From the NCBI GenBank assembly GCA_034670405.1, contig JAXDDX010000073.1, forward strand, positions 1,531,001 to 1,595,000: a stretch of 64,000 bases of DNA, given 5' to 3'. The translations under genes were made by a program, and so were the position numbers. Below, in pieces: positions 1 through 64,000 of the stretch (position 1 is the first letter of the stretch; every line of letters starts with the position of its first letter). Below the pieces are notes generated by a model, which saw only the letters and a program-made list of their open reading frames with translations, made no database searches and had not been told where the DNA came from. This stretch comes from Hoplostethus atlanticus. Taxonomy: Eukaryota > Chordata > Actinopteri > Trachichthyiformes > Trachichthyidae.

Positions 1-413
1 TTGTGGCAACAGTTTGGGGAAGGCCCTTTGCTGATCCAGCATGACTGTGCCCCTGTGCACAAAGCGAGGCCCATAAAGACATGGTTAGACGAGTTTGGTG
101 TGGAGGAACTCGATTGGCCTGCACAGAGCCCTGACCTCAACCCCAGCTGAACACCTTTGGGAGGAAGTAGAACGCTGATTGCGAGCCAGGCCTTCTCGTC
201 CAACATCACTGCCTGACCTCACTAATGCTCTTTTGGCTGAATGGGCACAAATTCCCACAGACACACTCCAACAGCTTGTGGAAAGCCTTCCCAGAAGAGT
301 GGCGCAAAGGGGGGTCCAACTCCATATTAATGCCCATGGTTTTAGAATGGGATGTCCAGCAAGCTCATATAGGTGTGATGGTCAGGTGTCCACTGACGTT
401 TGGCTATATAGTG
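1..413 (+). mobile_element. Tc1/mariner transposon, 3' part with right terminal end
   Basis: This is the C-terminal part of a Tc1-like DDE transposase gene followed by the right end of the element. The first frame reads IQHDCAPVHKA, then WPAQSPDLNP, the conserved block just before the last catalytic acidic residue of Tc1 transposases. The reading frame is then lost: an extra base lies at about 144-147, just after the LNP codons, and a TGA falls a few codons later (about 176). The following block (RARPSRPTSLPDLTNALLAEWAQIP) is in another frame. The terminal repeat sequence GTCAGGTGTCCACTGACG ends in TATAGTG at 413, followed by TA at 414-415, the target dinucleotide of this superfamily. The left half lies outside the window. 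It is an immobile relic. The family assignment is firm; the exact fish subfamily is not. Confidence 0.9.
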
Positions 414-3400
414 TAGTTAATCGCTATGTGACCTTCTCTCCAATTTCCCTATCGACAGCTTTGTTTAGCTGTGATTTCGCTGTGGCACTGACGGCTCTGA
501 CAGATGGCAGCACACTCAATCACTTAAACTGTGTGAGGACACGACACTGAGGAGCAGTTACAGTGACTGCAGAGGGAGGGGTTTATCATTAATGTGATGT
601 ATCAAAATGATGATCTACAAAACGGGCTATTGTTGGGCCGTTTGTGTTGTACCAGCGCTCTGAGGATGGGCTTAAGAGAGGCTTTAGTCAGCTGGTTCAT
701 GTTCATTTATTGCCTAAACAGCTGCGGCAGTCGATCTTGATATTGTTACTGATGGTTGCTTCCCCCGCTTGTACAGGCTACATAGCTCAATGCACAACAC
801 CTCCGCAAGATGCCTGCAGACAGCCGCAGCAAAAACCTAAGATAGCTAACGAAATTGGTCCAATTCAGATTTTATGGAGCGGCTTTTGTTTTCTATTGTA
901 TTCCATTATCTGGAGGCTTGCTTTAGTGGCTCGGTGGCCACTGATTTTCTGCCAGGGCCCATCACATTCAATAGGCTCCAGCTCCCCTTCCGTCCAGATA
1001 ACGGCAGAAAGCATTTCTCGGGGCTTTTAAACACTTCTTGGAGACTTATCTATAGCCCTGATGGCCTGTCCACACTAATCCATTTCAGCTCTGCACCTTT
1101 CTTACCCTCTTATTGATAAAGTGGTACTATTTTATTAGACCTGAAGCTGGCAAAAACGTCTCCAAAGGGAAATATCTTGTTTTTTATTTGGAATGGGTTT
1201 AGAGGGTATGAAAAAGCCATTTTAATTTTATGAGCTTTTAAATCATAAACTCAACATCCTCCTTCCAATTTCCAAATATCAGCCAGGGTATATAGCGTTT
1301 AAATAGACCCTAATAAAAATCCTGTTTAAGTTAATGTATCATTAAATTGAAATAGAACGGTTTATACTGTGTAATTTCTCTCTGTTGTGGTGCAGGAGGT
1401 AGGAAGAGGGGCCTGAGCTGCCATCAAATGCAATAGGGGATTTATTGACACTTAGTCAGAGAGGAGTAATTGGAGCTCTGAAGAGAAATGGGGGGGAGAG
1501 GGAGAGAGAGGAGGCAGGAAAGAGAGAGATAGAAGGTCTAATCTATGGGGTGTCAGCCCAATGCCAGATGAAATCCACCATTCCTTTGATGAAGAAAGGC
1601 CTTGAGGTACAGATCTAATAGGAGCGACTGGGAGAGGGATGGCTTCAATCTGCAGGTCAATTCTGTCTACGGTCCCCCACCACTGAAAGAACAGAGATTA
1701 TTAGAGCTGTAGGCTCAAGAGGAAGTCTTTGGCTGAATCTGAAGCAGCGTTACATTGACACCACTTGTTGGAATCAAGCTATCTGGCGGCTTTGGAGCTG
1801 ATATTTTGGAAAATGGTAGCATTCAGGTAAATATTCCATTTGAAGCGTGTGATCCATGCCAGGCGGACAAGCTGTGTGAGTGAGGTCACCGCAAGGGGAG
1901 AGAAGAAATAGCGTTTGCCGTAAGCAGAGAAGGATGGACGAGGATGGAGAGAGGGTGTCCAGGGCCAGCAGCCAGCTCTGTCTTTAAGGGAGCTAATGCT
2001 GTTATCTCAGAGAGTGTACCTGTCGCTAATCTGATTGTGGTCCTTTTATTCTCTCCGTGGCAGATTGATGTTGAATAATGAAAGGTGGTGGGGCCCAGAC
2101 AAAGCACAAGGCCACGGGGATTAGCTCCCGTCCAGGAGGCATTGATTTGGTTTTAATGCCCACAAATATTGATGGAGGGCTAAATACAAGGATGGGTTTC
2201 TCAGAGCCGGGGGTTCTCCTGAGTCTGTGGTGTTCACCGGCACCTCGAACACAATATAAATATGTCATCGCCTGTTCAAAGGTCTACGCCCTGCCACTTC
2301 TAATGCCTGCTGATTGTGGGTGGCCCTGCCTGGCAATATTGGAGCTGGTGTGTTGCCATGTGTGCACGCTGGCTGGCAGGAAAGCAGGCACAGAGGGGGC
2401 AAAGATCTTTGATGATCAGTGGAGCAAAAAAGAGAGAAAGCCCTCTGGAGGAATGGCTTTCATCCTCTCGCTATCTCTCTATCTCTATCAATCTCTCTCT
2501 TGTTGTGGTGAGTGGGTAGCAACCCCGGCAACACAGAATATACTGAATCACAGTGGGGAGATCTGAACGCAATTGCACGCTGTACAAAAGAGGGTTTTGT
2601 ATTCAGCATGTATAAGCAAGCTGCACATCAAAGGTGCTCATTCAGATCACTTCATTCGTGCTATCCACCCGCAGGCCATGTCGCTTTGTACTTGTTTATG
2701 CATTATTTGCGTGTGTGGTCGTGTGTGTGCTTGTATTTGTATGTGTGTGTGTGTGTGTGTGTGTGTCTGTGTTTTATCGTATCTCTCGTCTGCCAGCCTG
2801 CCTGAACTAGTGAGACATCAAAGGTGGGGGCGATGTAGGGACACTCCCAGGGACCTCTCTGAGGCTTCATGGAGTTGGGGTGCCATGCGCTTGAATCCCA
2901 GCATCCTTCTCTCCTCCTCAGAGTCAACTCAGCCCACTCACCCCACAATGCATCAGGGCAAACCCCAGAATGTTGTGCCCCCCTGGTTGCAGCTCCCTGC
3001 CACTAGTGCTGCTGTAGTGCTGTCTGTCTGCTGGCCGCCTCGAGCTCCCAGTCTATCCCCCTATGGCGTCATCGCTCAGCTCTAATGATAAGTTGATTGA
3101 ATTGCGGCTGTGATGACAGATGCCTGTCAGACTCGGTGAGTCTGACGGATGGGGAGTAGCTCTTGAGTCGACATGGGAGGAATTGTAAGAGTCCCTTTTT
3201 TTTTTTATAAGCCCACAAAACAAAGGGGTCACTGTAACTGAAACTGATTGCCGAGAAATAGGCTGGCAGGTTGGCACTAAATCTAACAGAGAATATATTC
3301 TTCCAATTGCATTTTTATCTGCTCCAACAGCTGGCACAGGGTCCTTCCATTCCATAAACTGTGGATTAGCATGCCTATTTCTCATGCCGACTCTGCTGTA

Positions 3401-3504
3401 AATCCTTGGGTTGATGAGATGAGGCGCACCAATAAATTACCTTGCCTTTGTTTTCCCTTCGTTGAGGCGTCATTTACTGTGAAATAAATAACTGCAAACA
3501 CTAG
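414..3504. other. Non-coding flank, no gene seen
   Basis: No ORF here resembles a known protein and codon-like structure is absent. It contains a GA-rich stretch at about 1490-1530, a GT tract (listed separately) and a small perfect hairpin at 3126-3146 (arms GTCAGACTC and GAGTCTGAC). The rest looks single copy. Confidence 0.6.
2742..2766. repeat. (GT)n microsatellite
   Basis: About twelve uninterrupted TG units. Read as protein it gives CVCVCV runs, which explains the short ORFs over it. Confidence 0.95.
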
Positions 3505-3620
3505 CTACATTGGCCTCAAAACTAGGGATGTACCAATCAGGGTTTCTGGCTGCTTCCAATTGCCGATTTTGTAACGGTGCGATTGTCTGATCACCAAAAC
3601 AATCCCTGGTTTAAATGATG
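3505..3620. mobile_element. Possible decayed hAT-type short element
   Basis: The stretch begins CTAGGGATGTACCAATCAGG and ends near CAATCCCTGG, so the two ends are roughly inverted (AGGGAT and ATCCCT). The opening resembles a fish repeat class that starts with a hAT-like AGGGATGCACCGAT terminus. The interior is too divergent to place, and no target duplication was established. Treat as tentative. Confidence 0.3.
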
Positions 3621-4783
3621 CATTTTACCAAAACTTTCTACTAGCAATGGCACATCATGTCAGCAAAAATAAACAGTAAAATCTCAATATTGCGCTTTCA
3701 GATTGTCCTCATGGCTGCGTGACATTTGAAGCCTAACCATGCGTAAGTAAATCAGTTTTTATCCAAACATAGATATCACATGTTAGTGTGTGCTCAACTC
3801 ACTTCTTGCAGCCAGTAGCGGCTGAAAAAGGTTTTCATTGAGACAGCATAGGCTCTGCCTTCCTGTCCAATATATTAAACTTCTCATCATATACGCTATG
3901 GAATTCATAACGCAACGTCAGAAATGAATATAGGAGCTGTCGGTGTTCATTAACTGTTGAAAATAGCGGATGAATACAAAGATCAGTCACTCTGAAGATG
4001 CTCCGTTCAGAAAGGAGCCAAATGAATTTTGACCCGAGACTCAATGAAATTCAGAACAGCAAGGCCAACAAAATATAACGACCACGCTTGGATTCTTGAG
4101 GTCTCAATGTCGATTGCTGTCTATGGGGTTCACCCACAGTTCTGGTCAGATAATGGGTGCCGACATGGTTCTTTGTGGTCATATGGCAAAGATATTAATG
4201 TGCAGACCTGTGACACTGAGGTTGTGTCGGAATCAATAGCTAAAAGGAAATCATTGACCACTCCTGTGAATGCCGGTTGGGTGCAATAGAAAGATCCAAA
4301 ACCAATGTCGACCTCTCTGACTGAGTCACGAACAGCGCCGCACCAACTTTAGTCTGGATGTACCGTAAATACCAGAGCCTCGGGTGGGACCTTGTGGTTC
4401 CGTGACAGCGAACTTGACACTTCAGTGGCCCGTCTGGCTTAGCGGTGGGCCTCTTGTCATCTCTGCACTGAGGATGCCTTGAAATAATGAAAGCCTCAGC
4501 TGACACCAAGGACAAAAAAACGACAGCATTCATAGCACTTCTGTTTGAAGATAAAGTTTCCCTGAGGATCTCCAGACTGTAGGAACAGAAGCAGCCTTTC
4601 ATTCTGGTGCAAAATGCTTCATGTCTTCTTCCCTTTCTTTGGCAGGCTTGTTCATTTGGGTTTTACCAGATAAGAGGGCATTCATCTTTTGTCTTTGTAG
4701 AGTAATAAAATGATTAAATCAATTAAAGTCCAGCCAAATTTCTCTCTGTGAAAAAAGCCTTTGTGGCGTTAAATTATCAAACC

Positions 4784-4786
<3 letters not shown>
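3621..4786. other. Non-coding, no gene seen
   Basis: Only short random ORFs. No repeat family recognised. Confidence 0.5.
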
Positions 4787-4835
<49 letters not shown>

Positions 4836-4856
4836 GCCTCTCTCTTTCTCTCTCAC
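4787..4856. repeat. (CT)n microsatellite
   Basis: An uninterrupted CT run to about 4832, then an imperfect continuation to 4856. Confidence 0.95.
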
Positions 4857-4919
4857 ACATTTTGTTCATTCAGCAGTATTAATCTGCCTAGGTACAAGAG
4901 GAGACTGTGTCCAGCATTA

Positions 4920-5075
4920 ATGGACTACTCCGACTTTTTGGGAAATCGGCCCGTGGGTGAACTTACCCTTTTTTGTGTCGAGAGGATTGGCAGAAAAAAA
5001 CCCAACCAACTCTGGATTACTCAAAGCTATTACGTACTGTATGCTAACATGTTAGCATGCACACAGGACGGCTAC
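4920..5075. repeat. Possible dispersed fish repeat with an 18-nt palindrome
   Basis: The text ACTTTTTGGGAAAT, followed after some distance by GCTAACATGTTAGCAT, resembles a recurrent fish repeat with stacked GCTAACATG motifs. The palindrome ATGCTAACATGTTAGCAT lies at 5041-5058. No second copy was found in the window, so the repeat status rests on familiarity only. Confidence 0.3.
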
Positions 5076-5345
5076 CAGAGACACAAGAGATGATTTTGTT
5101 GGTACTCCTATGATAACCTGTGAAAGGTCAGCTGTGCTCTGTGTGTGATCGTGATCTGAAGAGATTGATGTTAATGATGCGGTTGTGATAGTCTCGCACG
5201 TCTAACTGTGAGAAAGCGCGGGGGAGTTACAACACGCTACATCACCAGGAAAACAAATTGGAATGTAACCTGAAAGGATGTGTCATTTTGTGAAGATCAT
5301 TATCAGCCTACAGCTCTTTAAGGGGGCTCCCATCCTTCCACCCTT

Positions 5346-5374
5346 TCTGTCTGTCTGTCTGTCTGTCTGTCTGT
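5346..5374. repeat. (CTGT)n microsatellite
   Basis: Seven tandem CTGT units. The antisense reading gives a TDRQTDRQ run, which explains the ORF there. Confidence 0.95.
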
Positions 5375-5375
5375 C

Positions 5376-8300
5376 AGCCATGCTTCAGTGACAGACATGA
5401 GGCTGTCATCACTCCAGATGACAAGAAAAAGCCATCTGTCCCTCCGCTCATCATTAACCCTGCTGGCGGTGTCCCGGCCGCTGCGCTGACACAGTCGGAG
5501 GATAGATATAGATGAGGCTCGCCGCCGAAATAACTGGCAAAGCCTTGACATATTCCAGCACAGGCGGACGATTCCATCACAGCCTGGCACTTTTTGTTGT
5601 AAGCAGCGACAGAACAATTCTTGACATTTGCTGTTTCCAGAGTGCTCTGGTGAAACTGACCGTGGATAATGTCTTCCAGGCTGGAGCTGATATGAATATG
5701 TCTGTCAGGGTTTCAGGATTTCTCTTCTCCTGCGTGTTCCCGTGATGTCAGCTGTACAGGATAAAGTTATTCTAAGTTTTGTTACTTTATATGTGATTGC
5801 GTTATTATGTGTCTGTTATCTTGCCTGTGTACAAATCTCCAGATTTGAATCTACTATTGGTTTGCTGAAATCATCCCCAATGAGCTGGTGTTCGCGGTAC
5901 GCCCTCATTGTCCTGCTCAGGTCCAAATCAATATCCGCCAGGCCCTCTTTCCTATCCAGATAAGTTATCTGTTTGGCGTGAGATTATCTCGGCCAATTAC
6001 TGTACTTGCTCTTATCAACCCAGCCGAATTCATGACTTCCCTCAACGTTTGATTAGCTTGAAATAGGAACAAGCCTCAGCAGGATGGTGCATCAAGAGTC
6101 CTGAAGTCGAAAACTTCACCATTGCAGTCTTGTCTAAAAGATGGATACAGTGGAAAAGGGAGTCCAACTGGGAGTATTGGCACCCAGTTATGATGAATTA
6201 GGCCTGGCCATGGTCTCCTGAGGTTTTGCACACATTCTTTTCTGGGGAGGGGGACGTATTTCAAGGATGTCAGTTTTGGAATGACTTGTAATCCCTCTTT
6301 ATGAAGTGATTACTTCTGGTATTTCTGCCTTATTAAACAGCGAAGGGAGAGAAAGACAGATACCATACAACAAAGGTTTGTCTCGTGATCTAGGTTAGAA
6401 CGCAGAAATGTAGCAAGTAAGAGAGTTTTTCGCCAGCAGTGACCCTGAATTGTTATTTGTGGTATTATTAGGTATTATTAATCAGAGTTAAAGTGTTTCA
6501 ATAAAACAAAGGACTCGGATGTCTTACATGAATATGTTGTTCCACATAGAAATGCAAAGCCAGGATGAGAGAGAGATTAATTATTGAACTGTTGATTGAT
6601 ATCTGCTCAGCAAACACTGGCCAATTTAGAGATGCAAATAAAAACGTGGAAAAAACACGTGGAAAGGCCTTTATCTCCTTTATCTCCCAACTAAACTCCG
6701 ATGAATCAATATTTATGATCATGTCTTTCATCTCAGGCAGTATTGTGACATTAATGGCAAAAATGTGCTAATTGAAATAAGCATTCATCCAACATCAGAG
6801 GATATAGTGGACGAGACTAACAAGGCATCTGCTGCCAATCGTGCTGACCATTCCAACTCTCTGAATCTAAAGCACAAACCACATATCAAGTAACGCTCGG
6901 GCCACATGTCAGCATTTGTCTCTTTGTGACCCGAGGACAACGCAACATCCGCACCATAGTTGGGAAAACATTTTTCAAAATTCAGTAATGCGTCAAAATG
7001 TGTAACATCTTCGTTTCTACTTTCATTATTTCACCCATTTTAAGAAAAGAACGATTGGCAAAGGGATTCATTTTCACCATAGGCAGAAAAAAAAAATGGA
7101 TCCAGACAGAATCTGAAAGCCCCGAAATGACAAGAGGACTATATGTTGTCAAATGGATGTCAGAAGACGCACTCCCCCGCTCCCGCATTTACAGACACAC
7201 ACCTCCACCACTCAAACTGTCATTTTTCAAAAGTGTCTGCTGGGCAGAGACGGGCTGAAACCGTGTATTTCATTACTCTTCCATAAGTCGTCCTTCTGAC
7301 AACAGGCAGCGGAGACAAAGTGTGTAGGACAGACTGTCTAATCCTTCTCTCTAATTGTGCCATCCACTGCATACAGTATATTTGGGGAACAAATATCCAG
7401 TGTTGGGACTATCACACTACCACATCCATAAACCTGCAATTATAATCTGTGGCGCCAACCTAACCCTCTTAAGGCCAGTGCACCATAGGTGTGCTGAAGG
7501 GCCACTGGATGTGCTTGAACACCGCAGGCAGAAAGCTCCTGTCAAGAGCTACAGTCAAAATCAACAACATATAGCCTGAGCTGAGCTTACCGTCTGATGG
7601 ACATGCTGCTTGACTTAAATCAGTGTCCAACTCTGCTGGTGACTGGACACCTGACAGCACAGTTTCTCCTATTTCCCCCCCTAATCCTGTTGTCCAAATC
7701 GGGTAGCTCAACAGGGCCCTGCCCTCCACCTGTAGCTAATAAACTGTGCCGATTTCGACTTACACACTTTTTAGAGTGTAACTTTAAGTCAAACCAGTTT
7801 TTTTTTTTTTACCTTTTTTTTTTTTCTCAGTTGCTGTCACACCTGCAGATATGTGCAAATCTAATCCAGCTAAATCAGATCTAGAGACAGAGTGAATGAG
7901 ATTTGAAGTGAAAGGCAGTAGACCAATGCATTCTCTCTTGAGGTGGATGCACTGACTGATAGACTGTCTGTCGATGTCTCCTCTGCATTAGGTTTAGAGC
8001 ACAGTGACACTATTTGGAAATGACAACGCAAAAAAGTGAATTTCCAAACCATCATCTATAGTAGCAGTACAATATTAGATGCCTGAGTGGTAAACAGTGA
8101 TGTCACCGCAAAGGATTAAAACCAGAAAGACAGCCTGAACTACTTCGATATTTACAGGTTTAAATACATGTTATCAGAGCGGTCAGTGCAGAGTGCTGTA
8201 ATGCTGGAGCAGAGAGGCGTTCAGTTTCTCTCTTAGGGGCCTATTTTAAACAAGTACTCGCCTTTTTCCTTTGGTATTTAATCGACATACTTGTTTTCAA

Positions 8301-10390
8301 TTAGCGCTGATTACAGTTAGCATACTAGCTGTTAAGAAAATGACCGGCCTAAATGGAAACAAACACAAGGGTAGAGACGAGAGAGAGAGAGAGTGGGCCA
8401 AGAGACAAAACTGTCTGACAGAAAATGAACGTTGATAATGTTCCCATTCGTTATTGCCATGATTTTGACTTATATGTCAAAAATGATGCTATTGTCCATA
8501 CGGAAAGAAAATCCCCAAATCTTTTTTTTTTAATGATTTATTATCTGAAGCCACAGGTGGGTACAAAACTGTCAATTAGTACGTGGACCTATTAGGAGCT
8601 TGAATTTCAAAACTTCAGTGAAAAAATACATTTGTCTTCAGACATTGCTGTTGTTGATTTCATTTTATTTCCTCGCAGCTTTCGGATTTCAAAGTAAACC
8701 TTTCCTGATCTAGATCCTTTTTTTTCTCATGTTCAAGTTTCATGTAGAAATCAGCCACGGTAACAACTAAAGACAGCATCAAATGGCCAAGGATATTTAC
8801 TTTGCTTTTAGAAGCTGAATCCAGATTGGAGAGGCCTGCATGTTCAGAACCGACTCAAACGGACTGACAGGATATATTGCTGGACGTGTAGAGAGGTAGG
8901 GGTGTAAAAGGTTGAGGGCACCTGGGGAGACAAGGTAAATATCCTCTAAGTGTCCTAATTATAAAGTCAATGGTGAGTAAAAAGAGTCAAAGATTAGAAA
9001 TCTATAACTGTCATCTCAGCTAACGGCTCCTCAATCACACGCTCCGTTTGTAAGTCCACTGAGAACGTCTCTCTGATTCTTACATATAATGGCGCTGCTC
9101 TGTCTCCTTCAATCTCTCTCAACGTCTTCCTCATTCTCCTCTCTTGTACAAACATTTCAAGCAGGAAAAGTGTTACTTGAGCGATGGATTATGAATGTGG
9201 CAAACTGAATCTGAGTTTTCATAAGAACCTGTGTAGGATTAAGCAGGAAAAGGAACGACAAGCGCCGCCTGTCACGAGGGAGTGTCCTTGATTGGCCTAG
9301 TGAAGCGTTCTCATCGCGTTGCCTCTCCACTTTATCGACAGACACTTGGCAGAAAGGGCCTGAGAAATGAACTTGCCAGTGAAAGCCTGCATCTACTTGT
9401 AGGTAAAGAAAGTTAATTCCTCAGAAAATGTTGCCAGTTATTTAATTGGCTCAACATAAATAGGAACCAAAAAAAAAAAAAGATCCAATCAATTTTTAAT
9501 GAATGCGTTGATAATTATTCTCTCACTCAGAAAGAGGTGTCGGCACTCTGCTGCTGCAGCAGCAAACAAACCGCCGTAATTCCACACATCTGTTAATTAT
9601 ATTTGAAATGTCCTCTTTAATTAGCTTGCCTTTCCTCCGAAATAATACAGCAAAGAGAAAAAAGTAAGCGGAAAGAACGACGAGAGCCTGCGCACTGTAC
9701 AAATGTATTAACACCCAACGCATCGGGGTGCTAATAAGTACCACCTATTGTTGAGGGGTGGGATCTGGGTGAGGGGGTTTCACTCTTTTTAAAAATAACT
9801 CATTACGTGTCAGTAGTACCGTACCACCTCCTCACTGAGATGAGCAGTCAGCCAATGAGCACAGTGAGAAAGTGAGTGTGTGACCTCAGTTGACCTACTG
9901 TCCTGTCAGAGCTGCAGGGGTGCCGCGTTTCCTTCTGGCGGCGTTCTTCTGTTGGGCCCGGTCTCCAGCCCGGAGCTGATCGGGTTAATGATGAGAAAGT
10001 GGAAGGAGGTATCATTACGACAGCTCTGGGTGTTTATGATGTGTGGACGCACTGTCTGGCCCTGGGCTGAGGGGGGGGTTGTGTGGATCGAGAACACTCA
10101 GGTTGTTCATTTTTACAGCTGCTTCCCTCCCAGTCTCAGAAGTACTAAAGCGCTACGTTGTATGGCTTCACATAACCGTCTTCCTGCACTCCGTTTGACT
10201 CGGTAAGAAAAGCAGTAGTGGGTGAAACCTGATCTAGTTCCACATCAGCACGGGATACAGGTAGAATGTTATCTATATGATGTATGAGCTCTGTGCAGGC
10301 TGAACTCTTGAACTGAGTTTGCTTCCAGTCTGCTTGACATTTTGCTTCACATGCTGACAAAACCGCAGACTCAGAGAAGCAGATCAGATT
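5376..10390. other. Non-coding, mostly single-copy-looking
   Basis: About 5 kb with no credible exon on either strand. Two T runs separated by ACC occupy 7798-7825, and an A run sits at about 9470-9481. Several AT-rich blocks carry homeodomain-type TAAT/ATTA motifs, but nothing marks any one as functional. Confidence 0.5.
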
Positions 10391-10411
10391 TGGAGGATCT
10401 GACCCAAGCAT

Positions 10412-10440
10412 GCATCAGCCGGCGAAAACCACAAGTCTGA
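10412..10440. repeat. Short dispersed core motif, copy 1
   Basis: CATCAGCCGGCGAAAACC followed by ACAAG closely matches the core CAGACGGYGAAAACCAAAAG seen at 17882-17901 and 21303-21323. It probably marks an old fragment of the same repeat family. Confidence 0.4.
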
Positions 10441-10774
10441 TAAGTGTTCTTCACAAATAAAAACCGGTTGAAAAGGTCAACAGACTGTGGGGTCTGGGTA
10501 TTCAGTGTATCTAGAGATTTTTTTCCCCCCCGTTATTGCATAGATCGAACCTCTGTCCTCATAGCTCCCTGTTTTAGTGAGGTATGGCGTGGCCTCTCTT
10601 TGGCACTGTAGCCGATAGGTTGCCATGGGTCCTGCCGCCTGGTGGAGGCTAGGCAGACCTGCAGCTGGAGCATAGTCAGCTGGCTAGCATGGCAGCCACC
10701 TAGAGGAAAGAGTGATTAATGGAACCAAGGGCTGGAACACCACCGAATTACATCCTGGAGCTAGTGGAGTGTGG

Positions 10775-10776
<2 letters not shown>

Positions 10777-10807
<31 letters not shown>
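10777..10807. repeat. (TG)n microsatellite
   Basis: Fifteen TG units, followed by a GA-rich and G-rich stretch to about 10840. Confidence 0.95.
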
Positions 10808-10811
<4 letters not shown>

Positions 10812-11002
10812 AGAGAGGTAGGGGGATTGGGGGGGGGCAGAGATTTCAATTTCCATCAGCTCCATCTCAATGCTCAAGTCCACCTTTGCTGGTTCTCTAA
10901 TTAATCGTCTAGAAATAAAATTGAAGCAAATTCAGTTCAGAAGTGGTTTTACAGTATGGTGTTATATGAGTATGTGTCCAGTCTTAAAGTCGTAATTCTC
11001 AA

Positions 11003-11275
11003 GTTCCTCGTTTTTCTTTTTTTTTGGTGACATCTTTGGTGTTTCTGCACTCCATTTCCCATAGATCACCTGTCAATCAAACAGCGTGTCCATGACGTCT
11101 TGTTCCTTGGAGTTTCTGTTGATGGAGCTTGAGTTTCTGTAGGTGGCGCTCTTTTCCTTGTCTGTTCAGCCACGGTGGCTATCGCTGCTCATGCTAACTA
11201 CCCAGTTCTTCTTCTATTTATACTAAACAAACCGATGTTGCTGCTGCCGGAAACATCAAACGCATCACTTTCTTT
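11003..11275 (+). repeat. Dispersed repeat family B, longer copy
   Basis: It matches 26221-26382 in the same orientation. Shared landmarks in order are a T-rich start, GACATCTTTGGTG, CTGTCAATC followed by AACAG, GCTAACTACCCAGTT, then AAACAAACCG followed by TGTTGCTGCTGCCGG. This copy carries about 100 bases in the middle that the other lacks. No protein reading and no family name. A SINE or non-autonomous DNA element are both possible. Confidence 0.65.
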
Positions 11276-11283
11276 GTGGAAGA

Positions 11284-12560
11284 GGAGTTTTTTTGTGGGA
11301 AAGACCTAAATAACATCAGCTGCTTAGAACAGCAAATGATCAATATTTGATCGAAAACTACTGAAAAACAAGTTACTTTGCGAACAAAAACATGTTTTTC
11401 ACACTTTATTTTGATTTGTGTGATAGCGTGTCATCTCTATTGCAGAGACAAACCCCACTCCACCACTAACTCCCCATGGCAGTGTAATGATTGATGCAAA
11501 TAATGCCTGTCCTCTCTCTGAACTTTCCCATGTGCACACTGGGAAAACTGGGATGTCAATCAGAGAAGACCGCAAAATGTGAAATAAGTGAGTACGTGAA
11601 TTTGCTCTCACAGACATTTCCTCTTTCTGCTCAGAGAGAAACAAAAATGCCTGACTGGAAACGCTCCCAAAAAGCTTTGCAGGATGTATTATAAACACAG
11701 TTATTTCCCCCAGCGATAGAAAAAAATCTTATCCTAAGCCAGAGTTGCATTAAAAGGCAAACAGACTGCAGGCTACATATTTACACAAACAGGGGTCGTA
11801 AAAACAGCCCTCCTGAGTCATTTGTGCTCAGGGCAAAGTGCTCCCAGGGAAAGAGATTTATTTGGCTTCATTATGTTTGCATGGCGAGGCTAGCGCAGCA
11901 ATCATTTGTATTAGACACTTTTCTGGCCCATTAAACCTCATTACATATTGATCCTGTTCCTCAAGATGATACCGTACCGCTCATTTCCATCGGCTCAATT
12001 TCCACGTTTTCTATAATGCCGTCGTTCGTTAGGTGTCAAGAAGGGATGTTCTGTCTGGTAGTCAGACGCACACGGTGGTTTTTTTTGGATAACGTGACAA
12101 CTCCCTCCTCCAGTCAGGGGACATTGAATGCAGCAAAGATGCTCTTTGACCCTCAAGGAACCCTCTACAGTGTGTTGACTTTAACAGGCAACACACTCAA
12201 ACTGAAGTAGTAACTTGCTAGCCAGTTAGCTGTTTGACTTCCTCAAACTGACATCATGAGGCATTGTTTTCTCTGTTTTCATTGTAAGATTAGAGGTTGC
12301 CTGACATCATTTGTATGAACAGGAGGCCATCCGTTTTTTACGGCGCTATGTAGGAGTGCTGCTGGAGCATCGGTGGTGGGCGGCACCGGTACTCTGTCCT
12401 GGTTTTACCCCTGCCTGCACAATCTCATCTGTGTCTACGCGCCTGACCTGCTCATATTTGCATCCTGTGGTTGAAGTTCCTATAAATGCTCGGTCACATT
12501 CTGCTCATATGTCACCCCATCTTTGAAAAATGCAAATAGTTAACGGTGTGCATATTTTCA
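11284..12560. other. Non-coding, no gene seen
   Basis: Only short ORFs with no similarity that I recognise; no repeat family evident. Confidence 0.5.
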
Positions 12561-12561
12561 C

Positions 12562-12837
12562 CTGGGTATACATTTACATTTACGGTGTACTTGCAAAACA
12601 TCCTTGCAGCCGTTAAATTCTTGGTAGCAAGCCAAAGATACTGCCTATCCTCTTTGGCTTTATTTATTGTAGACACCCTACATCCTACACTCTCTCCTTT
12701 TTTGCTATTGCTATCTATATCCTGGGCTTTGATTTGTTTGATTTTTTTTTTTTAACTTCAATTCTGCTGCTGCAACGATGCAATTTCCCTGCGGGGATCA
12801 TTAAAGTTTCATCTCATCTCATCTCATCTCATCTCAT
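12562..12837 (+). mobile_element. Non-LTR retroposon 3' tail with (CATCT)n end
   Basis: The sequence ends CTGCTGCTGCAACGATGCAA, then TTTCCCTGCGGGGATCATTA, AAGTTT and about five CATCT units (12810-12837). A hairpin-forming TTTCCC...GGGGATCA followed by ATTAAAG and a short tandem tail is the usual 3' end of a common fish LINE/SINE class. There is no reverse transcriptase, so this is a 5'-truncated insertion. The upstream limit is approximate and the clade is uncertain. Confidence 0.6.
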
Positions 12838-12840
12838 CAC

Positions 12841-15800
12841 CCCCCCCTCCAGTATTTGTCCCTCACAAAGTGCACCGCATCATCGGTGTCCTTCAACCAG
12901 AATCCTTCCACAGATTCAACTTTCTAGGAAATTATTAAAAAAAACGGATTGATTTTTTAAGTTATACATATATTCTACAATGCATTTGCACTGGTTTGGC
13001 TTGAAATATGTTCTACACCGTAAAGAAATAACCCTTTGAATAAGACAAAGTATAGTATGGGAACGCTACATGAAAGAGGCAGGTGAACATCAGTGTATGT
13101 ACAGAGACTGTTTTTTGGGTTTCTGTCGCCTGTACTCTGTACCCGGTTGTACCAGCTGAGTAGTTTCCGCCAAGGCTGTCAACCCACTTCACTCTCAACC
13201 TTTTTGTTGTTTATCCACTGCATGATCAGCTGCCTACGAAACAGGATGCAGTGATTTCCGTGTGCACGACAGGGACATGAGCGCAGTGACAGCCCCCTCA
13301 GTGGTCCTTCTCACTGTCACGAGGGCGAGGTCTCTGTCAGAGGCCACCTGGCTTCCCTCTGGGGACATAATTTATGATGCTAATGAAATGTGATGCATGC
13401 ATAGGCCGTCGGAAAGCCAGTGATGAATTCCCTTGACTGAGATAGTCATCCATCACAGGGCCCCCCCCCCCCTTCCCCTCCCCTGCAAGCCTTACAGGAG
13501 GCCCAAGCCTGTTCTCCTCTGATTAATAGTGGGACTGATGCATCACCCAGATTATCTCTTGTGATTGTGTCATCTCTTTGTTATGGCCACTGCAGGCTTT
13601 CTCCGATTAGATCATGGACTCGGGGCTCTTTTTCTAATACAAAGGCATTGTGAGAAACATTTGACTTTGCCTAAAGAGGAATTAAATCATGGAGCAGAAG
13701 AGCACATTCCCTGCCGCACCGCGACACCGTTCTGCAGAGCAGAAGCTGCAGCAGCCTCGTCTGTTACTATTCCCATATTACTCAACCTTGCTTATTTTCC
13801 ATTAGAGAAAAGTTTAGTTACATGCCAATTACGCCAGATAAGTACCATTGTTTAAATGCAGATTGGGCCCATTTATTTCCCTCAAAGGCAGAACATTTAA
13901 ACAGACAGTGGGGATTTTTGCAATTACATTTATCTGAGAATGTCCGTCGCTTTTGTACACCGAAAAGTAATTTTGCTCGACAGAGATTTGCGGCTACTGC
14001 TACAGCTGTTGAATTTAAGCAGTCTTTTAGGCGTGTTTATTAAACCTGGCAGTGTTTTTCTGTCTGAAAGAAGTTTACCCTCCAGAATGGTCCCTTAATA
14101 AAGGTGATTCAAATAAATGCAAATGCTCTCTCTCTCTCTCGCTCGCTCTCTCGCTCTGTGTGTGTGTGTGTGTAGACAAATTTCATGCAGGAAACTAATG
14201 CAACCAAATGTACCAAAGTATTTATTTAAGGTATTATTGATGCAGAGGGAAAATAGTAGTAGTTACATTCACTTCACTGTCTTAACTCTAGATGTGAGGT
14301 GACTCTGATGCATTACTGCAACATGATGCTATTTTTTTCCATGTCACTCACCGTTTTTCACGCCACTTGTTTGTTTTCCTGCCTGTGATGTTTGATGTTA
14401 GGCCTGGGTTAGAAGACACTTTAACCCGCTGCACCGCCGAGATGGCCATTTTAACTTTGTCAACCTTTTCCTCGTGTGCCTGCGACCACGTGCCTGCACG
14501 CCGGCTGCATTCGGATGAGTGTTTGTGTAATTGGATCAGAGCGGTGAACTAGTTAGACGACAGTTTGAACATCCTTCTCCTCATATCAGTGGTTATGGTT
14601 ATCCAAGCGGTTGCTGTTCCAGTTCCCTCAGCACACAGCGGTGTCTGAAGTGAGTCTGCATGAAACAACCCTGCTAATACTCTCCCCACCACCACCACCC
14701 TCCCACCCCCGCCGCTGTCATCTCCAATAGCTCTCCGCCGCGCCATGATGAAGTGTCGGGCCCTGCCCCTGTTGCCCTCGCCTCATACATGCAGACTGGT
14801 GAACCAGCAGAGCAGAGAAAACAGGCACAGCTGGTATGAGACATGAGGCAACACATTTCTACACCCACAGCGGATGACGCGTTACCGGGCCCCACACACC
14901 ATAAAAAGCAAAACCGCTTCGAAATGAATTAGCCGCAGTCGGAGCGGTAATGAGTCTGAAAGTGCCGGGGATTGACTTTGTTTGATTTAGAGAAAGCGAA
15001 GGAACAGAGAGAGTTAAAAGGAGAGGAGGGGGAACCAGTTGACAAGTACCTGTGTTTACTCCTCACCACTCTGGCGTTCGTGCTGGTCTTGAAACATCAG
15101 CCATTTCTCGTCTTGTACTCGCGTATCTCAACTTTCTTATCTTGAAAACCCCTCTTTCTTCTTTACCTACGCTAATATTGTTTCTGAAGATAGAAGGACC
15201 TTGAGGCTGACACTAATTAAAGACAGCGAGAGAAGGAAACAAAACCACACATTCTCTTGTAAACACATTTTAATGAATTCCAGTGGAAATGAGACGTGAA
15301 AGGGAAGAAAAAAAACAACAACAACTCATCGTTAATTACTCTAAGTTTCTCCTCACTTTGAGGATCTTGCTTGTCGATAATGTAGCATTTTCTGCCCTGG
15401 TGCAGAGAAAGAAGAGAAATTAACAGAGGGGCTGTGATTACCGATGTTATGGTTGGAATCAAAGAAAGGGCTTGGCACAGGAAATCAATTCCATCTTATT
15501 ATTTTTGGGTTTGGAAGTAGAAGAGACTCTCTAGGCTGTGTAGAAGGGAATAACAACTCAGTCGTTGGGCTTATGTTGGATAAAAGGGCTGGATAGTGAG
15601 AGCATGTAAATGATATGTGAACTTGCAAGCTGTGTTAATCAGGAGATATATTTCAGGTCTGTTATTTTACTGCTATACTTCATCCGGCGTGCACCAGTCT
15701 CGGCTCTGTCAGACGTGGCTGTTTCCTCCAGCGCTCCCGGGCTCCCAGCGGAGGGGTCATGCTGTCTGTCAGGCAGCCCGCTATTCAGAAAATGTACATT

Positions 15801-16805
15801 TTTTGCTGTGTGGGTGCTTACATGGAGATTTTACTCACAATGACTTGTGGCATAACTCCATTTTCCAGCAGCCAGCCACAGTCTGTCACCCTGTGCAGAA
15901 AGGGAACTGTAAATGTGAGAAGTATGTTCCTTGCTGACACGTACATACCCACTCCAGATATGAATAGCTGTTACAAAACGCTCTATTTAACATTTATTTT
16001 TCCAGCTTACACAACCAACTTTATTCCCTGTCCCCATCTTCCCACCTGCCAGTATTTCTCACTGCAGCCCCAGCTGTAATGTAATAATTGTGGCCAGTTA
16101 TTATGTGTGTGTGAACACGTACATGCTTGTTCTTCAAGACATTATTAGTTTTTTTTTCTGCACAGAGTCATTTTGTTCTGTGCAATGAGTGAGAGAGAGA
16201 GCTGTTGCCACTTGGCCCCGTCATGCCAACGCAACACAGGCGTCGCTTTTGTTGCAGGCCTTGCAGGAGAGTACCCACTCATCGCTCTCTCATTCAGCAG
16301 CTCCCGTGTCACTGGCACAGCGGGGGTGGAGCCAGTGTGAAACCAGCCAGAACAGCTGCCAGGCCAGAGGGCCCTCAGGGGACCTAGCGGTGGCCTGACA
16401 ACGAGTCATCACAACAAGCAATAACATGAGCGCAGCACATAACTAACGTCCACAATGTGTCAAAATATTCTCTTTCACACCCCATTTGCACTTACTGTTT
16501 TCCTTCACGGTCTGTGTCCTGTGGTGTAGAGCCGCTGAGGGTCAGGGGGTCATGGGAGGTGTGTAATGGAAACATATCTCTGAGGCTGAACCTACGAGGC
16601 TTAGGGGGGGGGGGTGTAATGCCACATTGCAGAGTACCTGCGTCCAGAAATCCACTCAAAGCTAGGCAGCTAGCCCTCATGTGGTCAGTGTGATTACACT
16701 AATACGATTAGCCCTTGCTTTTTTCATCCTGTCTGGATTACAATAATGGACAGCTGAGTAGAGGGAAACATATTTCAGACCTGGTGATTGAAGAGATTAC
16801 CAGCA

Positions 16806-16806
<1 letters not shown>
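12841..16806. other. Non-coding, no gene seen; scattered simple repeats
   Basis: A C run lies at about 13460-13471 and a CT/GT compound tract at 14125-14174. Sequence around 13300-13450 and 13500-13870 is moderately GC-balanced, repeat-free and contains several GATTA/TAAT motifs, which could be regulatory, but conservation is unknown. No exon found. Confidence 0.5.
14125..14174. repeat. Compound (CT)n/(GT)n microsatellite
   Basis: CTCT runs interrupted by CGCT, passing directly into a TG run. Confidence 0.9.

Positions 16807-16839
<33 letters not shown>
16807..16839. repeat. (CA)n microsatellite
   Basis: Sixteen CA units. It is followed 70 bases later by a longer CA tract in the same orientation. 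Confidence 0.95.
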
Positions 16840-16841
<2 letters not shown>

Positions 16842-16908
16842 GGGTAAGTTGGCCAATGTTGGTGTAGTGCTTGAAGGGAGTACTTGTGGAGTAGTGTATG
16901 CTGCTCCG

Positions 16909-16909
<1 letters not shown>

Positions 16910-16967
<58 letters not shown>
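16910..16967. repeat. (CA)n microsatellite, long
   Basis: Nearly thirty uninterrupted CA units, the longest dinucleotide CA run in the window. Antisense ORFs reading CVCVCV over it are artefacts. Confidence 0.95.
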
Positions 16968-16968
<1 letters not shown>

Positions 16969-17567
16969 CCTGTACGATTTAATCCCGCCCTTGCCCCGGT
17001 TGTTTGACCAGCGGTGTCAAACCCTGCGCTCACCTCCCATCCCTCTCATCCTCCCAAAGCGGCGGAGCACAATGCTACTGATTATTGACTCGGCGTGTGG
17101 TGAAGAGGAAGTGGCGGTGTGTGGAGTTCTAGACAACACCAACAGCACATGTGGGGTATAACGCCTGCGTGTCGGTGGCCCAGTGTGCCGAGCCATAACG
17201 CTCACCTTTTAATAAGCAGCGGCCTGCAGGGAGCCCTGGGCTTATTCATCCTCCAGTAGCTTTCTGCTGAACACAAGGCGCTCTGGTGGGTGCAGCCCAG
17301 TCAGCTGTGGGCTTCCCCCCCGGTCCAAGGACACAACAGGACTGGCCTGGCTGGAGCAGGATGTTGAGGCTGACTGGATTGCACAGGGTAACGGCTGTGA
17401 GGGGCGCGGTAGTGGGAGGGTCTGAGTGTGTGTGTGTGCTGGTTTTTATGTGTGTTCATTCATGTATACCACCTCTGTCTGGATTTGACACCCTAGACTG
17501 GCTCTAGTTCAGTTTATGGTACAGTGACGGCAGCTATGCATTTGTACCAGTGTTATAGATGCATCAG

Positions 17568-18040
17568 TGGCTGCGTTTACACACACAGAGTAACCCGGCT
17601 ACTGGCCAGACTCTGTTTGAGGTCTTAGGTTGAGCTGTTCACATGCACCTTGGATACCCTGAGGTTGAGTGTCCCTGTTGCACTGAAGAAACCTGGTAAC
17701 AGAATATTCCTTTCTACAGATGGAGCAGTCCACCAGAAGAAAAGTAGGAAAAGGTTTCGACCACCAGCTTCCCTCTTTGACTTTACTACTAATACAGGGG
17801 AATCAAATGTAATACTGCTCACCACCATGGTTTTGTTGACATCAAAATGTACCCATAATGCAGTGCTAGTGTGAGTATGAGCAGACGGCGAAAACCAAAA
17901 GTGAAAGGTGGGAGATGTTTACATGCCACAGTGACCTGTTTAATATCGAAGCAAGCCAGGCATCCTAACCGGGTTTCTCATAACGGGAGTACAAGCTAAC
18001 TCTATTCTACCAGGGTTGAGTAACCAGGTTAGGAACGGAC
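17568..18040. mobile_element. Candidate decayed non-autonomous DNA element
   Basis: The left end reads GGCTGCGTTTACACACACAG then AGTAACCCGGCTACTGG. The right part has TTTACATGCC, AACCGGGTTTCTCATAACGG and GGGTTGAGTAACCAGG. The mix of GTTTACA(TGCA) and (G)TAACC(CGG) motifs in both orientations is typical of a class of fish short DNA transposons. Related wording recurs at 19130-19290. The core CAGACGGCGAAAACCAAAAG at 17882-17901 recurs at 21303-21323. Ends and superfamily are uncertain. Confidence 0.4.
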
Positions 18041-19130
18041 TTCTCCCAGTTGTCTTGTTGTAGTGAAGGACTAGTGTGTGTTTTAGGTTTCTCAACATAT
18101 CCCCTCGGTGCCAGATAACTAACTGCCTGCCAGATCAGCCTGCCCCCTCCATCTCTCTGCTTCTATCCTCTCGTCTTTAGCCCCGGGCAACACCTCTCTC
18201 CTAAGACGTGGATGTGACTGAAAGTATACTTGTGTGGAACGACTGATGGAGCTTTAGCAACACAGCAGATACAGAGTAAAAAAGCAGCTTGTCACACCAA
18301 GTACTTCTTCCTCTCGACTGGCAGGATTCGCTATCGCAAGTCTTTGTCTTCATATCTGAAGGAAAGGCGGCTTTTGTCAAACACCCGGGAAAAGGTTACG
18401 GGGATGCTGCGGTCTCATTTCTCCTTGGCGATATGCAAGAAATCAAATTTCATGACCTAACGTAATTGTGATTATCTGCTACAGGATCTAACAGATGTGC
18501 AGATGTGCTGTACAGCATGCTGACAGAGCAGAGTCCATCGCCCCTTTATCCTGTCTTTTATCCTCCTGTCTCTCTTTATTAAACTGTGTGCGGCTAGCGC
18601 GGTGCTTTCCACTTCCATCTAGACTAAAACTTGTTATATAAAAGATGTTCTTTTACATTCTCCCTAAGGCCCGATTCTTCTCTACAGAGGTTATTAGCAA
18701 GGATAAAGCACTACCAGGATAAATCCAGCCCCGCCATGACTTATAGGCCATAATCCTCCACTTATGCATTGACAAGCCATTCCAAATACACACAGAACGT
18801 ATCTTGGCTCTCTCTCTCTCACACACGCCGGGATGGAGGATGGAGGAAATTGGACTGAATTTTCCTCTGCCTTTATCCTCTATTCTCCTCTATCAAGTGT
18901 GCTTTATCCTCGACAGGCTCTGGCGTGCTGTCCTGTTACTTTTGTGGCTGAAATTAGATTAGTTTCTTATCAGATGGAGCTTATCCCCCATTGAGTTTCA
19001 CCTTCTGTGTAGGTGGTGTCAGGGTTGAGGCAGCAAAGCTTACCCAGCCGCTAAGAATACTCCAGAGAAGGGTCTGAATTGGCCTATCAGCGGAGGGATA
19101 GGGCAGCCGGGGGAGCATGCACTATAGATT
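18041..19130. other. Non-coding, no gene seen
   Basis: No credible ORF and no tandem tract of note apart from a short TC/CA run at about 18810-18826. Confidence 0.5.
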
Positions 19131-19330
19131 TTCACTGACTGCATTTACATACAGCCTTCCTTTTTAATAGGAGTGACTGAGCCCCACTCCAGATGAAACA
19201 ATGTCATATAAACACTTCGGTTGGACTGGAATAACCCAGTCTGCATCGACCGGGTTGACATTTCATTTTGATGTGTCCATACACTGCAGGATCAGAGAGA
19301 GCCTTGGTTTTTGAAGGTCTTGTTGCAGTC
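19130..19330. repeat. Possible relative of the 17.6-kb element
   Basis: It shares CTGCATTTACATACAG, GGAATAACCCAGTCTGC and GACCGGGTTGACAT style motifs with the element at 17568-18040. The similarity is motif level only. Confidence 0.25.
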
Positions 19331-20007
19331 TTTTCTCATGTGCCCGTGGGTCTTATCCAAAATGTGTCCGAGCTGAAAGAGAAAGGGAGTTGAAGTATTG
19401 TCTGGGTGGACACCAGATGGAGAGATAACTGTCTATTACATTTTGAAACACACTCTCAAAAGACTCTCGACAAAGGTGAAATAGACAGAACTGAACTCAT
19501 ACATGAGAAAGGAGACAATGGAGACATGAACACAACTTCAAGGGTACCTTGAACGATATCAAGGGTGAGGACAAATGGGGTCTTTGAGCATCTGTATTAT
19601 CACGTTAGCTATCTAGCTAAGTGTAATCGTGCTGATTATGCTGTATAGCCCCTGTTGACTTTGATAGATGAACGCTTTAAGACAGCAGTTACTCTCCACT
19701 TCACTGGATCTCAGTGCTATTCTTCTGATACTAGTTACCACGCCACACTACTGTCACTGCAATACACCAAAGGTCTGCGTTCGTACTGTGGAGTCGCGAA
19801 GAATCCCGTCAGAGAAAGCCTGGGTGACATAATAAGGAGGCTTTGCTTGGATTAGACAACCACAGAGCGGTCTCAGCCCTGCTGACATCACTCGGTTTGT
19901 TTACACCAGCACGGCTTACTGTAACTCCACTGGCTTAAAGGTCCTTATTCCATGGTCAGTATCCAATGGCACAAGACTGCACAGCCAAACATGATCGTGT
20001 TTATGCT

Positions 20008-20341
20008 CATTCATTCATTCGTTCATTCATTCATGCATTCATTCATGCATTCATTCATTCTTGCATTCGTTCATTCATTCATTCTTGCATTCATTCGTTC
20101 ATTCTTGCATTCATTCGTTCATTCTTGCATTCATTCGTTCGTTCATTCATGCATTCATTCATTCGTTCATTCATTCATGCATTAATTCATTCTTGCATTC
20201 ATTCGTTCATTCATTCATTATTGCATTCGTTCATTCATTCATTCATTTATTCATTCATTCATTATTGCATTCGTTCATTCATTCATTCATTCATGCATTC
20301 ATTCATTCATTCATGCATGCATTCATTCATGCATTGCATTC
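20008..20341. repeat. (ATTC)n-type tetranucleotide array with higher-order variants
   Basis: About 330 bases of CATT/ATTC units with regularly spaced variant units (GTTC, TTGC, ATGC). Two or three plain units are followed by a TGCATTC variant, giving a loose higher-order pattern of roughly 20-30 bases. All three frames are open because no frame of the unit makes a stop, which yields artefactual HSFIHSF proteins. Confidence 0.95.
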
Positions 20342-23041
20342 AACCTATATTGACACAGAGAGGATACAGTTTACACTTAACATGAGTCCCATTTTAAAAC
20401 ACATTCATGACACCTGAACAAGAGAAATAAAACAAAAGATTTTATGACTAATCCAAAAGTTAAAAGGGAGATTTCTGGTTCTGCTCATGTTGTGAATGTT
20501 TGATGAATAAACAGCACCTTTCCATTTCTATGTAACCAATGTCTATATGAAATCTATAAGAGTAGGTACACTCCATCAGTTGCATGTAGATCTGAATTTA
20601 TAGATCTACAGGTTAAAGTTATTAATTGATACTGTATATCATGAGGTCATTGACTAGACTATGTTGCTTTGCAGTTAGCTAGTAGGGTCTGGTGGTATCA
20701 TGCTGTGATTGGGTGTATTCCTTAATATTGGCAGAGAGACGCTCTGAGCAATATTCAGTCAATAGATTTTCTCTTTTTTTAAAACGCTGTTCCAGAAAAT
20801 GTGGACGTTCAACAGCAGTGATTAACAGCACAAGCTATGTGCAGTGATAGCAGCCTGCTGAACCACTTTGCGTCAAGACCAACACTGGGATGGAGGCCTG
20901 AAAGAAAAAAGGTGCACTTGCTTCCCTGAGCTTTTCTCTGACCCAATTAGATTACTTAAATCCATTTTCAGTCTTTTAGTAGTCCTGAGTCGTTAGAGTA
21001 CGCATGCAGGATAAAAAAAAAAAAAAAGAGTCCATCTCTGAACGTTGCTGTTGTAAGATAGGTAGATGGTTTGAGAGGTTCAAAGACCGGCTAATGGCTC
21101 ACACTCCTGGGATGTGAATGTCTCAAGCTATAAAGTTGTAGTGGGTATATGCTAGCTCTGACGTTGTCTAGAGACATTGGAGGAAGATGGAGGAGAGTAT
21201 GGATGTCAGCCAGTCAACGCAGAGGTGTGTCTGAGTGGCCAGCACATAAAGCTATTTGACTGAGCAAATAACGAACAGTAGAATTGGACATAGTAATTGA
21301 CATCAGACGGTGAAAACCAAAAGAACGGCACTCTCCGTGCATGTAAACATAACCACTGATGTTATCCCACCTCTAATGTTCTCAGTCACTCAAGTGTATC
21401 CTATATATATTTTTTCGTTTACAGCGGTAGCATTCTCCAATCTTCACTTCCCACTTTCCAACACTAAAGTTTAGCTCTCCTCCACCATTAGGACTGGCAG
21501 CACCCACAGTAAACCAAAGAGACCCTCCTGAGAAATAATAAAACGGATAAAAATGGATTGCTGTGATAAAATTTAAAGTTCTCTCCAGAAAATCTATTGC
21601 TCTAATGGACAGCTGTGAGAAACATGCTGCTCTGAGAAACAATAAACATAGAGAGGAGCACACACCCATTTTCTCCTACCCAGGATGACTGAGGACAGAT
21701 GGTGGTGCAAGGACAGTTACTGAAAATAGAGATGCATGCTGCTGATGCAGAGATACAGATGTAAGTGATCATGTATCAAGAGTCCAGCTACTGTGAGGAT
21801 GAGGCAATTGTCTTCACTTTAGTCAGATGACCTTTACACCAATACTTGGACTCCACTCCTTTAAAGCGATATTTCACTTTATGAAACACTTTTTAACATG
21901 CACACAGCAACCCTTGATTAGTAGTCCCCAGGCACCAATGACCTCTGGACTTATTTTCTCATTCTCTTTATCAATAATTAGAAACAGGAAAAACTTCTGG
22001 AAGAGCTTAGACTACACAGACACACACACAAAAAAAACATTACCAGGATTCCAGCGCCATAGAAATTTGGCTTTGAATACGAGTGATACTAGAAAATATT
22101 CTACTAAAGTGAAATATTTCTTTAAAAACGAATACAAAAAGCCATATATGTTGGAAATGCTAGGTGCTAAATCAAATGCTATTTGTTTTAATGCATTTCT
22201 AATCATTTTTATTGATTTTTTTGAACACTGGTGCCATGTAGTATTGTAAATCTGTTAATCATAAGGAATATAATAGAAATAATAACACATAACAATTATA
22301 ATGACACAGTAACATTATCGGATCCGGATGTTGCTGTACATTTCTTAAAGATACATAGCATGCTGGCAGAGCTACACACACACTCGTAGATACACACACA
22401 CTCACACACATGCCCTCGGTGGCTGATTAATAGGAGCACAGCCCAAGGCATTTACCACCACTCCATTATTCAATTTGATTATCTGGAGGAAATGTTGGAG
22501 TATTAGAGCTTTTAATGACTTTGGCAAGCCCTCGTGTATTACTTGCTGATGAGGACGGTTTTAATCATTGCGCCGCGCTAACTCTGTCCAGAATCACAGC
22601 AGCATATTAATGCAATGTGTTGAAAACGATGCACAAACACAGGTTAAGGGGCCTCGTAAGCAGAAAAAGAGCAACATGGGGATGCTACCAAATTAAAATA
22701 CATGATTAATAACCCCGATACTGAGGAGGAGCTAGGAATTTGTTCTGGGGAAAATGATATAATTATGTAAAGGTAAATAAACTGCAAAACACACTGACAC
22801 TGGATGCGCAGATCATTTCCAGTTCCCAAAGTGTGGTCATGTACAAAATTTGCAAAAACACACACTATGTTTGATGAAGGACAATCACTGAAACAAGCAA
22901 CAAAAAGTATGCTTTGTGACTTTGCATGGGTATAGGATAGAGTAAAAATATTTCCCTCTGTTCCTTTTTATCAGTATTTCTCTCACAGCGTATTACTGTA
23001 TCTGAGAGCTACAATGGGAGTGGTGAGAGAGTGACTAGTTC

Positions 23042-23044
<3 letters not shown>
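20342..23044. other. Non-coding, no gene seen
   Basis: An A run lies at about 21012-21026. The core motif CATCAGACGGTGAAAACC followed by AAAAG is at 21301-21323. A repeat-free, TAAT-bearing block spans about 22400-22620. No exon is supported. Confidence 0.5.

Positions 23045-23117
<73 letters not shown>
23045..23117. repeat. (TC)n microsatellite, 73 bases
   Basis: About 36 uninterrupted TC units, the longest pure homopurine/homopyrimidine mirror repeat in the window and so a potential triplex (H-DNA) former. Confidence 0.97.
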
Positions 23118-23120
<3 letters not shown>

Positions 23121-24085
23121 GTGCTGATATGCATAGTGTGTGTATTCATGCGTGCAACTGTACATACCGGTGTATGTTCATGAACCATATGTGCACGGTT
23201 GTGTATGTTATGTGTGTGTGTGTGTTGAACTCATAGGTTTGGACACATACAGTGTGTTTATGACCTTACATGGACCGTGTGAGTCATGTTTGCTGCATTA
23301 TTAATAGTACAATACATATTTTTACTAGAATAAAGATCAGCAGTACAGTCACAAATAATATTACGTACCCTGTGATCTTTTTAAGCACCGTATTTATGCA
23401 GCAGTATAAAGTGAAAGTGGGTGTAAAATTATCCACTTCTAAGGGGGTTGGGCATTTGTATAGCCTAAAGGGAACGCCAACATTCTGGATAATGAATTGT
23501 TAGTTATTACTTTTGGTGTCAAAAAAATGTTATGATCTTTTTCATTTGCCGGACCCACAGAAGAGCCTGTCTTCGCCGCCTGCTGTAAAATCCTGGTTAG
23601 CTGCCAAATGTCTACAAACAGAGGAATCGGCACTAATGAGCCCAGGGTCACTGGGCTGGGTGTAATATCTGCTGTAAGAGGAGAAGTCGGATACAAACTT
23701 TACTTTTTAATATAGTTCCATTAAAACCAGAATTTCTTCCAGTGGGAATCATTCTCCGGACTTTGTCGCTGTGTGTGCGATGCTCTCTATTGAACTACAC
23801 AGGACCCATTGAGATTCATAGTACATAGGAGCATAACAGTGTGTTTTTATGCTATGCCAAAAAGAACACAAATCACATTAGTTTGCAAAACTGTGCATTG
23901 CTGCAAGATTACCAGTTCAAATAACCATGACCGTGTGTGTTTAATACATTTGTTGTTTCCAACCGTTTGGCTAAGATGCGGCGGTGTGATGTGCAGTGAG
24001 TTCAGTGGCCTTCAGGTTTTGCCCAAATGGAAAGTTGTTGAGCAAAATTACTACATTGGCTTTGTGTCATTCCACTATTGCAGGA

Positions 24086-24442
24086 GAGGTAGCAGGTCTC
24101 CTACTCTCTACTCTACAACATCAGGAGGATTCATTCCTCACTGACGAGACGGTGCAAGTGCTCATCCAGGCTCTTGTCATCTCCCGCCTGGACTACTGCA
24201 ACCCTTCTTCTTAGCTCTTGTTTATTTGCTTCACTTATTTGTCTTATTTGTTTAAATAAAAAGTAGGTAGCTAACTTATTGCACTTTTACTTTAGCACTG
24301 GTTATGCTCTTAGATGCTTGTTTAGGAAGGAAATGCACTTATGATTTCTGGTGACTAGTAGTTCTCTTGCCTACCTATGTTGAATGCACTTATTGTAAGT
24401 CGCTTTGGATAAAAGCGTCTGCTAAATGCCTGTAATGTAATG
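24086..24442 (+). mobile_element. L2-like LINE remnant, RT fragment joined to 3' tail
   Basis: Positions 24137-24213 encode LTDETVQVLIQALVISRLDY followed by CNP, the conserved block of L2/CR1-type reverse transcriptase. This is followed, after a missing segment, by a 3' tail ending GTAAGTCGCTTTGGATAAAA then GCGTCTGCTAAATG and TGTAATG units. That tail is shared by fish L2 LINEs and their SINE partners. The copy is 5' truncated and internally deleted and cannot move on its own. Confidence 0.8.
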
Positions 24443-24586
24443 TCTCCTTGTGACTCAGGAAGTAACCAGTCAACCTCCTCCTGGTAACTGTGACTGTGTC
24501 ATTCCACTTTGCGTTGACAATTGTGGACATGGACTGTGCAGAATTGAGTGCAACTCAATTACATGTTGTACACTTGGCGCTTAACA

Positions 24587-24613
<27 letters not shown>
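24587..24613. repeat. Poly(T) tract
   Basis: Twenty-seven T in a row. It may be the reverse complement of a poly(A) tail of a retroposed sequence, but no insert was recognised beside it. Confidence 0.9.
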
Positions 24614-24617
<4 letters not shown>

Positions 24618-26220
24618 ATGTAGCTACTAATACATCATTGGTAAATGCAAAATCAAACCCTGGCACATCATGTTATTGAAACATGAAATTACAGCACGTT
24701 GGTTGTAAACTCACAAGGGAGAATATGACTCTAGTCTTTCTCCTACACGTAAATCACACTCATCACTGAGGCTTCTCCTCGGGCATGCCTACCATCACGG
24801 TAATGAAACCTCATACTGTAATGTCATAGCCAGACATCAGCCTCCTCTCCCCCGGGGCATAAGAATGACCAGTGTGATCTCTGACTGGATGTAATGGCAT
24901 GATGGAGGCCTGATATAATTGACTGAAGGATCTCTTGATTGCATGAATGTGACATTCATTTACACGGCCAAAGTGATGTAAAAGGTCATTTTTCACAGCT
25001 CAGCCGGTCGGATGTGGCGGCGCGGTGACAGCGGAACCATGTGAGGTTAATCCCACCGCCACTCACCGGGACAGCGGAGCAGGAATTAATGCGTGCCGTA
25101 AATGACAGTGGTTTCCTAAAAAAGGGTGAGAATCAATTTCCGATATGCAGCAGCAGTCTGGCCTGACCCACGCGAGCAGGTCTCCCCCCTCCTCCTCCCA
25201 AGCAGAGTGTGTTAAATCCAGTCCGAGAGCAGGGCTTCAATAAATCTGCATTCAATTAATGGATTAGCCACTATTTAAACATGGCTTCCTCTCTTTGCCA
25301 CTAATCTGCAGAGTGGGTGTCACGACGCGATGTGCAGTTTCAAGAAGTTTGTATTTGAAATGGTTGGGGGAGGTGACTGGAGTCAAGCGTGGAGGGGTGG
25401 AGGGTGTCAAGACCTTTACCTGTAATACAATCAGGAGAAAAAGGCATAAAGTTTTAGATATTCTGACAGGGACCTGAATGTGTTGAATTTGCCAGGTAAT
25501 AAATCATTCTGGACGGCTGTTATTATTAGGAGAACGAGCTGACTGAGACAGGACGGCAATTAGAGCGAGTGTCAGAATACATCCAGCTTTAATAAGGATG
25601 TCTGATAAATCCTGTCATTTCCTCATTATCTCGTTACACTGACACATTCTCTTCATCTCTCTGTCTGTCTCTCTCTCACACACACACACATTTTTTTGGC
25701 CACGCATACCACCGGTCCTACTCGCTCTCCAGTATTCAACCTCCCACTGTGACGACATGTCCACCAGACTTTAGGTGGCTATCATCCTTACCTGTCCAGG
25801 GGTAGGTCCTCTCCCATCGGGGCTCGTCCACACCATCGCCTCCACCATCCTTGCCCCTAACCTCATCTTCTCAGAGGGCTGAGGAGGGCCAAGGCCAGCA
25901 CAGCTCGGCCTCTCTTCTGCCCCACACTCATCCATCACCCCCGGTCCCTCCTGCCTCCTATTGATTGGACATTACAGTGAGCCATGGCACCATTGATCCC
26001 CTTCTTCAAGGGGAAAATTGCAAAAAGCATAAAGAAATCAGTTATTTTTTCAATCCCCAGCAAAAAAAACCCTTGAGGTCAGACTGCTATTTTGTGTTAA
26101 TGTTATGAGTGGAGTGGAGATATAGTTAACTAGCAGCTTTTCTCTCACTGTACATTGACAAAGAGCTCATTTCAAACCACTGACAGTCAGCTGAACATAC
26201 TCTTTATTTATTAAGTGTTA
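24614..26220. other. Non-coding, no gene seen
   Basis: A GC-richer patch lies at about 25720-25970 and has no open frame of note. Short CT/CA runs occur at about 25661-25692. Confidence 0.5.
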
Positions 26221-26382
26221 ATCCTTGTTTTTTTATTTTATTTTGGCGACATCTTTGGTGCTAAGCGCTCACCGCACTTCCCAGGGATCTCCTGTCAATC
26301 CAACAGTGTGGCCAGTACTGCTAACTACCCAGTTGTATTTATTCCAAACAAACCGCTGTTGCTGCTGCCGGATCGCTTCACT
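26221..26382 (+). repeat. Dispersed repeat family B, shorter copy
   Basis: Same family and orientation as 11003-11275, with the same landmarks in order (GACATCTTTGGTG, CTGTCAATC, GCTAACTACCCAGTT, TGTTGCTGCTGCCGG) and about 100 fewer bases in the middle. Confidence 0.65.
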
Positions 26383-28830
26383 TTCATGAACTGGCTGTCG
26401 GTCGAATCACAGAGTAGCAAGACGGGCATTTATTTATATGAAACTGTCAGATTATTTCTTCAAGATGAAATGATTGTGATATATTATAGTGTGTGTCATG
26501 GCGGTGAATGTGTGTGTGTGCGTGTGTGTGTGAGAGGGTGTGGCGGCGGGGATTTGTCCTTTAATCACCATGCCAATGTTAATGGAGCCTGCTGCTTTAG
26601 CCCCCAAGTACAACAGCACTTTTCAATAACAGCTAATTAATAGGACCTCTATCTACATCCTAGGATGGAGTTTAAAGTCTGTCACATTCAATTTATTTCT
26701 CCAATAAGAAACCCCATGGCGTGAGAAATGGAGGTTGTGCGCACACACACACACACACACACAGCCACACACACATTCCCCCTCCATGACATATAATAAT
26801 TAAATTTAAAGAAATAAATGAAGACTGTGTTCAACTGGCTCTCAACAGCTCAACAGAAATGAGATCTGTGTCAATGTACAGTACTCACACACACACACAC
26901 ACACACCCAACATACCCACATGCACGCACAACAACACACGCATTCATTCTCACACCCATTTTGACAACCCACTTCAAACAACAATACAAACATCCACATG
27001 CTCGCATTCATGCAGCCCACATGCGTGTCCACACATGTAGACACACACACACACACACACACAACCCCCGCGGTGTGAAGGCAGATCTCTCGAGCTGTAG
27101 CCGACATCATGTACTTAGCGTGTCATACAGATGTCACAGCGACGCTGCTCAGACTGCCAGAGTGTGCAGTGAAGTATGAATGGCAGAGCCTGCAATGAAT
27201 TCCTCCGTCTGCCACAGTCAGTGGACCGTTTCGCGCCCCCGCACCCCCCCATGAATTACTGAGATAAGTGGCTTTCACAGGCCCCTGTACGCCACTGTGT
27301 GTGTGTGTGTGTGTGTGTGTGGAGCTCCTCGGCTGATAAGACGCCATATCACATGCCTGGCGATAAAAGATGTTACATGCTCCGTTCTACACAAACATGA
27401 AAAACAAGAGTAACACCACATTATGTCGTGAACGGCAACTTAAGCTGTCAGGATGTGTGTGTGTGTGTGTGTGTGTGTGAGAAAAAGACAGCGATAGGGA
27501 GAGAGCCAGAAAAGACGTTAAGCCCAGAAACATCTTTCACCAACCTTAAGTGGTTTGAAAGTCCCCTGGGCGCTTGCTGAAATACTGAAATGCTTCTGTA
27601 TTCAGATGAACTTCTGCAGCCTCCTTATCTTATTGATGCTGCTGTGGGCTCCGGCTCATTCTCCTGGCGTTCGCTGCCTCTTCCTTTTCCTCTTTCTAAA
27701 AACTCTCATAAATGATTGCGCTCACAGTGTCAGGCAAATTGCTCTGCGCTGCCTCTGAAACAAAATAATAATACTAATAATGAAAAAGTAATTGGAGATG
27801 ATAGCAAAAGGTTGTGTGGTGTCAGTAGTGGGGCTGAAGGCGGGGGGTGACTAGCTGCCTTTCCCTGCTGCAGTTCTTGTCTGGTGCAATGACACTGTAA
27901 TAGGAGCTAATGAACCATTCATCAGGGGAGATAATCTGCCGCCTAGATGTGGCGGTAATATTGATGACGGAGGAGACGGTAGCCACAACAACGCATCAGA
28001 CCACCCACCGCATCCCACCGCCTCCCGTGGGGGAGGAAGAGTCCAATTAATTACTGACTGCGAGTTCAGCGGCAATTAGACCGCTCGTAAGCCGGTATCC
28101 ACTCCACTCCACTCCTACTTCGGTTTCCTACTTCTCAGAGCCTCTTTTCAAAGCCTCCTACTAGGAAAATGATCCTAGACTTGACTTGAATGAACCTCTT
28201 GGAAAAAATACTGTAAGCATGAGTTGAAATTCAAGGACAGAAAATGGGAAGAGAGAGGAAGAGAGAGAGAGGGGGAGAAATAATAGTGTGCAGTGAGACA
28301 TAGACAGAAGATCCCAGAGGAAATGAGACTGGATCTGTATTTAGGTGGGGGGGGGAAAAGGAAAAGAAAGCTATTTAGTCATCCTTTTGGCAGAGCAATA
28401 GTGGAAATGATGCTGTTGAAGTTTGCTCTAACGTTGAGACACATCACAGGGAAATGTCTGTGGCACAACCTAATTAGATTATGCTGTTGTTGTCTTCTGT
28501 TGTGGGTTATGAAATCCATCCTGTGTTTATGTGTGAGGGATTGTGGACGGGCACGGTCCGGGGGGGGGCGGGTAAAGAAGTGGCTGAAGCAGATTGTGTC
28601 TCTTGCCCACAGGAACACAAGAGCTGCAACCTCAACCAGATTTAGTAGTAATGAGACGCAGCAGAGCCCAAGGAGAATAAAAGTCAAGGAAGTAGTTTCT
28701 GTGAGTTCAACGAGTCCAGCCGCACACACAATGCTTATATCAGATTAGAGTAGATTAGACCTACCTGAACGTTAAAAGGCGACGACGAGTTTATGCAAGT
28801 GTAGCTGGGAACAGAAGCGCAGACGTTTCC
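26383..28830. other. Non-coding, rich in CA/GT microsatellites
   Basis: CA or GT tracts lie at 26742-26775, 26886-26907, 27040-27062, 27296-27321 and 27454-27479, an unusual cluster. G runs occur near 28345-28354 and 28560-28568. No exon supported. Confidence 0.6.
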
Positions 28831-28980
28831 GTTTTGGGCGTTTAGCAGATGCTCTTACCCAGAACGGCTTACAGTGAGTGAGCAGGTAGGTGTTGAGTGT
28901 TTTGCTCGAGGACACTTTTGACAGGATGCTTGGCTGTTGATTGACACTTCCCACAAACCGCTATGCCGTCCTCCCACCAG
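28831..28980 (-). mobile_element. SINE/L2-type 3' tail fragment
   Basis: On the minus strand it ends GTAAGCCGTTCTGGGTAAGA then GCATCTGCTAAACG, the same tail module as the L2-like remnant at 24.4 kb. It is preceded by AGTGTCCTCGAGCAAAACAC, a module common in fish SINE bodies. The 5' head is not recognisable, so I leave SINE versus LINE tail open. Confidence 0.55.
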
Positions 28981-29569
28981 ATGTTAACAAGTAAACGGAG
29001 GATACGGGCATCACTTGGGGAAATCGGTAACAAGTTTCATCAACAATGAACCGGTTGTGTAGCAGTTACAAATTTGACCTTTAATTATAGCGCCCCCATC
29101 AGGCCAATCTGCAGTATCGTGTGTGCAGTTATTGGCTCTCCCCTCCAGAAGTATCGGTATGGATCGTGTCGTTGTGTCTGTACCTGCTCCGGTAGCCGCC
29201 GAGTGCTGCAGATGGTCTGTAACCTGTGGTTGTCCCGTCTGTGATGACGGGTGTCTAAGACCTGTTTGATCATGCAGTTTCTCTTTGTGGCGCCATCAGC
29301 CCAGCCTCTTATCATCTGGTTGAGTCAGAGCATGAAGGACTTCATCAATCCGTACGGAGCTCCCAGGTGTTTGTTTCAACAGGAGGAGGTGTAACACATA
29401 GCGGTGTTTGCGGCATAGAAAGGTGTCTGTGTCTTGGCAATGTATAGCGAGCAGAGGAATGGGAATGTTGAATGACTACGAGAGCCCAATCAGAGTGGAA
29501 GAAGATTTATTTCTGTTAAAACATCTGCTACTACATATTATGGAAGAGTAAAAATGCAATTCATAGTTG
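28981..29569. other. Non-coding; possible old repeat at 29080-29340
   Basis: TATAGCGCCCCCATCAGGCC at about 29087-29106 resembles a frequent fish repeat module. An antisense ORF of 76 codons here matches nothing I recognise. Confidence 0.35.
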
Positions 29570-29574
29570 ATAAG

Positions 29575-29998
29575 TGTGGAAGAAATGATGTCTTAATCAC
29601 TGTATCTTAACCTTTCTGATTAATATCGGTGTGTTGTACACATCTCTAGTACTAGTGTGAGGAGATCCTAACTGCTGCATCATCATGTGAGATGTATCCA
29701 CATGAATGTATTGCTTGTGTGAGCCTATACTGAAGGCCGACCACATGAGAGACTCCAGAAACCTTTAACACAGTACATATTGTTCAGTCTAGGTTGTAAA
29801 TAACCTTGTAGATGTTTTAGAAGCTAACCCCCTCCTGTCTTTCCCTCTTTATCATCACTGTTCAGATAGTTCTCTGGCAGAGATCTGCAGACCTTAATCT
29901 GTGTGTGTGTGTGTGTGTGTATATCTCTCCTGAGCTCAGCTTCAATAAATATACTCATGACTCGAGGACTCTTTGTCAACCTCTGAATTGATTCAACA
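29575..29998 (+). mobile_element. Solo LTR of an LTR retroelement, copy A
   Basis: This is a 424-bp element starting TGTGGAAGAA and ending TTCAACA (TG...CA). It is flanked by a perfect 5-bp direct repeat ATAAG at 29570-29574 and 29999-30003. An AATAAA polyadenylation signal lies at 29944-29949 near the 3' end, which sets the orientation. A GT tract lies inside it at 29900-29920. It matches 46171-46473 in reverse orientation. No internal gag/pol sequence adjoins it, so it is a solo LTR. A 5-bp duplication fits Ty3/Gypsy, Copia or some retroviral groups; the clade is undetermined. Confidence 0.85.
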
Positions 29999-30003
29999 AT
30001 AAG

Positions 30004-33000
30004 TGAATGATAATTGAATGACTGCGGTTCTTCTACCAGTGACAAATACCTCAGTTTTAACATCATTTTAAAAGTGAGCAGAAAAAACCATGAAACTCAT
30101 ATCCTAAATGTTCCAAAACTCCAAAACACAAAAAAACAACATTTTGAAATATTATTGGAACTTCCTGGCTAATTAAATTGCAACTAGCTGTATCCTTTGA
30201 TTGGAATGAACAATACTACTGTAGGGACCAAAACGAGTTAATCCGATTTGTTAATCTAAGAGATGATATAACCATAACAACCCTTCTCAGTGGTGGATAT
30301 AGTGGATGTGATGTGTATTGCAATGAAGACAAATTGTTTTCCTTTCCATGCCATGCAGGTCCAGTGAGTTGCAGCGAGAAAAGTTTTTAAATTGGCTTAG
30401 ACAAGTCACACTGCAAATCAATCTCAGATCAAAATCACCTTGCAGCAGGGAAACACACAGACTTTATCCATTGAAGTTTACTGGGAAGGATGCAAGATAA
30501 TACAGCTTTCAATATCTAGCGCTTCCTCCATGAAACATCACTAGACGCATTTCCATCCTCCGGGAAACTGAGAGGTCTGTGACTCAGAAGGGTCTTCAGA
30601 GGTTAAAATCAAAGCGTCGGGTTTCTTGTTGATCAGCTAAAATGCTGAGAGGAAAATGAATTGGATAAGAACTGCTCTGTTTGCACAACGTTCACCTCTA
30701 CTTGATTGTCATCCATTTAATTGTGAAGTTTAAATGACTATATATAAGTCCTAATAATATAGTGAAGAATGGAGCATATTGAATGTGTAGTGATTCATCT
30801 TGGACATGCAGAAAACGTTGATGTTTACACAGTGGTGGTGAGATGGAGAGAGGGAGGAAGAGAGTGTGTGAGAGAGAAAAGGACAGAGAAAGAATTTTTT
30901 TTTATTTGTATATGAACTCAACTTCCGCGTTGAGTTACATTGCCTGCATCCAAAAATAAAAACGTCTAAAAAGCACCAGGCGTACAGCTGGCTTATTAGA
31001 TCTATAACAATTAGCTCCTATATTAAAACCAGCTGAGTTGCATTACCCTAACAATTACCCTAGGATTGCATTATGTGTGTGTGTTGAGTGTGTGTGGCTG
31101 AATGTGTGCTGTGGACACACTTGGCAGCATGTATGTACAAATACTCTACCTTATTAAGCCGCTTGAGTGTGTGTGTGTGTGTATTTGAGTGTGTACGTAC
31201 ACCTATCAGCATGTGCTGTGTTAGAACGGGAGTGCCATCATGATGTATCTGGGCCGGCCACCTGTCTCTGCGGCTGACAGGGGTGTTTTCTAATCTGACA
31301 GGTAATCTGCCCAGCAGACACAGTGACAAACGACTCCCAGTGACACCTCCACCTCCCCCTGCTCTCGGGCCAGGATTGAATCAGTCACACAGCCAAATCA
31401 GCCCTCAAACACACACAAAAAATCTAATAGAAGCTTGATAGCGTTACCAGGAAGCACATGTGCGCTGCATGGCCACTGTAGGCCTATTGACTGTTTAGAT
31501 AAATACCCCTCTTGGTAATAGCCTTATTTGTGGAAGCAAGCAGATCCAGTATGATTATGTTTGATTTATATTGTTCAGGTCTCACAAGAGAGAGGGGGAA
31601 GAGAGAGGAAATATTCTCCTGGGGTGTTTAATCTAAACTCTTAATTGGATATCTACATGCAATACAGTTGCGATGTATGAGTGAACAGCTCGACAACAAC
31701 CTCCTTCACTTGGTTCATCCTAGGATTCTGTTTCAATCCGTCTTAATGAGGTCACCTCTGCTTGGTCATATAACCTTTAGTATTTTCTCTCATAGTTTAT
31801 TGAGAAGCAATGATCTAAATTCGCTGTATGAATTACAACCAAACCCTTGACAGAACAAATAACATATTGATGTAACACATAAGTCAGTACTTGTAAACAG
31901 CCTTGGTGGGGCTCCTCTGGGAGAGGGGAAGCTATCTCATGTAAGGCAAATTGAACAAGGGGTCTAGTGTTTCACATTCTAAATGTACGCTGCGAAGGTA
32001 AATGGCCCGAGGGGCAAACACAGCCACAAGTTCATTTCGCCAATTATAAAACGGCTTACCAACAAAAAACCTCCCATAATATTATTTAAAACTTGCTTGA
32101 GGTAGCTTTGCAGAATGTTAAAGAAATTGCTAAACATCTCGGTTTCCTGCAGCACCTAAGGGTTGGGGCTAATATCTAGGTTAGAGTATTTCCACTTGTG
32201 TTGAGCACAGCCATTCCCATCCCATAATGAACATGAGATGCAATGGAAACACCGATGGACTGATGGAGCACTGGTGTTGTTTTCTAGTCCCACAACAGCT
32301 GAACAAGCTGAAAGCCTTATTGTCACTATTGTTGCCTCCTGATAGCAATCAGAGAGTAGGGTCTGACAGCAATATCCTTGTTAGGGCAGCGGGCTAGCTA
32401 GCCATTTCATTGTCTGAAAAACAATGCTGCAAGTATATTATGCCATGCAGTTTGCAGTACATGTGTACAGCCAGGAAAGCTATGCAGGGCATCTGTACTG
32501 TTGGACTGAGTAGACGGTGTGTCATTGCCCCAACGCAGATTACATGTGGTGGACGCAAATAATTGGTCATTTGTATGTTTCTGGACATGCCATTTTCACG
32601 TGTTTGCCAAGTGAAAAGTTTAGCTAACGGTTCAATTTAGACAAGAAAAGCAACTTCTGTTAAGGTTAGGCAGCTAAAACTTAAGGTTAAATAAGAAAAA
32701 CTTAACTCACAGCATTAAAAAAAGGAAGGTAAATGTTTCCCATCCACCACCCAGGCCTCCATCCCCTTACTTCCTGCTATTTCAAAGTCAAGCTACTGCC
32801 TGTTTCTAGTCGTGTCTCCTCGTGTAATCCCTTCTTGGAGGGGAAACTTTATTTGCATTTTAAGACGTCATGCTCATTTGATGAAACTTGTTACCGAAAT
32901 TTCATGAGACCAAGCCGGATTGCCCATGTAACATTGTGAAAGTCCAGAGAAGGCTTTCTCACTACCCTGTCCACCGGCATGAAACAGGCAACCTAAAAAG

Positions 33001-34502
33001 AAATTTCCATGCCTCAGAATTAATCCGAAGTGAGCGTCGAACAGAGCCGTTGTGCAGCGGGGCAGAATGGCAGTCTGCAGTGTCTCCGTTATAATGCTTC
33101 TTCCTCTTTCTGCTGTGTGTTGTTTTTATCGAAAACCAGCTGCCCAGACAGGCTGGTTTAATCCATCAGTTCATTTATGAAGAAGCCATTACCAAATGTG
33201 GGCCTGGTGCAGCAGCTCGGCCTCTCTCTCTCTCTCTCCTCTTTCCTCAATCTCTTCTGCTTCACTCTGCAAAGGCGTCTCATTTCGGAGTGCATTGCTC
33301 TGTCATTCTCTCAATAAACAGTACAGCTCGGGCAAAATGAGACTGGTGACTATCTGACCTAATGTAGCAACGCTGCCCGGCTGGGAGCTGAATTAACAGA
33401 GGGCTGCTCGCTAGCTATATTCTGTTGATAGGGTTTCCCGGTGTTGACGCGTGTCGGGCAGGATCACTCAAACTACTCCGTCTTCTGCAGATTTTGCTTC
33501 TCTCATCTGTTGCCGCTGTCAGATTGGCTATCTTCATTTACATATATGGCAAGAATATGCAGGCAAATGAGGCGGGAGAATTAGAAGAAAGGAAAGCCAA
33601 AGTGGTTCCAGGTGGTGCGCCGTGATTTTAACAGGGGTGGAATAATTGGAAGTATTATGAAATCATAAAAGATTCATTATAGCCGCCATGCAGGAAATGG
33701 GATGAGAGAGAGGGCTGTTTGTTCTCTGTGATGTGGATGTGCAAATCAGGTTACATAGACGGCGTGTGGTATGTTTAACTCAAATCAAAGGGTGCTAAGT
33801 GGTTATGTGACAATTCACTTTTAAGGGTAAATAGAGGTTTTGTCTGGCTTCATCAGAACTCTCTTATTGCCGGCATTGTTTTGTGCTATTCAGTGCAATA
33901 TATGCCATTTAGTCGCTTTGTTTATCCAGACCTCTGTGCTTTGGGTGCATGTATTTTAGTATGGGGGAAATTAGGGGAATTAAGCCCCTAACCTAGGCAC
34001 TACCCATTCAGACAAAACCACATTTTCAATTATTCTTTCATTTCACCATTAAACTGCAAGACACTTCAGCTGTAAATCTTGCTGCAATGTTGATCAAACC
34101 AAATTGTCACCATGATATTCACTGTACCTAGAGCAGCAGCGTTTCAAGAGGCTGAGGAGAGCTTGGAGAATGGAAATCTGCTGTTATCAGTTATGTTAAC
34201 TGTGCGAGCCTACTTGTCTGTCTGGGGCAGTGCTGGGGTCATCTGTATTGAGTATCTGCCTCATTCACTTGTCAAAATCATTGAGATAGACCTATTATTG
34301 GATGCCAAGTTTCTGTCCACACTGCAAGATTTTGAAAGGAGGAGAAGAAAGTTGGGAAAGTAGGCATTTGCCATGATCAGAGGCAAAATAAGGGCTGCGC
34401 TGTCCAAGTGTTCAGAGAAATAAAATCGAATGAAACATTACAAAACCCTGCTCCTGTGGTGAGCATTTTGTGGATATACCCTTGGCTTGTCCAGCTTGAC
34501 TT
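30004..34502. other. Non-coding, no gene or repeat recognised
   Basis: About 4.5 kb. Short GT tracts occur near 31070-31095 and 31160-31180. Only random short ORFs on both strands. Confidence 0.5.
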
Positions 34503-34866
34503 GTTAAAGGAAAATACCACTCTCAGATATCACCCATCTGTTATGTCCAATGCATTCCAGGAGTTATTTTGTGATGGGTTAGTGTTGAAATGTACCTTCT
34601 TTTTGTTGTATCCACTTTCCCTGAACCCGCCGTGTCTACTTCTACTTCAGTTGATTTCCAGAATGACTCTCGACAACCCCCAGAGAACGTGCTCGGACTT
34701 GTTGAATTCAGCCGGTGGTTGTATGGTGTAGGTGGAGAGAGCAGGAATGATAGTGATCGTAACGGCAAGAGAGTGAGAGCTTTTGCAGTCGAGAAAAAGC
34801 GAGAGTCGAGCCCCTTGCTCAAAACACAACATGTCTTGTGGCTGCACTGCGTTCTGGTCTATTGGG
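34503..34866 (+). repeat. Dispersed repeat family C, copy 1
   Basis: Its reverse complement aligns along its whole length with 47106-47443. Shared landmarks in order are TTAAAGGAAAA at one end, ACCCACTTTCCCT-like text, GTCTACTTCNACTTCAGTTG, a GGGGGAGAGAG-like block, GTGAGAG, GAAAAAGCGA-like text, CACAACATGTCTT and GCACTGCRTTNTGGTC at the other end. No terminal inverted repeat is obvious in either copy, and no protein is encoded. A SINE, LTR or MITE origin all remain possible. Confidence 0.7.
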
Positions 34867-35906
34867 GTGACTGTTGGTGGAGAAATTGGTAGAGTCTAGA
34901 CAGATTCTGAGGGAATGACATTTACCATTGATGTTTTAGATCCCTGAAAATTAAATGAAATTGAAGTCCACTGTAGCTGTGCTGGAAATATCTCGGCCTG
35001 AAGTCACGTTATATGCTTGGCCCGTTAATCTGCAGGAACTAGAAAAATACACCCAGGAACACAACGTACATCGCTAATGTTTTTAACAGTGAGTGGATTT
35101 TTCCCCCTCTTTTCCTTTTACCAACCTCTTGTGTTTGGATTCCTGTATATTGATACTGATAAAGACCTTCCTGTACACGATACCAGTCGTCACTTATCAA
35201 ATACCCAGACTGAACAACATGAGGCTAATATCTCAACATCTGGCATCTGTGAAATGTGAAGGATTTATGAAGCCAAATGAAGTCTTGTCGGTTTAATAGG
35301 CATGAGGTATGTTCATCATTAGGCAACTCATCACATATTAATTATCGACCTAATGTGGGACTTCCTGGTGCAAATAAAGCTTTGATATCACAAACTAACG
35401 GCACTGCTTTAGTCTCTGGCTCATAAAATCTCTTCAGGGCGCATGGTGAGGCAGCTATTATAATGGTGTACCTCAAGGCAATGCCCATTGAGTGGCTCTC
35501 CCTTGTTCCTGCTGACTGCAGCATTGCACCTTTAGGCGCCTGCTTTTATGAATGATAAAGGGGTGTCATATGCCAACAAGAAATTAATGGAAGCACTTAG
35601 GAATCTTGCAAGAATCCTTGACTTTAATAAACAACAATCTTTGTCGCTGATCATTTGTGTCGTTCTCAGGCTAGCTAGTACTTCACATGTCTGCAGAAGA
35701 CTCTCATGTTGTAGGTTTTTTTAACAGTTGTTTAATTTTGGAAACATTTAACGGTTTCTGTAGCTTTCCAGTGCACAAGTACAAACGATCCAGCACTCAT
35801 CATTGTAATGTTCACAGTACAGGCCGTTGATGAAACACCAATAGTTGTGTTGTTACCGAGGGAGGTACAAACAAATGGTCATGAATAAAACCTCCAATCC
35901 CTGAAG

Positions 35907-35923
35907 CGTGTGCGCGCGCGCGC

Positions 35924-35959
<36 letters not shown>
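35907..35959. repeat. (GC)n(GT)n alternating purine-pyrimidine tract
   Basis: A GTGTGCGCGCGCG-type block passes into a GT run with almost perfect purine-pyrimidine alternation over 53 bases. The CG part is the strongest Z-DNA-type sequence in the window. Confidence 0.95.
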
Positions 35960-36555
35960 ACCTTTAAATCATGCCTCTAAGGCCAGTTAGAGCTGTGCAC
36001 ATACGGGGCCCAACTCTCCCCTGTGGCATACAAACGCTAGGCTCATTGATTTCCCAAGTTCCCTTGAGCTAAAGTACCTTTTCTCCTTTAAACATATTCC
36101 TGGGTTATACAACAATTAGTTACTTTTTTCAAGTGTAATGTCATGTCATCGTTCATTCATTTCATTTCATTTCATTCGAATTCATTTATCACCTTTTGTA
36201 ATCCGATTACTATAATCCTGTTACTCTGTAAAGTAGTGAAAAATGTGTTTTGGCCATCTTATTGTTTGATTCTGTGTTCATCTCTTCATTTGACAGCAAG
36301 TGAAGCATTCCTCATTGAGTCATAGTTCACGAGAACACTATATCACAGTAGGAATGTACGATGTCAGACAAATGTTGACGTCTCTTTCTGGAAAATGGTC
36401 ACAGCATTCTTTCACCGAGGGAGAAATCAAAACAGTGTGGCTGAGTAATCTTCGGCTGCAGCGCCTTTCCACTTAATTAGATTGCCGCAGGATTGTGTCT
36501 TTCAAACGCTAGCCCCGAAGAATTTAGTAGGTGAAAGATTTCAAGGGCAAGGAGA

Positions 36556-36558
<3 letters not shown>

Positions 36559-36608
<50 letters not shown>
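36559..36608. repeat. (TC)n microsatellite
   Basis: About 25 uninterrupted TC units. Confidence 0.95.
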
Positions 36609-36611
<3 letters not shown>

Positions 36612-39600
36612 TTCCCTCAGGAACGAGCCCTACATGTTCAAGATACCGCTCGGTAATTACAGCTTGTCTACCGCACACAGACAAACATTTAACATATGAA
36701 GGACACAGCTGTTGTTTTCATGTAGACGTGCACGAATCCTATTCACTTAGTAGCTGTTGATGTTGTCACCCTGCGATTTATCAAAGCAGGAGGTTGAATC
36801 CCCCTAGCACTGGGCCCGTGTAAATAAACCATCGTTACTGCTGTGTCTCACTGGCTACACCACCACGGCGATTCAAATAACATTTGTTTTCCTCCTTTCC
36901 GCGAGCCATTATTGCATGAGCTGTAGGGCCCATATATGAACCTTTAGCTGCAGATCTATAGCACGCTGTCTGATTTCATAGTCTAATGGAAACAATAACT
37001 TTGATGTGGGGGTTGTATAAATAATGTATTTCATGAACGAATGCACCGGGGATTGCAAAAAGGTCAGGGAGAGTTTACACAGCAATATGTGGCAGATGGA
37101 GGACAAAATCCAAGAGTGAATTATTTAAAAGGGGAATTGACAGCGTTGTGACAGAAGGACAATTCAGAATTAATCCAGTTTACTAACCTCTGCCGATGCA
37201 TCTGAGACATCTTCAAGGACCCGATAGCAAAATCTGATTTTATTTAACCTTCTGTCAGCTTTGTTTACATCCACCGCAGCTGAATATGTCATTCACACAG
37301 CGGCCGATGTACGTGCATGGTTTGCGTAATACCTCGGTTAAAGCCTGCTGAGCAGATAAAGTGAACGTGGCATCAATAGTAGTAAATGTGATAATTGAAC
37401 CGGGCGGACATCAGGCAAAGCACAATCACCCCCCACTTGATAACATGCTGAAGTGTGACAACCGGATTCCCTATACTGATTTCAAGTAGTGTACCAATGC
37501 GTCGCGGCGAGGAGAAACAAAAGCTGTCTGTCACGCAATAAAATCCATAGCAACTCATTGATTGGGCTCGTCTGCGGAGAGGCTGAATGCACGGTGCTTT
37601 TGTTTCTCCTGTCACACAAAGCAGCATAGCAAAACACTAGCAATGCATGTAACATATGGATCTCCTAATGTGAGTCCCAAGGTGTACGCATGTGCCTTGT
37701 AACTCGAATGGAAATCCTGTGTGTGTGTGGTTATACTTGTGTGTGTGCCCTCGTCTGCTCAAGGCTGCGACTGTGCGCCTTTAACTCTGTTGAAGAATTC
37801 TGGACACATGTCAGGTCCTTTCATGTTTTATGAGGGCGCCGGCCGAGGGCTTGTTCACAGTGTGAGCTAAAGGCACAACAAGGGCACCTGTCACTTGATA
37901 GTGCACCTATTGTGCTTTCCCCTTCTCCCGGGCCACGTTTTGAAAGAGAAGCCCTTAAGAGATGGTGGGGGACAGGAGAGGGACGGTAAGGTGGAGAGAT
38001 ATGGGATGAGAGAAGAAAGGAGGGAAAGGCCTTTTATCTCGTAACTCTGCTCGCCGCCCGTCTTGACAATGGCCGCCGCTATAATTGGCCATGTACTGGA
38101 AAAAGCGTAACTGATTGAATGGCGGCATATTTCAGACCAACAGGAGCGACTCAGGCAGCTGGGAGGAGATTTAATATTAAGATCCGCTGTTGACCGCTTT
38201 TTTCCCCCCCCGGCTTTCCATTCTAGCATTAGACAAAGACGTATTATACCTGCTCCATCTGTAACACTAGCAGGTAAGATTTCAAAACAAAGTAAAGGTG
38301 AGATTTCCTCTAACTATGTCCTCATATCGATTACAATAATGACCAGAGGCACCACATTCTTTAGGCCCTGTGAACTTACCAGTCACATTTATTTATTTTT
38401 TCTTAGATTTTTGTGGGAAATTGCTCCCATATTGGAGCAATATAGCATGAAGCAGAGCACTGGGGCTACTGTTTGAAATGATCAGGTTTTTTATTTATTT
38501 TATCAGGTGCACACCAAAACTAAAACTCACTGTGCAACAAACAAGCTACTTGTGAGTCCGTGTGACATTTGTTTTAAAGCCCTGGTTCGCTTGTAATGTG
38601 AGGTGTGACCCTAAACAAACCAAATTCAAAAATGCAACAAATTAATCTTTTCAACTATGTTTCGGAAAGATGTGAAAAAATTTCTCTCGGCAACTTGAGG
38701 AAGCTGGATTGCGTTTCCCTCACACAGAGCATCCTCCGTTGGCCTGATAGAGCCATGCTCGCCCTCAGCAACCGACCAATCGCATTCCTTTAGATATGAC
38801 AGTAGAAAGACTCCTCGCACCTGACCCATATTATTGTCGTAATTTAACAAATCATTTCAACATCTCCTTCACTTAATATGACAGGGCTCAAAGGGCCACT
38901 GGTAGCAAACAGAAGAGATAAATCACATCCAGTCGAGGAGCAGTGAAACAATACGCAGGGCATCTCTGTTTGAACTTAATACGCTCATAAAGACCGTGCA
39001 CTCGAGCTGATACTTGTCTCCTCCCCTTTTTGATGGAGGGGGAAGCTCCTTAGGCGAAGACCGAACACTTTTAACAAGAGGAAACTAGATGACATTGATA
39101 AGGAGGCCTTTTTTGAGAAGCACTCGAGGGGGAATTTTAAATCCCTTGACATGTGTTCTTGTTAGTGCATTAAAACACTAACAGCTCTATATTGTTTGGA
39201 AGCTGCGATGGTTTTTGAAGACTATTTCCAATGCTTTCAGCCTTTCCTAGCAGTACATTATAAGGCGTGAAATATAATACGCGAGTGATGTGGCGAGGTC
39301 TTGTTACTGCTGTGAATAATTTTATCCAGATTGCTCTAAAGCTTTTATTGCAAATCATCTGCTTCGCTATTAGGCTGGCTTGTAACTATGGCATTTATGG
39401 TTCATAAACAGTGTTTCTCTTTCACACACTAATGATCATTATACACTGTTAAAACAAAGTGTCAAAACACCATTTCTTGGCACCACATAGCTGCCACAAC
39501 AAACGCTGCTTCGGAGCAGTTAGTGTGCTGGTGTCATAAAACAATGTGAAGTTTGATGGTGATCTCAGAGGACGGCGTAAGATCGTACACAAATGCTACT

Positions 39601-42143
39601 GTATATGCCTGCCTTGAGACACAGTAGGTTAAATCATGATTGTGTATAGTGTTTATAGGCTTACTAAAATTACCCTGCTGTCAAATCCAAACTTATCCAA
39701 GGAATCATTTAATTCTCTTGTACAAATGTTAATCAAATCAACTTTTCTTTAAAAGAACCCAACTGAAATGTTTTTTATCATAATTAAATAAAATAATTTT
39801 CCACTCTCAGCATTCATCTCATTCAGAGTGTGCAGAATTATAATCGTGTATTACTGCAGTTGAATATGCTCATTAGTTTGATCCGTTTTAGCTTTGTTTT
39901 AGTTTATGTAACAGGGCTGAAGACATCAGTGAAACACACTCTGGTGTGAATACCGTCCTTCATGCATTTCGAGACTTGTGTTTTTGAATCAGCTTGATCC
40001 TTAGCCCGGCCGTCTATCAAGCTGGCAGGCAGAGAAACTCGTGGGTTACAGACTGAGGAGAGGCAGAGAAGAGTCTAGGTCTTGCTTGAATGAGTGACAA
40101 CTGTAACACTGACACACTCTCGTTGAACGGCGAGTATGTCAAGGAGTGAAGTACAGCAGGGAAGCACAATGCGTCGTGCGCGCCTTATCTCTGACACACA
40201 CCCTTCGCCACGCAAGCACATGACTTTTAACTTCAGGATGTGAGTTAGAGCAGGCAAATGGGCTCTTCGCTTTTTCTTTTCAACTACCGAAGAGCATTTA
40301 TTTACTGTGAAAGGTGCACATCTCTCTCGTTCTTACCGTTTTCATTTCATAGGGCTCGGTGCTCCCTCAGCTTGCTGCTGTAGTGTAGGGGAGGAAAAGC
40401 CTAGCGGCAATGGGATCTGTGTGAAGCTTCGCAGGTGTCAACAGGGAGTTATGAGTGATCTCCTGGAAGAAGATTTAAACTCTGAGCTCTTTAATGTGTT
40501 CCTGGGGAGGCGGGCAGGCAGGTGGGTACAGAGGCCCATCATCTCCCCCTGGAGATGGTGTGGATGGTGCCTGAGATGTGAATAAATTAGGAGTGAGGCG
40601 CTGGTGTTGATGCTCCGGGAGATAACCTGGGAAAGCGGTGAGAGATTCTTTCTGCAAATAGTTCCCCAAGGTGGGGAGCCGTTGTGAGCAATAGCAAACT
40701 ATTCATCCTTACACGTTTAAGTGAGGCATGGTTGTGGCCTGGACCTAGGGGCGGTGCAGCGGTGATTTATTTTCATCTTCTTTGCTCTGGGTTATTTCTC
40801 CCTCGCCTCTTTTCCCTCCAGGTGAATTGCAGCTCACTAATGGAAGCCCAAAAATGTTCTGTGTCGATACAAGGGCTTGTGAAGTAAACTTAATGAAAGC
40901 GCTATTAAACACGGGAACACAGATACCGGAAGAAGAACATATTATCTTTCTATCAGAAAAAAAGAAAAAGTCTTGTTAAACTACGACCAAAATGCAAATA
41001 ACCACAAGGTTAACAGGAGACCGTATCAATAATGCATGAATTGTTCCCATAAGCAACAAGGAATCAATAATATTCCCCTGGTCCTCTGATCTCGGGGCGC
41101 CTGTGTGTATCTACAGCGCGCTTCAAAAGAAGCCAAACAAAACCTCATTTCGCAATTAGAACAACAATGAAGGAGCACAACTTCAAACCGCTCCAACCAG
41201 CCTTCAATCCCGAAGATGATAACTCAAAGGTTTTCTCAGATATGTTCCCAACAACATGTCAAGATGTGTTTTTCAAGCTCCGCTATATCATCAGCCTGGC
41301 TTTGCTTCTGTAATGCAAGATTCAAAATTGATGGTGTACCGATGGAAACTGACAGCACCGCATAAACATCCCGATAGCAGAATATACCCGTAGTATATTC
41401 AGCATCATCATTGTTGTCATCATCATTATCCCTGCCACCCCTGACTGCCACGACGACCCCCTCTCCTCAAAGTCAGTAAATGTCTTGATTGAGAGCAGCT
41501 CCACCCCGCAGCAGTAGCGCCGTCTGATATTAACAGGGCGATCCCGTCAGCGCCATATGCTTCAGATGCCTCACCTTGAGCTGTGCAGATGTTTAGCATG
41601 CATGAGCTCGCGACGGAGGACTGATAGCCGTCTGCCTCGGGCCTTTTTAGCTTTTTTTTTACGGCCTCCTCCTCCATGTGTCCCTATCATCCTTAATGAT
41701 TCAGCCAGGACCTGATCTGAAAATAAAAAACCCGTGGCAAGGTTTTGGAATATGGCGTTAAACAAGCAGGAACACATTATACCCAGGGTCAGTCAAAACC
41801 ATTAGTGGAATTGGATCAATTTTTAGGTTCATTACCTCTGTGTGGATTGGATGGCCTCATGAAACATTTCACTCTCTAGACTCATCCTATTTAGGCCGAG
41901 CAGCGCAGGTGCTCTATCCTGCCATATGCATAATACACTACACAAATTATTTAGTCAAAGCCAAATAATTCATTAGAGTGTGGATGGGAGTGTAAACTTT
42001 CAGAGATTGTTCCAATGCATGCCTCCGTGGTAGTAAAACTAGACCGCGTATTACATCAATCTGTACATAAAGTCTGAAAAAGTGAAAAATCATGCAAGAA
42101 TATTTGGACAATACCACGAGCACAACACAATAATTGCCTTCCC

Positions 42144-42210
42144 GTCTGAAGTGGAGGTTTTTCAGACAGGTTTCATGTATTCTCTCAGGTTCATACCTGA
42201 GAGAATACAT
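42144..42210. other. Two adjacent hairpins, one with a perfect 16-bp stem
   Basis: The main hairpin is at 42175-42210: arm ATGTATTCTCTCAGGT, loop TCAT, arm ACCTGAGAGAATACAT, with no mismatch. Just upstream, 42144-42167, is a smaller hairpin with arms GTCTGAA and TTCAGAC. The stem is shorter than usual for a microRNA precursor. It could be the trace of a template-switch mutation, a cruciform-forming site, or part of an unrecognised element. Confidence 0.7.
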
Positions 42211-45200
42211 ATCTGCTGACCTGAGGGAAAATGAGATTAAAACGTTATGTTCCTTATACAGTACATTGTAACACTTCTTAACACTCTGTATGACAGATAG
42301 GTAGTATATACTCTGAGGCCTGTTGTGTTTGTCCTGCTAGTACTGAGCAAATGAATACATTCAAAGTACCTTTATCATTTGTCAGACCTTTAAAAAATGC
42401 TGCCATCAAACAACTGCTGTTCACATGAAGCTTGTCTTTGAATCTGAAATGACAGGCAGCGAAAAGGCATCTGGATGACTTCCCTGAGAGGCAGTCTGAT
42501 ATTCAGTACAGGAAGGACACAACTGATGCTTCCCACCAAAAATAGCCCTTTTGTTGTTAGTGAGTTTTTACACTTGTAATGACAATTTTTGGAAACCCTT
42601 TGAAGGTTAAATATCCATGCAGTTGATATCAATGAAAAGATATATAACTGTTCTGGCCTCCTGAACACACCGGGGCTGTCTTAAGTGACCCTCCCCCAGT
42701 GTCCTTACCTGTTGTACCCGCTGTCACCTGAAAACACTACGTTCTTTTTGGTTTTACTGTGACTGTGAATATCACCAACAAAAAAAAAACCCTCATCAAA
42801 AACATCAACTTTTAGACCTCCTATATATTTCACTTTCATCACTTTTGCTCACAGAGCAACTGTCAAGAAAAGGACTCACTCAGTCGAAAATTGAAACTGT
42901 GAATGGTAGCACTAGAGACGTGAGTGCAAGCATCTCCAGCAAAAAAAAAAATGCAATTCCAAAAAAGGCAATTCAGTAATAGACAAGGCGTGTAGCCATC
43001 CCTCTCTGTCGCGACTGGCAGTCTTCATGATAGACACAATGACGGTGATTGCATTGCTTGCATGTGTGTATTGCGGATTACAGCTCGTGTCTCGGAGCAG
43101 GTCTTGCTCGGGATGAATTTCTATGCATCTTTCATACACACACACACATACACACAAGCCGTAAACACACTGCAATGCCTGTAGGCCTCAGCGTTCCAGC
43201 TAGTGTCAGCATTTCTCAGGTATCTTACTCAAGTTTCTTGTAAATGCGATGAGAAAGGCTATTATCCCAAATATCAGCCGTGTAAACGCAGAAAATAAAA
43301 ATCTTATGGGACCACATTCATATACATTGTTGCAACATTAGGCAGCTTGGTCTGCTTGCTTCAGACATATTGCATCATAGCTGCTGTAATACATCATACA
43401 GATAGTATTGCTCTCCCAGGACGTGGGTCAGGGACTTTGGGATGGAGAAGGGGGGCACCCTCCTTTTCTATTGAGCTCTTCTATACTGTAGGTCTGTGCA
43501 CATCTCTGCCGGGAACATCATTAGAAAGTCGCTCAGGTATCCAACGGTAAAATAGTCCCGGACTGGGAAAGATTGGTTTCCAAAATTGAAAACAAGACGG
43601 AGATATTATTCTACAGCATTTTGCACTGAACAAAAAACCCCTCATATGATCCAGTTAGGCTTTACTATGATGTTGTTTCCATCGGATCCCGGAGGACTTT
43701 CTTTTTTTTTGGATTCCTGAAGGGTTTTTTTGATAAGTGGAGGGAAAGAGAAAGGAGGAGGGTAAAAAAAGAGATGGAGAGAGAGGCTACGCAGCCGTGC
43801 TATCGCAGCATGGGAAATGTATGCAAAGCTATTCATGTGCTGCAGCTCTGCTGATCCACACAGCTGCACAGGCACTCACAGACGCATCAGTCTGGAAATA
43901 CCAGATCGACATGCTTACACGAGATGTCAATTGATCGCACTCGAGGCCCGGGGATGATTACTTCAAGTGTTAATAGCGTCAGACAAGCCGGCGAGGGATA
44001 CCCCTGCACATGCACATTCATTTTGTGGTTTTTAGATTTTTATGCATCCGAGCAGAGAAATTAATAATTTAGATGTGTGGAAAAACGACACGAGAGAAGG
44101 TCTGCTGGATCCCCGGCTCTTGATTCAGCAGGAGGTCTTACAGACAGATTAGTAGCATCTTAGTGGTTTAGTTCAACACGGGCAACAGATGACTGAGTGG
44201 ACGTACCCACAGGCAGATTTCTGCTGTCATTCTCCCTTCCTTTGCAGTAGGTAATAGTTTGAGCGATGGTCTCTGATTTACTTCACCCAGTCGGTTTTAT
44301 TTATTTCCATATCTCTCCGCTGGTGCCTGGTTTGTTTTGGAGAGGGTGCTGTTACAGACTGACATTTTCCTGCGGTTTGCAGCTCCGCAGGAAACCAGAT
44401 AGAAGGCCCCCGAGATAAAACAACGCGATGAGTTATTATTGCCGTGTGTGTGTGTTGTGTGGTGTGTGTGTTTGAGTGTTTGTGTATCCCTCTGCTTGAT
44501 ACCAATCTCTCATTCATCTAGTTTAGATCTTCTTGGATCTCACATTTATCTCTATTATATCTTTCATACTCTTTTCCACCACTTGCAGCAGCCAGGGTGG
44601 GTGTCTTCTTCATTTTTTCCCCCTGTCAGTGGGCGAAAAGTGTTGTCAGCTTCACCCTATCGAAGCAGGGGTCACTACACCAAATAGACAAGGGCAACAG
44701 CCACCTTTTCATTCAACCCCCAGCAGGTTGTTGACATGACTCAGTGAGCATACAGTATGGGCTCAGCAAAAAAAAGGGAAGAGGCGCTACTTGACACGTC
44801 GTATTCAGCGGTTGGTCCCGATCTGTTCTCGAAGTGTTTAGAAAACATATTCCAGGCGTCAAAGTTTGACTGCCAAAATGATATGCCGCGCAACGGTGGG
44901 CCGTCAAAATAAAAGGTTCCCTGTGAAGTGTGGTAAAAGAAATGTGAAAAGAAAGTGTGTGTCTCTTTGTGTTGAATTGTGAAATTCACCTTTTGTTGCC
45001 TCGTGGAATAGATTTTCATACGCTTTCAATTACAACCAAAGCTTTGGCCTTGCGTTTGTCTAGCTCTAGAGACGTTACTGTCCTTGTGTTCCAAAGCGAT
45101 GCGGTATCTACCAACTATGTGCATGAGCTTCGTTATATACTGAGAAACCTGGCTCGCTTCCTGCTTCTTTGTTTCCTCCTCTCTCGCTCCACCCGTCTCT

Positions 45201-46165
45201 CTCTCTCTCTCTCGATTTACCTTTTTCTGACATAGCTCATTACTTTAGCAGGGCTGGTTAGTTAACACACACACACACCCACTGTGTGCACACGCACTCG
45301 GCTCAGTGGGCTACAGCGGCGGTGCTGTCATGCACAGGGGCCGGGTGAAGGTTTGACAGCAGACAGCGGGCTGGTGCTTAACAGACAGGCAGTGAAATGC
45401 ATGGCAGTGTAATTGCAATGAAGGGATAATTTGACATCCACTTGGTTATGATAGCTTGCAATTGTCTAGTTCTTCCACACACACACAGTGCATACAAACA
45501 CACATGCCGAGGCGATGCTCTCAGCAGGGCTACCCATGTTCCTACAGAGCTGCTTTAAGGTAAAGCCCTGTCACGGGTCGATGCTTTTTTTTCCCTTCTG
45601 TTTATTTCTCCTGTGAAAATCCACCTTGTCTAGAGGATCATAAGCATCAAGACACTTCACAGTGGAAGGAAGGGCTTAATGCCTTTGTCCCCACAGTGGT
45701 AGATAGTTGTTTTTCCAGAGAAATGTTTGAATTCTCATTTCATTGAGACTGACAGTGCAATTCATCACTTGCAGGTCTATGCGAATCCCTTCTTTAAAAC
45801 GATGCCAGTGCATTGTTGCTCAAGGACAAAAAAGCACGAGGACCACGTACCCGCCAAAAATTCCTAAACGTGTCTTTTTCCTCTCTCTTTCTGTCCACTG
45901 TTTTATTTAGCGAAATGAAGCTGTCTTGCTGGTGTCCGCGTCTCCTCGGGCTCCTGCTCTCGCTCTCGTGGATGAAGCTGAATAAAACATGACTGACATC
46001 TTGTCATCTCTGAGAGAATGGGCTGAGAATGGAAGAGGAAATGAAAAATCTCACCTCTGCGTATTTCTCTGTATGGACATAAGAGGAGAAAACACTATAG
46101 ATACACCTGCCCATATTCCAGGCTCCACCAATGTCAGTTTAGCATGGATTTAAAACTACAGTAAG
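42211..46165. other. Non-coding, no gene seen
   Basis: A GT tract lies at about 44443-44470 and a CT tract at about 45198-45214. Scattered CA runs occur at 43136-43157 and 45267-45279. No exon supported. Confidence 0.5.
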
Positions 46166-46170
46166 CACAT

Positions 46171-46473
46171 TGTTGTATAACTTCAGAGGTTGACAAAGAG
46201 TCCTCGAGACAGGAGGGAGGTACTTTCTAAACATCTACAAGGTTATTTACAACCTAGACTGAACAATATGTACTGTGTTAAAGGTTTCTGGAGTCTCTCG
46301 TGGTCGGCTCACACAAGCAATACATTCATGTAGATAGATCGCACATAAGCACCTCATTCAAGATACATGTCACATGATGATGCAGCAGTTAGGATCTCCT
46401 CACACTAGCACTAGAGATGTGTACAACACAATCATATCAGTCAGAAAGGTTAAGATACAGTGATTCTTCCACA
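46171..46473 (-). mobile_element. Solo LTR of the same family, copy B
   Basis: This 303-bp element is the reverse complement of the family at 29575-29998 but shorter. Read on the minus strand it starts TGTGGAAGAA and ends TACAACA. A perfect 5-bp direct repeat CACAT flanks it at 46166-46170 and 46474-46478, which shows an independent insertion. Aligned parts of the two copies differ at only a few per cent of positions, so the family is not ancient. No internal region is present and the copy is broken. Confidence 0.85.
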
Positions 46474-46707
46474 CACATCGTATGAGACGGTGAGTTAAAA
46501 CACCTTGTCTAACAGTAATGTTTCATGTCCTGTAATCTGTAATCTTTTGATCTTAATCCAACACTGATCTTTTCCGTTGTTGATCGTTCCCTTTTTCCCT
46601 TATTCCCTTATTCCCTCTGGCTCTCCTTTCTTCTTCTTCTTCTCCTGCTGTTGCTTTTTTTCCCCCCCATCCAGATGCATTAGACAGAAAGGCTAACCCT
46701 CACTCCT

Positions 46708-46729
46708 CCCCCAACCCCCAACCCACCCC
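46708..46729 (-). other. G-quadruplex motif (G-rich on minus strand)
   Basis: Four C runs (5, 5, 3 and 4 bases) are separated by AA, AA and A. This fits the G3+N1-7 quadruplex pattern on the minus strand. Confidence 0.7.
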
Positions 46730-47105
46730 AGTTGCCGTGGCGTGATGTATGGCTTTAACCTGGGCCTTGTGGCCCCGCCGCCATAGCTGCAATCACAGGA
46801 GCTAAAGTCATAACCCTAGGAGGAGGGAATGCACTGCCAGCATGCTGTATACACATGTACTGGGCGTCTTGTTCAGGCTACATGTAGGGTTGCTACTCTG
46901 ACACAGCAGACACAGGTTAGACCCATGTAAACACATATACATCAAATTAGGATTCTGAAAGGCTGTTAAAAAAATGGAGGCTACAATAGAGTTTGATAGC
47001 AGAAAAAAATTCAGCTATCTAAAAATGCTCAGAATCAAAGAGTAAGAACTTTTTTCTAGATTGACCATTTTGCACTGACAGTCAGCAATCATACAGGGAG
47101 AAATC

Positions 47106-47443
47106 CATGGACCACAATGCAGTGCGACTATAAGACATGTTGTGCTTTGAGGCACCACTGTCGCTTCTTCTCAACTGGAAGAACTTGCTCTCTTACTCTC
47201 ACGATGCTATCGCTAAAGATATTACTCTCTCCCCCTACACATTTAATGGGGCTTGTTGAACGGCATTGTGGGAAATGTAGCAAATCATAACTGAAGTGGA
47301 AGTAGACGAGGCAGGTTGAGGGAAAGTGGGTACACCAAAAAAAGCTAAATACAACATTTTATCACAAAGTAAGTGATGGATGTATTGCACATCACAGACT
47401 GATGTTACATGTAAGAGAATCCGTGGGTTGATTTTTCCTTTAA
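47106..47443 (-). repeat. Dispersed repeat family C, copy 2
   Basis: The reverse complement matches 34503-34866 from the TTTAAAGGAAAAA end to the GCACTGCATTGTGGTCCA end. The two copies lie about 12.2 kb apart in opposite orientation. Confidence 0.7.
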
Positions 47444-47595
47444 AAAAACAATTAAAAATCTAGATTTTCATTCTAAACTTCTTGATGCAAAACGACTGAT
47501 AAAATCGCTAACTTTGCCGATTGCTCGGCTCTGAAATGTGAATGTCTCATTTCATTTAAACTCCCTCCACCAGCTGTGCCGTTGACCTTACAAGT

Positions 47596-47619
47596 CAGTC
47601 GGAGGGATTTCTCCGACTG
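47596..47619. other. Perfect 9-bp hairpin
   Basis: Arms CAGTCGGAG and CTCCGACTG around a 6-base loop. There is no T run after it and no other sign of function. Confidence 0.6.
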
Positions 47620-49082
47620 GGACAATTAAAAGAACAGCGGGACATAGATTTCCTTTGGCTCTGATAAATGTGGTGGGGAGAATTATAATGTGTGTGACTA
47701 ATGGTATGCTCGCAGTATTTAAGCATTGTTCTCATTAAAGCGGCGCCAGCTTTGTCTTCAGCGCTCCTGAGATCCATTGTTCAGAACTGAGCTCAAATGA
47801 TTTGCCCTCCCTATTGTACATATAGATGGACATACTCACTGAGATTCCCCACATGTATAATGACTTTAACATGACTTTAACAGGATATCAGATGGATATT
47901 GCAAAGCCTCTCGGGCAGTAGAATAGAATACAGCTTCTCTAGATGATACTCAGTTCAATCACACAGATAAGAGTGCAGGATTTGATACTGCAGGCGAGTG
48001 ATTTGGTGGTCCCCGGTGGTCCCGGTGGTCCCCTCAAAATCATCCGTTAAAATCACCCATGGTTAAAGGATGGATGGTTTATTAATAATGTCACACAGTG
48101 TTATTCATCCCTGTCAGGGCTGAGATCTGCAGGGCTCAAGACCTGAGCCATACCTTAGCTCTGGCAGGCACATGACAACCTGCAGCTTTTATTAACATAT
48201 CTCTAGTCTGTCTGCCAGATTGGATCACGCTGCTATCCATCTGTCACCGCCACTCTATCAATTTGTTTTCCAGCCTGCCATTCAGCGCTGTTTGCTGTTT
48301 CCAGCACTCCAGTCAAATAGGTTTCTAATGTAACTGTCAAGATATAGTGGGCCAACAACCGATGCCCTCACCCTCCTCAAAGTATTCATTATGCCATATG
48401 GGGCTATCAAAGCCTTTCCGAAGTATCCCATTACTGCTGGGCTTGCGAGATGCCTGCATGTAATTACAAGCCCTGTGTGATCACAACCTGCAAGCGCCAA
48501 GATAAAGAGCAGAAAGCCATGTATATGTAGGATCTGAGACAGATTGCCATGGCAACCCTCAGCAGTTTTTGGAAGGAGTCAAAACTGCCTAATGAATCCC
48601 AAATCACCTTGGTAAGTAGTATTTAAAACCCATTTACACCGAAACCAATAGCACCATCTCAACACAAAAGGCACAGCCAGACCTTATGCCAAATGTTTAC
48701 AGGTGAGTTCAGTGTAGTTTTTAGTTTAATTTTAGTTGAAGTAACAATAGAAAATAACGTCAAGATGTTGTCTTTTTTCCACTTGAATATTTTTGTTTGT
48801 GCCTAGAGTAGACATAAATCTTTAACTAGTGCATGGAAAGAAGCAAGCCGACAAAGAATAAAATTCAATAAAGAAACAATAAAAATGTTTAGACAAATAG
48901 CAAATATCAATTATAGAAATAAATTGACTGTTGGAAGAGTTTGACAAACACATAGATTGGGCACAGAAAATACTACTTCTGCTACTACTACTACTACTAC
49001 TAATAATAGAAAACTGAAGGCATGAAAGGCCTTACTTGCATAGTTTTTCCTAATCCCGTTGTGTCAACATCATGAATCAGTG
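47620..49082. other. Non-coding, no gene seen
   Basis: A short CTA/TAA trinucleotide run lies at 48981-49006. GGTGGTCCC-type units repeat three times at about 48005-48032. Confidence 0.5.
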
Positions 49083-49506
49083 TACTGCGTTATCATAAGA
49101 TGTCAAACTTTGTTTTCTCAAGATCATCGCTAATTATCTTGTTATCCCAAGATAACCAAAATGGCTTAATCGAGATCAAGACTTGGTTGTCTTCTTATCT
49201 CGAGGTACCAAAAAAAAAAAAAGTTTTCTCGAGATCGCAAGTAAAGATCATTTCGATTTCAGAGTGGCTTAAGCCGTCTGTAGCCGAGCTTATTGTTTTA
49301 GAAAGTGGAAGACAATGTGAGACCACCATTGATCAACGCTTTACATTTGACTTTAATCACAAAATTGCATCGTGCCTTTCTATTATAGATAACACTCAAA
49401 TACTTGAACGGAAGGCTTCCATCTTTTGATGTCTCGAGATAATGAGATAATTAAGCTTTGATCTCAAGAAAACTCAAGGAGTCTGATGTCTTGTGATAAT
49501 GCAATA
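49083..49506. mobile_element. Foldback (MITE-like) element with long inverted arms
   Basis: The left arm, about 49083-49165, starts TACTGCGTTATCATAAGATG. The right arm ends at 49506 and, on the opposite strand, reads TATTGCATTATCACAAGACA. The two arms align over roughly 85 bases with AAGATCAT and TAATTATCTTGTTATC-type blocks in the same order. Copies of TCTCGAG(A) recur within and beside the arms (49199, 49228, 49432, 49519). The 109-codon ORF at 49100-49429 runs through one arm and the centre and resembles no known protein. This is a non-autonomous DNA element by structure; the superfamily is unknown and no clear target duplication was seen. Confidence 0.6.
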
Positions 49507-52500
49507 CGTCATTTGTGATCTCGAGATTATGGGCTTAAAAAAATATGTGCTTATGTAATAGAACAGTGATTTGAAAGGTTGAAGTGGAGGATAATCACCA
49601 GAGTCTACATAATTCATATTGACTAGCAGTGGAGTATCATCACTGTTTCGCTACCAGAGGCCTGTAGTGGGTTGTGTGCTGCTAGTAAACAGATGTTGTC
49701 AAAGAAAATCATTATTGCTTTCAAGTAGGTTTTGAACTGATTTTGAATCCTTTTCCAAGATCTGATGTTTTGCTTCAGTGGGGGTCAATGTCAGCCATGT
49801 GTTCTTAGGCTGAGGCCACTTACACACTCAAAAATAAAACAACCTGGTAGAGGCACTTGAGCATGGGACTTTAGCTGCCTTCTCAGCCATTTTACCTTGC
49901 GCTGTGCAGATGACGGCGTGGTTATGAGAGTAATTTTTCATCTGATTTGAGAATTCTCCACGCTCGGTTCAGTGCAGAGCGTCCTGTGCAGCGTTGCGAT
50001 GTCCACCTAGCCAGCAGAAACCTGTGAACCGTGCAACCGGTTCACTCACTCAGACAGCGAGGTCAGGGGAGCTTGACTCTGTTATGCCGTAACTCTAATG
50101 CGCCTTGCCTTCGGGGGGGAAATCACTCATAATAAAGATAGCGGGAAAGTATTATCTCGCTAGTTTTCGCAAAAAGGGGAGAATCGTTTCTATTATCTGT
50201 CCACATGATGATACATTTGATTAAAAGCCGTTAGATTATTTGTCAGTACTTGTGACGGCCCTGAATGATTCGTCGCCACCTTTTGTCTTTCCCCAGCTGC
50301 TTTGGCATCATTGTATCTATGTTTTTTCTCTAGTCTTCTGCCGCTCTGCCACTCTCATAAAGGATTCAACAGGATTTATGTTTCATGATGTCTTAAGTCA
50401 TTTTTTAGTAATCGTTTGCCAATGCATCTTGTTTGAACAAATGTCACTTAGGAAGTAGTTGGTGTGGATGCATGTGTGTGTACGTAGTGATGCAGAGTGT
50501 ACGCTATACACCTTTATGCAAGCAAATGATTGTTTGTTTCATCTTCCTTCGTTGATTTAGTTGTACTGTCTTTGCTATTGTCAGATGACTGTATTGTTCT
50601 ATCTTGGTACTATAGAAACTAAATAAATATTGGACCATTTCTGTTATTAATCACGCTCTAGCTCCAGAAGATACTCAGTTCAGTAGCTTCATACTAGCCA
50701 AATGACATTTTTAAATTTCTATTTTAATTCATTTGTTCTGCAGACGACCATAAATCCCCCAGTCTCTCCTCTTGACAGCCATTGGTATTCTGCAGCATCA
50801 GGATGGGGCTGAAATTTAAGTACATTCTGTCATCACAGAGTTGTCATTTATCTCAATAAAAAAAGAAAGTGTGCCTTGAGAGTAGTGCATCTAAATTGCA
50901 GCACACAACAAACTGGCTCTGATGAGGCAGGGATATTTTCAGCAGCTGGCATATGGAAGAGATCGAGGCTGAGACAAACTGAGCCGGTGCAGATGGAGCT
51001 TGTTGAGTTGTTCACCGCCGCCGTGCATTCTGCTCAGTCTCCCGGGAACGTGATTTGAGAGGAGCTTGGCATGTCATAAAAATTTGTCTGAAATACTACA
51101 ATCGTCACCCTTAGTAATCCAGTCTTGATCATGGGGGTTTTAGTTGAGGGTGTGGAGAATGGGTGAAAAAGAAAAGCGTGGAAATTTGGGATTAAATAAG
51201 TGTTTGTTTGTTTTTAATAAATTAATTGAATTGATGATGATTGTGCATGATTTGGTAATGAAGACCTTATATGAAACTATATCTATATGAAATCCAGGTG
51301 TAAATGCACCCCTCCAAACCTCTGGAGGTGGTCATTTGGCCTGATAACAACAAAGTGTAAATGCAAGTGCACACAAATCATGGCTGCTTGAATAGTAACA
51401 TCAATCAAAATCGAGTCAAAAATGGATTGTGGATGGGAAACAAGCAAGACGAGGTGCACACTGTCAGTTTTAAATATTACGAGAGGACGTGACAATCTGC
51501 CTTTTGGCAAGGGGAAGAGAAATTGAATTTCACTGGGTGTGCTGGCAACGCATTTTGACGTCAGGTCTAAATAAAGTCCAGCTACATCAGATCTAGACAC
51601 GATCTGGATACAAGATGCATGTCAGCGCCAGATGTAACATGGGCCTCTGAGGTCTGGAGGTTTGTGGTTGTAGGCCTTACATTTCATGAGTCCGAGATAA
51701 TCGTCATGGTTTCAATTTGCCGTTGAAGACAATGAGGCAAAACAGGAAAAATGGGTTGGTTCTGTTACCATAATTGTGCTAAAATGACCTGTCAGGGAGG
51801 CAGGTAGTCCCACTGGAGAGCACAGTCAAGTAGTTCTATTCAGGTACGACTTGTGCAACACAACAATATAATATCCAGAGCATACAGTTTTAAAAAATTC
51901 ACAGTTGCATCTACAGAAACGGTGTTCTCTGAGCTGCATGCTGCCTTGGAGTGGCATAAATGAGGTATGAGCCCCTTTACAGCCCATCTGCCTCGATATA
52001 AGAGGTCAGCCAAATAATGGCCAAATAATCAGACCTTTTTTATTTCAAGGTGGCCATAATGACATTTCAATGTGTCGGGGGTTAATGTCATTTACACGCT
52101 TTTGAGGTTTTTCATGAAGAGAATTGTGATGTCAGCTTGTAAAACCACATATGTAGTACAAAGGCTTAAAATGCCATCAGGAATTGAAATCACCAAAGTT
52201 GTATATCTCTCGTTTGAGTTGTTTATTTGTTACTTGAACATTAAAGCTGAGCGTGCAGGAGAAGCATCCCAGCTGGTTTTTGCCATTCATATTGTTTTGC
52301 GCTTCACATTTGTTGCGTTTACTTTGACTTTTGGTGTCCTTTTGATGACATAATGATACTGGCACCAAATACAATTCCCGGGAAGAAGACTATGCTGCAG
52401 AGAGCACCAGATCATCCCTCTGATCCCCATAATCTGTCCAAATCCTCGGGAACAATGCCTCTCCATTATGGAAATAGAAAACATGAGCATTACAAGTTTT

Positions 52501-52903
52501 ATCCCTTGGGCTCCCTGCTCGCCAGTGTTATTTGCAAGACCACAGTTGTTGCGTGGACCACTGTTTTCATCGGCGCTAACAGTTTCCATATTTATATTAC
52601 ATTGTGTGTTTATGGGCACCTAATGAAACACATGTTGTAAAAGCACAGTCGCCCCTGAGGTTCCGTTCTGATGACGCCGGCTCCTTCCGTAATGGACTGC
52701 TCCTGTAGGTGGGCCAGTAAATTAATGGCTGTAAAATGTCTCATCTCCGATAATGCAAGCTATAATAAAAGCCCTGTTGCAGTGGGAGAGAAACGAGAAT
52801 CAAATGGAGTCATAGTATGTTCACCTTCCTCCCACTCTCTCTTTTCCTATCTTTTCACCATCTCCGCTCATCCAGTCCTCCCTAGGACCCTGCACCCCTG
52901 CAG

Positions 52904-52941
52904 CCCCCACACACCCGTCTAACCCCCACCCCCATCCCCCC
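52904..52941 (-). other. G-quadruplex motif (G-rich on minus strand)
   Basis: Five C runs of 5, 3, 5, 5 and 6 bases with spacers of 5, 6, 1 and 2 bases. Confidence 0.7.
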
Positions 52942-53050
52942 GAACATTTCTCATGCCATTTTGTCTTTTGCAATCCACTTCATTTGGAGGCTTACAAATT
53001 CTATTAGGGTGATCTTGTGGTGCGTTGCACGGCTGCTGCAAAGAGTGCGA

Positions 53051-53084
53051 GGGTGGGCTGCCTTGGGGGGGTTGGGTGGGGGGG
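53051..53084 (+). other. G-quadruplex motif (G-rich on plus strand)
   Basis: G runs of 3, 3, 7, 3 and 7 bases with spacers T, CTGCCTT, TT and T. Confidence 0.75.
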
Positions 53085-56000
53085 TGAACAAGCCCCTAAT
53101 ACTAATAAACGAGCTCGACTTTGCCTCCCCTGCTCTGCAAGTTGTGAGGGAGAGGGGGATGAGTAATTGGAAAATATCCCTAGCCTCCCGTTCCAGAGAG
53201 ATCACCCCCCACCCCCTCCACCATGTCCTCCCTCATGGCTCAACCAGCCTCACCCTCCAGCTACAGTCACATGAAATATATGGTTCCTGTTTATTTTGTT
53301 GTAAAATATATTATAGACACACGATTAATCTAATTTCAGACTGCTCCTGTTATGTGGAGGGGGTTAAAGGAACAAAGGGTTACCAAAGGGACAGAAGATA
53401 TTTTTTGCGGTGCAATCTGCAGAGTGGGATCGGGGGAGGAAGGTGGAAAGGTTCAGGGGCGGTTGGTTGCAGTCTGGGACTTCGGCTGCATGCAGAGGAC
53501 ACTTGCCCTGGGCTAATGGGCATAATGTCACTCAGAACCCAGCACACATCCAGATAGCTATGGAAATCAAGAAACAAGGAAGTGGTGCATTTGTGAAAAC
53601 AACTCGTACCGTACGTCCTCCTGCTATATTTACAGTGCAAGGTAAAGAAATAAGAAACTAAGCAGCATACGCAGTGATCCGTGTCCAAATAATAATTTAA
53701 CACACCAGGTTGTCTGTAGCTTTAATACGAAACATTTCATTGTGCATGAAGTTGACATTGTAATGGCAGAAATACTGCAACACCCCCCCTACCTACTCTG
53801 ACAGCCCCTCTGAAGACCCCCCATGACTTCATTATGTCGAAAGTGAAACCACATGCTTCTATTGGGCCTGTTGTACTTCACAAAAGTAACACATGTCGTC
53901 CTCTTTTATCTCAGCTGGCTGAACTTGATGATGAACTTCAGCTCATGAATTAGTGCTGAACACAGTTTCTACGATTAAGGTATAGATGCTCTTCAAAGAT
54001 GTGCACTAGAGAATACCATATTTTGAGGGGGGGGGGCATGTCATTGGCAACGTCATTAGATTAAAACATGTTTTTGTAGGTCAGCTATCACTTTCAATAT
54101 CCTTGATGTCATTCTAGGTACTTATAAATGGTGTTGTATTTTGGTTCCACACTGCTCAAGGTAAACATGGCGGAGTGGCAGCTATGTGTTATTCTCTCTT
54201 TCTATCTCCTTGTTTTTCCCTTTTTTTTTTACATTTCATATGAGGTTATATTTGGAAGCCGTTTTGGTTTATTTGCACAGATGACAGAGACGAAGTGCAT
54301 CAACTTATCTATTGAAATAAAGAATACACAAGGAAATGATCTCCTCTTTGAGCTGAGACGTGCAGTGAAAGGTCATCCTCAGCATTTCAAATGAGGGGAG
54401 GTTCAAAGAGAGATCACGCCACGGCATGTATTTAAAACTTTCAACAGTTCAGTTAATGTTTTTTTATTACTATTCATAAAACTACCAAAACTCAAAGACC
54501 TGAGAGGATGGGTCAGTTCGTTTTGTAGTCTTATATTGGGGTCAGAATTTTAAATCTTAATGTTTTTTCTCCCAGACCTCACTGAAGTATCTTTATGAAT
54601 GAAATTTCCCCAAATGCATCGAAGGTATCTAAATGTTTCCATGATCAAGCAATGTTTCTCTAGCTCTTGAAACACGCATGAGGTGCAATTGTAAAGAAAT
54701 ATTTAGTCATGCTTGTTCTTTTTCGCTTGAATATCCTTCTTATATCTGCATCACTGCAACTTCCTCCCGCAATAGTTTAAACATTTTACCTTGAGGTGAT
54801 CATCACAAATAATCAGTGAACATCTTGAAATATACTTTCCTTCCTCGTGCCTGTGATGGGAAATACGGGTTCCATCCGAAAAGGACATTTACTGTAGAAA
54901 TAGTCAAGTGTGATTGATAGTGTGAACCAGTGGAAGTACCTTGAGCAAAGAGGATTTTGACAGGTCCCATACATTAAGACCAGAGCGGCTTTTCTGTCCA
55001 CGCTGTCATTATGACAGGTACGAACCTCAGTCGTATTGATCTGGTATAATCAATCATATTAATTCACATTTGTGCCCTAAGGACAATTTCATCTTCCCCA
55101 GCAAAAACCATCTCCCATAATTCAACGGTATGTTCTGCGCAATCATTTTGAGTGGACTTGAAATGTTCTGTCACATGTGTTTACTGTGAACGAAGGGATC
55201 AAAACCAACAGTGTCTTTCCCCTTTGTCCCTCTGGTCCCCGTTCTTTCCTCAACCCGACAGAGAAAACAGTGGCAACACTTTGGCACTATTCATAAGTTA
55301 GGTCAACTTTTGAACAAAGGGGGCACAATTTAGCAATTAATATGCTAAGTCGTCGTGTATTAACATGCACTTCAAGGGCGTTAACCACTTATTAGGCCTT
55401 CAGGGACGAGTCATTAATGATGAAAATTTGACCTCCCGTGCACGTGTGTTTGAGCCATTGAAGTCCCTACTATGCACTTGATGAATAGCATTAACAAATC
55501 ATATTGTGCAGAGAGATTATAGCAGGGAAAGAATAGAGTGCGACTGGTAGATAGTGCACCATCTAACTCGCAGCTACAGAGGAGAATACCTAAGTGAGCA
55601 CTATTGTTCTGCATTGAGTGCAAATAATAAGGGCTATCATAGGGCTTGTAGGCAGACCTGTAAAGGGAAGAGAATGAGCTTGTTCTTGTATTGAGAGTCT
55701 CTTTGTTGCCATAAGTGCCGAGCCAACAGAAGCAATTGAGATTGCATTATGTTCATAGTGTCATCACATCCCACTTGAGCTTTATTCCTGACAATAACTA
55801 CAGATAATAACAATAAGGTTGAATGTAAACAAAAGGCAAAAGATAATAACAGACAGGTATGAGATAAAATGAAGAATGAAAGCGTCTATTTGTGTACCTG
55901 ATTCTCTAATTGCGCACCATCTGCTGTGGGAGTGACATTGAGGAGGGGAGAAAAAAAAAAAGGGAATGAAGCTTTGCGTTCTCACTTGGCCAATCAAAGA

Positions 56001-58499
56001 GCGCTATAGTAAACAAGTACTGTAGAATGAGGCACACGTTTCTGTTTCTGTGTGGTTGGAGTGGTTGGTTGGCTAGTGTGGTGATCTCTCCACAAGGTTG
56101 TAACCTACTCGAGGCTCTTTTCGGGCTTGCGTGGTACGTGGAAAATACTGAGAGGAAAAAAAATATCAGACAATCTTTCACAAAACGCTGATAAGATTGT
56201 TGGTTTATTGGGAAACGTTGAGGTAAGTGTACAGGTATTTTCTAACACCTCGCTGCTTCTTTCCTCACTCTCTCTCTTCAGTTTATTTTCCCCTACCAAT
56301 TGCTCTTTTCCATTGTAGAAAGCCCAGTGGCTGACCTTTACCTTGGCAGCAAATGGAGGTCAAAGGATCATTATTATAGCTGCTTGGAAAAGCTACATCT
56401 GGAGGGGATTAGCTTTGACCTCTTTGTTGTATTGAGAGCGCTGTGAAGGCTGGAAGCCAGTGCTTTCATTCCTCACGATCAGCGATACTGTTAGCATGTC
56501 CGGATAGATGGCCTGATAGGTTCATCTTCAAAATCTATTCGAAATGCTTGTGCTCATTTATTTCGCTCTGTGCCCAGAATACCAGACATCTGAGTCATAC
56601 AGACTTTTTTAGCAATTGATCTCGGTTAAAACCTTCAGACCCAGAGCGTTCCACGACAATGAATGAAGCTGTGGAGGCAGAGAAAGTTAGGGCGAAGGTG
56701 TAATTAAAGCTGATTATGGCAAGGCAGAGGGGAGGGTAGAGCAGCACATTTGTCTTCCCCTCCTAATGAGTGGAGGGCGGGAGAGCTGAATTAGCTGCTT
56801 CGCTGTCGTCTCTCCATTGCCGTGCCACTTTGTCAAAAGGACGATCCTCCTGGAAGATGAGACGGGGTCAAGTGTGTGTGTGTGTCCGGGCATTATTCTT
56901 ACAGACCAGTCGGGTCCCTCTTCCACCGGGCTCTGGGAATAGAGGCGCTCCAGCAGGCTTCGAGCCACGCCATTCAGACACTGCATCATTAAACCAGCCT
57001 ACCCCAGGTCCCCTATTCACAAAGGACCAGTCCATAGTGCCGCACAGGAACAATCAGCGACACTTATCATAACATAAAGTGTGACGCGATCGTTTTTCAC
57101 TCCTTCTTTTATTTCGATGTGTTATGAGGCTGTAGTAATACAGTAGTGGCAACCTGTTATTAAGCCTCCGTCTACCTTGCCCAGTAATTTGTAAAATCAC
57201 TATTGATGACCACTATTGAGGCTACTCTCACACAAATACAAATTCACACTATTATGTTAGTTATGTAATGTAATACACGCTTTTGAGGCCGTTTCCTCTT
57301 CCCAAGGGCACGAGGGGACCTAGAAATCAATACCGTCGGTGTCATGCTGGTATCATCCGTGACATCTGCTACAATGCATCCACTCTGTACGGATGATGAT
57401 GAGGCCCACACTGCATTCACTGAGAAAAAAATGAGGGACAGTTAATTCATAGTATTCAACGATGCAAGTGGCAGAGCTAGAGAAAAAAATAAATCAAGAC
57501 TTATTGAAATAGCACACTTAACATTTGACATGTATGTGCATAGCGTGGTGTGATTTGCCTCTGGATAACACACAATATTCAAAAGACACTCTTGAGTCGT
57601 TCTGCAGGATGACCTCTCTGCTGCAAGCGAAACCGCCTTGCTTTAACATAACATCGTGTGAATATATTCATTCCTGGCAAATGATGAATTCTATAGATTT
57701 TGAATAAATGCAGTCTTGCATAATGATCTCTTTCTCTCTGGGCGATGCAATATCAATACCATAAATTACTCGGCTGTGACGAATTAGTAGCTGACGAAAT
57801 CCTAACTTCATGGTTATTGGTTAGCCCAAGCAGAAAAACATTTTAGTAAACATCTCAGTGTCTGCTGTCTGGTTTTGTTTTGTTTCTTAGATTTATTATT
57901 TAAGTGTACAAGGCGCGGCAGAAGCATCACACAATTAACCACCAAAACTCCTAGATGTCATAGATGATGCAAAGACACTGTTTTCATTACGACCAGCGAG
58001 TCTTTTAACTAGGTCTTAAAACTGTGATGTTCATTCGTTAATTAGAGGCTGCGTGTATTGTCTAATTCGCCCTCTTAGGGCTGCAGCCAGTGAAATGCTT
58101 TATTCACTGTTTTATTATTCATTGCTGCTGTAAGGTCAGGCTTCCGTTTCAGTGTTGGCTGACAGGGGAGATGAGTTAGTTGGCCCCCAGGTCTCCCCGA
58201 AGCAAAAGCTTATAGTCAGTTTCAAATGATAATCTGACACCTGAGCCAGTGTACACACAAAGGGGGAGCTTTTCAGTAATATGCTATGTGGACTTTCACA
58301 GCCACAAGACCTTGATGCATTGGAAACTGCAGTACATGGTGCTATGAACCACTGAGATGTTTATGGGGGCCATCTCTTCTAGCTGTGATTGACATGAATG
58401 ATTCCCTTTAAAACTGGACTTCTTCTAGCTCAGCTGTTTATAAAATAATTCCTCACCCAGGTTTTAGTGCAGTAGCCTTGCTATAAGCAGTTTTGGGCG

Positions 58500-58566
58500 T
58501 AGTGTAACGACTTACTATTTCAAATGTCAGTGAACATGTCACAGTTATCAAGAAGTCGTTACTTTT
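58500..58566. repeat. Short inverted repeat
   Basis: GTAACGACTT and AAGTCGTTAC lie about 45 bases apart. The arms are perfect over ten bases. It may belong with the repeat 270 bases downstream. Confidence 0.35.
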
Positions 58567-58832
58567 GTTATCACTCCCTCTAAATAGCACGATGAAGATT
58601 CACGTTCCTTGTCATTAGTCGCCCTGCTCTCTCACATTAAGCTAGTTTAGATGAGAAATGTCAGAAAAGTTTACTTTCTGAGGGTGGAAGTGTGTTCCCA
58701 CTGCTTTTATTTCATTGAGCAAACGGGTGACAAGGACATTGGACAGACACCTACGCCATTATACCGGTTTATCTTGATTTATTTTACAGATTTTTGGAGG
58801 TAAGAGAGAAAGCGCCAACCGTCAAATTTCGG

Positions 58833-58993
58833 AAAGTGTAACGTAATAGGTGTAATGCAATATACAGTAAGGAGTTGTGCTACGACTTTTTGCTCCCAGG
58901 GAGTAACTGTTAATGGGTAAAGTAATGGCATTACTTTTGAGACGAGTAAGGAGTAATGCATTGGTTGGTCGAGTAAAGAGCCAAACACTGGCG
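58833..58993 (-). mobile_element. Decayed fish short repeat of the CAGTGTTTGG...AGTAATGCATTACT type
   Basis: Read on the minus strand it starts CGCCAGTGTTTGGCTC and continues with AATGCATTACTCCTTACT, AAAAGTAATGCCATTACTTT and GTTACTCCC blocks. Repeated TAATGCATTAC/AGTAATG palindromic blocks after a CAGTGTTGGG-like start mark a very common fish repeat of DNA-transposon type. It is heavily diverged. Confidence 0.5.
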
Positions 58994-59269
58994 ATAAGGT
59001 TGACTGACACAACGCCACAAAGTCCCTTGTGCACTTCATCATTTAATGTGTTTTGTTATACTCCATGTAGTGGTAAATAAAATGCTGGGTAAAAGCTCCG
59101 GTTGTAAATTACCATAAGGCAATAACAACAACACGAACACTAACGAATAATATTTTTAGAAAAGCATTAATTTACGCTTTTACTCTCTTGAAGGACCCTA
59201 TCTTCATAATACTTATATCAACTTGTTACTACTTGGGGTTCTATGATGACTATGAATTCATGCCATTCA

Positions 59270-59910
59270 GGTTTATGTCAGCCTATAAAGCTGGGTAAAC
59301 TTTGTTCCGCAGATAAAACGGTGGGTAAAGTGAGTTTAGGTGGGTTGCAGCTCCTCTATATTTCTGCTTCTACCTTTTTTCCTCGTGTACCAACTGTCCA
59401 GAGGCTGCACTTACTTGCGCCGAGGAGGAAGCGTGCAGCCTGTAAAGCGGCACTGCGGCATCGCCGTATCACTGCGCCCCGGTCCCCCTTCTCCGGGATC
59501 CTGTAGCTCGGATCTGGGGAGAGGAGGAGGAGATACCCTATGGTTTTCCTTTGCGGGATTTATTTTGTCAGCTCAATTCCTTCATATGTTTTATCTTTTT
59601 TAGTGACCGAAGGCCTGCAACTTGTCCGGACGGTCCCTCCCCACTTACAAGGGTTTGCATTTCTTGGTTTTGCATGACGTGTCTTGGAGCACAAAAAAAA
59701 AAAAAAAAAAGAGGCTCGCTTTTGTTGTGTGTCTTATAGTGGAAAATGAAGCTTGGAGAGCCGGAGCAGGAGGCAGTGCCAGTCCGCTGCTGCTGTTGTG
59801 GGCTGGACTGGATTACAGAGCCTGAGATATCTACTGACAGCACAGGCAGACAAAAAGAGACTGTGAACGAGGACAGAGGAAAGACTCTTTTACAGGGCTA
59901 GAAAAGCCAG
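59270..59910 (+). promoter_or_regulatory. Candidate CpG-rich promoter or non-coding first exon of auts2
   Basis: Around 59410-59520 there are about eleven CpGs in little over 100 bases, in a window where CpG is otherwise sparse. The patch is purine-rich downstream (GAGGAGGAGGAG) and is followed by a T-rich tract ending TTAG at 59603, which is acceptor-like. It lies about 2.9 kb upstream of the auts2 start codon on the same strand. No TATA box or initiator stands out and no clear splice donor could be chosen, so the transcription start is unknown. It could instead be an unrelated GC patch. Confidence 0.35.
59692..59710. repeat. Poly(A) tract
   Basis: Nineteen A in a row inside the CpG-rich candidate promoter region. 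Confidence 0.9.
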
Positions 59911-61875
59911 GGCGAGTGTGAGAATATAGTTTTTTATTATTATTATATTTTAAAAAACCCGATTTTAACAGCTATTTGTATTGTATATGTGTGTCATTAG
60001 ATGAGTGCTGGCACGGGGCATCAGGTTAAAAGGATAGGTAGTGCTGGAAAAAAAGGCTTTGGACCGTTAATATAGTAAAGGTAGATTTTCCTTTTGAGTT
60101 ATTACAATGCAAAACAGCTGCACGGAGGGAATATTTTGGATGGTTGCTGCATAGATAGAGGTTGGCTTGTTGGATATGCCTTTGTTATGCATCCCTTTGA
60201 GAATGGTCAATTTTTGGAAATGTTTGTAAATGTGCATGTTTGACACTTTACAGGATGTAGAGTATTTGTAGACTACATTGCAGAATCTAGATCAGCTATA
60301 TTACATGGCAACCTGTCTCCAAGGAGATAATGCAAAGTTGAAGATGGTGGTTTACTATGACAGATTGGTTTTGGTTTGTCTGGTGATGCAAAAAAAAAAA
60401 AAGGTGTGTTCATCTGTCTTTGAAATGTCCACCAGCATTTGGAGGTAGGTTATTAAGTAAGGCTTTAGCAATTTCTGTAGTTTGTTGATTCACTTCTCTT
60501 CCAAATAGGATACCATTTGTATGATGTCATGGAAGAGAATTGATATTCTGGACACATACAGAAGCCATATGTGTTTTAGACTACAATGCCAGAGTGACTT
60601 TCAGTGGCTCTAGGCCTAGAGTGTAGGCTATGCCTTGAGAATGATTCAGAATATGATTGCAAGCTGTTGAATGTTGCATCCCAATATTGTGTTGACTAAT
60701 GTTATAACATAGAAGGGCAACCAAATACCTATGGTGTCAGACAGTGAAAGTATCACCTGCTGAGCCCTATGATTAAATACAGGAGGAGATTGTCTGAGGG
60801 TCCTGTCTTCTTTCTTGGTTTCGCAGAATTCTCATCAGAAAATCTCAAGGACCGCGCACCATTCAGTTAGGCTGGTATTCATTCATGAAAGAGAGTGAAG
60901 CATTCTAGTTTTTGATCTCTGAGATGACAAATGAGTGAAATGAAATGAAAGTTGAGATACAAGAGTTGTAAATGATGATCTGATGAATGGGCTAAATTAG
61001 ATGTGTGTGCATGCTATGGAAAGGAGTCGGCAAGCCAAACCATTTTATTCAAAAAGAGCTTGCATATGACTAACCTGTGAGTTAATGGGTGATAGTTGAT
61101 TTTTGTGCATTGTTGGGAATTAATCAAATAATTAAACTTAGATACCCAAGATGATACACCATGCGTAATCAGTGAAACTCAATTTAATGTGTCATTATGC
61201 CACATCTGTGCAACTGAAATGCACTTTAATATGATTTAATTATTCAAATTAATGCAATTATCTGACAAATATGAGTAGGGAAAGTGAGAGGGGAGATTGT
61301 TTCGACTTCAAATAGTTTATAATAAACTGTTAATTCAATTAAGGCTGTATACTTAGATATACTCAGGCTCAGAAGTGTAATTATAGTAGTAGGACCAATG
61401 TTGAAATATGTTTCTGATGCACTGTCACACTTTGCACTTGCACAAAACGTATTTACTATATTTATTTATTTTACTTAGTTAGACCTTATTTGAAATGTAT
61501 TAAAGACCACAAGAACAACGTTAGGTTTATGTTGAGAGGCTCTAGACACCAAGTTACAAAGAGTAAGAATTCCTATAGTAATTAATTGCGTTAATTGTAA
61601 TTAATAACAGTGTAGGGTACAAGCTTGGCAAAAGCTTCAGAGACACCAGTAAAGGAGCACTTACAACACATAATCATCTCAGCCAAGTGCCTGATGACTT
61701 GGCAAAGTAAGAAAACACAATCTAGTCCGCAGATGAGTCTGTGGCCACCCTATTGAAACGTTCATCTTGCATTATGTAGAATGGCAACAACCTCCTGTAT
61801 AATATCCACCTCCTTTGGGAAATGTCTCGTTGACTCTATGTAAACTTGCTGAGTGAACATGTTGCAAATGCATGT
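59911..61875. other. AT-rich non-coding stretch, possibly 5' UTR intron
   Basis: Unusually free of recognised repeats for nearly 2 kb. From about 61080 to 61270 it is dense in TAAT/ATTA motifs. If the upstream CpG patch is a first exon, this stretch is an intron between it and the exon carrying the start codon. No exon is visible in it. Confidence 0.45.
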
Positions 61876-61907
61876 TCTCTCTCTCTCTCTCTCTCTCCGT
61901 GTTGTAG
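61876..61907 (+). promoter_or_regulatory. Candidate splice acceptor (CT tract then GTTGTAG)
   Basis: A (CT)n pyrimidine tract of about 21 bases is followed by CCGTGTTGTAG, then GAGGGCGAG. This fits polypyrimidine tract, NTAG and exon start. It would begin the exon that carries the auts2 start codon, leaving 453 bases of 5' UTR in that exon. A random CT microsatellite followed by TAG is the alternative. Confidence 0.45.
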
Positions 61908-61960
61908 GAGGGCGAGTTTGCTGACCGAGGGTGTGAGGAGCAGATTCCTTGAGAAGAAAG

Positions 61961-62029
61961 ATGTTGCTTCACCTGCACACCTCACCGTGGCGGGACGTGC
62001 TCACTGACCAGACATTTTCTTTAACTTGA
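61961..62029 (+). CDS. Upstream ORF 1 in the auts2 5' leader (22 codons)
   Basis: The ATG has A at -3 and so a fair start context. It encodes MLLHLHTSPWRDVLTDQTFS then LT and a stop. It counts as an upstream ORF only if transcription begins upstream of it, which the sequence does not prove. The peptide has no recognisable feature. Confidence 0.3.
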   Translation: MLLHLHTSPWRDVLTDQTFSLT

Positions 62030-62140
62030 AAACCTCTTAGTGGAGTTGACAGCTTGGTTACAACGTCTTTAATAGTTTACACGTCTGTCATTGGATTTGC
62101 TGGACTGCCTTTTGGGATCTTTGCTTGGTTCTTTGAATCA

Positions 62141-62572
62141 ATGCAGTTTTGCATTTTCTCCACAAGGTTTCATCTATTGGATATTACATGTTTACCTTGG
62201 ATCTTATACATTGATTTTGACGTTCACTTGGATATTGCGGAAAAATTCTCCTTTGGAGTTCCTACACAAGTAGGGGTTCAGCAGTGCCAGTGGTTGGCCC
62301 TTGAAGAGCTTGATTCTCTCTGTAAGAGGAGGATTTATCTGGATGTTTTCTCTGAAGGACATGGATGGCCCTCGATCCAGTGGCCTCCGCAAAAAGAGGA
62401 AGTCGAGGTCGGCGAGGAATCGGGAGCGGAGGTCAAACGGGATAAGGACCAGCCATGTGAGGGGCTCCGTCTTTCGCTTCTCCTCAGATTCAGAGCGGGA
62501 GGGGAACAGGGAGCCCACATCATCCCGTCCCAGACCCCCGCGAAGAAAGCGAAAGGAGTCTACTTCTGCTGA
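62141..62572 (+). CDS. Upstream ORF 2 overlapping the auts2 start out of frame
   Basis: The ATG at 62141 is in a weak context (T at -3, C at +4). It opens 143 codons that run through the auts2 start at 62361 in another frame and stop at 62570-62572. The part after 62361 is rich in charged residues simply because it reads the AUTS2 basic-region DNA one frame off, so its protein-like look is a shadow. It may act as an overlapping upstream ORF that lowers AUTS2 translation. Confidence 0.25.
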
Positions 62573-62630
62573 AGAGGACATCATCGATGGCTTTTCTATC
62601 ACTGGGTTCATAACGCTGGAGGCGTTGGAG
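62361..62630 (+). CDS. auts2: AUTS2, first coding exon (partial gene)
   Basis: This 90-codon exon matches the N terminus of AUTS2, a nuclear protein that joins a PRC1-type Polycomb complex with CK2 and p300 to activate neuronal genes; it also has a reported cytoplasmic role in actin control. The start [20 protein letters not shown] is followed by RERR (about residues 11-24), a basic nuclear-localisation-type region. Next come serine-rich SSDSEREG, a second basic block [20 protein letters not shown] (56-75), then [15 protein letters not shown]. Human AUTS2 has the near-identical block [13 protein letters not shown]. The paralogue FBRSL1 has ESSSQEEEVIDGF and lacks the MDGP start, so AUTS2 is preferred. 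The start has a strong context (GACATGG). An in-frame ATG at 62343 would add six residues in a weak context. The exon ends in phase 0 at GAG followed by GTGAGT. The remaining exons lie beyond the window. Confidence 0.93.
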
Positions 62631-64000
62631 GTGAGTGCTGAACCTCAGGGATGCTTACTGCCCTCCACCTGGGTTGAGCTGTACATGCGCAAGTGTCTCA
62701 AACGTTTACTTCCTGTTTCGCAATCAGTGGGGTTTGGAAATCTCTTAACGCCGTGTAAAGATGTGTTTATTATTGTTTACAGCTCAGTGCATCTGTCACT
62801 GGGCTGGCCCAGCGTTTGGCTCCTGCCTGTATATTTGGCTGTTGTGCGAGCTGGAGTTCAACAGATGTGGCTTTAAATGTAGCGCTGCAGCCAGAGATTG
62901 CTATCTATGTCACTGTGAGGCTGTTGTTGTGTGCGCTGCTCTGGATTTGTTTTCATAAGAGTGTGCCAGCAAAGGCTTACGCTAGATCAGGGATGTGCAA
63001 CTATGGTAGTAGTGGCTGTTGAGTGTTTGTACACTTACTAAGGAAGAACAACTTGATCCATGTATAAAGAGAGGTTATTTGAAGTGGAAGTAATATATCA
63101 TGCACATGCACATCCATTTCCTCTGAATGCACACAGGGCATGGGCTGCCTTCCAACAATATAGCTGTGACTTATGACTTACTGTACTGTTTACATATGAC
63201 ACATCTCCATATACCAATAACTTACATACTAATATTAGATACTGAACAGCAGCCTTTCGCCACAGTTAATCTGGTATCAGATATTGCAGAATACATCAGT
63301 CGACCTCTGAGGAGTTTTTCTCTGTGGAGTTTGACCTGACCTTGTTTCAACAGGTTCTGATCTACCTGATTTATATCTCCCTATGTGACTCAGATGTCAC
63401 TTTGCAAAAACTCCAGTTCCACCCATCATGTATTTTCTCATTGTCACTTGGAATTACTCTATTCAACAGTCTCGGGCCCTTGTGCTAGTGCTTCCTTTCT
63501 CCCTCCTTTTGTTTTTGCGTGACCTTTTTGCCATTGTTCTTTTTATCGACATCGTCTGCTCCAGTCTCTTGAATCATTGGTATTCAGGGTTTGAGTATCT
63601 AGTCAAATGACAGCAGTGTTTCAATTGAGTAGCTCTGGAGTTTGACAGTGCAAGGTAAAATAAAAGTATATGAAAAGAAATTAAGAAAAAAAGATACCTT
63701 GAACTTTTATCAAATTAATTTTCATTGTGCAACTTCATTGGTTGCCTTTCCCATTAACCTTCATCTTTCTCTCCGTTCAGCATTCTACATTTCAGTTTCT
63801 TAATCTTCATCTTCTGAATCTGAGTCTGATTGCCCTTTTAATGAGAATCATCTTCACTAGGCTCCATCAGCTTTATATTTGCATGCAATGCCACTTTTTG
63901 CGCCACTCTTCTGTAGCGCTGGGGGAAATGATCCTTTAAGTATCATATTAGGACAATTTCTCTGTGGATATTGTGTCAATATATTGACACAGTACTGTGA
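62631..64000 (+). other. Start of auts2 intron 1
   Basis: It opens with the strong donor GTGAGT at 62631. In mammals AUTS2 intron 1 is very long, and nothing here looks like a second exon (known AUTS2 exon 2 continues with a KDVALKPQERVEK-type sequence, which is absent). There are short ORFs only and no recognised repeat. Confidence 0.8.

What the first reader, a model, noticed from the sequence alone, without database searches (positions are those of the whole stretch)
62361..62630. AUTS2 first coding exon at the edge of a 60-kb gene-free flank
The N-terminal block [13 protein letters not shown] and the strong GTGAGT donor identify the only host coding exon in 64 kb. The whole upstream flank lacks another exon I can support, which makes it a candidate regulatory domain of auts2, a gene whose non-coding region is known in mammals to hold neural enhancers.
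Basis: partly seen in the sequence, partly recalled or inferred. Interest (0 to 1): 0.7.

Follow-up and report, generated by a model that had tools for sequence, protein, structure and literature searches.

The report
Fish auts2a first coding exon
This is an ordinary exon carrying the start of the protein of auts2a, the fish version of the human brain-development gene AUTS2, and the long coding-free stretch before it is probably mostly an intron of the same gene rather than empty DNA between genes.

Summary
Window 62361-62630 encodes 90 residues (MDGP...[13 protein letters not shown]...LEALE) and ends in phase 0 at a GTGAGT donor. In the window's own 633-Mb genome the rest of the gene lies on the same contig and strand: exon 3 starts 65.4 kb downstream with a phase-0 acceptor, two further matches follow in order, and the Auts2-domain exons lie 276-278 kb downstream. 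The two paralogous N-terminal exons sit on other contigs with their own Auts2 domains. No fourth Auts2-domain locus was found, as expected where auts2b is lost. med13 and ints2 lie upstream. So this is auts2a.

One correction: in zebrafish and medaka this is exon 2, preceded by a non-coding exon 1. A strong acceptor here puts exon 2 at 61908-62630. The most promoter-like CpG-rich site between ints2 and exon 2 lies 101 kb upstream, outside the window, so the 'flank' is most likely intron 1. That site is not proof, and a medaka figure argues against so long an intron.

No enhancer was tested. Ordinary finding; low interest.

The parts
62361..62630 (+). Coding part of auts2a exon 2 (first coding exon), 90 codons, N-terminus with basic stretches and the [13 protein letters not shown] block
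   Evidence: Translation; paralogous exons in own genome; collinear downstream auts2a exons on the same contig and strand
62631..62636 (+). Splice donor GTGAGT, phase 0; the rest of the window (to 64000) is then intron 2
   Evidence: Rank 2 of 3895 GTs in the window by a recalled matrix; exon 3 match at C73:1659070 with a phase-0 acceptor; the paralogous exons end at the same codon boundary, GAG|GTAAAC and GAG|GTAAGG
61908..62360 (+). Inferred 5'UTR part of exon 2; one place only in the genome search
   Evidence: Acceptor ...TCTCTCTCCGTGTTGTAG|G ranks 22 of 4181 AGs and is the best between 61700 and the ATG; CDS starts in exon 2 in zebrafish and medaka and a medaka guide is labelled 'Exon 2, 5' UTR'; 1 match in the genome, itself. 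That medaka guide aligns 15 of 19 columns at 62039-62057, but at least 3 places elsewhere in the window score higher, so weak
62343..62345 (+). In-frame upstream ATG (would add MFSLKD); poorer start context than 62361
   Evidence: Sequence and frame check
62141..62572 (+). Upstream ORF of 143 codons in another frame, overlapping the CDS; weak start context, probably incidental
   Evidence: contained in the stop-to-stop ORF 62030-62572
1..61907 (+). Stretch with no supported coding exon; inferred intron 1 of auts2a (last 62 kb of a 122.5-kb coding-free interval after ints2)
   Evidence: Codon scan, Pfam on 10 selected stretches, Rfam, upstream genes med13 and ints2; promoter-like CpG site outside the window

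Best explanation
The feature is exon 2 of auts2a, the teleost orthologue of AUTS2, in a fish in which no auts2b-type Auts2 domain was found. It works as an ordinary exon: a transcript begins at a non-coding exon 1 upstream, splices into 61908, translation starts at 62361, and the exon is joined through the donor at 62631 to exon 3, 65.4 kb downstream. It supplies the basic N-terminus of the full-length isoform. Shown: the coding sequence, both paralogues, the collinear downstream exons and the phase-0 junction. Inferred from sequence and from zebrafish and medaka papers: the acceptor at 61908 (about 0.85). Inferred with less certainty (about 0.6): exon 1 and its promoter lie near C73:1492.2 kb, 101 kb upstream of exon 2, which would make the whole 62-kb 'flank' intron 1.
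For: Own-genome search finds three N-terminal exons and Auts2-domain (PF15336) matches on exactly the same three contigs, 12 of 12 matches at E 0.001 or better: C73 + strand 276-278 kb downstream; C55, 242-247 kb from its N-exon (fbrsl1-like); C86, about 9 kb in all (fbrs-like). A recalled human AUTS2 peptide gives 3 matches in the genome, 3 of 3 on C73, in order and on the + strand (E 3.7e-5, 4.9e-9 and, weakly, 0.006). Exon 3 acceptor CCAG|AAC GAC continues ...LEALE|NDMTIKPQERK in phase 0. One Auts2-domain exon is 90% identical to recalled human AUTS2 on C73, against 56% (C55) and 50% (C86). The N-terminal exon scores 251 against recalled human AUTS2, 145 against recalled FBRSL1. med13 and ints2 upstream; med13 is a published teleost auts2 neighbour. 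Non-coding exon 1A in zebrafish, with a TATA-bearing promoter. A CpG-undepleted stretch covers med13 exon 1 and another ends 207 bp before the ints2 start codon (2 of 2 genes that could be checked); at that threshold one such segment lies between ints2 and auts2a, at 1491351-1492300, and none in the window.
Against: No RNA evidence. The CpG criterion is not specific: of 9 segments in 264 kb, 5 are at no known 5' end, 4 of them within the span of med13; at a slightly looser threshold (o/e 0.9, 20 CpGs) the interval holds two more, 1494251-1494750 and, inside the window, 44751-45250. Part of the site (1491601-1491841) is a dispersed repeat. The candidate exon-1 donors there are unremarkable (top 1.1% and 0.55% of GTs). 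In medaka, a 338,136-bp deletion of introns 2-7 is called 90% of the gene (PMC12063280), which leaves about 37 kb for intron 1 and all the rest; a 101-kb intron 1 here would be out of line. Zebrafish also has start sites at exon 2 itself (exon 2L and TSS3). The N-terminal exon alone separates the family poorly: the C86 exon also scores higher against recalled human AUTS2 (220) than FBRSL1 (195.5), so the naming rests on linkage.
Confidence: 0.87

Rival explanations
1. Exon 1 and the promoter lie inside the window (within about 30-37 kb of exon 2, as the medaka figure suggests), so only the right part of the window is intron 1 and the left part is intergenic flank.
For: Medaka deletion of 338 kb of introns 2-7 is called 90% of the gene. 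CpG-richer spots exist in the window (14401-15000, 37301-38250, 44751-45300, 49851-50350); 44751-45250 reaches o/e 0.91 with 22 CpGs.
Against: None of these reaches o/e 0.95 with 18 or more CpGs in 500 bp, unlike the stretches at the 5' ends of med13 and ints2. The 28.7-29.2 kb spot overlaps a weak LINE 3'-end match.
Confidence: 0.3
2. The exon is itself the first exon, as in human and mouse: the promoter lies just upstream of 62361 and the whole 62 kb is 5' flank.
For: In human and mouse the CDS starts in exon 1. Zebrafish has start sites at exon 2. Local CpG o/e 0.70 at 62351-62850.
Against: A strong acceptor at 61908, rank 22 of 4181; zebrafish and medaka both have the CDS start in exon 2; no strong CpG site at exon 2.
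Confidence: 0.1
3. The exon belongs to fbrsl1, fbrs or auts2b.
For: All three paralogous exons share the [13 protein letters not shown] block.
Against: fbrsl1-like and fbrs-like exons lie on other contigs with their own Auts2-domain exons; the recalled AUTS2 peptide matches are on C73 only; zebrafish auts2b is held to have lost the 5' part corresponding to exons 1A-6.
Confidence: 0.02
4. The 62 kb is a regulatory domain rich in auts2a brain enhancers.
For: In humans, 23 of 40 candidate sequences, chosen mainly between exon 1 and intron 5 of AUTS2, acted as enhancers in zebrafish, 10 of them in brain (PMC3547868, passages). A large intron of a developmental gene is a likely place for enhancers.
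Against: Nothing in the window was tested: no conservation, chromatin or reporter data. The DNA before the fish first coding exon corresponds to the upstream side of human exon 1, not to the human introns tested (inference from exon order).
Confidence: 0.35

Closest known systems
auts2a of zebrafish and medaka (PMC5555464, PMC9454499)
   Same: Long isoform with CDS start in exon 2 after a non-coding first exon (there shown, here inferred); very long introns; med13 nearby; auts2b absent in Acanthomorphata such as medaka
   Different: Gene from exon 2 to near the end of the coding sequence here is about 280 kb, against 560 kb for the whole zebrafish locus; exon 1 position here only inferred
Human and mouse AUTS2
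   Same: Same N-terminal motif and phase-0 junction after LEALE (human sequence recalled)
   Different: In mammals the CDS starts in exon 1; here a strong acceptor stands 453 nt before the ATG
FBRSL1 / fbrsl1 and FBRS / fbrs
   Same: Paralogous N-terminal exon ending at the same codon boundary; Auts2 domain
   Different: Separate loci in this genome (C55, C86); lower similarity to AUTS2 in the Auts2 domain

Membership tests
AUTS2 (auts2a) | N-terminal exon with MDGP start and RPPRRKR(R/K)[13 protein letters not shown] block (motif recalled) | tested here: met
   Translation; alignment with recalled human AUTS2, 59 of 90 identical
AUTS2 (auts2a) | Phase-0 junction to an exon coding xD(V/M)..KPQER (recalled) | tested here: met
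   Exon 3 match at C73:1659070, NDMTIKPQERK, phase 0
AUTS2 (auts2a) | Auts2 domain (PF15336) in the same gene | tested here: met
   C73:1869809-1872030, + strand, 4 matches over the Pfam cut-off; same gene by order and strand, not by transcript
AUTS2 (auts2a) | Closer to AUTS2 than to FBRSL1/FBRS | tested here: met
   human sequences recalled, not fetched; no FBRS reference compared; the C86 exon also leans to AUTS2 in the N-terminus
AUTS2 (auts2a) | Teleost auts2 synteny (med13 nearby) | tested here: met
   med13 exon 1 at C73:1377759, MED13 matches at 1435819 and 1438942, then ints2; published neighbour list, which does not by itself separate auts2a from auts2b
AUTS2 (auts2a) | HX repeat and PPPY motif (exon 9) | not tested
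   The stretch where they should lie was not searched for them
AUTS2 (auts2a) | Transcript using the 62631 donor | not testable with these tools
   No RNA data
fbrsl1 / fbrs | Linkage to an fbrsl1- or fbrs-type Auts2 domain | tested here: not met
   Those domains lie on C55 and C86

The most novel reading that the evidence does not exclude
auts2a in this fish has a 5'UTR intron of about 101 kb whose last 62 kb fill this window, so that the gene's main promoter and its start codon are separated by a large coding-free block that could hold auts2a enhancers, while the 453-nt leader with its upstream ATGs and overlapping 143-codon ORF tunes translation.
Probability: 0.15. Interest if true: 0.35.

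Novelty: already known. Interest (0 to 1): 0.15.

Why it matters
It fixes the identity and the likely extent of the exon, and turns the '60-kb gene-free flank' into a probable intron of the same gene, so any enhancer search should treat it as intragenic and test for a promoter about 101 kb upstream. AUTS2 is a human neurodevelopmental disease gene, and fish models depend on correct 5' gene models.

Tried and rejected
Pfam and PDB searches with the 90-aa exon gave nothing useful: Pfam 0 families; one chance PDB hit, E 0.52. A literature search for the peptide [12 protein letters not shown] found 0 papers. The medaka exon-2 5'UTR guide (PMC12063280) and the zebrafish 'translational' morpholino (PMC3547868) were aligned to the window to test the 5'UTR call. 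The guide's best UTR match is at 62039-62057, but at least 3 places elsewhere score higher and at least 2 equal it (top 6 rows seen). The morpholino's own best UTR match is at another place, 62145. The joint match is reached or beaten by 64 of 25586 positions (strict scoring; 36 of 25586 loose; the site's own positions included). This was not used as proof. The CpG spot at 28.7-29.2 kb was set aside as exon 1 because a weak LINE 3'-end match overlaps it. The TMEM240 hit on window 28287-28748 was taken as chance. Copy-number searches of whole window stretches never ran, so repeats in the window are known only from comparison with the 200 kb upstream, from Rfam and from tandem-repeat search. The auts2b remnant exon was not searched for. 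Passages of PMC8503961 were seen and not used.

Full report
Observation. Window 62361-62630 translates to 90 residues without a stop, [14 protein letters not shown]...[36 protein letters not shown], followed by GTGAGT. The donor ranks 2 of 3895 GTs of the window under a recalled splice matrix, and the exon's locus has the strongest codon-usage signal of the window: 22.1 in the exon's own frame, 27.0 and 16.3 in other frames of the same locus, against 12.4 for the best segment elsewhere.

Identity. The window lies at C73:1531001-1595000 of an unnamed 632.8-Mb genome. The exon peptide finds itself and two paralogues: C86:1080881-1081183 (60% identity) and C55:2116474-2116704, minus strand (45%). 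All three end at the same codon boundary before a GT. The Pfam Auts2 domain gives 12 matches in the genome at E 0.001 or better, on these same three contigs only. On C73 they lie at 1869809-1872030 on the + strand, 276-278 kb downstream of the exon. On C55 they lie 242-247 kb from that contig's N-terminal exon; the zebrafish fbrsl1 region is 580 kb, so also a long gene, and the C55 exon matches recalled human FBRSL1 better than AUTS2 (218 against 173). On C86 the N-terminal exon to the end of the domain matches spans about 9 kb; I call it fbrs by elimination. No match points to a fourth gene, which fits the published loss of auts2b in Acanthomorphata (PMC9454499, part 1 of 2 of the Results and the figure legends read); a short remnant would not have been seen.

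The rest of the gene. A recalled human AUTS2 peptide for exons 2-6 has three matches in the genome at E 1 or better, 3 of 3 on C73, + strand, in order: 1659070 (E 3.7e-5), 1710484 (4.9e-9) and 1861937 (0.006). The first lies in an exon that begins, after a good acceptor (TTTTTGCCTCTCCAG), with AAC GAC ATG at 1659067, so the junction reads LEALE|NDMTIKPQERK in phase 0, against LEALE|KDVALKPQERV in recalled human AUTS2. One Auts2-domain exon is 90% identical to recalled human AUTS2 on C73, 56% on C55 and 50% on C86; similarity to recalled AUTS2 runs to residue 1230 at about C73:1873.5 kb. The N-terminal exon scores 251 against recalled human AUTS2 and 145 against recalled FBRSL1; but the C86 exon too scores higher with AUTS2 (220) than with FBRSL1 (195.5), so the N-terminus alone would not settle the name. 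Linkage and order do. The human sequences are recalled, not fetched.

Exon number and true start. In zebrafish and medaka the auts2a CDS starts in exon 2 (PMC9454499); in zebrafish exon 1A is non-coding, with a TATA-bearing promoter and start sites within 58 nt (PMC5555464, four Results sections and passages read). In this window the best acceptor between 61700 and the ATG opens an exon at 61908 (rank 22 of 4181 AGs), giving a 723-nt exon 2 with 453 nt of 5'UTR; that stretch has one match in the genome, itself. An in-frame ATG at 62343 has a poor context. A 143-codon ORF at 62141-62572 overlaps the CDS in another frame, also with a weak start context; I regard it as incidental.

The flank. The 200 kb to the left of the window were fetched. 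med13 (exon 1 at C73:1377759 by a recalled human peptide; solved-structure match E 8.2e-58 at 1435819; Pfam MID_MedPIWI at 1438942) and ints2 (from 1450857, by a recalled human peptide; Pfam matches to 1469373; one further coding-like segment, without a Pfam match, ends at 1470825) lie there on the same strand. From 1470825 to the start codon at 1593361 there are 122.5 kb in which the best coding-like segment outside the exon's own locus is a DDE_3 transposase fragment at 1525612 (score 15.4; next 13.2). The window holds the right half of this interval. Ten stretches of the window were given to Pfam; none passed a curated cut-off. Short exons below the noise of the codon scan cannot be excluded. 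Rfam finds only LINE 3' ends in the window.

Where is exon 1? A CpG-undepleted stretch (500-bp windows with o/e 0.95 or more and 18 or more CpGs) covers med13 exon 1, and another ends 207 bp before the ints2 start codon; these are the two genes where this could be checked. rnft1 could not be judged because of a 5-kb run of N nearby. Of 9 such segments in 264 kb (two of them adjoining at med13), 5 are at no known 5' end, 4 of these within the span of med13, so the sign is not specific. In the ints2-auts2a interval there is one, 1491351-1492300, and none in the window; at o/e 0.9 and 20 CpGs two more appear, 1494251-1494750 and window 44751-45250. Part of the site, 1491601-1491841, matches a dispersed repeat; of 1106 candidates 40 were scored, and none but the site itself reaches beyond that part. 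A 500-bp window just right of the repeat (from 1491851) is still matched in both CpG measures by none of the windows more than 1 kb away (4882 windows in all). A TATA-like TTATATG at 1492188 and donor-like sites at 1492317 and 1492481 stand there (top 1.1% and 0.55% of GTs); zebrafish exon 1A uses two donors 132 nt apart, here they would be 164 nt apart. I therefore place exon 1 there with about 0.6 probability. Against this, medaka authors call a 338-kb deletion of introns 2-7 90% of the gene (PMC12063280, two sections and passages read), which leaves about 37 kb for intron 1 and everything else.

Regulation. The claim that this is a regulatory domain was not tested. In humans 23 of 40 AUTS2 candidate sequences were active in zebrafish, 10 in brain (PMC3547868, passages read). 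That makes enhancers here plausible, but not shown.

Verdict. A correctly recognised, ordinary exon of a known gene, with its number, its 5' extent and the nature of the flank corrected.

Noticed in passing
window 24381-24435 (+) and 28832-28884 (-): 3' ends of UnaL2-type LINEs (Rfam RF00436; the second is below the gathering score).
   Followed up: partly
L020:3211-3316 (C73:1494211-1494316): A tRNA-like stretch directly followed by a UnaL2-like tail (below gathering score), the layout of a tRNA-derived SINE with a LINE tail.
   Followed up: no
L023:4612-4887 (-), C73:1525612: Fragment of a DDE_3 transposase, just left of the window.
   Followed up: no
L002:1501-1803 and C86:1080881-1089675: fbrs-like gene whose N-terminal exon to Auts2-domain end is only about 9 kb, against about 278 kb for auts2a and 247 kb for the fbrsl1-like gene by the same measure.
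   Followed up: partly
window 20007-20342: 336-bp tandem array built of TCAT-type units.
   Followed up: no
window 11033-11291, 34523-34890, 47028-47402: Dispersed repeats also present in the 200 kb upstream at 74-90% identity.
   Followed up: no
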